64,000 nt of DNA, taken from contig OY730173.1 of assembly GCA_963422465.1 (NCBI GenBank), positions 2,914,001-2,978,000 of the forward strand, written 5' to 3'. The notes under the pieces were generated by a model, which ran no database searches, was not told the DNA's origin, and saw only the letters and a list, made by a program, of their open reading frames with translations. Shown here in pieces: positions 1 through 64,000 of this stretch (positions within the stretch are counted from its first letter, which is position 1; the number at the start of each line of letters is the position of its first letter). Made by a program: the position numbers and the translations under genes. The stretch comes from Lichina pygmaea (Eukaryota > Ascomycota > Lichinomycetes > Lichinales > Lichinaceae).

Positions 1-652
1 CCGTACTTCGTACGGAAAGACGCTCCGTACTCTCGTACGTTAGCTGGCAGCATCTGCAAAGATGGGTCCTCCATCGCACAGAGAATTGACGTGGTGGTCG
101 GTCCTTTGAGAATCTGTCCGACTGGTTCCTGGGTGCTGCGGGGCCTGTAGGCTGCACGAGGCCTACAGCCGTTTCTTACCATCGACCTATGAGCTCGTAC
201 GTTGCAACTCTACGCGTGCACCTGCCGCGCTTCGGTTGCGTGGCGGTCTCTTGTCACAAAGAGAACGCTCTCCAAGTCATGACCAAGGCTCGACTTTACG
301 GAAGTACCCTTTGTTCGTCCGTACATACCTACGGCTGCAGCAGCGGCAGTGGCGACGGGCAAAGTTAGCGCTCGGCGTTCGCGCCGAAACCCGAATTTGC
401 TTCGCCCTAGCGACGGACTCGGCCTGTGGCTTGTCCTATCTGGATCCGACCAATCTCCTCCGCCACCGGCCACCGGCCACCGCGCCGTCGCCGCCGCCAG
501 CCCGCTGCATCTGGCCGACAGGATGCGTCTTCGTGCCCCCTAATTACTAAAGAATGGCCACATCCCCGCCGATCCGTTGGCATTTGGGCTCGATAGAAGC
601 CGATTCCTTTCCTGGTAGTTGATCGCAGTCGAGAGGAGTCCAAAGGGAAAAG
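1..652. other. intergenic / upstream region
   Basis: No convincing gene is seen. The region is rich in CGTAC/GTAC words and opens with a short hairpin (CCGTAC, loop, GTACGG at 1-15). Several overlapping open frames between 200 and 640 exist on both strands, but they are low-complexity by-products of the GC-rich composition. The 3' part presumably holds the promoter and 5' UTR of the gene at 653. Confidence 0.4.
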
Positions 653-1213
653 ATGGCCGTCGCATCAACCCCCAAGAAGGGAAAGCGGGAGCAACAGCAG
701 CCGCAACAGACCGAGAGCGAGTACGAAGGCCAGGCGAACGGCGAGGCTGAATATCAAGTCGAGACCGAAGCCGACGCCGACGACGACCAGCAGGCTGAGA
801 GCGAGGCGCCGTCTCGGGTGTCGAGCCGACAGCGGCGGCAGCGCCGACAGTACGCCGACTCGGACACCGAGTCCGTCAGCCGGCCTCCGTCGCGTCGGCG
901 CGGTCGTCGGGACCGCCGTCGCCTCGACGCTCAGGCGAAGCAGCGAGGCGGAGGCGGCGGTGGTGGGCCACTGGAATCCATCAGCGAGCAGCTCGTCAAT
1001 CAGACGGCAGGCCAGAGCAAGGACCTCGTCGGCGACACGGCCAGCCAGGCCGTCGACGGCGTCGGCGAGGCCGCCGGTGGACTGCTCGGCGGCGGCAAGA
1101 AGGACGAGGGCGGAGGCAAGGACCAGCTCCGCTTGCGACTCGACCTCAACCTCGACATCGAGATCACCCTGAAGGCCAAGATCCACGGCGACCTGACCCT
1201 GGGCTTGCTGTGA
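653..1213 (+). CDS. conserved fungal protein with C-terminal LxLRLDLNLD motif (paralogue 1)
   Basis: Function unknown; 186 residues. The first ~60 residues are Gln/Glu-rich, residues ~60-95 carry Arg/Ser clusters, a Gly run follows, residues ~105-145 form an apolar Gly/Ala/Val/Gln stretch, and residues ~159-186 form a regular Leu/charged block of the form LRLRLDLNLD...GDLTLGLL. From memory, this C-terminal block recurs in uncharacterised Pezizomycotina proteins with otherwise disordered N-termini. It shares order and C-terminus with the gene at 2197, so the two look like a tandem duplication. The ATG at 653 is preceded by a purine-rich AAAAG and is the first in frame. The frame stops at 1211-1213, but a perfect GTGAGT donor at 1210 splits the last Leu codon. 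Splicing to an AG at 1277 or 1292 would only replace the very end with one or two residues and a stop. The large antisense open frame here is a codon-composition shadow. Confidence 0.75.
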   Translation: MAVASTPKKGKREQQQPQQTESEYEGQANGEAEYQVETEADADDDQQAESEAPSRVSSRQRRQRRQYADSDTESVSRPPSRRRGRRDRRRLDAQAKQRGGGGGGGPLESISEQLVNQTAGQSKDLVGDTASQAVDGVGEAAGGLLGGGKKDEGGGKDQLRLRLDLNLDIEITLKAKIHGDLTLGLL

Positions 1214-2196
1214 GTGCCTCCATCTTTCGCTTCCTCTCTGCCTCTCTGCTCTTTGCCGTTCTCGGGCTTATGGGTAGGTCGTAAGCATGTAGAAACTGAT
1301 TCTGCATGGACTCGTCATGCGAAGATGACGAGTTCGTCTCGGCTTGATCGATCCTCGGGTCGTCGGCGACGCGGAGGGGGCGGAGGAGTGGGAAGAGTGG
1401 ACGATGCGCTCTTGTCGAGACGTGGGCGAGGTCACAACACCGTTTGACTCGACGATTTTCCTGTCCCGACCACGGTTTTGTGTACGTGTCGAGGATGTCA
1501 GGCGATTCTCTTGCGTTGTTGATTGATACCGCTCTCCGGTACCATCATGATATCTGTGCGATCTCGATGTTCCACCTTTGATCGAGCCATCTCTTCACTC
1601 TCTTGGATACGGCATCCTGAGCTTCCATTGTCAAGCAGATGATGAACTATTTTGGATGGAGGGGAGCGAGGCTTTTTTCACTATCATGACCTGACTTGAT
1701 TGTACCTTCATACTGCAAAGCACAGGTCGTGGAAGTTGCCATTCTTTTTTGAGGGGAGACGATCGTGCTGTTCGCCGTCAACAGGCACCAGTCTCCACCT
1801 CCAGCATCAACGTGATCAGTCTTTCCGCTGATTGACGGACTCCTGAGCCTCGATTGCAGTGATGTCAACCTGGCCCGCCTGCCCATCATCGAGTGTGCCG
1901 GGCCGGAAGGGCCGGAAAAAGCAAGGCAAGACTGGGTCATGATAGCTTCACTAGTGGCGCGGGCTGCGACAGCTCGGGAACAATACCCGTTGCTGCACGG
2001 CCTGCGTCTACAAGTGACGTATGCCGTCCAGCCGTCACGGATCTTGGTCGAGATCAGCGCTGAGAATTCGGTCGGCGCTCGCACCCCAGCTTTCAGGGGT
2101 GAGGCTGGCCCCGACCTTTTGACGCGCGCGGTTTGTCTCCCACCGCATCGCCTCGAGACGTCCACGAAGCACTCGATCCTGATACACACATCCACC
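1214..2196. other. intergenic region between the two paralogues
   Basis: About 1 kb without a supportable gene. Its start may be the terminal intron and 3' UTR of the upstream paralogue. The part from ~1930 to 2196 is open in frame with the downstream gene, but it lacks the paralogue's coding character and is more likely promoter and 5' UTR. A CACACATCCACC stretch directly precedes the chosen ATG at 2197. Confidence 0.4.
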
Positions 2197-3110
2197 ATGA
2201 GCAGCAAATCGACCCCTAAGAGAGGCGCTTCCCAGCAGGCGCGGAAGCAGAGCGCGAAGGAGGAGTTTCAAGGGACACGCGAATCGACCGAGGTCCAGGC
2301 TGACGAGGAGGACGAGGATGCCCGAGTAGAGACGGCGCAAGAGGAGCAGGAGGTGGATGAGGAGGGAGAGGAGGGAGAGGAGGAGGCAGGGCAGGAGCAA
2401 GAGGAAGATGGAGAGGAAGGGGAAGCGGGAGAGGTTCACGAACGCGAGCCAGCAGCAGAGCAAGCGGCCGGCGACGGCAACGACGGAGAGGACACAGAAG
2501 CCGCCTACAGCGCCGAGTCTCCCGACGAGCGCCAAGAACAATCCACCAACGCCACGAGCCAAGACCTCGAAGGCCCGACGGCGAACGGCGGCATGGAATC
2601 CGACACGGCTTCGCAACGATCGTCGTCGCGCAGGAGCCGGCGCAGGCGGAGGCGACGGCAGCGGAAGCCCGCGATGGCGTCGGTCGAGGAAGACCGGACG
2701 CAGGAGCGCCGCGACGACCGCGTGCAGCAGATGCTCGGCCGCGGCGGCGAAGGGACGGGCAAGCAGCTCGGCAGACCCTTGGCGTCGGCCGGCGAGATGA
2801 CCGGAGGCGTGGCCGGCAGCGCGACGGGCCAGACGGTCGGCGTCGCCAACAAGGCCGCGAACGAGGCCGACGGCGGCGAGAAGAACAACAAGAAGGTCCG
2901 AGGAGACAAGAAGGGCAAGCCCGGCGGGCGCGACCTCAAGCTCCGGCTCGACCTTCACCTCGACGTCGAGGTCGAGCTCAAAGCGAGCATTCGCGGGGAC
3001 CTGACCCTCTCACTCATGCAAGCCTTCCTCCATCTCCACTCCCGGGTCTGGCAGGTCTTGCGCTTGGTTTCCCACAAGACTGACCGTTGCTTGTCGTCTC
3101 CAGGGAGTGA
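2197..3110 (+). CDS. conserved fungal protein with C-terminal LxLRLDLNLD motif (paralogue 2), spliced
   Basis: Function unknown; about 275 residues. It starts MSSKSTPKRG, parallel to MAVASTPKKG in the upstream gene. An acidic Glu-rich stretch (~residues 30-90) is followed by an Arg/Ser-rich stretch (~140-165), a Gly/Ala/Val apolar region (~185-225), a Lys/Gly linker and the C-terminal block DLKLRLDLHLD...GDLTLSLM. The frame stays open past this block into unrelated sequence. A GC-AG intron at 3018-3103 (donor GCAAGC, CTGAC branch-like site ~20 nt before the CTCCAG acceptor) would end the protein as L-M-E-stop at 3110. It splits the same codon, in the same phase, as the possible GTGAGT donor in the upstream paralogue, which supports it. 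Upstream in-frame ATG at 1939 was rejected: the Kozak context and the paralogue both favour 2197. The 3' end is less certain than the rest. Confidence 0.7.
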
Positions 3111-3126
3111 TCTATCCGGCGGAGGA

Positions 3127-3146
3127 GGGGGGGGGGGGGGGGGGGG
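3127..3146 (+). repeat. G20 homopolymer after the stop of paralogue 2
   Basis: An uninterrupted run of 20 G on the coding strand, 16 nt after the proposed stop, flanked by GGAGGA and by GAGAGAC. It could form G-quadruplex structure in a 3' UTR. Exact length is unreliable because homopolymers this long are hard to sequence. Confidence 0.85.
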
Positions 3147-3679
3147 AGAGACATGCATCTTCACATCGGGAATCGTTTTCGATTTAGCGTTGCATGTTAT
3201 GGATGTTCTCCGGATGGGCTTTCTGCCGCTTTTCTCTCCTTGTCTACGGCACGTAACGTACGTGACACGCAATATCATGATGGTGATGATTGGTGTCGTC
3301 CGTCAACTCTACTCTATGGGTTACGTCGTCGTCGTCGACTTCTGTCGTGTTTCCTCGCCGTCGACGCTTGCCACGTCTGCGACGCACGCACGTACCGTAC
3401 ATAGATCCGCGATAGACGACGACGACAGCGTTCACGAGCCAGCGGGGACTGCCCTCTACAGCACTTTCCTACGACGGCATGTTTCGGAATCCACGACTCC
3501 GTGTACAAGGCTGCCGGCTCATCCCGGCCTCTCATCCCGGCCTCTCAATCCGGGCCCAATCTCCTCACCCGTCATCTCCACATCTCCATCTCGGTATCCA
3601 TTCGTGGACATCCGTTCCGGCTCGCAGGGAAGGCGTACCTTGCGGTGCATCCTAGGCCCTTTACGGTGTCCGACGGTAC
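3147..3679. other. intergenic, with short CTCATCCCGGC tandem repeat
   Basis: No gene is supported. A 13-nt unit (CTCATCCCGGCCT) is repeated about 2.7 times around 3518-3556, and GTAC/CGTC words are common. The open frame through this stretch is only the unspliced continuation of the upstream gene. Confidence 0.4.
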
Positions 3680-4520
3680 AGGTCAGGGTGGAAAGAGAAG
3701 TGCCTTCACGCGGCGCCACCCGTCAGTATCCAACTGCGGGCAGCTTAACGGCTGGCAGTTGGGAGAAGCCGAAACTTCTCAGGGGGCCAGCACCCCTTCC
3801 TTAAACTAAACAGTAAGGAAAAATGCTCGTAAAAGAGGGGAACAAGGTAAAACGCGCCCGAGCGCCCGACGTGGGACGAACTGGACTTCGAGTTCAGGCT
3901 CCTGATACCACGTCGGGGAGAGGGTCCCCCCGCCATGTGGACGATGAGGGATTGCAGTCACGGACTTGAATCCCGGGTAGCCCAGACAACGGCCGAGCTG
4001 GGCTTGAGCCACGCTATCCTCGGCAGCATTAAACGTCTCTAGGGAGGGCTTACCCTCATCCGACACGATGGCGCGTAGTGTAGGACGAACGCGCAGGGCA
4101 CAGCGCGACCGAATACCACAACGTTCGTCCTATGCAAGACAGGAAGTTCTACCTTAACACAGAGCGAAAGTTCCGGCCTGTACGAAGGAAATCGACATGC
4201 CCGTTCGGCTGTGGTAGCGATGCGTACTTTGATGGAAGGTAGAGCAACGGGAAGACATCAGGTCCGCCTGGTGGATGAGCCGTGGCGGGAGTCGAGGAAA
4301 CTCGACTCGCTGGCCCGAGAGGACAGATCTCCTGTCGGTCGGCACACACGTAAGATGTGTCGGCATATGTTGTAAAGCCGTGTGATGGCCGCCCGAGTAC
4401 CGTAAGGGAAAGGAAACGGTTGGGGGTGTGGGAGTTGTAAAGATCGTGGGGGCTTTCGAGAGCCTGCGGGGCGGTCAGGTTAGGCTCAAGGTGTCAGCCG
4501 AGGTCGCATCTCGGCTTCTC
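3680..4520 (+). ncRNA. candidate large structured RNA of unknown class
   Basis: A dense series of perfect stems is visible by eye: 3686-3691 with 3716-3721; 3730-3737 with 3755-3762 (inner stem CAGC/GCTG); 3763-3768 with 3775-3780; 3781-3785 with 3793-3797; 3865-3874 with 3908-3917 (10 bp); 3979-3984 with 3999-4004; 4081-4090 with 4123-4132 (10 bp); 4289-4296 with 4301-4308 closing a GAAA tetraloop; 4496-4502 with 4510-4516. The GNRA-type loop favours plus-strand transcription. No open frame here looks protein-coding. I could not match it to rRNA, group I P/Q/R/S or group II domain V signatures, SRP, RNase P/MRP or U-snRNAs. Telomerase RNA or a decayed self-splicing intron remain possible. 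Limits are approximate; structure may extend to ~4640. Confidence 0.55.
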
Positions 4521-5155
4521 CCTCGCCTTCCCTGCCTGAGATATATGGCCCACCACGCACCGTCTGGAACGGTACTAGCATGGCGGACGCAAATCCGGTA
4601 CAAAAAACCACACACCAGGATACAATCCAGGGTTTAGGCTTTCGTGGATCAGGCAATCATGACAGGCTCTGTCCGGCTATGAAAAGGACTGATTGCTTTA
4701 CACATGGGAAAGGTACGAAGGAATGAAGGAATATTGGTTTCCTAGAATTCCTATACACAGGAGTTTTCTTCAAAGGCCCGAAGTGTTTGGACAGTTTCTT
4801 CTCCGGTTTATGTCTTTGAAGAGACTTGACCAGTTCAATCTGGCACACCAAATTCTTTCGGATGACACTGTATCCTTGTGATTCCTATTTCCTACAGGTA
4901 CTGCGTGTTCCTTGAGATCTTCCCCTAGTCTTGCCCAAGTCTCAGGTTTGATTCATCCAAACGTTTTCTGAGAAAACAAGCATGTATCTAGAAGTTCTGC
5001 ATGGCTCAGCACCCAAATCAGAGTAAGAATGAAATGAGATGAAATGAGATGAAATGAACAGTACGTATGTACAGGTCAGTATCATCGTCAGAACCATTCC
5101 CAAGAGAGCGGCCCAACATCGTCGCCAGTTCCCTCCCGAAAAGAACTCTTCCACG
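4521..5155. other. intergenic / upstream of the 5156 gene
   Basis: No gene is supported. A short tandem repeat of the 10-mer GAAATGAGAT (about 2.7 copies) sits at 5031-5057. The remaining ~100 nt before the ATG are presumably promoter and 5' UTR. Confidence 0.4.
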
Positions 5156-5870
5156 ATGGTCATAGGACTCTTGGCAATCGCCGTCAGCCAGCACAACCGC
5201 GTCAAGCTCGAGGCCAGGCGCGAGGCCAAGTTCACCATCGACGTCTACTGCGATAGCACGTCGCGCAGGCGCGACCAGGTCCACGGCAAATCCATCGTCT
5301 TCAGGGACGGCAAGGTATGCCCTTGGTCATCGATCTTATGTCCCTGTCCTCCCTGCTCGCGCCTGAGCACGGTACTTGGTCGTCGTCTCTCTAGAGGCCT
5401 GAGGGAGTGTACGAGACTGTGAACGGAGCCGCTGACGTTTGCGTCCGCGGTGGATGTAGATGTACGTGGGTCAGGCCGGGGTCTGCTCTCCGTCGTCGTC
5501 GTCCGACCAAGGCCACCCCTTCGAAGGCTTCTACTTCCACTTCCCGGACGGATCCAAGCCGCTCGGCCTCGTGTCGATGGTGTCCCAAGACCCGCCGACG
5601 ATGAACTGGATATACGTCGACCGCGACACGCTCGAGGTCAAGTACGGCAACCGATCGAAGTCGCGCGAGCAGATCGTCGGGCCCTGGGACTGGACCGACG
5701 ACGAGCTCGGCCTCACGCTCGAGGACCACGAGCGCTTCGTCGCCGTCGAGGAACGACCCGGCGTCTGGGCCGTCTACTTTGATCGCGCCGACGACTACGG
5801 CGGCTTGCCGCGCAAGAAACGCGTCTTGGACATCTCTCTCGAGCGACGGATCTTGCCGCAGGAGGGGTGA
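5156..5870 (+). CDS. conserved Pezizomycotina protein of unknown function, two exons
   Basis: Exons 5156-5314 and 5460-5870 give 189 residues. The 145-nt phase-0 intron has donor GTATGC, acceptor TAG at 5457-5459 and a CTGAC branch-like site. The N-terminus is a short hydrophobic stretch (MVIGLLAIAV) followed by basic residues. Exon 1 carries KFTIDVYCDSTSRRRDQVHG and exon 2 the core with WIYVDRDTLEVKYGNRSKS, IVGPWDW, GLTLEDHERFVAVEE and a final LDISLERRILP. From memory, this order (F-x-L/I-D-V-Y-C; W-I-Y-x-D-x-D-T-L-x-x-K-Y-G-N-R; G-P-W-D-W; F-V-A-V-E-E) is typical of a widespread uncharacterised filamentous ascomycete family of about 180-200 residues. The length fits, and splicing joins the two halves in the expected order. 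The ATG at 5156 sits in CCACGATGG; an in-frame ATG at 5054 would add residues the family does not have. Catalytic function is not known to me. Confidence 0.85.
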
Positions 5871-8525
5871 TCTCGTCACTGGTCACGGTACCGGAGGGGT
5901 CACGATGCCCGAAGAGATGGAGGTCGCAGAAACGTCTTTCTCCGGGAAGATTCAGAGGAGGTCTGCACGCACCAAGGGGCTGCTTGTCGATTCCTCAAAA
6001 GCAACGGCAAGGATGGACTCCAGCGCCAGGATGCTCGCTCCAACGCCGAGGTTGACATACAGGTCATCCAACGAGGCATTCGTTCTTTCGTTCCCGTGCC
6101 GATCGATTGATCCTCGGGGAAGAGACAGGTCCAGAAATACCTCGACATGCTTGCACGCGCCCTTGGACATGCTCCGAGGGGTCGGTCATCACCGTCGTCG
6201 TCGTCGTCGCCGACAGCCTCATCCGAGTTGTCCTCTCCCGGAACAAGATGACTCAGGGACTTGGGTGGCTCATGAAACTGACGGTCCAACATCGTGCTTG
6301 GTTGGCGTGGCACCGGATGAGAAGTCAAAGGGGGATTCATGAGCTCGGTCTCGGTCTCGACGCCAGGATGGCCATCCAGTGGATTGACCTGTTGAAAGAC
6401 TCGATCAACTTGATGATCCAGCACGCCTCGGCCTTTTTTCACCCGCTACGCACCCTCGTACATACTCGTAGGTACGTGTGTACGCAGGTACGACTCATCT
6501 ATCCATGCGCGGGGCGCCGAGGTCGATGGAGGACCAAACTTCTACGCCGGTCCATAAACGTCTACCGTACATTCACGAGAATCTCTCAAGAAGCCCAGCC
6601 CTTGTATCAGACGGGATCACCTGCATGAGAGCCCATCAAATCCAGGGCGTCCGCAACTTTGACTCGTATAAGCTACCCAAGGAGAAATCGGACCAGCAGT
6701 TCACCCTTGGGCTGGACGTTCTGGCAGTGCGAAGCACCCCTCGTCGGTCACCGAGCCGAACCATGCATACGCCAGCGCCGTATTCTTTGGTCAATCGACG
6801 TTCCGTAAAGTATTGTGCACTATGCAGAGAGATGACTCTCAGACATTTTCTTCACATTCGTCGAAACGGCCGCACCGAGAGGCGCCATGTTTCGAAAGGG
6901 AAACGGAGAAAGAGAAACGGAGAAAGACAAACGACTCGGTCGCGCAAGATCGAGCTATGGCGCCGAGATGGCGATGAGTCGAACGGTAGGATGAGTCGAA
7001 GGATGGGTGGATTACGAGTCGAGTGCTGTACGCTTGAAGGGCGGTTGCGCTCGTGGAGGTGTACTACACTCGAGGAGCGTCGCAGTGGTGGGTGGTGTGG
7101 CACAGGTCGCCGGCTTTCCGGCCAAATACGACGACAATCATCTTAGGTCGTTCTAGAACGGAGAGGTGGGAGGGGCGGGATCGCGGGAAGAGCAATCAAG
7201 GTTGTTAAGATGATCGCAGGCCCGAAACGGTGGCGTCGATGTCGCTCCGCAGCTGCTGATGAACTAATTACTTACTGGCGGGTGGTGGGCTGGGTACTTG
7301 TAAGCACGGTAAAACACTCTCGCATCAACGCCGAGATGATTAGTGGAGGGAGCACCTATGTCTAGGTGGTTGATCGCCTGAGGTTCGGCCTGCCGTGTTC
7401 TGTAGCAAGCCTACGGCAATAGCGTCGCCAAGATCCTTTGGGACAATTGCTCCGGTACCCCACTTACTCGGTGGCAAGCGAGCGGGGCATTGAAATAAGA
7501 GAGGGGGGTATGAAAGTCGGCAAGAAACATACCAGTGGAGAGGGGGGTTGCCAGAGTAATTGTCCGCAATCTCGCGGGCGATCGCGTGGAACGACGCGGC
7601 TCCCTCGCAATCTCGCTCGGACGAGAACATCAACAACAACAACGCTGGGCCGTTCGGGAATCGATTGATGCTGCGAAGCCGGCAGTGTCCGTTCGGCAGC
7701 TGATCTTATCGCACGTTGCCGCGAACATCAAGCTTTCGCAAGCTTAAGAGGTGCTGGGGCCTGGCTCCTCTGCCGTGGTACTGATGTCTGATGGTAGTAA
7801 GAAGGGACAGTGTCGTCTATCGCCAACAGCCGAGATGGGGGGGCACAGACCATTTACGCGCGCGCGCGCGCGCACGCGCGGATGCAGCTTATGCTTACAG
7901 TCTCGGACGATCCGGACATCGTGCCTGGGCCAGCTGGAGCATGAGCCATGCTGGGATCCTTTCGGGAGCACCCTCGTACTCGTGATACTGTGCTACGTGC
8001 GACAGGCACGATTTCCTCCGACCCCTGGCCGATAGGGCCACAAGAGATTTATTTTCTTCCCTCCTTCAAAACAAACCAACGTGAGGAGTGATCTCCCCCG
8101 TCCGGACCAAGCTCGTTACTCCGAGACACGGGTCGACGTTTGCATGTGCAGTCGACCTTTTCGGCCGTCAATCAAACCATGATTGCGATGCCGCACCGCA
8201 TCCTGTCCTTCGCTGTAAACATGGCCTGGCGACCGCCGTCGCAAAGAGCGTTTCCTACAAGTAGCCGCCGGTCGTCCGCCTTGCTCCTCAAGGCGTCGTT
8301 GTCATCCGTCTCCGTTCGAGCCTCTTGTCCGTCGTTCATCTTTGTGCTAGTAGCACTGTCCATTCTTTTTCCATCGTTTCTTCGCCGGCACTGGGTGCTG
8401 GTGTCCATTCCTTGCTCGAACGCTTCGGACGTCGGGTCCAACCGGTCTTTCCATCCGAGATATCCCATCTCCGCCGCAGTCGAATCTCCCTCGACACGCG
8501 CTCCCCGTCGCGCCTTCTCGAGACC
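5871..8525. other. 2.6 kb intergenic region without a supportable gene
   Basis: No protein with recognisable motifs, credible introns or coding-like composition was found. The longest frames (5779-6342, 6107-6628 and 6478-7146 plus; 5900-6442 minus) are Arg/Ser-rich and look non-coding. One minus-strand stretch around 5952-6170 is somewhat hydrophobic and could be an exon of an unrecognised gene, but nothing connects to it. GTAC-rich words occur near 6460-6490. The end must contain the promoter of the secreted-protein gene at 8526. Confidence 0.4.
7857..7880. repeat. alternating CG tract
   Basis: ACGCGCGCGCGCGCGC followed by ACGCGCG: an alternating purine-pyrimidine tract able to adopt Z-DNA. 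It lies in a gene-free region; no function is evident. Confidence 0.8.
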
Positions 8526-8718
8526 ATGCATTTCTCCCGAGCCGCCGCCGTCCTGGCCGCCCTGGGTCTGGGCGCCCTTGGCTACGAGGACCATTCTGAG
8601 GAAAGCCCCTCGGCTGGCTACATCATGCCCTCCGCCGTCAACGCCACGGCTCAATATCCGAACGGAACGGACTCGTCCGGGATCGTCTCGATGCCGACGC
8701 CCACGCCCACCTCTCTCC

Positions 8719-8760
<42 letters not shown>

Positions 8761-9873
8761 CCAGCGACGCCGGCAGCACCGATGACGCCAGCAGCAGCAC
8801 CGGCGACGCTGGCAGCATCGATGATGGGAGCAGCGTCAGCGGCGCGAGCAGCATCGGTCCCACCAGCACCACCGGCCAATGCAGCACCTCTCGCGTCAAG
8901 GTGACGACGACCATGATGGTGACGGTCACCGCCGATGAGGACGAGCCCTCCCCTACCCCGGAGACGATCGAATCGCCCGGGCAGGGCGACCAGAACACCG
9001 ATAGCTCTAGCGACGACTCCACCTCGGGCACCCCTTCGCCCGAAGACGACTCCACCGACACCGAGGCCAAGCCGGTCATAAAGGAACACAACCCCGAGGA
9101 CTGTGAGGAAGAGGACGATGTCGAAGACGCCGAAACCGAAGAAAGTCCAACGGGAGGCCAACCGCAAGGTGACTCTGCATCTGAACAAAGTCCGGCTGGA
9201 AGCCAATCGGACGATGGGATGAACGTGGACGCTGAAGGGTCGTCGAGCGGTCCAGCTGAGGATGGTACGAAACCCAGCGAGTACAACACGTCGGGCGGTC
9301 AAACCGGCGGTCAAACCGACGGTCAAACCGACGGCAAGCCACACAAGAAGCATGAGCACGACAGCCTAGAGTGCCTCGAGGAGCATGGAGAGGCAGAGCT
9401 CGACGAGCTCGAGCAAAGCCCGGCCGGTGGGGAGCCCGACCAGGGCGACGGGGACGACGGATCCGACGACGGCAGCGACGAGTCGTCCTCGGAGGCGCCC
9501 GGCTCCAGCGTCGCTTCTCCGGAGCTGACCACGAGCGAGTGCCCGCCAGCCCGCACCGTGACCGTGACCTCGACCTCGTCGGAGACCGTCACCTACGTGA
9601 GTACCGACGTCTCTTGGGTTTCAGCATAGCCTCTGACATTCGATGCAGACTGCCACCTTTGAACCCTCGGCGACGGCCGTCAGCCTGACCAACCGAACGG
9701 CCCTTTACCCGGCCAACAACGAGACGGCGCCGATGGGCACCGACAGCGCCAGCGCCAGCGTCAGCTACGAGGAGCCGACGTTGAGCAGCAGCAGCACCGA
9801 GTCCGCGTCCGCGACGCCTCATGACCACTACGGGCAGTCGGGGTACAAGCTGAGGCGCCGGCACCGCTTCTAA
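8526..9873 (+). CDS. secreted acidic Ser/Thr-rich protein, two exons
   Basis: Exons 8526-9596 and 9649-9873 give about 431 residues. The 52-nt phase-0 intron runs from GTGAGT to GATGCAG with a CTGAC branch-like site. Residues 1-19 form a signal peptide (MHFSRAAAVLAALGLGALG), so the protein should enter the secretory pathway. A tract of about 13 Ser is encoded by (AGC)n, followed by Ser/Asp/Gly repeats. Two similar modules each have a Cys, then an R-x-V-T-V-T or R-V-K-V-T-T-T stretch (before the intron and around residue 120), a style common in fungal cell-wall or surface proteins. A long Asp/Glu-rich middle has degenerate QSPAGGxP repeats and GGQTDGQTDG repeats. Sequons such as NAT and NGT are present. 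No GPI-anchor signal is seen: the C-terminus is basic (KLRRRHRF). It may be a secreted or wall-associated protein; family unknown. The long antisense frame is a shadow. Confidence 0.8.
8721..8760 (+). repeat. (AGC)13 trinucleotide repeat coding poly-Ser
   Basis: In-frame AGC repeats inside the secreted Ser-rich protein. Length variation would change the poly-Ser tract without shifting the frame. Confidence 0.9.
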
Positions 9874-10862
9874 AGGTCTGTTCAGCATGATGGGATTGAC
9901 GCCGCGCGAATGGTCTCATCTTCTACACCGTCTGCTTCGACTGTGTTGGCTCATCGATCTTCGTTTGGCGGAGAAAACCAACACCAAGCAGGTGATGCCA
10001 TAATCTCTGTCTTTTCCACATCGACAGGTAGCTACAGCGATCCGCAGTCCCTCATCGCCGCAGTCGCCGCGCATGAGATGTGAAAATGGACGACGAAAAT
10101 CACTCCTGCGCCGAACCTTCTCTTCATTGCAATGCTTCTCCTCGGGTCGTGCCATGCACCTTGGGGGAAATAGCCAGACCATCACAACAATATCTTCTAT
10201 AACAAACGATGTGGGATTCGGTCTCGGCACCTCGCGCAGCTTCTGAAAGACTGATCCGTGCCCAAACAGTAGTCGCCGTGGGTGATATCTGTGGCATGCT
10301 ATTGGTCTCATGAGCCTTCTTTTCCCTCCGAGACGGTCGTCCGGTTGGAGGCTGAGAAGCCGGGATATCTTACGAGGGGATGGACAACATCTGCCCCTGA
10401 GATGCCGTGGCGCACGTGATGTCGTCCACTGCAGCACGGTATGCAACAGCTGTTTAGTAAGACATGTTGTTTGTACGAGGGGTACATACGTACATACGTA
10501 CTTTGCGGGGTGAGGGGCAATCATCGGCATGAAGTATTCAGCCAATATCCATTCCTTACCACCTCAACGACAATGAGAGATCGCTCCTTTATAACACGTT
10601 AGCATCGAGTGCCCAAGGAGATAGATGAAGTTGATTGTAGAACTGTAAGTGGGGCGTACGTACCCGCTCGAGCTTCAATGCCAACGAGGAGCTGCAAAGT
10701 CCAGGACTCGGCTGACGGCAGCTTCTCGGTATCTCTAGAATCTCCGGCCTGCTCGGTTGAGCCCTGCAGTCCTTGTGCGGCCATCTTCTGGCTACCAGAA
10801 GCATTGGCAACCCCCGCAGCGTCGAATAAGCTGGCCCGCGCTTTCTTCGGTCGCGCGAGAAG
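9874..10862. other. intergenic region
   Basis: About 1 kb with no supportable gene; the 209-codon minus-strand frame here has no recognisable features. TACATACGTACATACGTAC words lie at about 10484-10502. The last few hundred bases should hold the promoter of the gene at 10863. Confidence 0.4.
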
Positions 10863-13191
10863 ATGGCCGAAAGCGTGAGACCGAGACTCTCCCTGGCGAC
10901 GTCCATAGAAGCCGTCACCATATCCCGACCTCCGGTCACCGACATCCCCACGTACCTGACGATCCTCGAGTCCCACATGCGACCCGAGCTCCTACCGACC
11001 TTGCTGGAGATTCTGCAAGACCATGGGCTGACCGCCGAGATTGGCTGGGACCTCGTCGGCCTGCTCACCCCACTCCTGCCGGAGTCCAGGGCGTGTTTGA
11101 TCGAGGTGGCGCGATGGGGCAATCCCCGCGAGGTCATGCTTACGTTGCTGGAAGCGCTGGGACGGGTCCATCCGCTCTCTCCGCCCGCCCTCGAGGATGC
11201 GGACCCAGCTGAGTCTGCCGGCGCTGGTAGTGGGATCAAGGATGATCGGCAGAGGGCGCTCGTCTTCGAAGTGAAAACGCTGCTGGAGCTGCTCTGCCTC
11301 GTCCACCCACGCCTCAAGACGAGTTTTCCGTCCCGATTCGTCTCGACGACGCTGCAGGCCGTGCTCGGACGCTATGACGATATCCCTCGTCTCTTGCCGC
11401 GGCCGCTGGTCGACGAGGTCACCCTGTCTATCATTCGACTGGTCAGGACGTTGGCGGGCAAGAAGAGACCGGCTCTACCGCCACGACCGTCGACGCGGGA
11501 CGTCATCGTCACAGCGCGAGCCCCGCCGGATCCCGAGGCCGGTGGAGATGGCCAGAGTTCGGATCAGACGCCGTCTTCTGGTGAGCTCGCGATTCAGAAA
11601 CGTCTGCTTCAGTCTTTCGTGACGCACGTCCTGGAGGAGTATTTGCTCTCGTTCGGTCCGGCCGACGAGGTGCCCGGCGTTGCTTGGGCTGCCCGGCTCC
11701 AGGAGCGAGTCCACCCGGAGAAGATTGTGCCGCACAAAGCCAGCCTCACGACGAGGTTCACGCAGGAGCCCAGCCTGAGAGCCCGCCAGGAGATTGTGTC
11801 TCAGCTGGTGGTATGTGCACGCGACACCCAGCATGGGTTCGAGCTCGGAGAGTGGTTTCTAACAGACGTCCGTAGTTTCTGGCGAGGAGCCTGGATCTGG
11901 GTCCTTTTGAGCTAGCCAGGAAAATCACCTCCCCACCAACGGATGCAGGTCAAGATGACGACGGAGATGACGACCATCCAAAGTCTGCCGCCGACATTCC
12001 GCTCTCGCGAACAGGCTCGGTGTTTCTCCTCGTGGAAATGCTGTTGTCCTCGCAGCACGTCGACGCAGACCCGCCGTTCGTTCTCTTTCCCGATCATCAG
12101 CTTGTCGTCGAGCTGTATCTGGGCCCGGAGAGAGCGGAGATAAGCCAACGACAGCCCGCACTCCTCGATGCCGTGCTCGCCCTGGGGCTGTCCGCATGTG
12201 ACCGAGGCCAGTTTGGCGACATTGGCCAGATAGATTACGACGATTTTCACCGGTACCTCCAAGTAGGCTGCCCAATCGTCTCCGTCGACGCAGCCGACTT
12301 ACTGACGGGCTTGTTTAGGCCCTCTCCCTGCTGTCCGCCAACCATCCCTCGTCCAGCCTGCGCTACCACGCCCATCTTCTGTGTTCATCCATCCTACACG
12401 CCCATCCAACCGACTCCGTGCGACTCTCGTTTGTCCTCGACACACTCGAGCACTGTCCGTTTCCGAACCTCAAGGCAAGCGCCGTAGACTGGTTCAAGCA
12501 GGAGATACTGAGCGCCAACCGCGCTCAAGATCCACAGGAGCAACGAGATACATCGGTCTTCGCCTCTCCCGAAACGCTCGAGTCCGTCTCGCCGCTGCTG
12601 TTCCCCGATCTCTCGGACACGCTTGACTTTGCCGACGAGGACGCCAGCAAAGACGCTTCCTCGGAAAACGAGTGGCTGTCTACGATCCACACGTTGCTGC
12701 AAACCCACCTCCCTTTCTACCTCGCGTCGCTGAACCTGTACTTCATCCTGCTGCACGACAAGAGTCTTCACGAGCAACTCGACATCCCCGACACTCTGCG
12801 CTCCGAGAGCAACAGGAGCGTGACCGACGCATTCGTCGCTCCGCTGCGCGAAGCATGTCGCGTCTTGAGCCGGCATTTCGCCGACGACGGTTCTTCGTCA
12901 TCCTTGTCAAAGACTTTGCCATCCCTGCCAGAGACGGACAAGGGGGCTCGGCCCAGCGGCAAGAGCACTACGCTCGATGAGGCCGAGCGAGGACAAGAGT
13001 GCGATCATCCAGCACCGCCCAGCGATAGACAAGAGCCGATTGAGCATGACGAAGCTCAAGAAGGCATTGCATCGACAGGACCACCCGCTCCACCTTCTCG
13101 GTCTCGGCATCACCAGATCCTGCCTCCCTTCTCGCTAGAGGCAGCTCTCGCCAGAGTTACTGGACAAGAAGGGGTGTTGGAGGGGGGTTGA
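10863..13191 (+). CDS. YAP-binding / ALF4 / glomulin family protein (Kinetochor_Ybp2-like), three exons
   Basis: Exons 10863-11810, 11876-12262 and 12319-13191 give about 735 residues. The two introns (65 and 56 nt, phase 0) have donors GTATGT and GTAGGC, acceptors CGTAG and TTTAG, and CTAAC/CTGAC branch sites. The N-terminus has the family signature IPTYLTILESHM..LLPTLLEIL, then IGWDLVGLLTPLLP and NPREVML, and later LCLVHPRLKT..PSRFVSTTLQAVL. Exon 3 opens with LRYHAHLLCSSILHAHPTD, VRLSFVLDTLEHCPFPNLK and ASAVDWFKQEIL, again family hallmarks, and later PFYLASLNLYFIL. These are helical repeat proteins. Yeast Ybp1 supports peroxide activation of the transcription factor Yap1 and Ybp2 acts at kinetochores; glomulin regulates a cullin RING ligase. 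Which role applies here is unknown. The C-terminal ~100 residues are low-complexity and lineage-specific. The start has the usual family N-terminus within ~25 residues. Confidence 0.92.
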
Positions 13192-13238
13192 AGTGGGAAG
13201 TGAGAGGGGAAGTGAAGCTTGATGGAGTCGAGTGGAGA

Positions 13239-13262
13239 GGGGGGGGGGGGGGGGGGGGGGGG
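13239..13262 (+). repeat. G24 homopolymer after the YAP-binding-like gene
   Basis: Twenty-four consecutive G on the coding strand, 47 nt past the stop codon at 13191, presumably in the 3' UTR. It resembles the G20 run after the gene ending at 3110. Confidence 0.85.
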
Positions 13263-13749
13263 AAGATTTTCTCGTCACAACTACCTAAATACCCTACTAT
13301 CAGGACCACTTACTGTATTTCTAATACCACCACGACTACACACGTACTGTATCACTCCTACCTACAGTACAGTACGTGCTCCACCACTCCTACTTACGCT
13401 CTCGACCTACGTACTGTACTCTACCTCTGCCTCTGCCGTAGCTACAGCAGTGCCGTACCTCTGCTTCATCTTCCACCTGGGGTAGTATCTCTACCTCTGT
13501 CTCCCGTGTGGCTACGGTAGTACCTTTGAAGCTGGGGTAGTATCTCTATGCCTCTCCTGTGGCGGCGGTAGTACCTCTGCTTCCCCTCTACCTACGATAT
13601 CGTCTTTGCTTCACCTCTCCCTACGGTACCGTATCATCTTCGCTTCACCTCTCTACCTACGGTATCACCTCCGCTCTAATCAATCTCTCGCTGCAGTGAT
13701 ACCTTCACCATCGAATTTACTGTTGTATGTTGTATGCGGAAGGTACATC
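13263..13749. repeat. degenerate CTAC/GTAC minisatellite-like region
   Basis: Imperfect repeats built from CTACGGTA, AGTACCTCTGC and CTTCACCTCTC words recur at roughly 30-45 nt spacing from ~13320 to ~13690. There is no gene. It marks the boundary between the GC-rich host segment and the retroelement pile. Confidence 0.5.
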
Positions 13750-15507
13750 TCCATTGGAAAACTCTTCCCAGTACCACATTGTCAAAGGACCATCACTTTT
13801 GACAATCAGCGGATTTGGTCATAAGTCCTGGAAACCAGTCGCGAAGCTTGCTGAAACCACCCACTTCCCAAGAGTGAAAACCCATCACTTTTCTGAATCA
13901 GGCCTATTGGTCAAAAGTTGTGATCCCAGAACTCACGTCTTCTTGCTTCAACTACCAACCACCCAGCCACAACAAGAGTGAGAGGGACCAGAGGTATTCT
14001 GAAGGACTGGGCAAAGCCCTACCTACCTTGGAACAATCAGCCCTGAGACTAAAACTCAGGATTAAGCCAGCACTCCCAGTCTATCAGAGATAAAACACGA
14101 AACCTCTCCTAAAAGTGAGAAACATCCACCAACAAGGAGATCAGGGCTCCCAGGATAAGAGGAATGGTTTAGAGCTTGCCTCTAGTGCTGGTAGAGTTGA
14201 AAAACTCTAGGAAAGCTCAGGCAGGGGGTGTGGTCCCTAGCTTGAGTTAATACAACCAGATTTCCCTAGAGTCTAGTTGGAAAAGACTGCCCAGGAAAGT
14301 ACAGTCTTGGGGAGTGGTCCCAGGATTGTGCAACTACTGCTAGGAACCAGGTGACCCTTTGCGAACAACTGGAAGAAGCCTCCAAAAGAGCCTCACCAAT
14401 CCCAGCCAAAAAGAACTGCTGGAAGACACCTAAAATCACATAATGTCAAAGAAAAAACCAGAGAAAGAGAAAGAAAACCAGTCTTCTCCAAGCTCCCAGC
14501 AACCCCCAGTGGCTAACTCCCTGACAGACCAATCCCAGACTCAAGAAAAAGAAGAAGAGAAGGGGCTGACACCTCCCCAGCTAGTGGAAGAATGACTTAT
14601 CCACACAAAAGCTCCCCAACACATCAAAAAAGCATAGGATAGTATTCTGTCCAAAGTGGCAGAAGCTCTGGACAAAGATGTCTCCACTTACTCACCCAAC
14701 TCCCAGAGTCTCCAGAAGATACTTGAGAGACTGGACAGTATTGAGAAACAAGTCCAAAAACAAAACACCAAGCCAACATATGCCCAGGCAGCCCAGAAAA
14801 CAGTAGGACAGGAAATCCCTGTTCCAACCAGAATCCACAGTGAAATCACTATCAGACCTGGAACTCAGACTGGCCAGCTAGCAAACAGAACACCAGCCCA
14901 GCTTATGGAAGCTCTCAAGAAGAAAACACCACTCTCCTGCCAAAAAGAAATAAGAGCAGCCAGAAAACTACCCTCAGGAGATATTATAATCTCTCTGGAA
15001 ACTCCTCAAGCCAAGACTCAGCTAGAGGAAAACAAGAACTGGATCCCAGCTGTCTTTACAGCAGAGGCCAAGATATCACCCAGAATCTTTCCAGTGCTAG
15101 TCCATGGGGTGCAGACAAAAGACTTCAAGCCAGAAAATCTGGAGGAAACAAAAAAGGCAATCTTCTCCCAAAACCCTGGGATAGAAAGTAAGGTCAACAT
15201 CCTAAGAACCTACTGGTCCAGAAAAGCCAAACTCCTCCAGAAGCCAGTCACATCTCTACATCTGGATCTAGCTACCCCAGAGCAAGCAAACCTCCTAATT
15301 GAGAAAGGAGTAGTTCTAGGATACACTCTACATGAAGTAGAACCAGCCCTGCTAGCAACATCAGTCACCCAGTGCTACAAATGTGCTAGGTTTGGACACC
15401 AAGCACGCACTTGCCAAGCCCAAGCCCAGTGCACAGTCTGTGGAGGAAAGCATGCCAGAAGAGACTGCCAGACTTCTCCAGAAACTCTAACACCAAAATG
15501 TGCAAAC
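13750..15507 (+). mobile_element. LINE L1 (Tad-like), first piece: 5' UTR and most of ORF1
   Basis: The composition changes at about 13.75 kb (exact 5' end not visible). A ~0.7 kb leader precedes ORF1 at 14443. The piece ends at the Gypsy A insertion, with target duplication CAAAC (15503-15507 and 20826-20830). L1 resumes at 20831-20926 and at 61957-63230. It is a non-LTR retroelement with a Gag-like ORF1 with CCHC knuckles and an ORF2 starting with an APE-type endonuclease. It is the oldest insertion in the pile, since all other elements sit inside it. Confidence 0.8.
14443..15507 (+). pseudogene. L1 ORF1 (Gag-like, zinc knuckles), interrupted
   Basis: The frame starts MSKKKPEKEKENQ at 14443 with a charged, Gln/Ser-rich N-terminus. 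Two in-frame stops lie near the start (TGA at 14593, TAG at 14635), then it is open from 14638 to the insertion. The middle resembles the RNA-binding part of Tad-like ORF1 proteins. The C-terminus has CCHC knuckles: CYKCARFGHQARTC (C-x2-C-x4-H-x4-C) and CTVCGGKHARRDC. A third knuckle starts CAN and is cut by the Gypsy A insertion; it resumes at 20831 as CKGNHPAWSKSC. The role would be binding of element RNA in the RNP. Another frame from 14656 begins with an internal Met of the same reading frame. Confidence 0.8.
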
Positions 15508-15778
15508 TGTCACGGTTCTGGCCCAGTTGCATATCTGGCACAAGCCACGCACCTTGCCGGGAAGTGCCATCTGCACTGTTTGCCTGTTTGCTCCGCCGTT
15601 GCCTGATCCCCTGCCTATAAGAACTTCTCCTGCTCCCCCAGCTTCTTCTCTTCTTTTCTCTTTTCCTTCCTCGTCTTTCGCCTTGTACATCAATCCAAGT
15701 CTCAAGTCTCAAGCCAAGTCAGGTCAAGGTTACCAAATCAGTTAGGCTTGAGTTCTGCTCTGCCATTGCCTCGTCACA
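15508..15778 (+). repeat. 5' LTR of element A
   Basis: 271 bp, starting TGTCACGG and ending CGTCACA (TG...CA). A CCTATAAG box lies ~110 bp in. Near-identical to 20555-20825. No internal tandem array. Confidence 0.93.
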
Positions 15779-15836
15779 CTGCGAAAGACCTACCCAACCA
15801 TAACACACTTCACCAAGCCACGTTCACGTCCTTGTC

Positions 15837-16793
15837 ATGTCTCAACAACCAGACCAAGCTATGCCAGTTGCTGGAAATAACGAGTTCCTTCGCAACATGT
15901 TTGCAGAGTTCATGCGAATTCAAGCTACTAACACTACTCCCAAGTCCAAGTCCGAACGCACTGCTGACCCAGAGATCTTCAGTGGCGATGGTGGAAACAC
16001 GGAAATCACGTATGAGAAGCTTGAGAGCTTCATCACGTCACTGTCACTCAAGATGACACTCAACGCTGACCGGTACCCCACGGAAACATCGCGGATTGCG
16101 TATGTCTTTTCACGCACGACTGGCACTGCGCAGTCCTACATCTCAGCTAAGATCACGGCTGGCCAGTACATTGACTGGCACGACATCGTCCAAGATCTCC
16201 GGAACACCTTCTCCGACCCAGACCCAGAGTTCCTAGCTCAGAGGAAGCTCATCACCTTACGTCAGGCCAACCGTTCCTTTGCCAAGTTCTTCACAGAGTT
16301 CAATCGGTATGCTCCACGCACAGGCTTCAACGACAAGGCCTTGAAGTGCCATCTTCGATGCGCTGTCTCTGAAGAGCTTGCCAAGCAGCTTGTCAGCATC
16401 AACCTCAAGGACATCAGCTATCAGAAGCTTGTTGAGGAATGCCAGCTGCAGGACAACCAGTTGCGTGCCACTTCTGCCAACTCTCGCCGTCCACGTCAAG
16501 CACCTCCCACCCAAGCCTCAGTTCCACAGTCAGGAGCTTCAGTTCTGCGTCTAGGGTTCATCAAGCCAGCCTTCACGCCACAGCCACCAAGTCCTACTAT
16601 GGATCTCAGCCACTCTAAGCTGACGCCAGAAGAGCGAGAACATCGCCGAAGCAAAGGCCTCTGCTTCTACTGTGGGAACCAAGGTCACGTCTCAACCTTC
16701 TGTCCAGTGAAAAGCATGCCTGTTGTTGCCACCACCACAACCACCACCAAGTCTGCCACTGTTGAGACTACTCCAGAGTCGGAAAACAAGTAG
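15837..16793 (+). CDS. element A gag
   Basis: An open 318-codon frame. A retrotransposon Gag domain lies at residues ~30-215 (with the typical Y-x2-L-x-SFITSL, YI-x2-K and FF-x2-F-N-R-Y features). One CCHC knuckle (CFYCGNQGHVSTFC) lies at ~280. Its role in the family is a virus-like particle shell protein. It belongs to a fossil element. Confidence 0.85.
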   Translation: MSQQPDQAMPVAGNNEFLRNMFAEFMRIQATNTTPKSKSERTADPEIFSGDGGNTEITYEKLESFITSLSLKMTLNADRYPTETSRIAYVFSRTTGTAQSYISAKITAGQYIDWHDIVQDLRNTFSDPDPEFLAQRKLITLRQANRSFAKFFTEFNRYAPRTGFNDKALKCHLRCAVSEELAKQLVSINLKDISYQKLVEECQLQDNQLRATSANSRRPRQAPPTQASVPQSGASVLRLGFIKPAFTPQPPSPTMDLSHSKLTPEEREHRRSKGLCFYCGNQGHVSTFCPVKSMPVVATTTTTTKSATVETTPESENK

Positions 16794-16864
16794 TCCTTGG
16801 TCATCGTCGCACCCAAGGACATGAAAAGAATCTCCATGTTGGCTATCTGTCTCCAGACCAGCAA

Positions 16865-19800
16865 TTGGACAGCAAGTGCTTGTTTCTTCCTTGTATCCTA
16901 GATGGGAAATTCAAGTGCAATGCTCTTATTGACTCTGGCTGTTCAGCATTTGGCTGCATTGGTACTTCCTTTGCGCAATCTCTTCACCAAGAACCTCTCC
17001 CCTACCCACGCACATTGCGATCATTCGATGGCAAGACGTCACAAACCACGCATCTCACCAAGACAATCATGACCACAGCACATGGTGTGCACCAGGAAGA
17101 AGTCTCTCTCTTTGTGTCTCCTGGTCTTCACTATGATGTGATTCTGGGGATGCCATGGCTCCAGAAGCACGGGCCACACATTGATTGGGTAAACACCTCA
17201 ATCATGTTCAAGTCAGATCACTGCTGATCCGCATGCCTCAAGTCAAACAATGGCTATCCAATCTCTTTGGATCTTGAAGCCAAGACGTCTGCTGGAAAGC
17301 CTCAGGATCCCAAGCCTCTTTCTGCCACGCCAATCCCCATCAATGCTGCCGCATTTTCTCTTCTTGCTGCCAAGCCAGATCACCAGGTGTTCAGTGTTTC
17401 TCTGAGAGATATTGAGCAGGCGTTGAAGCCAAAGAAGTGTGTGGACCCTGCCACACTTCTCCCTGCTCAGTACCACAAGTTCCTGGACGTCTTCAGCAAG
17501 GATGACGCTGACAAGCTTCCTCCTCTACGCCCAGGAGTTGACCACGAGATCAAGATGGAACCAGGAACCCAGGCACCCTCTGGACCTCTGTACAGCATGA
17601 GCAGAGAAGAACTTGAAGTTCTCAAGAAATACCTGACAGAGAACCTGAACAAGGGCTTCATTCAAGCATCTTCATCACCTGCTGCTGCACCAGTCCTTTT
17701 TGTCAAGAAGCCAGGAGGTGGATTGTGTTTCTGTGTAGACTACAGAGCACTCAACACTATCACCATCAAGAACTGTTACCCCCTACCACTGATCTGGGAG
17801 ACGTTGGACCAGCTTTGCAAAGCTGTGTGGTACACCAAGCTTGACATTGTTGGTGCCTTCAACTGTATCCGGATGAAGGAAGGTGAAGAATGGAAGACTG
17901 CGTTCCGCACACGCTCAGGCCTCTACGAATACCTTGTCATGCCCTTTGGTCTTGCCAATACTCCAAGCACGTTCCAGAACTACATCAATGATATTTTGGG
18001 ACCTGACATTCTTGACGTCTTTGGCACTGCCTATGTGGATGACATCCTTATCTACAGTCAGACACTCAAGGAACACTGGAAGCATGTCAAGCTTGTTCTC
18101 AGTCAACTACAAGATGCAAGCCTGCAAGTTGACATCTCCAAGTGTGACTTTGAAGTCCATCAAGTCAAGTACCTTGGCCTCATCATTCAGTCTGCCACTG
18201 AAGACGGCTGACCTGGATCTGTGAGTATGGACCCAGCCAAGACTGACGCCATCAAGGAGTGGAAGCCTCCTGCCAGTCTCAAGGAAGTGCAGAGCTTCAT
18301 TGCCTTTGCAAACTTCTACCACCGGTTCATCAAAGACTTTGCCAAGCTTGCATCCCCACTCACAGCTCTGACCAAGAAGAATGTTGCCTTCAAGTGGGAA
18401 ACCCCAGAGCAGCACTTGTTTGAAAGCATCAAGAAGGCGTTCAGCACTGCACCCATCCTGCAGCACTTTGATCCGGAGAAGGAGTGTGTTGTTGAGACTG
18501 ACGCTTCTGACTATGTCTCTGGTGCTGTCCTGTCACAGCCAGACCATGAAGGAGTTCTACGCCCTGTTGCCTTCTTGTCACACTGCCACCTGCTGGCAGA
18601 ATGCAACTACGAAATCTACGACAAAGAGTTGCTGGCAATTGTCCGTGCCTTTGAAGAATGGCGAGCAGAGCTTGAAGGATCTCCAGAACCTGTCAAAGTG
18701 ATCTCTGATCACAAGAACTTGGAGTACTTCATGTCGTCAAAGTGCCTTTCCCGCCGTCAAGCCCGTTGGAGCGAGTTCTTGTCACGCTTCAATTTCAAGA
18801 TCAGCTACCGTCCAGGCAGTCAGTGCAAGACTGACGCCCTCACTCGACGTTCCCAAGACCTCCCGTCAGACAGTGATCCCTGTCAAGACTTCATGGAGCA
18901 AGTCATCCTCAAGCCCAAGAATCTTGCACATTCAGAGGTTCAAGTCAAGCCCATCCAGATCCTGAGACATTCAGAAGCTGCACCAGTTGACACTGAACCT
19001 GATGCTACACCTCTTTCAGACGTTATCCAAGCTGCCTATAACAACCTTGCTGAAGGTGATCCAGTGGCAACAGTGTCACAGATGCTAAGGGATAGTGTCA
19101 GGCACAGTCGAGAAGTGTCTCTCTCAGACTGCAGCTTGGCAAATAACTGTCTCTTCTACAAGAACTGACTCTGGATCCCTGAGAACGATGAGCTACACCT
19201 ACGCCTGTTCCAAGAAGCCCATGACCAAGCAATGGCTGGCCACACTGGGATTGCCAAGACCCACAATCTTCTGTCTTGTTGGTACTATTGGCCAAAGATG
19301 GTGAACATCATACGGCAGTACATCAGGAATTGTCATGTCTGCTCTCGAGCAAAGCCTGCCCGTGATCACCAAGGAGAGCTGCTGTCTCTTCCCATGCCTC
19401 AGCAACATTGGCAGGATCTGGCTATGGATTTCATTACTGACTTGCCCAAGTCAAGAGATGCCTGCTTCCCTGGTGCCAAGCACATCTGGGTCATCACTGA
19501 CTGTCTCACCAAAGAACGTCACTTTGTGCCATGTGCTGAGATGACAACCTCGCATCTTGTCCGGATGTTCATCCAGTTTGTTGTCTGTACCCATGGCTTG
19601 CCCAGGAGCATTGTCTCAGACAGAGGAGGTCAGTTTGTCAGCTCATTCTGGAAAGCACTCTGTGCCCATCTTGACATCATGCTACGACTATCCTCAGGAC
19701 ACCACCCAAAGACAGATGGTCAGACAGAACAAGAGAATCAGGAGCTTGAACACTACCTGAGATCCTATGTCAACTATCTCCAAGATGACTGGGTCCAATA

Positions 19801-20500
19801 GCTTCCTCTGGCAGAGTTCACGCAGAACAACTCCCAGTCTGATTCCTCTGGCATGTCACTGTTCTTTGCCAACAAAGGGTTCCATCCACAGCTCAGCATC
19901 ACACCCATGGGTGAAGCCTGCAACCAAGATGCTATGGAAATCTCTGGAGAAATGACGCAGATTCTGGAACAGTTGCAAGCTGAACTCCGACTATCCCAGG
20001 AAGCTCAAGCTCACACCACCAATTTGCATCAAGTCCCGTCACCATCCTATCAAACTGGAGATCTTGTTTGGCTGAATACCAAGAACATCAGGACACGCCG
20101 CCCATGCAAAAAGCTTGACGACAAGTGGATTGGACCATTCAAGATGTTGAAGACAGTCGGAAGCTGTGCCTGCCATCTGGAGCTTCCACACACTCTCAAG
20201 ATCCACCCTGTCTTTCACATTTCCCTTCTACGTCTGACACCTGCTAATCCTATCCCTGGCCAATCAAATGAACACCCTGGCCCTGTCATTGGTCAAGACA
20301 CAGATGAAGAGTTCCAGGTTGAAGAAATTCTTGACTCCAAGCCAGCAACATCTTGACAGAAGTTCAAGTACCTGGTCAAATAGTCTGGATGGCCAATCGA
20401 AGATACCACTGAAGAGCCTATTGAGCATCTTGACAACGCCAAAGACACCATCTACAACTTCCATGAGAAATACCCAAGGAAACCACAGCCACGGAACTAC
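16865..20500 (+). pseudogene. element A pol region (PR-RT-RH-IN-chromodomain), broken
   Basis: The domain order is that of Ty3/Gypsy: a protease with a D-S-G active-site core, RT with the Y-V-D-D box near 18030, RNase H with a T-D-A-S-D motif near 18500, integrase with an HHCC zinc-binding end and DDE core, then a chromodomain-like region. The region is broken into several open segments. Integrase followed by a chromodomain is the chromovirus arrangement. Confidence 0.88.
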
Positions 20501-20554
20501 ACCCACGAGCGGCCTGAGGCTCACAGGAGTTCACCATGTGAAGGAGGGGGGTAA

Positions 20555-20825
20555 TGTCACAGTTCTGGCCCAGTTGCATATCTGGCACAAGCCACACACC
20601 TTGCCGGGAAGTCCCATCTGCACTGTTTCCCTGTTTGCTCCGCTGTTGCCTGATCCCCTGCCTATAAGAACTTCTCCTGCTCCCCCAGCTTCTTCTCTTC
20701 TTTTCTCTTTTCCTTCCTCGTCTTTCGCCTTGTACATCAATCCAAGTCTCAAGTCTCAAGCCAAGTCAGGTCAAGGTTACCAAATCAGTTAGACTTGAGT
20801 TCTGCTCTGCCATTGCCTCGTCACA
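20555..20825 (+). repeat. 3' LTR of element A
   Basis: 271 bp, ~98% identical to the 5' LTR, preceded by a purine-rich tract (AAGGAGGGGGG) that fits a polypurine primer site. Followed by the target duplication CAAAC at 20826-20830. Confidence 0.93.
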
Positions 20826-20926
20826 CAAACTGCAAGGGAAACCACCCAGCCTGGTCAAAGTCCTGCCAGAAAAAACAGGAAGCAATCCAGAAAGCAAGAG
20901 AGGTATGGCTAGCAAGACCAGGGAGG
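20826..20926 (+). mobile_element. LINE L1, second piece: ORF1 third zinc knuckle
   Basis: After the A target duplication this continues L1 ORF1 with CKGNHPAWSKSC and a Gln/Lys-rich stretch. It ends with GGAGG (20922-20926), the target duplication of B', repeated at 61952-61956 where L1 resumes. Confidence 0.85.
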
Positions 20927-21006
20927 TGTTAAAGGCCGGGCCGGGTTCACACAGAAGGCAGTACGGTCTTTCTGCTTCGCAGGGCGGATTCTGGACAGGG
21001 GCTCGG
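20927..21006 (-). repeat. B' 3' LTR, outer fragment
   Basis: The reverse complement of the terminal 80 bp of the B-family LTR (starts TGTTAAAGGCC). It is cut at CTCGG (21002-21006) by the B1 insertion and continues at 27361. Confidence 0.9.
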
Positions 21007-21359
21007 TGTTAAGGCCTAGGCCGGAACAGCCCAGGTAAGCGAGGGAGGAGTGTTAGTCATGCGGAACAACATCCGACCGATCCGGTGGACGAGCAAGAGC
21101 TAAGCGAGGAGCTCGTCCACGCAAAAGGATGATACCCCTCGGAGGAGACCCCCCCCTAGGGCATCTGTATAAAGACCACCCCAAGAGCCCGGAGGGATTA
21201 GCTCTCCAGGCTGAACACCAATGCACACATCGTACTGAGACAATAGCACAGGAGAGTTACCCCACCTGTCTATTCCTCTACCAAGTCTCTGTCTAGAATC
21301 CACCCTGCGAAGCAACAGACTGTACTGGTTTCTGTGTGAACCCAGTCCGGCCTTTAACA
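21007..21359 (+). repeat. B1 5' LTR (353 bp, one U3 dyad unit)
   Basis: TGTTAAGGCC...CCTTTAACA. It contains one copy of the 35-bp U3 unit, here with a perfect 10-bp dyad (21085-21094 with 21111-21120). Confidence 0.93.
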
Positions 21360-24300
21360 GTTTCAGCCTCTAACACATAGGACACTGACTTGATACGATG
21401 GTGGATCCACGAAGCCCTACCCCTTCTCAGGCAGCCCAAGCCCAGGCTGCTCAGGCGGCTCAGGCCCAGGCTGTCCAGACGGCACCTATTGTTAACCTAC
21501 CCCTGAAGCTCTTGAAGGTAGGTGCCCCGAAGAGGTACGATAGATCCAGGGGAGGACTGGAGTTGTTCTTCTCATAACTGGAGCTCTACTATGGGTTCAA
21601 CACAGCCCAGTTCCTGACAGACCAGGAGAAGGTGCTATTTGCAGCCTCCTACCTGGAAGGACCAGCCTTCGCTTGGTTCAACATCTACTTAAGAGATTAC
21701 CTAGACAATCAGGCAGACCCCAAGAAGCAAGAAGACAATACCTGACAGGTTATGGGAAGCTTGAAAACCTTTAAGACAGCCATGAGAAAGATGTTTGGGA
21801 TTCTTGACAAGGAAAAGGATGCAGAACGAAAGCTCCAAGCACTGCGGCAAACTGGATCAGCATCAGAATTCACGGCGAAGTTCCAACAACTAGCAGTGAG
21901 GACCTAGTGGGGGGACAGTGCACTAACAGCACTATTCTACCAAGGCCTCAAGGAACAAGTCAAGGATGACATCACGCGAGAAGACTGACCAACTGAGCTC
22001 TACAAAATAATCAAGACTGCAGCTCGCATTGATGACTGACAGTTTGAGAGAGAGCTTGAGAAGTGAGGCAAGCAGACAAAACTATCAGTGAAGAAAAAGT
22101 CAACACCTGCCAAAGATAACTACAGCTTGGTACCCATGGAAATCGATGTGGTGGAACCACAAAAGAAGGAAACACAGAAGTGTTACAACTGTCAGAAAGT
22201 GGGCCACCTCGCGGTGAACTGCAGAAGCAAGAAGAAGAACAAGAAGGGTAAAGGGAAGCAGTTGAACGCCACAAGCGCCTGGAAAGGCTGGGAGACGGAG
22301 GAGCCCCAGAGGGCTCCCCAAGGCACACTGCCCCACAATCACCCTGAGGCAGCACTTCTCAGAGAGGAGGACAACCTCCGACAACACACTGAAAAACTCG
22401 AGAACATGCTTCAGGAAACCTTGGATCGTCTCAACAAGGTCTAAAGGAAGGTTGACAGAATCCACTGGGAGGAAGACCTGATCTCCGAGTTTGACATAAC
22501 TGGCTATATGGAGGAACAGGTTGATGACGAAGAAGCCCAGCCACCACCAGTCCCTGACAAACCTGTCCTTCGACAACAGGACGCAACCCTATCAGAAATA
22601 GGAGAGACGCAAGTGTCACGATGGGTTGACAATACCCTCAGCATCACACAGGTCAGAGACATCACCACACAAGTGGACCTACACCAAGCTACAACAGCAG
22701 CCTGCGGACAACCTTATTGGAAGGTGTGCGAGGACGACCACTGCAAGGAACACCTTCTAGAGAAAAGAAAGAAGATGTGGTTCCCAGGGTCTGAGGTGGA
22801 AGCATGATGGAATATGCACATCCAAAGAGTCAACCCTGAACAAGATGATTACAACCAAGATCTGTGGGAACAATGCCTCACCACACGATGCAAACAACAC
22901 GCGGTAGAGTGTCAGGCCCAGGATCTAGGCAGCTCAAAAAACTAGCAGTGCTCTTCAAAACTGGGGTTGGAAGAGCAGGCAAGACAACACCCCAGGAGGA
23001 AGGAGTCAAGCCAAGCCTTGACGCAACAGCCTGCAGCCCACACTTTCACATCAAGATCAGAGTCAATGGGTGGTTGGCTAAGGCCATGATCAACTCTGGT
23101 GTGACTGGCAACTTCATGTCAGAAAGCTTTGCCAGAAGAAACAAGGTTCCAGTCCAAGGCAAGAAAGACCTCTACCAGTTGACAGTGGTGGACAGAACAC
23201 CACTCTCCAAAGACAAAGGACAAGTGATGAAGGAGACCAAAAGCCTGAGACTGAGTGTCCATGGCACGACAATCAGAACAGAGGAATTTGACTTAGTCCA
23301 GATACCACACAAAGTTATATTGGGACTTCTGTGGTTGGAAAAACAAAACCCAAGGATTGACTGGAGAAGAAGGCAACTAGTCTTTCCGGACAGAACACTG
23401 GTCATGTCAGAACCAGGGGTGACAATTAAAGAAATCTCACTGACATGCTGGAAGAAATACCACCGGCACAGGCAGGCCTGTGTGGCCTGGATGAAACCCC
23501 GAACACAACAACTTTGCACTACACAAGACGCTGTGGGCGAGACTCAGGCACCGCAGTTGCCAAGTGAGTATAAAGAATACCAGGAGATGTTTGAAGAAAC
23601 AGTGATCACGACACTACCAGAACATCAGGAGTGGGACTATAAGATTCCGCTGGAAGACAGAAAAAAAACCCACACACAGCTCTATCTACACTCTGTCAGC
23701 AAAAGAGCTTGAGGCCCTGAGAGACTACCTGGACAAGAACCTAGCGAAAGGGTTCATAAGACCTTCAACATCACCAGCTGGATACCTGATATTGTTTGTG
23801 CCAAAGAAAGACAGCAAACTTTGACTGTGTGTTGATTATCAGTGGCTAAATGTGATTACAGTGAAAAACCACTACCCACTACCATTGATATCAGAAATCC
23901 AAGACTGGATCCAAGGAGTCAAATAGTTTACCAAGTTTGACATTCAAGGCGCTTTCAACCTGGTTAGGATGAAAGATGGTGAAGAATGGAAGACAGTCTT
24001 TTGTACAAGGTACAGGTACTACAAGTATACTGTGATGCTATTCAGCCTTACAAATGCACTGGTGACATTCCAATCACTTATTAACACTGTCCTCCGACAA
24101 TACCTGGACATATTTGTCACCGCTTATATTGACGATGTCTTGGTATACACCAATAGAACCTTGGAGGAGCATAAACAGTATGTCAAAATAATCCTACATG
24201 CACTCCAGAAAGCAGGCATAAGGTTACACCTTGATAAAAGTGTTTTCCACACAAAAGAAGTGGAATATTTGGGGTTGATCCTGACAACAGAAGGAATCTG

Positions 24301-26297
24301 AATGGACGACACAAAGACAGCAGCAGTACAAGACTGGCCAACACCCAAAAACCTCAAAGAAGTACAATCCTTCCTAGGATTTGCAAACTTCTACTGATGA
24401 TTCATCAAGGACTACTCAAGAACAGTAGTAGTCTTGACAGAGTTAACCAGAAAGAACAAATCTTTCAGGTGAGGGGAGAGCCAACAAGCAGCCTTCCAGG
24501 AGTTGAAGAATAAATTCATCTCCACACCTATTTTGGCATCATTTGATCCTGAGAAGAGGATCATTCTGGAAACTGATGTCTCAGACTAAGCATTGGGATC
24601 CTGCTTGTGTCAACCAGACGCCGACAACCACTTACACCCTGTCGTGTACTGATCAAGAAAGTTCTCTGGCCCAGAACTGAGGTACGATGTTCACGACAAA
24701 GAGTTGCTAGCAATTGTCAACGTATTCCAAGAATGGAGGCCTTACTTGGAGAGGGCAAAATACACAGTAGATGTGTACTCAGACCACAAGAACTTAGCTT
24801 ACTTCACAACAACAAAGAAGCTAAACTGATGACAAGTTCAATGGGCAGAGTTGTTAGCATTATACAACTTCCAAATCCTCTACTGGAAGAGCACTGAAAA
24901 TGCTCAAGCGGATGCACTCAGCAGGTGACCAGACCTGATGGACAAGAAAACAACAGAGGAACACTTAATCCTAGCGACAAAAGGACAAACCCTGGTCTAT
25001 GCCCAACCCCAACTGGCAACAACTGAAACAAAGAGTCCACTCCTTACCCTTGGCCACAAGGTGGCAAACAAAAAGGAAATTGTGCCAGAAAGAGCACAAG
25101 AGAAGGTGATCTGGAGGCACCATGACAGGCCTTTGCACAGACACCCCGGGCAAGATAAAACCTTGGAGAAAATCCAAAGGAACTACCACTTCGACAGAAT
25201 GAAGCGCAAGGTGACAGAGTTCATCCACAACTGTGAACAGTGCACAAAGAACAAGCCATCAAGACATAAGCCCTATGGGCAGACACAGTAAATAGACCTA
25301 TCCGAGGCACCATGGGAAACTATCACAATGGATTTTGTAGTCAAGTTGCCAAAGTCAACAGACCCAGCAACAAAGGTGGTATACAATAGCATTTTGGTGG
25401 TTGTTGACAAGCTCACCAAATACACCCACCTGGTCCTGTGGAAAGAGTCAGGAACCGTGAACAAACTTGCGAGCGTCCTACTCAAAGAGCTGGTAAGCCA
25501 CCAAGGGCTACCAAAGACAATCATCTCAGATCAAGACAAACTCTTCACCTCAAAATTCTGGAACATGTAGACAAGGCAACTTGGCATTGATACAAGGATG
25601 TCAACAGCCTACCACCCACAAACTGACAGACAAACTGAACAGACAAACCAGACAATAGAGCAGTATCTACAACACTACATCAACCACCAGCAGGATAACT
25701 GGGTTGAACTGCTACCAATAGCCCAGTTTGTGTACAACAACCAGCAACACAGTGTGACAGGGACAACACTGTTCTTTGCGAACTACAGAAGAAACCCCCG
25801 ATAGCAGGCAACAGCAGAAGGCAATGTTGTTGATGTTAGCAAACTCACTGCTATGCACGAGATAATGAAAACAACAATCAACTGTGCCCAGAACACCACC
25901 ACCCGCTGATTACACAACAAAAGGTTGAAGAGACCAACCCTGGAAAGAGGGGATAAGGTCTACCTATCAACAAAAAACCTGCGCTCAAAGTGACTGAGCA
26001 AAAAGCTGGACCACGTACAAATCAGACTATTCGAAATCAAGAAGCACACTGGGAAAGTCAACTATCAACTGAGACTACCACAAAAAGCAAGGATACACTG
26101 AGTATTCCATGTCTCACTGCTTGAACCAGCACCCAGCGACGCAGAAATCAAGACAGAATGGAACTTCAAGGATGATAAAGAAGAGTATGATGTTGAAAGA
26201 ATCCTGGATAGTCAAAGAAACAGACAGAAAACTGAGTACCTGGTGAAGTGGTTAGGATTTGACAAAGAGGAGAATTCATGGGAACCAACTGAAAACT

Positions 26298-26783
26298 TCA
26301 GCTCTGCGATGAACCAGAAGCTGGTGGAATACCACCAAGCAAACCCGCAGCGACCAGGTCTGACAGGGACAATGGCTTGAGAGAAGCCAAAGTCTCTGAA
26401 GAGAAGATGTCCTCAAAGAACAGTGGAGCAGCAGCCTGACTGGCCTCCTGTTCGCGGATAACATGGAGAGCCTCTTGTTCCTGAGCATCAAGGGACTCTT
26501 GATCCTTGATAGCTGACAGCTCACGACAGATGGCATCAGCCTTCTTCTGTGAGAGATAACCCAGCTGCCAGCGGAGGTGGATCTGCCGGGGAAGCAACTT
26601 TGACAATTGGTTATCAGTCTTCCGCAGCTGAGCCTTGAGCTGCTTGCGCTCAAGTTCCATCTTCTTCTATTCTGATTCTGAGAGATGAAGGTTGCAGTGA
26701 CAACCCTTCTCAACACACTGACAACAAAAAGATGATGCGGAGCTTACGACACACTTGGCGTGGTCACAACAACAAGCACCGCA
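26298..26783 (-). pseudogene. B1 antisense frame: Zn2Cys6-type cysteine cluster and charged helical region
   Basis: On the strand opposite to pol, between chromodomain and 3' LTR. At 26694-26783 the cysteines are spaced C-x2-C-x6-C-x8-C-x2-C-x6-C, the spacing of fungal Zn2Cys6 DNA-binding domains. Nearer the chromodomain (26298-26660), a Lys/Glu/Gln/Leu-rich helical stretch starting MELERKQLKAQLRKTDNQL resembles a coiled coil. All six cysteines also occur at identical spacing in B' (27865-27954). Basic residues between the first cysteines are fewer than in classical Zn2Cys6 factors, so the assignment is by spacing only. Confidence 0.6.
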
Positions 26784-26931
26784 TGTGATTTTTGATTCCT
26801 TGCCTATTTTGCCAATACAACAAGAAAGAAAACCACGACAACAAGTTCAAGTTGTCTGGTCTTGGTTCATGACAAAAGAGGAGCAGGAACAAAAAGGATC
26901 TGGGGACAGAACTCTTGGAGAGAGGGGATAG

Positions 26932-27355
26932 TGTTAAGGCCTAGGCTGGAACAGCCCAGGTAAGCGAGGGAGAAGTGTTAGTCATGTGGAACAACATCCG
27001 ACTGATCTGGTGGACAAGCAAGAGCTAAGTGAGGAGCTTGTCTGGTGGACAAGCAGGAGCTAAGTGAGGAGCTTGTCTGGTGGACAAGCAGGAGCTAAGT
27101 GAGGAGCTTGTCCACACAAAAGGATGATACCCCTTGGAGGAGACCCCCCCCCTAGGGCATCTGTATAAAGACCACCCCAAGGGCCCGGAGGGATTAGCTC
27201 TCCAGGCTGAACACCAATACACACATCATACTGAGACAATAGCACAGGAGAGTTACCCCACCTGTCTATTCCTCTACCAAGTCTCTGTCTAGAATCTGCC
27301 CTGCGAAGCAACAGACTGTACCAGTTTCTGTGTGAACCCAGCCCAGCCTTTAACA
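26932..27355 (+). repeat. B1 3' LTR (424 bp, three U3 dyad units)
   Basis: The same as the 5' LTR apart from transitions and two extra 35-bp units, which account for the ~70-bp length difference. Ends TTTAACA, followed by target duplication CTCGG. Confidence 0.92.
27009..27115 (+). promoter_or_regulatory. B-type U3 tandem dyad array
   Basis: Three 35-bp units of the form GGACAAGC, 16-nt spacer, GCTTGTCC (an inverted repeat), with AGCTAAGTGAGGAGCT in the middle. The position upstream of a TATAAAG box fits an enhancer or operator array in U3. Other copies have one (21085-21120), three (27531-27636, reverse), four (63309-63449) and five (61697-61872, reverse) units. Confidence 0.65.
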
Positions 27356-27360
27356 CTCGG

Positions 27361-27716
27361 TAGAGGAATAGACAGGTGGGGTAACTCTTCTGTACTATTG
27401 TCTCAGTACGATGTTTGCATCAGTGTGTATTTGTATTCAGCCTGGAGAGCTAATCCCTCCGGGCTTTTTGGGGAGTCTTTATACAGATGCCCCAAGGGGG
27501 GGGGTCTTCTTGAGGAGTATCATCTTTTTGCGTGGACAAGCTCCTTGCTTAGAGACTGCTTGTCCACCAGACAAGCTCCTTGCTTAGCTCCTGCTTGTCC
27601 ACCAGACAAGCTCCTCGCTTAGCTCCAGCTTGTCCACCAGATCAGTCAGATATTGTTCTGCATGACTAACACTCCTTCCCTCACTTACCTGGGCTGTTCC
27701 AGCCTAGGCTTTAACA
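27361..27716 (-). repeat. B' 3' LTR, inner fragment
   Basis: The rest of the B' 3' LTR in reverse orientation after the B1 target duplication, ending GGCTTTAACA at 27716. Contains three 35-bp dyad units at 27531-27636. Confidence 0.9.
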
Positions 27717-27864
27717 CTATCCCCTCTCTCCAAGAGTTCTGTCCTCAGATCCTTTCTGTTCCTACTCCTCTTTTGTCATGAACTGAGATCAGACAACTTG
27801 AACTTGTTGTCGCAGTTCTTTTTGTTTTTGCATTGGCAAAATAGACAAGGAATCAAAAATCACA

Positions 27865-28350
27865 TGTGGTGCTTGTTGTCACAATCACGCCAAGTGTGTT
27901 GTGAGCTCTGCATCATCTTTTTGTTCTCAGTGTGTTGAGAAGGGTTGTTGCTGTGACCTCTATCTCTTGGAATCAGAATGGAAGAAGATGGAACTTGAGT
28001 GTGAGCAGCTTGAGGCTCAGCTGCGAGAGACTGATGACCAATTGTCAAAGTTGCTTCCCCGGTAGATCTGCCTCTGCTGGCAGCTGGGTCATCTCTCTCA
28101 GAAAGAGGCTGATGCCATCTGTTGTGAGCTGTCAGCCATCAAGGATCAAGAATCCCTTGATGCTCAGGAGCAGAAGGCTCTCTGCGTTATTCGCAAACAG
28201 GAGGCCAATCAGGCTGCTGCTCCTCTGTCCTTTGAGGACATCTTCTTCTCAGAGACTTTGGCTCCTCTCAAGCTGTTGTCACTGTCAGACCTGGTCGCTG
28301 CAGGTTTGCTTGGTGGTAATCCGCCAGCTTCTGGTTTATCACAGAGCTGA
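27865..28350 (+). pseudogene. B' antisense frame with Zn2Cys6-type cluster
   Basis: Because B' is reversed, its antisense frame reads on the plus strand. The cluster C-x2-C-x6-C-x8-C-x2-C-x6-C spans 27865-27954 and is followed by a Glu/Leu/Gln-rich helical region. Cysteine positions match B1 exactly although the two copies have diverged. Confidence 0.6.
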
Positions 28351-28972
28351 AGTTCTCAGTTGGTTCCCACAAATTCTCTTCTTTGTCAAATCCTAACCAC
28401 TTCACCAGGTACTTGATTTTCTGTCTGTTCCTTCAGCTATCCAGGATCCTTTCAACATTGTACTCTTCTTCATTGTTCTCAAAGTTCTATTCTGTTTCAA
28501 TCTCTGCGTCACTGGGTGCTGGTTCAAGCAGTGAGATGTGGAATACTCAGTGTATCCTTGCTTTTCATAGTAGTCTCAGTTGGTAGTTGACTTTCCCAGT
28601 GTGCTTCTCAATTTTGAATAGTCTGATTTGTACATGGTTCAGCTTTTTGCTTGGTCACTTTGAGTGCAGGTTTTTTGTTGATAGGTAGACCTTATCCCCC
28701 CTTTCCAGGGTTGGTCCCTTCAACCTTTTGTTGTGTAATTAGTGGGCAGTAGTGTTCTGGGCACAGTTGATTGTTGTTTTCATCATCTTGTGCATAGCAG
28801 CAAGTTTATCAACATTGATGATATTGCCTTCTGCTGTTGCCTGCCATCAGGGGTTTCTTCTGTAGTTCGCAAAGAACAGTGTTGTCTCTGCCACGCTGTG
28901 TTGCTGGTTGTTGTATGCAAACTGTGCTATTGGTAGCAGCTCCACCCAGTTGTCCTGCTGGTGGTTGACGTA

Positions 28973-29567
28973 TGTTACAACCCAGGAGGAACACAGTCTT
29001 TATATACTCACAGAAAGCAGCAGACTGGATACTGGATGGAAGTACCAGACAGCGTGGCACGGGAACCAGTCACGTGACTGGTGAGACAAACCAGGGGGTG
29101 CTTGCCGCAGCATGCATATGCACGAACAAGTGAGCAAAGTGAGCAGAGCTCACCCAGCTTGCCGCAGCATGCATGAACAAGTGAGCAAAGTGAGCAGAGC
29201 TCACCCAGCTCACCGCAGCGTGTATGAACTGTGAGCAAAGTGAGCAGAGCTCACTGATCTTGCCGCAGCATGCATGAACTGTGAGCAAAGTGAGCAGAGC
29301 TCACTGTGCTCACGAACTGAGCACTATATAGTCTGGTGATAGTTCCCTTATGGAACAATCATCTTCAACTCATGTTGTGATCCAGACAACTAGATCTACT
29401 TCAATACAATCCTTTTGTACGAAGCTGTTGATCAGGTGTCACCACCACCACGTTCCACCAAACCCCTTCGCACTTCTTGACACTCCTCTCCTGTGAGAAC
29501 CAACCCACCTTCCACCTCTCGCTCTAATCCTATACTTGGATAGGACAGTACAGTACAGACCACAACA
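28973..29567 (+). repeat. E1 5' LTR, D-type (595 bp)
   Basis: TGTTACAACCCAGGAGGAAC...CACAACA. U3 holds four units of the GTGAGC/GCTCAC array, then a CACTATATAG core promoter shared with C-type LTRs. Confidence 0.92.
29130..29313 (+). promoter_or_regulatory. D-type U3 dyad array
   Basis: Four ~50-bp units. Each has GTGAGC-AAA-GTGAGC-AGA-GCTCAC, containing the perfect dyad GTGAGC/GCTCAC, separated by a GCAGCATGCATGAA-like core. Two units occur at 44025-44107 and 54025-54107, four at 59860-60041. A CACGTG box (TCACGTGACTGG) lies just upstream. Confidence 0.65.
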
Positions 29568-30963
29568 CTTTGAAGACCCTCAAGGATGAGTACCTCAGGA
29601 GCAACCAACCCCAACTTCCCAGATGGAAAGATTAGCGTCGCCAAGCCAGACCTGTTCTACAGTGAAAGAAACAAGGTTGACAACTGGCTCATGCAACTTC
29701 AAGTCTACTTTCAATTCCAACCAGAGACGAAGCTGCCTAAGGACAAGTGGCCCCTCTTCGCAACCACTTACATAAGAGGTAATGCTTATTGATGGATCAA
29801 GCCCTATGTCAACAAACATCTCTCAGGAAACAGAGACCACAACAGCACAACAGAATGGATGACAAAATAGATGTGATTCAAGGACAAGATCAAAAAGATC
29901 CTTGGACTATCTAACAAAGACAAAGTGGCTATACGGATGATCCAGCACATCAAGCAACAACACTCAGCCGCAGAGTACACCACGTAGTTCAAACAATACT
30001 CAGTACTGACTGACTGGGACAACAACACCCTGATAGTCATGTACTGATGTGGACTCAAGGAAAACATGAAGAATGAAATCACCTTCAACAGATGAGCAGT
30101 TGACACACTGGATAAACTCATCACACAAGCAATCAACATTGATGACAAACTATTCAAGTGAGCAATAGAGAAACACCACGACAGAGGATACAGCCACCCC
30201 ACATAGCATGTGAGCAACCACTACAAGCTGCCTAACAAGGCACCACCACATGACCTATATGGCTATACACCCATGGAACTGGATGCAGTCCACCACAAGG
30301 GAAGGTTCACGAAGGGAAGGAACAACAAAAAAGGGAAAGCACTGAAGTGTTATGTCTGTGGCAAGCTAGGCCACATGGTGAAAGACTGTCATTCAAAGAA
30401 CAAGGTGCACTAACAGCAACTTAATACGCTCGACAGAGACTGGAATGTCATCAAGCCAGAGGACCCACCAGGAGAGGCTCAGCTATCCCTCAAACAATAG
30501 GACAACTACGATCAGACATTGGAAGCAGCCCACCAACTGGCAACATCAGGAGGTAAGGATCTACCAGAACAGACAGGTCAGGACAAGGGACAGGAGCCCT
30601 TAACTACCTCTGATGGGGACTGAGATGAACCCATGTCTATCAAAGAAGAAATACCACAAGGAAGCTATGCTTTTTTTTTTTTGATTCTTACACTGGTAGT
30701 AGGTTTACAGCCATGCAGATCTTCTAGCTAATAGTGAACTCCTTCAGAAAACCTTTGAAGGGATAAAAACTGAAGGCAGGGTGTGACTAGGGAATGTAAC
30801 AAAAGGAATCTTGAAGTTTCTGGTAAGAGAAGAGAATCTAGGTATTGGATTGGGAATAGTGGAGTTTGAAAGCTAGATTAAACTGGTTTAGTCTTTTCAA
30901 AGACATAAACCAGTACAAGAACTTCTGTAGTAGCTCTGGGTTTGAAATAATAGTGGTGAAGTC

Positions 30964-31603
30964 TGTTACGACCCAGGGGATGGGAGCCACTCATTTATAG
31001 GCAATCAGGCTGTGGGCCAGGCAAGAGGACACCATGGAAGTCAAGTGACCAACCAACAAGGGGTCACGTGACTGTCGAGACACACGGGAGTCTTGACGCA
31101 GCATGCATGAAGTATCAAGACAATCTCACCAGTCTCAACGCAGGATGCATGAAGTATTGAGACAATCTCACCAGTCTTGACGCAAGATGCATGAAGCATC
31201 AAGACAATCTCACCAGTCTTGACACAGGATGCATGAAGCATCAAGACAATCTCACCAGTCTTGACGCAGAGTGCATAACATGGTGGGACTGTCAAGACAA
31301 TCTCACCCGTCTTGACGTCAAGACTGTCAAGACAATCTTGATCGTCTTGACAGGCCAGCACTATATAGTCCAGTGATAGTTCCCTTATGGAACAATCATC
31401 TTCAACTCATGTTGTGATCCAGACAACTAGATCTACTTCAATACAATCCTTTGTACAAAGCTGTTGATCAGGTGTCACCACCACCATGTTCCACCAAACC
31501 CCTTCGCACTCCTTGACACTCCTCTCCTGTGAGAACCAACCCACCTTCCACCTCTCGCCCTAATCCTATACTCAGATAGGACAGTACAGTACAGACTGCA
31601 ACA
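30964..31603 (+). repeat. E2 5' LTR, C-type (640 bp)
   Basis: TGTTACGACCCAGGGGATGG...CTGCAACA. One more 42-bp U3 unit than its 3' partner explains the 40-bp length difference. Confidence 0.92.
31090..31352 (+). promoter_or_regulatory. C-type U3 dyad array
   Basis: About four 42-bp units with the perfect dyad GTCTTGA, 18-nt spacer containing GATGCATGAA, TCAAGAC, followed by a compact run of the same half-sites. About three units occur at 37063-37285, 44392-44613 and 50332-50553. A GTCACGTGACTG box lies upstream and CACTATATAG downstream. Confidence 0.65.
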
Positions 31604-32553
31604 CTTTGAAGACTCTCAAGAATGAGTACCTCAGGAGCAACCAACCCCAACTTCCCAGATGGAAAGATTAGCGTTGCCAAGCCAGACCTGTTCTACAGCG
31701 AAAGAAACAAGGTCAACGACTGGCTCATGCAACTCCAAGTCTACTTTCAATTCCAACCAGAGACGAAGCTGCCTAAGGAAAAGTGGCCACTCTTTGCAAC
31801 CACTTACATGAGAGGCAATACTTATCGATGGATCAAGCCCTACGTTAACAAACATCTCTCAGGAAACAGAGACCACGACAGCACAACAGAATAGATGATG
31901 AAATAGACACAATTCAAGGACAAGATCAAAAAGATTCTTGGACTATCTAACAAAGACAAAGTGGCTATACGAATGATCCAGTACATCAAACAACAACGCT
32001 CAGCCGCAGAGTACACCACGCAGTTCAAACAATACTCAGTACTGACTGACTGGGACAACAACACCCTGATGGTCATGTACTGACGTGGACTTAAGGAAAA
32101 CATGAAGGATGAAATCACCTTCGACGGACGAGCGGTCAACACACTGGACAAACTCATCGTACAAGCAATCAACATCAATGACAAACTATTCAAGCGAGCG
32201 ATGGAGAAACACCATGACAGAGGATACAGCCACCCCGCATGGCATGTGAGCAACCACTACAAGCCACCTAACAAGGCACCGCCACATGATCCATATGGCT
32301 ATGCACCCATGGAACTGGATGCAGTCCACCACAAGGAAAGTTCACAAAGGGAAGGAACAACAAAAAGGGGAAAGCACTGAAGTGCTATGTCTGTGGCAAG
32401 CTAGGCCACATGGTGAAAGACTGTTGTTCAAAGAACAAGGTGCACTGACAGCAACTTAATACACTTGACGGAGACTGGAATGTCATCAAGCCAGAGGACC
32501 CACCAGGAGAGGCTCAGCTATCCCTCAAACAATAGGACAACTACAATCAGACA

Positions 32554-33120
32554 TTGGAAGCAGCCCACCAACTGGCAACATCAGAAGGCAAGGACCTACC
32601 AGAACTGACAGGTCAGGACAAGGGACAGGAGCTCTTAACTACCTCTGATGGGGACCAAGATGAACCCGTGTCTATCAAAGAAGAAATACCACAAGGAAGC
32701 TATACTTACAGCATGGACCCACAAAATCTACAGCACGGCGAACTACAGTGGAGACTTTGCACAAAGCACTACTGCACCTACCACGAACAACTACAAAGGT
32801 ACGGAGGACATTCACCCTACCACACCACCTGCCACAAGCATTGGGTCAATTGCAAGAAGGATGTGTGTGAGATCCATCTTTGGGATAAACGCCAACACAC
32901 TACATTCCCTGGGCACACACATGATTGGCACAAACACCTCATGTTCCTACAGCAAGGCAACAACCACAACTGCTACATCAACAATTGGCAGTACTGCCTC
33001 AAGCCTGGATGTGACAAGTATCAGCAAGACAAATTCATGAACAGATTCCTTAGGACTGATGGGAATGGCTGGACCCATTGCCCAGTCAGCGGAAAGACAC
33101 TTCGATCAGGAAAAGACTGA
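32554..33120 (+). pseudogene. E2 Gag-Pol linker with three W-x2-C-x4-C-x2-H modules
   Basis: Between gag and protease, three short modules repeat: WRLCTKHYCTYH, WVNCKKDVCEIH and WQYCLKPGCDKY, i.e. Trp, Cys, Cys and His/Tyr at fixed spacing. The same region exists in E1 (39.64-40.04 kb), E3 (45.8-46.4 kb) and E4 (55.4-55.86 kb), and one module occurs in B1 (~22.72 kb). They may bind metal; no function is known to me. Confidence 0.6.
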
Positions 33121-36100
33121 ACTCCCTTGTCAAGGGGTGACATCGGGAGCTCAACAACATGACCCCTAGCAACGCAAAGCACCTGCGATTGCCTGTGTCA
33201 CTACATGCCAACACGCCAGTACGGACATATGCACTTGTTGACTCTGGAGCCAGTGGGAACTACATTTCAAGACAACTTTACAACACCCTCGGCACTGGAA
33301 GGAGACGCAAGCAGCAGCCCTATCAGCTCGCGATGGCAAATAGACAGACAGAGCTAGTCTGCCATGAGACGCAGCCAATGGAAATAGTTACCAGACACTA
33401 TGCTGAAAGGATCCACCTTGATATTGTTGAGTTGGCCACTCAGGATATCTATTTGGGGATGCCTTGGCTAAAGAAGCACAACCCAGTTGTTAACTGGAAG
33501 ACAGGAGTACTCACGTTTAGGAACTGCACTAACAACACAGCTCAGACCTGTTACCAGCCGCAGAAGGCGTGGACAGATGAGGGAAGGAGTCCTCAGTGGA
33601 ACCTCACCAACAGAAAGAATAACTCTCAAGAGAAGAGGTCCACCTTGACAGGCACACCGCGGAACCAGGTGGCCAAACAGTCAGAGATAAAGAGAGAGGA
33701 AGTTGTTAACCCTCTGGAGATCTCTGAAGAGTACTGACCTGGGTATGATAACCTCTTTCAGGAAGAGACAACAACAGCAGTGTTGCCTAAGCACCAACCT
33801 TGGGATCATGAGATCAAGTTGCAACCAGGGACGGAGCCAGGATTTGGACCAATTTACCAGTTATCAGAGAAAGAGCTCCAAGTACTTCGCGAGTACCTGG
33901 AGGAAAACCTGAAAAAGGGTTTCATTTGAGAATCTCAATCGCCAGCAGGATACCCGATACTATTTGCACCAAAGAAAGACAGAAGTCTTCGACTTTGTGT
34001 GGATTACAGGAAACTCAATGACATTACCATCAAGAACTGATATCTGTTGCCAAATGCGAACAAATTGCGAGACAGGATCAGCCAAGCTACAATCTTTACC
34101 AAGCTGGACTTGAAAGGAGCATACAACCTGATACGCATGAAAGAAGGAGAAGAATAGAAGACAGCCTTCAGAACCTGATACAGACACTACAAGTATCTGG
34201 TTATGCCATTCAGACTCACAAACACACCAGCAACATGTCAAGCATTGATCAACAACATCATCAGAGCACACCTGGACCAAACAGCTATCGTCTACCTGGA
34301 CAACATTCTTGTCTACTCGAACACACAACAAGAACATACCAAACATGTGAAGGATGTTCTACGATGCCTACAAGAGGTAGGGCTCAAGCTCAACCTGAAG
34401 AAATGCGAGTTCAACAAACTGGAAGTTGAATTCCTTGGATACATCATAGAGATTGAAGGGATCAAGATTGACTCTGAGAAAATCAAAGTGATTCAGCAAT
34501 GGCCAACACTGACATCAGTTAAGGAAGTACAAGCCTTCCTAGGATTTGCCAACTTCAACTGACAGTTTATCAAGAACTACTCACAGATGGCAACACCACT
34601 GACAGAACTCACGAAGAAGGACGTGGAGTACTGGTGGACGGAGAGACAACAAAAAGCATTCCAACAGCTCAAGGATGCTTGTGCCAAGGAACCAGTTCTC
34701 CTCAACTTCAAGACAGGCCAACCGACACAAATCAAGACAGACACTTCAGATCAGGCAGTGGGAGCATGTCTATGCCAACAGGCAGACAGCAAGTGGCACC
34801 CAGTTGCCTACTACTCACGAAAAATGACACAAGCAGAACAAAACTATGATATCCACAATAAAGAGCTACTGGCAGTCATCAACGCACTTGAACACTGGAG
34901 AGTGTACGTGGAAAGCAGTTCTGAACTCACCATTCTCACAGACCACAAGAATCTGACAACGTTCACGACAACCAAGAAGCTGAACAGACAGCAAGTCAGA
35001 TAGGCTGAACTCCTAGGGCAACACAAGTTCAAGATCTTGTACACCCCTGGACAAGACAATAGGAGAGTAGACACACTAAGCTGACGAAAAGACCACATGG
35101 AAGATGATGAACACCAAGGAATGATCTTACAGTAGGACCAGCAAGGAAACCTGGTGCCTCAACCACAGATCAACAAGCTCACAGCAGAAGACACTGAAGA
35201 ACTAATAAGGAACTACCATGATAATCCAGCACATAGTCACCCAGGAATCTCCAAGACCACAGACCTTATCCAACAGGCAGGGAACAATGTCATTAACCTC
35301 TGACAACATGTCACAAACTACATCAGCAAGTGTCTACTATGCCAGAAAAACAAACATGGAAGACATAAGCTATACGGAGAAGGACACCTGAACACAATAC
35401 TGAGAGGCCTGTGGGAAGACGTGTCAATGGACTTCATCACAAAGCTACCCAAGTCCAAAGACCCAGTCACAGGAATCACCTACGACTTGATTATGGTGAT
35501 AGTGGACAGATTCACAAAATATCTAATAGTGGTACTATTCAAGGAGACCCACACAGCAGAACAGTTGGGACACCTCTTACTGGACAGATTGGTCAGAGAC
35601 CACGGAGTTCTGATCACGATCATTACAGACAGAGATAAACTCTTCACATCCAACTACTGGAAGACAATCAGTGCAGCCATGGGAACAAAACCCAAAATGT
35701 CTACAGCCTATCACCCACGAACCAACGGCCAGACGGAGTGAGTCCTGGAGACTTACTTACAGCATTACATCAACAAGACCCACAGCAATTGGGTACAGTT
35801 ATTACCGGTGGCACAGCTGGCAATCAACCAGCACAGATCAGACTCAACAAAGGAATCACTATTTTTTGCCAATTTTGGACAACATGCGAACATCGGGATG
35901 CCAAGCAAAGCTTCACCAAACACGGAGAAAGCACTCCAACACGACAAGCTCCTACAACAAACGCACACGATGATGAGGCACTAACTTCAAGAGACCTCAG
36001 AAAGAATGCAACATCAAATGGACAAGAAATCGAAAATGGCACCTCAGCTAAAGAAGGGGGATAAAGTCTACCTCCTCACAAGAAATTGGAGAACAAAGAA

Positions 36101-36368
36101 ACCAAGAACAAAGAAACTGGACCATGTTAAGGTCGGACCATTTTCAGTTGAAGAAAAAACTGGACCAGTCAACATCAGACTGCGACTACTGAGAGACACT
36201 TGGGTACACTCAAACTTTCACATCTCAATGATCAAATTAGCTGACCAGAGTACACCCTTGCAGGAAACATTTCATTACCAACCAGAGGAAGAACAGGAAT
36301 TCAAGGCCGAACAGATCCTGAAGAGAAAAAGTCAGTGATACCTTGTCAAGTGGAAAAATTACCCAGAC

Positions 36369-36822
36369 TCAGAAAATACCTGGGAGCCACTCAGGAACCT
36401 CGCGAACTGCCAGCTCCTCCTGCAGCAGTTCTGGCAGAAGCAGGACTGAACAGCTCGGCCTGCAGCGTGGACATGTCAATGACTGTCGCTGACAAGTCTT
36501 CACCATCCACCTCCATTTCAGCAACAAGGCACTGGAGCTTCTTCTTTGCTCAACCCTCAGCACCCTCAAGAACCTTTCACTTTCAGGACACACAAGCCTG
36601 CAGCTCGGCAAGCTGCTCAACAAGAGCATCCCGCTTGGCCTCATCAACAGCCAAATCCTTGCGAAGGTTATCCTGAGTCATGTTCAGCAACTCCCAAGAA
36701 AGTGACACACAGGACTTCCCACAACAAGTGCATTCAGCGCACTTCAACTTATCGTTGTTGTCAGACATTTGGAAGCAGAGCTTGTGGTTCAAAACACAGA
36801 AGTCACACAGAGCAAGCGACAC
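36369..36822 (-). pseudogene. E2 antisense frame with Zn2Cys6-type cluster (C-type)
   Basis: The cluster at 36709-36807 reads C-x2-C-x6-C-x11-C-x2-C-x6-C (CDFC...KLC...CAEC...KSC). It is followed by a Leu/Asp/Lys-rich helical stretch (NLRKDLAVDEAKRDALVEQL). Same place and orientation as in B1, E1, E3 and E4. Confidence 0.6.
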
Positions 36823-36935
36823 AAAGTTATGATCACAGATCTGGGCTGCCGGTTGGTTTCAGTAAGCAGAGACACATGATTTTGCAGACATACTCAAGAA
36901 TTCATCAGGACAATGAATGAAGGAGAGGAGGGTAG

Positions 36936-37535
36936 TGTTACAACCCAGGGGATGGGAGCCACTTATTTATAGGCAATCAGGCCACGGGCCAGGCAAGAGG
37001 ACACCATGGAAGTCAAGTGACCAACCAACAAGGGGTCACGTGACTGTCGAGACACACACAGGAGTCTTGACACAGCATGCATGAAGTATCAAGACAATCT
37101 CACCAGTCTTGACGCAGGATGCATGAAGTATCAAGACAATCTCACCAGTCTTGACGCAGGATGCATGAAGCATCAAGACAATCTCACCAGTCTTGACGCA
37201 GGGTGCATAACATGGTGGGACTGTCAAGACAATCTCACCTGTCTTGACGTCAAGACTGTCAAGACAATCTTGATTGTCTTGACAGGCCAGCACTATATAG
37301 TCCGGTGATAGTTCCCTTATGGAACAATCGTCTTCAACTCATGTTGTGATCCAGACAACTAGATCTACTTCAATACAATCCTTTGTACAAAGCTGTTGAT
37401 CAGGTGTCACCACCACCACGTTCCACCAAACCCCTTCACACTCCTTGACACTCCTCTCCTGCGAGAACCAACCCACCTTCCACCTCTTGCCCTAATCCTA
37501 TACTCAGATAGGATGGTACAGTACAGACTGCAACA
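36936..37535 (+). repeat. E2 3' LTR, C-type (600 bp)
   Basis: Starts TGTTACAACCCAGGGG after a GGAGAGGAGGGTAG purine-rich tract; ends GCAACA, followed by target duplication AAGTC. Confidence 0.92.
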
Positions 37536-37540
37536 AAGTC

Positions 37541-39620
37541 TTGGGGATTAAAAGAGACTTGTTGTCTTTGTCTTGAATAAAGAGAGCATGAAGAGGTGAT
37601 ATGTTTTGCAGTTTCTTCTGCTTGGCCACACACACATAGTGGGGTAGGGAAGTCAGGAGCTCCAGCTCTGAAAAGAAAACTTGCCAGACCAATTCTTCCA
37701 GTCCTGATTTGCAGTAGCAGACTTGCCTCAGCTTTCTGTAACTTTTTGTAGAGCTTCAGATTGTTTTTGTGTGGCTTTTGACAGAAAGTCTGCCAGCCTG
37801 GATAGCTTCTTCTTTTCTTCTCTTCCTATTGGTCTTCCCACTCTTTAGTAAAGAGCTTTTGTAGTTCTTTCTTTGAACTAGCCTGGTTAGTAGTTATTTG
37901 ACTTAACCAAGTGAATTTCCACTTAGGAGAGATAGTTGAGGATTCCTTTAAAGGTTTCTTCAAGAGAGAGGCATAGCTGGAAATAGTGGAAAAGATACTG
38001 TCAAGAAAGTATTTGAGAGGGGAGTTTTGAATAGAAGAAAGAAAACAGGCAGTGCGAAATTTAAAGTATAGGTCTAGAGGTAGAAGAAAAAGCTCACTCT
38101 CTAATAGAAAAGAAGGAGTGGCTTTGAAGGCACCCCCAATAAGTCTTAGGCATCTGTTTTGAAATGAAACAAGAGAAGAGATATTGGAGGATTTTCTTAG
38201 AGGGTTAAACCAGATCTCCACTGCATAGCTCAGTAGAGATCTCAGTATAGCAGTGTACACCAGACGTGATGTGTGAACTGGAAAGCCCCAAGTAGAATAG
38301 GAAGTTCTAGAAAGAGAAGAGAGTGCTTTCTGTGCTTTTTGAAGAATAATCCTCTGGTGTTTGTGCCAGTGGAGCTTTGCATCTAGGTACACTCCAAGTA
38401 CTCGCACTTCTTCTTTTGGTTTGAGAATCACATTCCCCAGTCTGAGCTTGAGCTGAAGATTGTCTGATCTTCTTCTGGAAAAATGAAGTATTTTATATTT
38501 CTCAGGTGAGAAGACTATTCCATGTCTTGCAGCCCAGGATAGACATTTGTGGTGTGTGTTCTTTAACTTCAGAAGGTTACTTTTCAAGGAGTGACCAAAA
38601 GCAAGCAGATTTGTATCATCTGCAAACCCCAGGGCAGATACACCAGAAGAGGGAGTATGCACAGTCTCATGCAATTCAGAAATGTAGAATAGAAAAAGAA
38701 TAGGGGATAATGGAGAACCTTGAGGAACTCCACAATGAATAGGAATTGAACAAGACTCAGAATCATCAAAGACAAGAGTGGTAGAGCGCTTATCACAGAA
38801 GGAGTAGATCCAGGAAGCTAGCCAGGCAGGTATTCCTTTTCTTTTCAGAATTTGCTGTAGTATCTTGGGGAGAACTCTGTCATAGGCTCCTGAGATATCC
38901 AGTGAGAGTAGGGATGCAACCATGCCTTCCTTCCAGACTTTTTCCACTTGGGAGGTTAGAAGGAAAAGTGCTGCTTCTGTGGATCTTCCTTTCCTAAAGC
39001 CCATCTGGATATCTGGCAATAGTCCAGCTTCTTCTGCTATCTTGCTTAGTCTGGCTGCAGCAATAGCTTCCATCAGCTTGCCTGTTGTGTTTAGCAGAGC
39101 TATAGGGCGCCAGGCTTTAGCTTGATTGTAGGTTCTCTTGCCAGGTTTCCTCAAGCAGACTGTTTTTGCATTCTTAAATCTTTCAGGGAAGTACTCCAGT
39201 TTCCAGCATGTTGAAGTCAGAATAGCTAGAGCTTGGCAGAACCTAGGCCCCAGAGCTCTCAGAAATCCATTTGGCAGCTTATCTCTCCCTCCTGCTGTGA
39301 AAGGTTTCTTCTTGGCCAGAATTTGCTCCACTTCTTCACATGTTACCTCCTGGGAGAGCTGTATCTCAGAGATAGTCTGGGAGCTTTCTGAGCCTGGTTC
39401 TGGAACTAGAGCTTTTGGAAAGAACTGTTGTGAGAAGGCTTTAGTCTTTTCCTCAAAGGTTTTGGCTATTCCTTCTTGTGTTTCCAGGTCAGGAACCAGA
39501 GGAAGATCAGGAGTCTTGTTGGCTTTGGACTTTCCCCACTTTGCAAGCTTCCAGAACTTTGAAGAGCTGGCCAGCTCATGGATTTGGTGTCTGAAAGTGT
39601 TCTGTTTTCCATCTCTGACT
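37541..39620 (-). pseudogene. L2 ORF2: reverse transcriptase and C-terminal CCHC region
   Basis: About 597 codons are open from the truncation point to a TAG at 37826-37828. RT motifs include the AWRPIALLNTTGKLMEAI block, QMGFRKGRSTEAAL, SLDISGAYDRV, GVPQGSPLSPILFLFYI and the catalytic LGFADDTNLLAF (FADD at 38615-38626). After that single stop the same frame continues with a LQIRTGRIGLASFLFRAG linker and a CVCGQAEETAKHITSSC zinc-binding end near 37.6 kb; after E2 it ends at 30878. No RNase H domain is seen between RT and the CCHC end, where Tad elements usually have one. The first ~40 codons of the long open frame (39739-39621) belong to E1, not to the LINE. Confidence 0.88.
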
Positions 39621-42600
39621 AAGCTATGCTTACAGCATGGACCCACGAAATCTACGGCATGGTGAACTACAGTGGAGGTTTTGCACAAAGCACTACTGCA
39701 CCTACCACAAACAACTACAAAGGTACAGAGGACATTCACCCTACCACACCACCTGCCACAAGCATTGGGTCAATTGCGAGAAGGATGTGTGTGAGATCCA
39801 TCTTTGGGACAAACACCAACACACCGCATTCCCTGGGCACACACACGATTGGCACGAACACCTCATGTTCCTACAGCAAGGCAACAACCACAACTGCTAC
39901 GTCAACAATTGGCAGTACTGCCTCAAGCCTGGATGTGACAAGCATCAGCAAGACAAATTCATGAACAGATTCCTCAGAACTGATGGGAATGGCTGGACTT
40001 ATTGCCCAGTCAGTGGAAAGACACTTCAATCAGGAAAAGACTGAACTCCCTTGTCAAGGGGCGACATCAGGAGCTCAACAACATGACCCCTAGCAACGCA
40101 AAGCACCTACGATTGCCTGTGTCACTACACGCCAACACGCCAGTACAGACATACACACTTGTTGACTCTGGAGCCAGTGGAAACTACATCTTGAGGCAAC
40201 TTTACGACACCCTCAGCACTGGAAGAAGACACAAGCAGCAGCCCTATCAGCTTGCGATGGCAAATAGACAGACAGAGCTAGTCTGCCATGAGACGCAGCC
40301 AATGGAAATAGTTACTGGACACCATACTGAAAGGATCTACCTTAATATTGTCAAGCTGGCCACTCAGGATATCTATTTGGGGATGCCTTGGCTAAAGAAG
40401 CATAACCCAGTTGTTAACTGGAGGACAGGAGTACTCACATTTAGGAACTGCACTAACAACACAGCTCAGACCTGTTACCAGCTGTAGAAGGTGTGGACAG
40501 ATGAGGGAAGGAGTCCTCAGTGGAACCTCACCAACAGAAAGGACAACTCTCAAGAGAAGAGGTCTGCCTTGACAGGCATACCCCAGAACCAGGTGGCCAA
40601 ACAGTCAGAGATGAAGAGAGAGGAAGTTGTTAACCCTCTGGAGATCCCTGAAGAGTACTGACCTGGGTATGATAACCTCTTTCAGGAAGAGACAACAACA
40701 GCAGTGTTGCCTAAGCACCAACCTTGGGATCATGAGATCAAGTTGCAACCAGGGACAGAGCCAGGATTTGGACCAATTTACCAGTTATCAGAGAAAGAGC
40801 TCCAAGTACTTTGTGAGTACCTGGAGGAAAACCTGAAAAAGAGTTTTATTCGAGAATCTCAATCACCAGCAGGATACCTGATACTATTTGCACCAAAGAA
40901 AGACAGAAGTCTTTGACTTTGTGTGGATTACAGGAAACTCAACAACATTACCATCAAGAACTGATATCTGTTGCCAAATGTGAACGAATTGTGAGACAGG
41001 ATCAGCCAAGCTACAATCTTTACCAAGCTGGACTTGAAAGGAGTATACAACCTGATATGCATGAAAGAAGGAGAAGAATGGAAGACAGCCTTCAGAACCT
41101 GATACAGACACTACAAGTATCTGGTGATGCTATTCAGACTCACAAACACACCAGCAACATGTCAAGCATTGATCAATAACATCATCAGAGCATACCTGGA
41201 CCAAACAGCTATCACCTACCTGGACAATATTCTTGTCTACTCAAACACACAACAAGAACATACCAAACATGTGAAGGATGTTCTACGATACCTACAAGAG
41301 GCAGGGCTCAAGATCAACCCAAAGAAATACAAGTTCAACAAACTGGAAGTTGAATTCCTCGGATACATCATAGGGGTTGAAGGGATCAAGATTGACTCTG
41401 AGAAAATCAAAGTGATTTAGCAATAGCCAACACTGACATCAGTTAAGGAAGTACAAGTCTTCCTAGGATTTACCAACTTCAACTGACAGTTCATAAAGAA
41501 CTACTCACAGATGGCAACACCACTGACAGAACTCACAAAGAAGGACGTGGAGTACTGGTGGACAGAGAGATAACAAAAAGCATTCTAACAGCTCAAGGAC
41601 ACTTGCGCCAAGGAGCCAGTTCTCCTCAACTTCAAGACAGGCCAACCAACACAAATCAAGACAGATACTTCAGATCAGGCAGTGGGAGTATATCTATGCC
41701 AACAGGCAGATGGCAAGTGGCACCCAGTCACCTACTACTCACGAAAAATAACACAAGTGGAACAAAACTATGATATCCATGATAAAGAGCTACTGGCAGT
41801 TGTCAACACACTCAAACACTGGAGAGTGTATGCGGAAAGCAGTTCTGAACTCACTGTTCTCACAGACCACAAGAATCTGACAACATTCACAACAACCAAG
41901 AAGCTGAACAGACAGCAAGTCAGATAGGCTGAACTCCTAGGGCAACACAAGTTCAAGATCTTGTACACCCCTGGACAAGACAATAGGAGAGCAGACACAC
42001 TAAGCTGACAAAAAAACTACATGGAAGATGATGAACACCAAGGAATAATCTTACAGCAGGACCAGCAAGGAAACCTAGTGCCTCAACCACAGATCAACAA
42101 GCTCACGGCAGAAGACACTGAAGAACTAATAAGGAACTACCACAATAATCTAGCACATGGTCACTCAGGAATCTCCAAGACCACAGACCTTATCCAATGG
42201 GTAGGGAACAATGTCATTAACCTCTGACAACATGTCATAAACTACATCAGCAAGTGTCTACTATGCCAGAAAAACAAACATGGAAGACATAAGCCATACA
42301 GAGAAGGACACCCGAACACGATACTGAGAGGCCTGTGGGAAGACGTGTCAATAGACTTCATCACAAAGCTACCCAAGTCCAAAGACCCAGTCACAGGAAT
42401 CACCTACAACTTGATTATAGTGATAGTGGACAGATTCACAAAATATCTAATAGCGGTACTATTCAAGAAGACCCACACAGCAGAACAGTTGGGACACCTC
42501 TTACTGGACAGATTGGTCAGAGACCACGGAGTTCTGATCATGATTATTACAGACAGAGACAAACTCTTCACATCCAACTACTAGAAAACAATCAGTGCAG

Positions 42601-43509
42601 CCATGGGAACAAAACTCAAAATGTCTACAGCCTATCACCCACAAACCGACAGCCAGACAGAGCAAGCAAACCAAGTTCTGGAAACTTACTTACAGCATTA
42701 CATCAACCAGACCCACAGCAATTGGGTACAGTTATTACCAGTGGCACAGCTGGCAATCAACCAGCACAGATCAGACTCAATAAAGAAATCACTATTTTTT
42801 GCTAATTTTGGATAACATACAAACATCAGGATGCCAAGCAGAGCTTCACCAAACATGGAGAAAGCACTCCAACATGACAAGCTCCTACAACAAACACACA
42901 CAATGATGAGGCACTACCTTCAGAAGACCTCAGAAAGAATGCAACATCAAATAGACAAGAAATCAAAAATGGCACCTCAGCTAAAGAAGGGGGATAAAGT
43001 CTACCTCCTCACAAGAAATTGGAAAACAAAGAAACCAAAGACAAAGAAACTTGACAACATCAAGATCAGACTATTTTCAGTCGAAGAAAAAACAGGACTA
43101 GTCAACATCAAGATACAACTACCAAGGGATACCAGAGTCCATCCAAACTTTCATATATTGATGATTGAACCAGCCGACCAGAGCACACTCTTGCAGGAAA
43201 CATTCTATTATCAACCTGAAGAAGAACAAGAGTTTGAAGTTGAACAGATCCTGGCTAGAAAAAGTCAGCAATACCTCGTCAAGTGGAAAGGATACCCAGA
43301 CTCAGAAAATACCTGGGAACCACTCAAGAACCTCACGAACTGCCAGCTTCTTCTGTGACAGTTTCAGCAGAAGCAGGACTGAACAGCTCGGCCTGCAAGA
43401 GGGACATGTCAATGACTGATCAAGTCAAATCCTCGCCATCTGACTCTATCTCTTTCACCAAGCACTGAAGCTTCTGCTTTGTACAGACCTCGGCACCCTC
43501 CAACACCTT

Positions 43510-43746
43510 TCACTTCTGAGACAGACAAGCCTGCACTGTGGCAAGTTGTTCAAAGAGTGCATCATGTGTTGCCTTGTCAGTGGCCACATCCTCACAGAGG
43601 TTGTCCCAGGATATGTTCAGAGATTCCCAGGACACAGAGACACAAGACCTTCCACGCTGAGTGCACACAGCACATTTCAACTTATTGTCTTCTCCCAGCA
43701 TCTGGAAGCACAGACAACCACGGAGAACACAAAAGTCACAGGGCAT
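43510..43746 (-). pseudogene. E1 antisense frame with Zn2Cys6-type cluster (D-type)
   Basis: An open 78-codon stretch. The cluster at 43642-43740 has C-x2-C-x6-C-x11-C-x2-C-x6-C, then NLCEDVATDKATHDALFEQL, a likely helix. Its sequence differs clearly from the C-type version in E2 while the cysteine spacing is the same. Confidence 0.6.
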
Positions 43747-43867
43747 ACATGAAACAAAACCCTGATCGCAGATTTGAGCAGCAAGCTGAGTTCAGCTAAC
43801 AGTTGTACGTGACTTTGGAGGCATGACCAGATTTCATCAAGATGATGAAAGATGGAGAGGAGGATAG

Positions 43868-44264
43868 TGTTACAACCCAGGAGGAACACAGTCTTTATAT
43901 ACTCACAGAAAGCAGCAGACTGGATACTGGATGGAAGTACCAGACAGTGTGGCACAGGAACCAGTCACGTGACTGGCAAGACAAACCAGGGGGTGCTCAC
44001 CGCAGCATGCATATGCACGAACAAGTGAGCAAAGTGAGCAGAGCTCACCCAGCTCACCGCAGCGTGCATGAACAAGTGAGCAAAGTGAGCAGAGCTCACT
44101 GTACTCACAAACTGAGCACTATATAGTCTGGTGATAGTTCCCTTATGGAACAATCATCTTCAACTCATGTTGTGATCCAGACAACTAGATCTACTTCAAT
44201 ACAATCCTTTTGTACGAAGCTGTTGATCAGGTGTCACCACCACCACATTCCACCAAACTCCTTC
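43868..44264 (+). repeat. E1 3' LTR, first part
   Basis: A D-type LTR with two U3 units, cut at CCTTC (44260-44264) by E3 and resuming at 50810-50907. Together about 495 bp. Confidence 0.9.
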
Positions 44265-44864
44265 TGTTACGACCCAGGGGATGGGAGCCACTCATTTATA
44301 GGCAATCAGGCTGCAGGCCAGGCAAGAGGACACCATGGAAGTCAAGTGACCAACCAACAAGGGGTCACGTGACTGTCGAGACACACACAGGAGTCTTGAC
44401 ACAGCATGCATGAAGCATCAAGACAATCTCACCAGTCTTGACGCAGGATGCATGAAGCATCAAGACAATCTCACCAGTCTCAACACAGGATGCATGAAGC
44501 ATCAAGACAATCTCACCAGTCTTGACGCAGGGTGCATAACATGGTGGGACTGTCAAGACAATCTCACCTGTCTTGACGTCGAGACTGTCAAGACAATCTT
44601 GATCATCTTGACAGGCCAGCACTATATAGTCCAGTGATAGTTCCCTTATGGAACAATTGTCTTCAACTCATGTTGTGATCCAGACAACTAGATCTACTTC
44701 AATACAATCCTTTGTACAAAGCTGTTGATCAGGTGTCACCACCACCACATTCCACCAAACCCCTTCGCACTCCTTGACACTCCTCTCCTGCGAGAACCAA
44801 CCCGCCTTCCACCTCTCGCCCTAATCCTATACTCGGATAGGACAGTACGGTACAGACTGCAACA
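44265..44864 (+). repeat. E3 5' LTR, C-type (600 bp)
   Basis: TGTTACGACCCAGGGG...GACTGCAACA, with about three 42-bp GTCTTGA/TCAAGAC units at 44392-44613. Confidence 0.92.
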
Positions 44865-47800
44865 CTTTGAAGACTCTCAAGGATGAGTACCTCAGGAGTA
44901 ACCAACCCCAACTTCCCAGATGGAAAGATTAGTGTCGCCAAGCCAGACCTGTTCTACAGCGAAAGAAACAAGGTTGACGACTGGCTCATGCAACTCCAAG
45001 TCTACTTTCAATTCCAACCAGAGACGAAGCTGCCTAAGGAAAAGTGGCCACTCTTTGCAACCACTTACATGAGAGGTAATGCTTATTGATAGATCAAGCC
45101 CTACGTCAACAAACATCTCTCAGGAAACAGAGACCACGATGGCACAACAGAATGGATGATGAAATGGACACAATTCAAGGACAAGATCAAAAGGATCCTT
45201 GGACCATCTAACAAAGACAAAGTGGCTATACGAATGATCCAGCACATCAAACAACAACACTCAGCCGCAGAGTACACCACGCAGTTCAAACAATACTCAG
45301 TACTGACTGACTGGGACAACAACACCCTGATGGTCATGTACTGACGTGGACTCAAGGAAAACATGAAGGATGAAATCACCTTCGACGGACGAGCGGTTGA
45401 CACACTGGACAAACTCATCACACAAGCAATCAACATTGATGATAAACTATTCAAGCGAGCGATAGAGAAACACCATGACAGAGGATACAGCCACCCCGCA
45501 TGGCATGTGAGCAACCACTACAAGCCACCTAACAAGGCACTGCCACATAACCTATATGGCTATGCACCCATGGAACTGGATGCAGTCCACCACAAGGGAA
45601 GGTTCACGAAGGGAAGGAACAACAAAAAGGGGAAAGCACTGAAGTGCTATGCCTGTGGCAAGCTAGGCCACATGGTGAAAGACTGTTGTTCAAAGAACAA
45701 GGTGCACTGACAGCAACTTAATACGCTCAACAGAGACTGGAATGTCATCAAGCCAGAGGACCCACCAGGAGAGGCTCAGCTATCCCTTGAACAATAGGAC
45801 AACTACGATCAGACATTGGAAGCAGCCCACCAACTGGCAACATCAGGAGGCAAGGACCTACCAGAACTGACAGGTCAGGACAAGGGACAGGAGCTCTTAA
45901 CCACCTCTGATGGGGACCGAGACGAACCCATGTCTATCAAAGAAGAAATACCACAAGGAAGCTATGCTTACAGCATGGACCCACGAAATCTACGGTACAG
46001 TGAACTACAGTGGAGGCTTTGCATGAAGCACTACTGCACCTACCACAAACAACTACAAAGGTACGGAGGACATTCACCCTACCACGCCACCTGCCACAAG
46101 CATTGGGTCAATTGCGAGAAGGATGTGTGTGAGATCTATCTTTGGGACAAACACCAACACACTGTATTCCCCGGGCACACACATGATTGGCACAAACACC
46201 TCATGTTCCTACAGCAAGGCAACAACCACAACTGCTACGTCAACAATTGGCAGTACTGCCTCAAGCCTGGATGTGACAAGCATCAGCAAGACAAATTCAT
46301 GAACAGATTCCTCAGGACTGATGGGAATGGCTGGACCTATTGCCCAGTCAGTGGAAAGACACTTCAATCAGGAAAAGACTGAACTCCCTTGTCAAGGGGT
46401 GATATTGGGAGCTCAACAACACGACCCCTAGCAACGCAAAGCACCTGTGATTGCCTGTGTCACTACACGCCAACACGCCAGTACAGACATACGCACTTGT
46501 TGACTCTGGAGCCAGTGGAAACTACATTTCAAGACAACTTTACAACACCCTCGGCACTGGAAGGAGACGCAAGCAGCAGCCCTATCAGCTCACAATGGCA
46601 AATGGACAGACAGAGCTAGTCTGCCATGAGACGCAGCCAATGGAAATAGTTACCGGACACCATGCTGAAAGAATCCACCTTGATATTGTTGAGTTGGCCA
46701 CTCAGGATATCTATTTGGGGATGCCTTGGCTAAAGAAGCACAACCCAGTTGTTAACTGGAAGACAGAAGTACTCATGTTTAGGAACTGCACTAACAACAC
46801 AGCTCAGACCTGTTACCAGCCGCAGAAGGCATGGACAGATGAGGGAAGGAGTCCTCAGTAGAACCTCACCAACAGAAAGGACAACTCTCAAGAGAAGAGG
46901 TCTGCCTCAACAGGCACACCCCAGAACCAGGTGGCCAAACAGTCAGAGATGAAGAGAGAGGAAGTTGTTAACCCTCTGGAGATCCCTGAAGAGTACTGAC
47001 CTGGGTATGATAACCTCTTTCAGGAAGAGACAACAACAGCAGTGTTGCCTAAGCACCAACCTTGGGATCATGAGATCAAGTTGCAACCAGGGACAGAGCC
47101 AGGATTTGGACCAATTTACCAGTTATCAGAGAAAAAGCTCCAAGTACTTCACGAGTACCTGGAGGAAAACCTGAAAAAGAGTTTCATTCAAGAATCTCAA
47201 TCGCCAGCAGGATACCTGATACTATTTGCACCAAAGAAAGACAGAAGTCTTCGACTTTGTGTGGATTACAGGAAACTCAATAACATTACCATCAAGAACT
47301 AATACCTGTTGCCAAATGTGAACGAATTGCGAGACAGGATCAGCCAAGCTACAATCTTTACCAAGCTGGACTTGAAAGGAGCATACAACCTGATACGCAT
47401 GAAAAAAGGAGAAGAATGGAAGACAGCCTTCAGAACCTGATACGGACACTACAAGTATCTGGTTATGCTATTCGGACTCACAAACACACCAGCAACATGT
47501 CAAGCATTGATCAACAACATCATCAGAGCACACCTGGACCAAACAGCTATCACCTACCTGGACGACATTCTTGTCTACTCGAACACGCAACAAGAACATA
47601 CCAAACATGTGAAGGATGTTCTACGATACCTACAAGAGGCAGGGCTCAAGCTCAACCCAAAGAAATGTGAGTTCAACAAACTGGAAGTTGAATTCCTCGG
47701 ATACATCATAGGGATTGAAGAGATCAAGATTGACCCTGAGAAAATCAAAGCGATTCAGCAATAGCCAACACCGACATCAGTTAAGGAAGTACAAGCCTTC

Positions 47801-49851
47801 CTAGGATTTGCCAACTTCAACTGACAGTTCATCAAGAACTACTCACAGATGGCAACACCACTGACAGAACTCACAAAGAAGGACGTGGAGTACTGGTGGA
47901 CGGAGAGACAACAAAAAGTATTCCAACAGCTCAAGGACACTTGCGCCAAGGAACCAGTTCTCCTCAACTTCAAGACAGGCCAACCTACACAAATCAAGAT
48001 GGACGCTTCAGATCAGGCAGTGGGAGCATGTCTATGCCAACAGGCAGACAGCAAGTGGCACCCAGTTGCCTACTACTCATGAAAAATAACACAAGCAGAA
48101 CAAAACTATGATATCCACAATAAAGAGCTACTGGCAGTTGTCAACGTACTTGAACACTGGAGAGTGTATGTGGAAAGTAGTTCTGAACTCACTATTCTCA
48201 CAGACCACAAGAATCTGACAATGTTCACAACAACCAAGAAGCTGAACAGATGGCAAGTCAGATAGGCTGAACTCCTAGGGCAACACAAGTTCAAGATCTT
48301 GTACACCCCTGGACAAGACAATGGGAGAGCAGACACACTAAGCTGACGAAAAAACTACATGGAAGATGATGAACACCAAGGAACAATCTTACAGCAGGAC
48401 CAGCAAGGAAACCTGGTGCCTCAACCACAGATCAACAAGCTCACGGCAGAAGACACTGAAGAACTAATAAGGAACTACCATGATAATCCAGCACATAGTC
48501 ACCCAGGAATCTCCAAGACCACAGACCTTATCCAACAGGTAGGGAACAATGTCATTAACCTCTGACAACATGTCACAAACTACATCAGCAAGTGTCTACT
48601 ATACCAGAAAAACAAACATGGAAGACATAAGCCATACAGAGAAGAACACCCAAACACAATACTGAGAGGCCTGTGGGAAGACATGTCAATGGACTTCATC
48701 ACAAAGCTACCCAAGTCCAAAGACCCAGTCACAGGAATCACCTACAACTTGATTATGGTGATAGTGGACAGATTCACAAAATATCTAATAGTGGTACCAT
48801 TCAAGAAGACCCACACAGCAGAACAGTTGGAACACCTCTTACTGGACAGATTGGTCAGACCACGGAGTTCTGATCACGATCATTACAGACAGAGATAAAC
48901 TCTTCACATCCAACTACTGGAAGACAATCAGTGCAGCCATAGGAACAAAACCCAAAATGTCTACGGCCTATCACCCACAAACTGACAGCCAGACAGAGTA
49001 AGCAAACCAAGTCCTGGAGACTTACTTACAGCATTACATCAACAAGACCCACAGCAATTGGGTACAGTTATTACCAGTGGCACAGCTGGCAATCAACCAG
49101 CACAGATCAGACTCAACAAAGGAATCACCATTTTTTGCCAATTTTGGACAACATGTGAACATCGGGATGCCAAGCAGAGCTTCACCAAACACGGAGAAAG
49201 CACTCCAGCACGACAAGCTCCTACAACAAACACACACAATGATGAGGCACTACCTTCAAGAGACCTCGGAAAGAATGCAACATCAAATAGACAAGAAATT
49301 GAAAATGGCACCTCAGCTAAAGAAGGGGGATAAAGTCTACCTCCTCACAAGAAATTGGAGAATGAAGAAACCAAGAACAAAGAAACTGGACCATGTTAAG
49401 GTCAGACTATTTTCAGTCGAAGAAAAAACTGGACCAGTCAACGTCAGACTGCGACTACTGAGAGACGCTCGGGTACACCCAAACTTTCACATCTCAATGA
49501 TCAAATTAGCCGACCAGAGCACACCCTTGCAGGAAACATTTCATTACCAACCAGAGGAAGAACAGGAATTCGAGGCCGAACAGATTCTGAAGAGAAAAGG
49601 TCAGCGATACCTTGTCAAGTGGAAAAACTACCCAGACTTGGAAAATACCTGGGAGCCACTCAGGAACCTCGCGAACTGCCAGCTCCTCCTGCAGCAGTTC
49701 CGGCAGAAGCAGGACTGAACAGCTCAGCCTGCAGCGCAGACACGTCAATGACTGTTGCTGACAAGTCTTCACCATCCGCCTCCATTTCAGCAACAAGGCA
49801 CTGGAGCTTCTTCTTTGCTCAACCCTCAGCACCCTCAAGAACCTTTCGCTT

Positions 49852-50137
49852 TCAGGACACACAAGCCTGCAGCTTGGCAAGCTGCTTAACAAGAGCATCC
49901 CGCTTGGCCTCATCGACAGCCAAATCCTCATGAAGGTTATCCCGAGTCATGTTCAGTGACTCCCAAGAAAGTGACACACAGGACTTCCCACGACAAGTGC
50001 ATTCAGCGCACTTCAACTTATCATTGTCATCAGACATTCAGAAGCAGGGCTTGTGGTTCAAAACACAGAAGTCACACAGAGCAAGTGACACAAAGTTATG
50101 ATCACAGATCTGGGCTGCCAGTTGGTTTCGGTAAGCA
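49852..50137 (-). pseudogene. E3 antisense frame, C-type
   Basis: The same antisense region as E2, in decayed form: the second half-cluster (CAEC...KSC) and the following helical stretch (NLHEDLAVDEAKRDALVKQL) are recognisable, and the CDFC half lies further upstream on the minus strand. Confidence 0.5.
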
Positions 50138-50204
50138 GAGGCACGTGATTTTGCAGACATACTCAAGAATTCATTGGGACAATGAATGAAGGAGAGGAGG
50201 GTAG

Positions 50205-50804
50205 TGTTACAACCCAGGGGATAGGAGCCACTTATTTATAGGCAATCAGGCTGTGGGCCAGGCAAGAGGACACTATGGAAGTCAAGTGACCAACCAACAA
50301 GGGGTCACGTGACTGTCGAGACACACACGGGAGTCTCAACACAGCATGCATGAAGTATCAAGACAATCTCACCAGTCTTGACGCAGGATGCATGAAGCAT
50401 CAAGACAATCTTACCAGTCTTGACACAGGATGCATGAAGCATCAAGACAATCTCACCAGTCTTGACACAGGGTGCATAACATGGTGGGACTGTCAAGACA
50501 ATCTCACCCGTCTTGACATCAAGACTGTCAAGACAATCTCGATCATCTTGACAGGCCAGCACTATATAGTCCGGCAATAGTTCCCTTATGGAACAATCGT
50601 CTTCAACTCATGTTGTGATCCAGACAACTAGATCTACTTCAATACAATCCTTTGTACAAAGCTGTTGATCAGGTGTCACCACCACCACATTCCACCAAAC
50701 CCCTTCGCACTCCTTGACACTCCTCTCCTGTGAGAACCAACCCACCTTCCACCTCTCACCCTAATCCTATACTTGGATAGGACAGTACAGTACAGACCGC
50801 AACA
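50205..50804 (+). repeat. E3 3' LTR, C-type (600 bp)
   Basis: TGTTACAACCCAGGGG...GACCGCAACA, followed by target duplication CCTTC. Confidence 0.92.
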
Positions 50805-50809
50805 CCTTC

Positions 50810-50907
50810 GCACTCCTTGACACTCCTCTCCTGCGAGAACCAACCCACCTTCCACCTCTCACCCTAATCCTATACTCGGATAGGATGGTACAGTACAGAC
50901 CACAACA
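50810..50907 (+). repeat. E1 3' LTR, second part
   Basis: The terminal 98 bp of the D-type LTR, ending ACCACAACA, followed by ATGTA, where B' resumes. Confidence 0.9.
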
Positions 50908-53867
50908 ATGTAGTGTTGTAGATACTGCTCCATTGTCTGGTTTGTCTGCTCATTTTGTCTGTCAGTCTGTGGGTGGTAGGATGTTGACATCCTTGTATCA
51001 ATGCCAAGTTGCCTTGTACACGTGTTCCAGAATTTTGAGGTGAAGAGTTTGTCTTGATCTGAGATGATCATCTTTGGTAGCCCTCAGTGGCTTACCAACT
51101 CTTTGAGTAGGACATTCACAAGTTTGTTTGTGGTTCCTGACTCTTTCCATGGGACCAGGTGGGTGTATTTGGTGAGCTTGTCAACAATCACCAAAATACT
51201 ATCATACATCACCTTTGTTGCTGGGTCTGTTGACTTTGGCAACTTGACCACAAAATCCATCATGATAGTTTCCCATAGTGCCTCAGGTAAGTCCATCTGC
51301 TGTGCCTGCCTGTAGGGCTTATGTCTTGATGGTTTGTTCTTCGCACACTGTTCACAGTTGCAAATGAACTCTGTCACCTTGCACTTCATTCTGTCAAAGC
51401 AGTAGTTCCTTTGGATTTTCTCTAAGGTTTTATCTTGCCCAGGGTGTCTGTGCAAAGGCCTGTCATAGTGCCTCCGGATCACCTCCTCTTGTGCTCTCTC
51501 TGGCACAATTTCCTTTTTGTTTACCACCTTGTGGCCAAGGGTAAGGAGTGGACTCTTTGTTTCAGTTGTTGCCAGTTGGGGTTAGGCATAGACCAAAGTT
51601 TGTCTTTTTGTTGTTAGGATTGGGTGTTTCTCTGTTATTTTCTTGTCCATCAGGTCTGGTCGCCTGCTGAGTGTGTCCGCTCAGGTGTTCTCAGTGCCTT
51701 TTCAGTAGAGGATTTGAAAGTTGTATGATGCCAACAACTCTGCCTATTAAACTTGTTGTCAGTTTAGCTTCTTTGTTGTTGTGAAGTAAGCTAAGTTCTT
51801 GTGGTCTGAGTACACATCCACTGTGTATTTTACTCTCTCCAAGTAAGGCCTCCATTCTTGGAATATGTTGACAATTGCTAACAACTCTTTGTCATGAACA
51901 TTGTACCTCAGTTCTGGGCCAGAGAACTTTCTTGATCAATACATGACAGGGTGTAAGCAGTTGTCAGTGTCTGGTTGACACAAGCAGGATCCCAATACTT
52001 GGTCTGAGGCATCAGTTTCCAGAGTAATCCTCTTCTCAGGATCAAACAATGCCAAAATAGGTGTGGAGATGAATTTATCCTTCAACTCCTGGAAGGCCGC
52101 TTGTTAGCTCTCCCCCCACCTAAAAGATTTATTCTTTCTGGTTAACTCTGTTAAGACTGCTGCTGTTCTTGAGTAGTCCTTGATGAATCATCAGTAGAAG
52201 TTTGCAAATCCTAGGAAGGATTGTACTTCTTTGAGGCTTTTGGGTGTTGGCCAGTCTTGTACTGCTGCTGTCTTCATGTTGTCCATTCAGATTCCTTCTG
52301 TTGTTAGGATCAACCCTAAATATTCCACTTCTTTCATGTGGAAAACACTCTTATCAAGGTGTAACCTTATGCCTGCTCTCTGGAGCACATGTAAGATCTT
52401 CTTAACATGCTGTTTATACTTCTCCAAGGTTCCATTGGTATATACCAAGATATTGTTGATGTAGGCAGTGACAAATATGTCTAAGTATTATCAGAGGACA
52501 GTGTTAATAAGTGATTGGAATGTCACCAGTGCATTCGTAAGACTGAATAGCATCACAGTATACTTGTAGTGCCTGTACCTTGTACAAAAGGCTGCCTTCC
52601 ATTCTTTGCTGTCTTTCATCCTAACCAGGTTGAAAGTACCTCAAATATCAAACTTGGTAAACTATTTGGCTTCTTGGATCTGGTCTTGGATTTCTGATAT
52701 CAATGGCAGTGGGTAGTGGTTTTTCACTGTAATCACATTTAGCCACTGATAATCAACACACAGTTGAAGTTTACTGTCTTTCTTTAGCACAAACAATATC
52801 AGGTATCCAGCTGGTGATGTTGAAAGTCTTATGAACTCTTTCACAAGGTTCTTGTCCAGGTAGTCTCTCAGGGCCTCAAGCTCTTTTGCTGACAGAGTGT
52901 AGATAGGACTGTGTGTGGGTTTTTTTCTGTCTTCCAGTGGAATCTTGTAGTCCCACTCCTGATATTCTGGTAGTGTTGTGATCACTGTTTCTTTGAACAT
53001 CTCCTGGTATTCTTTATACTCACTTGGCAACTGCAGTGCCTGAGTCTTGCCCACGGCGTCTTGCGTGGTGCAAAGTTGTTGTGTTCAGAGCTTTATCCAG
53101 ACTACACAGGCCTGCCCTTGCTGGTGGTATTTCTTCCACTGTGTTAGTGAGATTTCCTTAATCATCACTCCTGGTTCTGACTTGACCAGTGTCTTATCCG
53201 GAAAGACTAGTTGCTTTCTTTTCCAGTCAATCCTTGGGTTTTACTTCTCCAACCACAGAAGTCCCAATATAACTTTGTGTGGTATCCTGACCAAGTCAAA
53301 TTCCTCTGTTCCAATTGTTGTGCTATAGACACTCAGTCTCAGACTCTTGGTCTCCTTTGTCACTTGTCCTTCGTCTTTGCAGAGTAGTGTTCTGTCCACT
53401 ACTGTCAACTGGTAAGGGTCTTTCTTGCCCTGGACTGGAGCCTTGTTTCTTCTGGCAAAGCTTTCTGATATAAAGTTGCCAGTTGCACCAGAGTTGATCA
53501 TGGCCTTAGCCAACCACCTATTGACTCTGATCTTGATGTGAAAGTGCAGGCTGCAGACTGTTGTGTCAAGGCTTGGCTTGACTCCTTCCTCCTGGGGTGT
53601 TGTCTTGCCTGCTCTTCCAACCCTGGTTTTGAAGAGTGCTGCTAGTTTTTTGAGCTGCCTAGACCCTGGGCCTGATGCTCTACCATGTGTTGTTTGCATT
53701 GTGTGGTGGTGTCTCTGACCTGTGTGACACTAAGAGTATTGTCAACCTATCGTGACACTTGCGTCTTCCCTATTTCTGATAGGGTTGTGTCCTGTCACTG
53801 AAGGACAGGTTTGTCAGAGACTGGTGGTGGCTGGGTTTCTTTGTTGTCAACCTGTTCCTCCATGTAG

Positions 53868-54361
53868 TGTTACGACCCAGGAGGAACACAGTCTTTATAT
53901 ACTCACAGAAAGCAGCAGACAGGATACTGGACAGAAGTACCAGACAGTGTGACACGGGAACTGGTCACGTGACCGGCAAGACAAACCAGGGGTTGCTCGC
54001 CGCAGCATGCATATGCACGAACAAGTGAGCAAAGTGAGCAGAGCTCACCCAGCTTGCTGCAGCGTGCATGAAAAGTGAGCAAAGTGAGCAGAGCTCACTC
54101 TGCTCACAAACTGGGCACTATATAGTCTGGCGATAGTTCCCCAATGGAACAATCATCTTCAACTCATGTTGTGATCCAGACAACTAGATCTACTTCAATA
54201 CAATCCTTGGGTACAAAGCTGTTGATCAGGTGTCACCACCACCACGTTCCACCAAACCTCTTCGCACTCCTTGACACTCCTCTCCTGCGAGAACCAACCC
54301 GCCTTCCACCTCTTGCCCTAATCCTATACTCAGATAGGACAGTACGGTACAGACCGCAACA
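53868..54361 (+). repeat. E4 5' LTR, D-type (494 bp)
   Basis: Two GTGAGC/GCTCAC units at 54025-54107; ends ACCGCAACA. Confidence 0.92.
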
Positions 54362-57300
54362 CTTTGAAGACTCTCAAGGATGAGTACCTCAGGAGCAACC
54401 AACCCCAACTTCCCAGATGGAAAGATTAGCGTTGCCAAGCCAGACCTGTTCTACAGCGAAAGGAACAAGGTCAACGACTGGCTCATGCAACTCCAAGTCT
54501 ACTTTCAATTCCAACCAGAGACAAAGCTGCCTAAGAACAAGTGGCCCCTCTTCGCAACCACTTACATGAGAGGCAATACTTATTGATGGATCAAGCTCTA
54601 CGTCAACAAATATCTCTCAGGAAACAGAGACCACAACAGCACAACAGAATGGATGACAAAATAGACACGATTCAAGGACAAGATCAAAAGGATTCTTGGA
54701 CTATCTAACAAAGACAAAGTGGCTATACGAATGATCCAGCACATCAAACAACAACGCTCAGCCGCAGAGTACACCACACAGTTCAAACAATACTCAGTAC
54801 TGACTGACTGGGACAACGACGCCCTGATAGTCATGTACTGATGTAGACTCAAGGAAAACATGAAGGATGAAATCACCTTCGACAGACAAGCAGTCAACAC
54901 ACTGGACAAACTCATCACACAAGCAATCAACATTGATGACAAGCTATTCGAGTGAGTGATGGAGAAACACCACGACAGAGGATACAGCCACCCTGCATAG
55001 CATGTGAGCAACCACTACAAGCTGCCTAACAAGACACTGCCACATAACCCATATGGCTATGCACCTATGGAACTGGATGCAGTCCACCACAAGGGAAGGT
55101 TCACGAAGGGAAGGAACAACAAAAAGAGGAAAGCACTGAAGTGCTATGCCTGTGGCAAGCTAGGCCACATAGCGAAAGACTGTTGTTCAAAGAACAAGGT
55201 GCACCAACAGCAACTTAATACGCTTGACGGAGACTGGAATGTCATCAAGCCAGAGGACCCACCAGGAGAGGCTCAGCTATCCCTCAAACAATAGGACAAC
55301 TACGATCAGACATTGGAAGCAGCCCACCAACTGGCAACATCAGGAGGCAAGGATCTACCAGAACAGACAGGTCAGGACAAGGGATAGGAGTCCTTAACCA
55401 CCTCTGATGGGGACCAAGACAAACCCACATCTATCAAAGAAGAAATACCACAAGGAAGCTATGCTTACAGCATGGACCCACAAAATCTACAGCACGGTGA
55501 ACTACAGTGGAGGTTTTGCACAAAGCACTACTGCACCTACCACGAACAACTACAAAGGTACAGAGGACATTCACCCTACCACACCACCTGCCACAAGCAT
55601 TGGGTCAATTGTGAGAAGGATGTGTGTGAGATCTATCTTTGGGACAAACACCAACACACCGCATTCCCTGGGCACACACATGATTGGCATGAACACCTCA
55701 TGTTCCTACAGCAAGGCAACAACTACAACTGCTACATCAACAATTGGCAGTACTGCCTCAAGCCTGGATGTGACAAGCATCAGCAAGACAAATTCATGAA
55801 CAGATTCCTCAGAACTGATGGGAATGGCTGGACCTATTGCCCAGTCAGTGGTAAGACACTTTGATCAGGAAAAGACTGAACTCCCTTGTCAAGGGGCAAC
55901 ATCAGGAGCTCAACAACATGACCTCTAGCAACACAAAGCACCTGTGATTGCCTGTGTCACTACACGCCAACACGCCAGTACAGACATACACACTTGTTGA
56001 CTCTGGAGCCAGTGGAAACTACATCTCAAGACAACTTTACGATACCCTCAGCACTGGAAGGAGACGCAAGCAGCAGCCCTATCAGCTCACGATAGCAAAT
56101 GGACAGACAGAGCTAGTCTGCCATGAGACACAGCCAATGGAAATAGTTACCAGACACCATGCTGAAAGGATCCACCTTGATATTGTCGAGTTGGCCACTC
56201 AGGATATCTATTTGGGGATGCCTTGGCTAAAGAAGCACAACCCAGTTGTTAACTGGAAGACAGGAGTACTCACATTTAGGAACTGCACTAACAACACAGC
56301 TCAGACCTGTTACCAGCCGCAGAAGGTGTGGACAGATGAGGGAAGGAGTCCTCAGTGGAACCTCACTGACAGAAAGGACAACTCTCAAAAGAAGAGGTCT
56401 GCCTTGACAGGCATACCCCAGAACCAGGTGGCCAAACAGTCAGAGATGAAGAGAGAGGAAGTTGTTAACCCTCTGGAGATCCCTGAAGAGTACTGACCTG
56501 GGTATGATAACCTCTTTCAGGAAGAGACAACAACAGCAGTGTTGCCTAAGCACCAAACTTGGGATCATGAGATCAAGTTGCAACCAGGGACAGAGCCAGG
56601 ATTTGGACCAATTTACCAGTTATCAGAGAAAGAGCTCCAAGTACTTCGTGAGTACCTGGAGGAAAACCTGAAAAAGAGTTTCATTCGAGAATCTCAATCA
56701 CCAGCAGAATACCCAATACTATTTGCACCAAAGAAAGACAGAAGTCTTTGACTTTGTGTGGATTACAGGAAACTCAACAACATTACCATCAAGAACTGAT
56801 ATCTGTTGCCAAATGCAAACAAATTGCGAGACAGGATCAGCCAAGCTACAATCTTTACCAAGCTGGACTTGAAAGAAGCATACAACCTGATACGCATGAA
56901 AGAAGGAGAAGAATGGAAGACAGCCTTCAGAACCTGATACAGACACTACAAGTATCTGGTTATGCTATTCGGACTCACAAACACACCAGCAACATGTCAA
57001 GCATTGATCAACAATGTCATCAGAGCACACCTGGACCAAACAGCTATCACCTACCTGGACAACATTCTTGTCTACTCGAGCACACAACAGGAACATACCA
57101 AACATGTGAAGGATGTTCTACAATGCCTACAACAGGCAGAGCTCAAGCTCAACCCAAAGAAATGCGAGTTCAACAAACCAGAAGTTGAATTCCTTGGATA
57201 TGTTATAGGGATTGAAGAGATCAAGATTGACTCTGAGAAAATCAAAGTGATTCAGCAATAGCCAACACTGATGTCAGTTAAGGAAGTACAAGCCTTCCTA

Positions 57301-59344
57301 GGATTTGCCAACTTCAACTGACAGTTTATTAAGAACTACTCACAGATGGCAACACCACTAACAGAACTCACAAAGAAGGACGTGGAGTACCGGTGGACAG
57401 AGAGACAACAAAAAGCATTCTAACAGCTCAAGGACACTTGCGCCAAGGAACCAGTTCTCCTCAACTTCAAGACAGGCCAACCAACACAAATCAAGACAGA
57501 CACTTCAGATCAGGCAGTGGGAGCATGTCTATGCTAACAGGCAGACAGCAAGTGGCACCCAGTTGCCTACTACTCACGAAAAATGACACAAGTGGAACAA
57601 AACTATGATATCCACGATAAAGAGCTACTGGCAGTTGTCAACGCACTCAAACACTGGAGAGTGTACACGGAAAGCAGTTCTGAACTCACTGTTCTCACAG
57701 ACCACAAAAATCTGACAACATTCACAACAACCAAGAAGCTGAACAGATGGCAAGTCAGATGGGCTGAACTCCTAGGGTAACACAAGTTCAAGATCTTGTA
57801 CACCCCTGGACAAGACAACAGAAGAGCAGACGCACTAAGCTGACGAAAAGACCACATGGAAGATGATGAACACCAAGGAACAATCTTACAGCAGGACCAG
57901 CAAGGAAACCTGGTGCCTCAACCACAGATCAACAAGCTCACAGCAGAAGACACTGAAGAACTAATAAGGAACTACCATGATAATCCAGCACATAGTCACC
58001 CAGGAATCTCCAAGACCACAGACCTTATCCAACAGGCAGGGAACAATGTCATTAACCTCTGACAACATGTCACAAACTACATCAGCAAGTGTCTACTATG
58101 CCAGAAAAACAAACATGGAAGACATAAGCTATACAGAGAAGGACACCTGAACACGATACCAAGAGGCCTGTGGGAAGATGTGTCAATGGACTTCATCACA
58201 AAGCTACCCAAGTCCAAAGACCCAGTCACAGGAATCACCTACGACTTGATTATGGTGATAGTGGACAGATTCACAAAATATCTAATAGCAGTACTATTCA
58301 AGGAGACCCACACAGCAGAACAGTTGGGACATCTTTTACTAGACAGATTGGTCAGAGACCACGGAGTTCCAATCACGATCATTACAGACAGAGACAAACT
58401 CTTCACATCCAACTACTGGAAGACAATCAGTGCAGCCATGGGAACAAAACCCAAAATATCTACGGTCTATCACCCATGAACTGACAGCTAGACAGAGTGA
58501 GCAAACCAAGTCCTGGAGACTTACTTACAGCATTACATCAACCAGACCCACAGCAATTGAGTACAGTTATTATCAGTGGCACAGCTGGCAATCAACCAGC
58601 ACAGATCAGACTCAACAAAGGAATCACTATTTTTTGCCAATTTTGGATAACATGCAAACATCAGGATGCCAAGCAGAGCTTCACCAAACACAGAGAAAGC
58701 ACTCCAACATGACAAGCTCCTACAACAAACACACACAATGATGAGGCACTACCTTCAAGAGACCTCAGAAAGAATGCAACATCAAATAGACAAGAAATCA
58801 AAAATGGCACCTCAGCTAAAGAAGGGGGATAAAGTCTACCTCCTTACAAGAAATTGGAAAACAAAGAAACTAAAGACAAAGAAACTTGACAACATCAAGG
58901 TCAGACTATTTTCAGTCAAAGAAAAAACAGGACTAGTCAACATCAAGATACAACTACCAAGGGATACCAGAGTCTATCCAAACTTTCATATATCAATGAT
59001 TGAACCAGCTGACCAGAGCACACCCTTGCAGGAAACATTCCATTAGCAACCTGAAGAAGAACAAGAGTTCAAGGTTGAACAGATCCTGGCTAGAAAAGGT
59101 CAGCAATACCTTGTCAAGTGGAAAGGATACCCAGACTCAGAAAATACCTGGGAACCACTCAAGAACCTCGCGAACTGCCAGCTTCTTCTGCGACAGTTTT
59201 GGCAGGAGCAGGACTGAACAGCTCAGCCTGCAGGAGGGATGTGTCAATAACTGATCAAGTCAAATCCTCACTATCCGACTCCATCTCTTTCACCAAGCAC
59301 TGAAGCTTCTGCCTCGCACAGACCTTGGCGCCCTCTAACACCTT

Positions 59345-59587
59345 TCACTTCTGAGACAGACAAGCCTGCACTGTGGCAAGTTGTTCAAAGAGTGTATCGT
59401 GTGTTGCCTCATCAGTGGCAACATCCTCACAGAGGTTGTCCCGGGACATGTTCAAAGATTCCCAGGACACAGAGACACAAGACCTTCCGCACTGAGTGCA
59501 CGCAGCACATTTCAACTTATCATCTTCTCCCAGCATCTGGAAGCACAGACAACCACAGAGAACACAAAAGTCGCAGGGCGTACGCAA
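59345..59587 (-). pseudogene. E4 antisense frame with Zn2Cys6-type cluster (D-type)
   Basis: An open 80-codon stretch with C-x2-C-x6-C-x11-C-x2-C-x6-C at 59477-59575 and a following helix (NLCEDVATDEATHDTLFEQL), nearly the same as in E1. Confidence 0.6.
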
Positions 59588-59702
59588 AACAAAACCCTGA
59601 TCGCAGATTTGAGCAGCCAGCTGAGTTCGGCTAACAGTCGCACGTGACTTTAGAGGTATGACCAGATTTCATCAAGATGATGAAAGATGGAGAGGAGGAT
59701 AG

Positions 59703-60296
59703 TGTTACAACCCAGGAGGAACACAGTCTTTATATACTCGCAGAAAGCAGCAGACAGGATACTGGACAGAAGTACCAGACAGCATGACATGGGAACCGGT
59801 CATGTGACTGGTGAGACAAACCAGGGGGTGCTTGCCGCAGCATGCATATGCATGAACAAGTGAGCAAAGTGAGCAGAGCTCACCCAGCTCGCCACAGCGT
59901 GCATGAAAAGTGAGCAAAGTGAGCAGAGCTCACCCAGCTCACCACAGCATGTATGAAAAGTGAGCAAAGTGAGCAGAGCTCACCCAGGTCACTGCAGCGT
60001 GCATGAAAAGTGAGCAAAGTGAGCAGAGCTCACTCTGCTCAAGAACTGGGCACTATATAGTCTGGCGATAGTTCCCCTATGGAACAATTGTCTTCAACTC
60101 ATGTTGTGATCCAGACAACTAGATCTACTTCAATACAATCCTTTTGTACAAAGCTGTTGATCAGGTGTCACCACCACCACATTCCACCAAACCCCTTCGC
60201 ACTCCTTGACACTCCTCTCCTGCGAGAACCAACCCGCCTTCCACCTCTCGCCCTAATCCTATACTCGGATAGGACAGTACAGTACGGACTGCAACA
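59703..60296 (+). repeat. E4 3' LTR, D-type (594 bp)
   Basis: Four GTGAGC/GCTCAC units at 59860-60041, two more than its 5' partner, explaining the 100-bp difference. Confidence 0.92.
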
Positions 60297-61445
60297 TGTA
60301 GCCAGTTGCGTCAAACTTGGAGATCAGGTCATCCTCCCAGTGGATTTCATTGATCTTTCTTCAGACTTTGTCAAGGCAGTCCAAGGTTTCTTGGAGCATG
60401 GTCTTGAGTTTTTCAGTATGTTGTCAGAGGTTATTCTCTTCTCTGAGGAGTGCCACCTCAGGGTGATTGTGAGGCAGTATACCTTGGGGAGCTCTCTGGG
60501 GTTCCTCCATCTCTCTACCTTTCCAGACACTTGTGGTGTTCAACTGCTTCCCTTTACCCTTCTTGTTCTTCTTCTTGCTCCTGCAGTTCACTGCGAGGTG
60601 GCCCACTCTCTGACAGTTGTAACACTTCCATGTCTCCTTCTTTCGTGGTTCTGCCACATCAATCTCCATAGGTACCAAGCTGTAGTTATCTTTGGCTGGT
60701 GTTGGGTTTTTCTTCACCCATAGTTTCATCTGCTTGCCTCACTTCTCAAGCTCTCTCTCAAACTGTCAGTTGTTGATGCAAGCCGCAGTCTTGATTATTT
60801 TGTAGAGCTTGGTTGGTCAGTCTCCTTGCACAATGTCATCTTTGACTTGTTTCTTGAGGTCTTGGTAGAACAGTGCTGTTAGTGCACTGTCTCCCCACTG
60901 AGTCCTCACTGCTAGTTGTTGGAACTTTACTGCAAACTCTGATGCTGATCCTGTTTGCTGCAGTGCTTGGAGCTTTTGTTCCACATCTTTTTCCTTGTCA
61001 AGAATCTCAAACATCTTCCTCATAGCTGTCTTAAAGATCTTCAAGCTTCCCATAACCTGTTGGGTATTGTCTTCTTACTCCTTGGGGTCTGCCTGATTGT
61101 CTAGGTAATCCCTTAAGTAGATATTGAACCAAGTGAAGGCTGGTCCTTCCAGGTAGGAGGCTGTGAATAGCACTTTCTCCTGGTCTGTCAGGAACTGGGC
61201 TGTGTTGAACCTATAGTAAAGCTCCAGTTGTGAGAAGAACAACTCCAGTTCTCCCCTGGATCTATTATACCTCTTCAGAGTATCTACCTTCAAGGGTTTC
61301 AGGGGTAGGTTAACAATAGGTGTTGCCTGGACAGCCTAGGCCTGAGCTGCCTGAGCAGCTTGGGCTTGAGCTGTCTGAGAAGAGGTAGGGCTTTGTGGAT
61401 CCACTATCATATCAAGTCAGTGTCCTGTAAGTTAGAGGCTGAAAC

Positions 61446-61951
61446 TGTTAAAGACTGGGCCAGGTTCACACAGAAGGCAGTACAGTCTTTCTGCTTCACA
61501 GGGCAGATTCTGGACAGAGGCTTGGTAGAGGAATAGACAGGTGGGGTAACTCTCCTGTACTATTGTCTCAGTACGATGTTTGCATCAGTGTGTATTTGTG
61601 TTCAGTCTGGAGAGCTAATCCCTCTGGGCCCTTTGGGGGGTCTTTATACAGATGCCCTGAGGGGGGGAGTTTTCTCAAAAGGTATCATCTTTTTGTGTGG
61701 ACAAGCTCCTCACTTAGAGACTGCTTGTCCACCAGACAAGCTTCTCACTTAGCTCCTGCTTGTCCACTGGACAAGCTCCTTGCTTAGCTCCTGCTTGTCC
61801 ACCGGACAAGCTCCTCACTTAGCTTCTGCTCATCCACCAGACAAGCTTCTCACTTAGCTCCAGCTTGTCCACCAGATCAGTCAGATGTTGTTCCGCATGA
61901 CTAACACTCCTTCCCTCACTTACCTGGGCTGTTCTGGCCTAGACCTTAACA
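61446..61951 (-). repeat. B' 5' LTR (506 bp, five dyad units)
   Basis: The reverse complement of the B-family LTR, from TGTTAAAGAC to GACCTTAACA; five 35-bp units at 61697-61872. Followed by target duplication GGAGG (61952-61956). Confidence 0.9.
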
Positions 61952-63230
61952 GGAGGTACACAACAGCTCCCAGACTAGCTCTACCTCAGACTCTCTCAAC
62001 ACAAGAAAAAAGGCCAAGTCTACAAGACAGACAAGAAGCTAAGAAAAGAAAACAAGGGGAAGTACTAAGAGTATACTCAAGCTCAAGACTGAACACTCAG
62101 CTCCCCACTTTCCCACTTGCACAGAACTCAGAGTTCCAAATCAACATACCCAGAAAAAAAGCTACTGAGATCTTGGAAGACTCTAGCCAAGAAGATTAAT
62201 AAGTTACTCCACACTTAACTTTCTCCAGTACAATGTCCAGAAAAGCCAGACATGCCAAGAACTTCTACTGGCAAACCCTAGACTACAGGAAGTGGACATC
62301 ATCACTCTGCAAGAACTCTGGAAAAATCCCCACCAAGAATCAAGCATCTCTACAATATTCTCAGCCTTCTACCCTTTACAAAGCCAGAAGCTAGGGAGAA
62401 CACTTGTTCTTGTTAACAGAAGAATTTTGCGGTCATCTATAAGCCCAATTTTCTGGAGTAAAGATCTAGTCTCCTTGGAGATAAGAGTTCAAACAAAGTC
62501 ATTCTGGATCCACAACCTCTATTTCACACCAACAAGCCAAAGGAACTATAGAGAGTCAGCTCAGACTCTTCTAGACCTACTGGAACAAGCTATCCAAAAA
62601 AAAAGTGAACATATTCTCCTGACAGACTCAAATCTCCACCAACCAAGTTGGTCAAAGTCAAGCCAGCTATACTCAGAACTGGCCTTATTCTTCAAGAACC
62701 TAACAGACAAATAGGGACTAGAGCTGGCAATAGCTCCCTACACACCAACAAGAGCAAGAACTCTTCTAGAACCACCTTCATCAGCAATTGATCTTTCTTT
62801 TATTTCAAGTTCTTTACTTAATTCTCTTATTTACTCACAAATTAACATAAGATTCCACACAGAGTCAGACCACAGACCAGTGCACACAATTCTCAGTCTG
62901 GAGACTCCAAGAAAAACTAGAACAGACAAAAAGAACTGGAGAACTCTGGATGCTAGTCAAGCAAGACAAGAAGCTGATAATCTACCACCTATTCTATCTC
63001 TAACCAGCAAGAAAGAAGTGGATGATTACCTGGAAAGACTGGACAAAACTCTCCAAGAAATTGCAAACAAGACAACTCAACCTTGCAAAGAGTCCGGGTA
63101 TGCAGTACTATAGTGGAACCAGGAAATTAAAGAAATAATCCAGGAGGAAAGAAAAGTAAGAAGAAAAGTACTCCAAGACCAAGAGGAAACCACCAGACTA
63201 GAGAAGATAACTAAAAAGAAAAAGAGTCTG
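61952..63230 (+). mobile_element. LINE L1, third piece: end of ORF1 and start of ORF2
   Basis: L1 resumes after B'. ORF1 ends at 62197-62199 (EILEDSSQED-stop). ORF2 follows almost immediately. The piece is cut at 63230 by element B2; the rest of L1 lies beyond the window. Confidence 0.85.
62200..63230 (+). pseudogene. L1 ORF2 N-terminus: APE-type endonuclease
   Basis: The frame is open from ORF1's end, with LQYNVQKSQTCQELLL, IITLQELWKN, LLTDSNLHQPSW, AIDLSFISSS and TESDHRPVH, the ordered motifs of an AP-type endonuclease that nicks target DNA. Two stops interrupt it (TAG at 62713-62715, TAG at 63111-63113). The second motif reads TDSN where many relatives have GDFN. No AUG lies between the ORF1 stop and the first motif, so ORF2 may be translated by termination-reinitiation. 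Confidence 0.82.
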
Positions 63231-64000
63231 TGTTAAGGTCTAGGCTGGAACAGCCCAGGTAAGCGAGGAAGGAGTGTTAGTCATACAGAACAACATCCGA
63301 CCGATCCGGTGGACAAGCAAGAGCTAAGTGAGGAGCTTGTCTGGTGGACAAGCAGGAGCTAAGCGAGAAGCTTGTCTGGTGGACAAGCAGTCCCTAAGTG
63401 AGAAGCTTGTCCAGTGGACAAGCAGTCCCTAAGTGAGGAGCTTGTCCACGCAAAAGGATGATACTCCTCAAGGAGACCCCCCCCTCAGGGCATCTGTATA
63501 AAGACCCCCCAAAGAGCCCGGAGAGATTAGCTCTCTAGGCTGAACACACATGCACATATTGTACTGAGACAATAGTACAGAGAAAGCTTCTTATCTGTCT
63601 ATTCCTCTATCAAGTCTCTGTCTAGAATCCACTCTGTGAAGCAACAGATTGTACTGGCTTCTGTGTGAACCTGGCCCAGTCTTTAACAGTTTCAGCCTCT
63701 AACATACAGGACACTGACTTGATATGATAGTGGATCCACAAAGCCCTACCTTTTCCCAGGCAGCTCAAGCCCAAGCTGCTCAGGTGGCTCAGGCCCAGAC
63801 TGTCCAGGTGGCACCTATTGTTAACCTACCCCTGAAGCCCTTGAAGGTAGGTGCTCTGAAGAGGTACGATAGATCCAGGGAAGGACTGGAGTTGTTCTTC
63901 TCACAACTGGAGCTTTACTATAGGTTCAACACAGCCCAGTTCCCAACAGACCAGGAGAAGGTGCTATTCGCAGCCTCCTACCTGGAAGGACTAGCCTTCA
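63231..64000 (+). mobile_element. Gypsy element B2, 5' end only
   Basis: 5' LTR 63231-63688 (458 bp, four 35-bp dyad units at 63309-63449), leader, and the start of gag from ~63.73 kb. It runs off the window. Inserted in L1 ORF2; the target duplication cannot be checked because the other end is outside. Confidence 0.9.

Follow-up and report, generated by a model that had tools for sequence, protein, structure and literature searches.

An antisense gene and a U3 dyad array that differ as one block between subfamilies of Gypsy-type LTR elements in Lichina pygmaea

Antisense genes that adjoin the 3' LTR are on record for plants and fungi, with no role assigned to them. A nest of LTR elements in a 64,000-nucleotide stretch of Lichina pygmaea DNA (contig OY730173.1, positions 2,914,001 to 2,978,000; hereafter the window) bears on what such a gene might do. 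Between pol and the 3' LTR, several of these elements carry an antisense frame with six regularly spaced cysteines, and their U3 regions contain tandem arrays of inverted repeats. The original prediction read the frame as a Zn2Cys6-type regulator with its cognate operator in the U3. Is the frame a gene, what does its product resemble, and is it tied to the array by function or by linkage?

The window looks fungal. A Ybp2/YAP-binding-type gene (10830-13188; Pfam Kinetochor_Ybp2, 1.2e-58 for the gene's first piece) adjoins the nest, which by self-BLAST spans from about 15.5 kb to the window end. Interpreting the self-BLAST matches as element extents, we distinguish element A (LTRs at 15508-15779 and 20555-20826), B1 (about 21003-27355), B' (27355-61951, minus strand, inverted and interrupted), an interrupted E1, E2 (30962-37535), E3 (44265-50804), E4 (53868-60296) and the start of a further B element at about 63230. 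B1 and B' lie tail to tail, their 3' LTRs abutting near 27355 (27300-27420), and form a large inverted repeat; the B' LTR at this junction is shorter than the others. E3 is inserted in the 3' LTR of E1 and has CCTTC on both sides (44260-44264 and 50805-50809), a target duplication that fixes the order of the two insertions. The E elements fall into two types, E-I (E2 and E3) and E-II (E1 and E4).

Profile matches suggest that the E and B elements are chromodomain Ty3/Gypsy (chromovirus-type) elements, a group marked by RT, RNase H, integrase and a chromodomain at the C-terminus. Among the E elements, Pfam profiles match RNase H in E2 (5.8e-35), the integrase core in E4 (in E2 just under the cut-off) and Chromo in E3 (2.9e-15). 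The B elements match protease RVP_2 (B1) and H2C2 (B'), and their chromodomain was recognised by frame reading only.

The antisense six-cysteine frame is present in six of the seven LTR elements that have a 3' end in the window; a motif scan of the seventh, element A, found no such motif. Its spacing is C-x2-C-x6-C-x8-C-x2-C-x6-C in B1 and B' and C-x2-C-x6-C-x11-C-x2-C-x6-C in E1, E2 and E4. The original prediction had located the motif in these five copies, and all five positions translate to the antisense cysteine pattern. The decayed version that it described in E3 also holds up (49978-50076, six cysteines kept and an in-frame stop inside the cluster), and all six cluster cysteines are retained in all six copies. 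A regular expression for the motif returned eight matches in 21001-64000, comprising the six antisense frames and two spurious matches in U3-repeat frames, and none in 40 dinucleotide-shuffled copies, which leads us to reject a chance origin. The reading frames of the U3 array at 29107-29196 and 44002-44091 fit the expression by themselves, a warning for genome-wide pattern searches.

The frames extend from ATG to stop at 26298-26870 in B1 (minus strand; six-cysteine domain at 26694-26783, then a helical region), 27778-28350 in B' (plus strand; six-cysteine domain at 27865-27954) and, all on the minus strand, 36391-36891 in E2, 43324-43824 in E1 and 49660-50160 in E3. E4 has lost its ATG and reads ATA at the start position of the corresponding frame (59159-59659, minus strand). 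All six frames are interrupted, by two to four internal stops each (two in B1 and E4, three in B' and E3, four in E2 and E1). Within-type E differences are mostly transitions and are densest at CpG, then CpA, relative to the dinucleotides present, as RIP-like or methylation-driven decay of inserted copies would produce. The internal stops are consistent with C:G-to-T:A decay that came later and struck mainly at CpG and CpA.

The antisense frame starts internal to the 3' LTR, its start codon being about 45 bp away from the LTR in E and about 60 bp away in B. At the other end the E2 frame overlaps pol, its stop at 36391 falling within the chromodomain end of pol, whose TGA is at 36447-36449. Position and orientation are those of the aORF-3R class (antisense ORF between pol and the 3' LTR); as for that class's presence in most copies as a protein-coding frame, six of seven elements carry it, with coding status drawn from E only.

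We compared E-I with E-II only at sites where both members of each type agree, a restriction that removes most later decay. The antisense frame holds 115 fixed differences over 498 bases, 60 of them in third positions. They produce 61 amino-acid changes, compared to 82.9±4.2 expected when the same changes are placed randomly on like bases, and none of 2000 shuffles was as low. With E4 as background the values are 59 and 83.3±4.3. Outside the pol overlap we counted 57 nonsynonymous changes, compared to 79.7±4.1 expected (0 of 2000 shuffles as low); this persistence rules out that the frame is held open merely by its overlap with pol. The mirror frame was the sole low one of the remaining five (70 versus 82.7, gaining 7 stops), as expected from the third positions that it shares with the antisense frame. 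The C-terminus of pol served as a positive control, in which pol's own frame was recovered (20 versus 33.3, 0 of 2000) and the mirror frame gave 22 versus 33.1.

Estimates of dN/dS for the antisense frame are 0.19 between types (E3-E4; 0.13 on fixed codons); comparisons inside one type, which mainly reflect decay, give 0.52 (E2-E3) and 0.31 (E1-E4). In the E elements the antisense frame thus codes for protein and is constrained by purifying selection. The differences between B1 and B' are largely transition-type decay, which precludes a selection test for B, and a coding role of the B frame is suggested by its pattern and position.

Zn2Cys6 factors share the spacing C-x2-C-x6-C-x5-12-C-x2-C-x6-8-C, carry a basic recognition helix and bind DNA, often as a coiled-coil dimer. 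The spacing is found in all six copies (in E3 with the stop inside), and to this extent the Zn2Cys6-type label fits. Yet none of the six read-throughs (X at stops) matches Zn_clus (PF00172), and the search of open or trimmed segments proposed along with the label went against it, with matches in none of nine segments compared to 1.6e-12 for a Gal4 control. AlphaFold block pLDDT for the cysteine region is about 38-51 for E (three sequences) and about 43-66 for B' (two sequences). Given the missing Zn_clus match and the lack of a confident cysteine fold, we do not call the protein a Zn2Cys6 member. The helical stretch said to follow the cysteine domain is predicted confidently in B' (pLDDT block means 95-97) but weakly in E (about 63).

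Likeness to Gal4, Ppr1 and Put3 thus extends to the cysteine spacing and the helix after it; unlike these factors, the Lichina protein has no Pfam match and no evident basic recognition helix. The best other Pfam match of the antisense segments was DUF5477 (0.0043, below its cut-off), and neither read-throughs nor segments matched TRP28 (PF04195). Gal4-type factors contact DNA through the region between the second and fourth cysteine. Amino-acid differences between the E types occupy 7 of 17 positions in that region versus 3 of 8 in the stretch from the fourth to the sixth cysteine, a count on which we dropped the idea that they cluster in the DNA-contact part. Homology between the B and E proteins is not convincing (hhalign probability 4%, out of register). 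PDB searches with the antisense proteins returned nothing relevant, and searches with both proteins in viral contigs and with the E protein in genome contigs, collections not meant for fungi, returned no confirmed relatives. We describe the product as a six-cysteine protein with a helical tail, possibly of zinc-cluster-like kind, and its cysteine domain may bind metal.

The U3 tandem arrays of the original prediction are real, with TRF units of 35 bp in B, 42 bp in E2 and E3 and 50 bp in E1 and E4; element A, as also predicted, lacks both array and antisense motif. On the plus strand, the 42-bp units (arms GTCTTGA/TCAAGAC) occupy 37063-37208 in the 3' U3 and 31089-31276 in the 5' U3 of E2, and 50332-50477 in the 3' U3 of E3 (5' copy 44392-44537). 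The 50-bp units (arms GTGAGC/GCTCAC) lie at 29118-29304 in the 5' U3 of E1 and 59849-60041 in the 3' U3 of E4, also on the plus strand. The 35-bp units (arms GACAAGC/GCTTGTC) lie at 27006-27112 in the 3' U3 of B1 (plus) and 27535-27641 in the 3' U3 of B' (minus), the latter with a 5' LTR copy at 61700-61876. The B1 5' LTR has lost its array and contains no half-sites. Array length can differ between the LTRs of one element (for example 4.5 units in the 5' and 3.5 in the 3' LTR of E2), implying that copy number changes at or after insertion.

Half-sites are type-exclusive within the 15 LTR stretches examined. Single half-sites do occur outside LTR stretches (56,889 bases, both strands together), where we counted 25 TCAAGAC, 23 GTGAGC and 19 GACAAGC. 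The description of the units as inverted repeats stands in part. Taken singly, their dyads are just modestly above chance, with p of 0.046 (E-I), 0.228 (E-II) and 0.036 (B) for the longest exact arm versus shuffles and of 0.128, 0.007 and 0.04, respectively, with mismatches allowed; over all real units, by contrast, the E-I and E-II dyads are clear.

Units of E-I and E-II share a TGCATGAA-type core flanked by arms 7 bp to the left and 2-3 bp to the right. The arms sit at matching offsets and differ in their letters, GTCTTGA/TCAAGAC in E-I versus GCTCAC/GTGAGC in E-II. Of the 13 E-I units, 11 have exact arms, as do 3 of the 9 E-II units. Mean pairing in the real units was 6.69 of 7 for E-I and 4.67 of 6 for E-II; with flank positions shuffled identically in every unit the means fell to 3.29 and 3.00, and 0 and 1 of 5000 shuffles, respectively, came as high. 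These values apply to related copies within each type and to an arm offset window set after inspecting the units. The pattern suggests that the letters changed under preserved dyad symmetry, as a dimer site would show.

The E U3 regions also contain TATA-like sequences in both directions. An antisense TATA-like box is found at LTR position 32-38, near the outer edge, in each of the eight E LTR stretches, which are copies of two types and related to one another; TATAWA has a background frequency of 0.031 per 60 nt and strand. The box reads TATAAAT in the E2 3' LTR (36965-36971, minus strand), where the antisense ATG follows about 80 bp downstream, and its counterparts end at about 43901 (E1), 50240 (E3) and 59736 (E4). 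A sense TATATAG follows the array in all eight stretches. None of five B LTRs has the antisense box, and these have the sense box only.

The two E types have in common a 14-bp LTR edge and the block GTCACGTGACTG (37035-37046, unstranded, at position 100 of the E2 3' LTR). Six of the eight E LTRs carry this block unchanged, and both E4 LTRs deviate from it by one base. We take GTCACGTGACTG to resemble a host-factor site. E LTRs have 0-3 CGG and 1-4 CCG each, so few that a Gal4-style site is not evident.

Through gag-pol, E2 and E3 are 90-100% identical to E4 per 200 columns, and the differences are nearly all transitions. Identity then falls to about 80%, 67-69% and 52-56% across the chromodomain end of pol, the antisense gene and U3, and is back at 96-97.5% in R-U5 of the 3' LTR. 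We compared upstream pol by counts of fixed differences rather than by dS, the copies being mutually out of frame there, and began the sums at E2 32697 because E1 is interrupted upstream. Across all four E copies, 38 fixed E-I/E-II differences (37 transitions and 1 transversion) fall in the 3.4 kb that end at about E2 36088, and the next 1.2-kb block contains 248 (148 transitions and 100 transversions). The diverged block (36080-37300 in E2, plus strand) begins near 36080, in an SH3-like stretch just before the chromodomain, takes in the SH3-like/chromodomain end of pol, the antisense ORF and U3, and ends near 37310, at the sense TATA and the U3/R boundary. It contains both the antisense gene and the dyad array, and the types of the two differ together between E-I and E-II.

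During reverse transcription, the 3' end of the RNA serves as template for U3 in both new LTRs, and R-U5 is copied from the 5' end. A single template switch upstream of the chromodomain would thus give a mosaic of exactly this form. Gene and U3 would then be co-inherited mechanically, and their association in the window is by itself no evidence of function. The co-occurrence of gene and dyad types in the original prediction is indeed present, but it represents three lineages (B, E-I and E-II), not seven independent elements, and the window offers one informative contrast, E-I versus E-II. A swap between B1 and B' was rejected, since these differ mostly by transition-type changes at a fairly even rate; transversions are somewhat more frequent (7) in the array part.

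We propose that these elements carry an accessory gene opposite gag-pol and tail to tail with pol, for which the coding evidence comes from E. In E elements, the gene would probably be transcribed from the TATA-like box near the outer U3 edge, and the U3, in which the array is observed to lie between two TATA boxes, would act as a two-way promoter. The six-cysteine, probably metal-binding, domain and its helix would most likely make the product a dimeric DNA-binding regulator, one that acts on its own U3 array and sets both sense and antisense output. The 3' part of the element, starting just ahead of the chromodomain and running through U3, would travel between elements as a unit, as the observed mosaic suggests and most simply through template switching in reverse transcription, with the gene staying with its own array. 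We put the chances of this explanation as a whole at about even. Self-regulation is our best guess at function from the sequence, and co-inheritance would also follow from one template switch. A stricter version, a private circuit in which the regulator encoded by the element and the dyad operator that matches it, within a two-way U3, move between backbones as one cassette, specificity and letters changing together, we hold tentatively and would not call probable. If true, it would let families avoid cross-regulation.

Parts of this arrangement have known counterparts; literature searches for an antisense cysteine-cluster gene in fungal Gypsy elements brought up, among others, brtn and plant elements. 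Boty Gypsy elements of Botrytis cinerea carry the antisense gene brtn (Zhao et al., 2011, via PMC7264820, PMC8365987 and PMC4227169), which the same three sources count among antisense ORFs between pol and the 3' LTR; a CHROMO domain is named for Boty (PMC4227169), and a BRTN-like match is given for Monilinia (PMC5987419). The likeness to Lichina, compared by description only, lies in an extra antisense gene in a fungal Gypsy element. Plant Retand elements have an antisense ORF between pol and the 3' LTR with a TRP28 domain, predicted to bind DNA, and in about half of them tandem arrays nearby (PMC11963269). Site, predicted DNA binding and nearby arrays are thus alike in outline, whereas the Lichina elements have no TRP28 match, carry their arrays in U3 and as dyads, and reside in a fungal host; Retand belongs to a non-chromovirus lineage.

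The HBZ gene of HTLV-1 is an antisense gene expressed from the 3' LTR, and its bZIP protein lowers the virus's own LTR-driven expression (PMC10186651). By analogy, the Lichina antisense regulator would work like HBZ. We claim no shared ancestry, and HBZ has a bZIP domain and a TATA-less promoter, compared to six cysteines and, in E, a TATA-like box in Lichina. Plant Tnt1 and Retrolyc1 elements combine a conserved coding part with sharply different U3 types, termed "modular evolution" (PMC1838419). The E elements resemble them in a shared coding part and divergent U3; no antisense gene is mentioned for Tnt1 in the passages considered.

The main rival to self-regulation is an array that serves as a host-factor enhancer and is linked to the gene purely mechanically. 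Here the gene would be real, and gene and array would change together as neighbours whose whole 3' end is moved by one template switch. One switch upstream of the chromodomain would yield precisely this mosaic, and GTCACGTGACTG, on our assumption of a host-factor site, is common to both U3 types. Tnt1 groups likewise differ in U3 (PMC1838419). Against this stands the dyad itself, in which the letters differ in both arms yet symmetry and offset are kept, though a change of host factor could explain that too. We regard this reading as a substantial possibility, if short of an even one. An antisense protein that acts elsewhere, on RNA, Gag or chromatin or as a copy-number control factor, would leave the array out of account. 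The lack of a Zn_clus match, a basic recognition helix that is not evident and type differences not concentrated at Gal4-type DNA contacts all fit such a protein, as does the unproven function of Retand and other plant antisense products. Gene and array types that differ together across the block speak against it, albeit weakly, since the linkage is mechanical, and we think it unlikely.

Least probable, to the point of being strongly disfavoured, is that the frame is a non-coding by-product whose antisense RNA, not protein, matters and feeds silencing. Stops in all six copies would agree with this, and antisense transposon RNAs are reported for a fungus (PMC10648671). Codon-level constraint between the E subfamilies contradicts it, and the stops are accounted for by C:G-to-T:A decay.

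Antisense genes at this site (brtn and Retand) and modular U3 regions (Tnt1) were already known. Titles and abstract openings in the open-access literature yielded no case of an antisense gene and a U3 dyad array in one exchanged cassette. What is new is that the two differ as one block between near-identical E backbones. The same backbone with different gene-plus-promoter cassettes in two subfamilies amounts to a natural swap experiment on self-regulation.

Other open frames occur among these elements. Near the 5' end, on the gag side, all four E elements have a stop-free antisense frame of 138 amino acids (29807-30220, 31843-32256, 45104-45517 and 54601-55014); this frame is perhaps no more than a mirror of gag coding, and too few differences separate the E types there for selection to be assessed. 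Open frames at 62187-63110 resemble a non-LTR element, the first having an Exo_endo_phos_2 endonuclease domain (8.8e-07). Inside E1, after E2, an open antisense frame of 647 amino acids (37829-39769) matches RVT_1 (1.4e-33) and may represent a non-LTR element whose frame is fairly intact.
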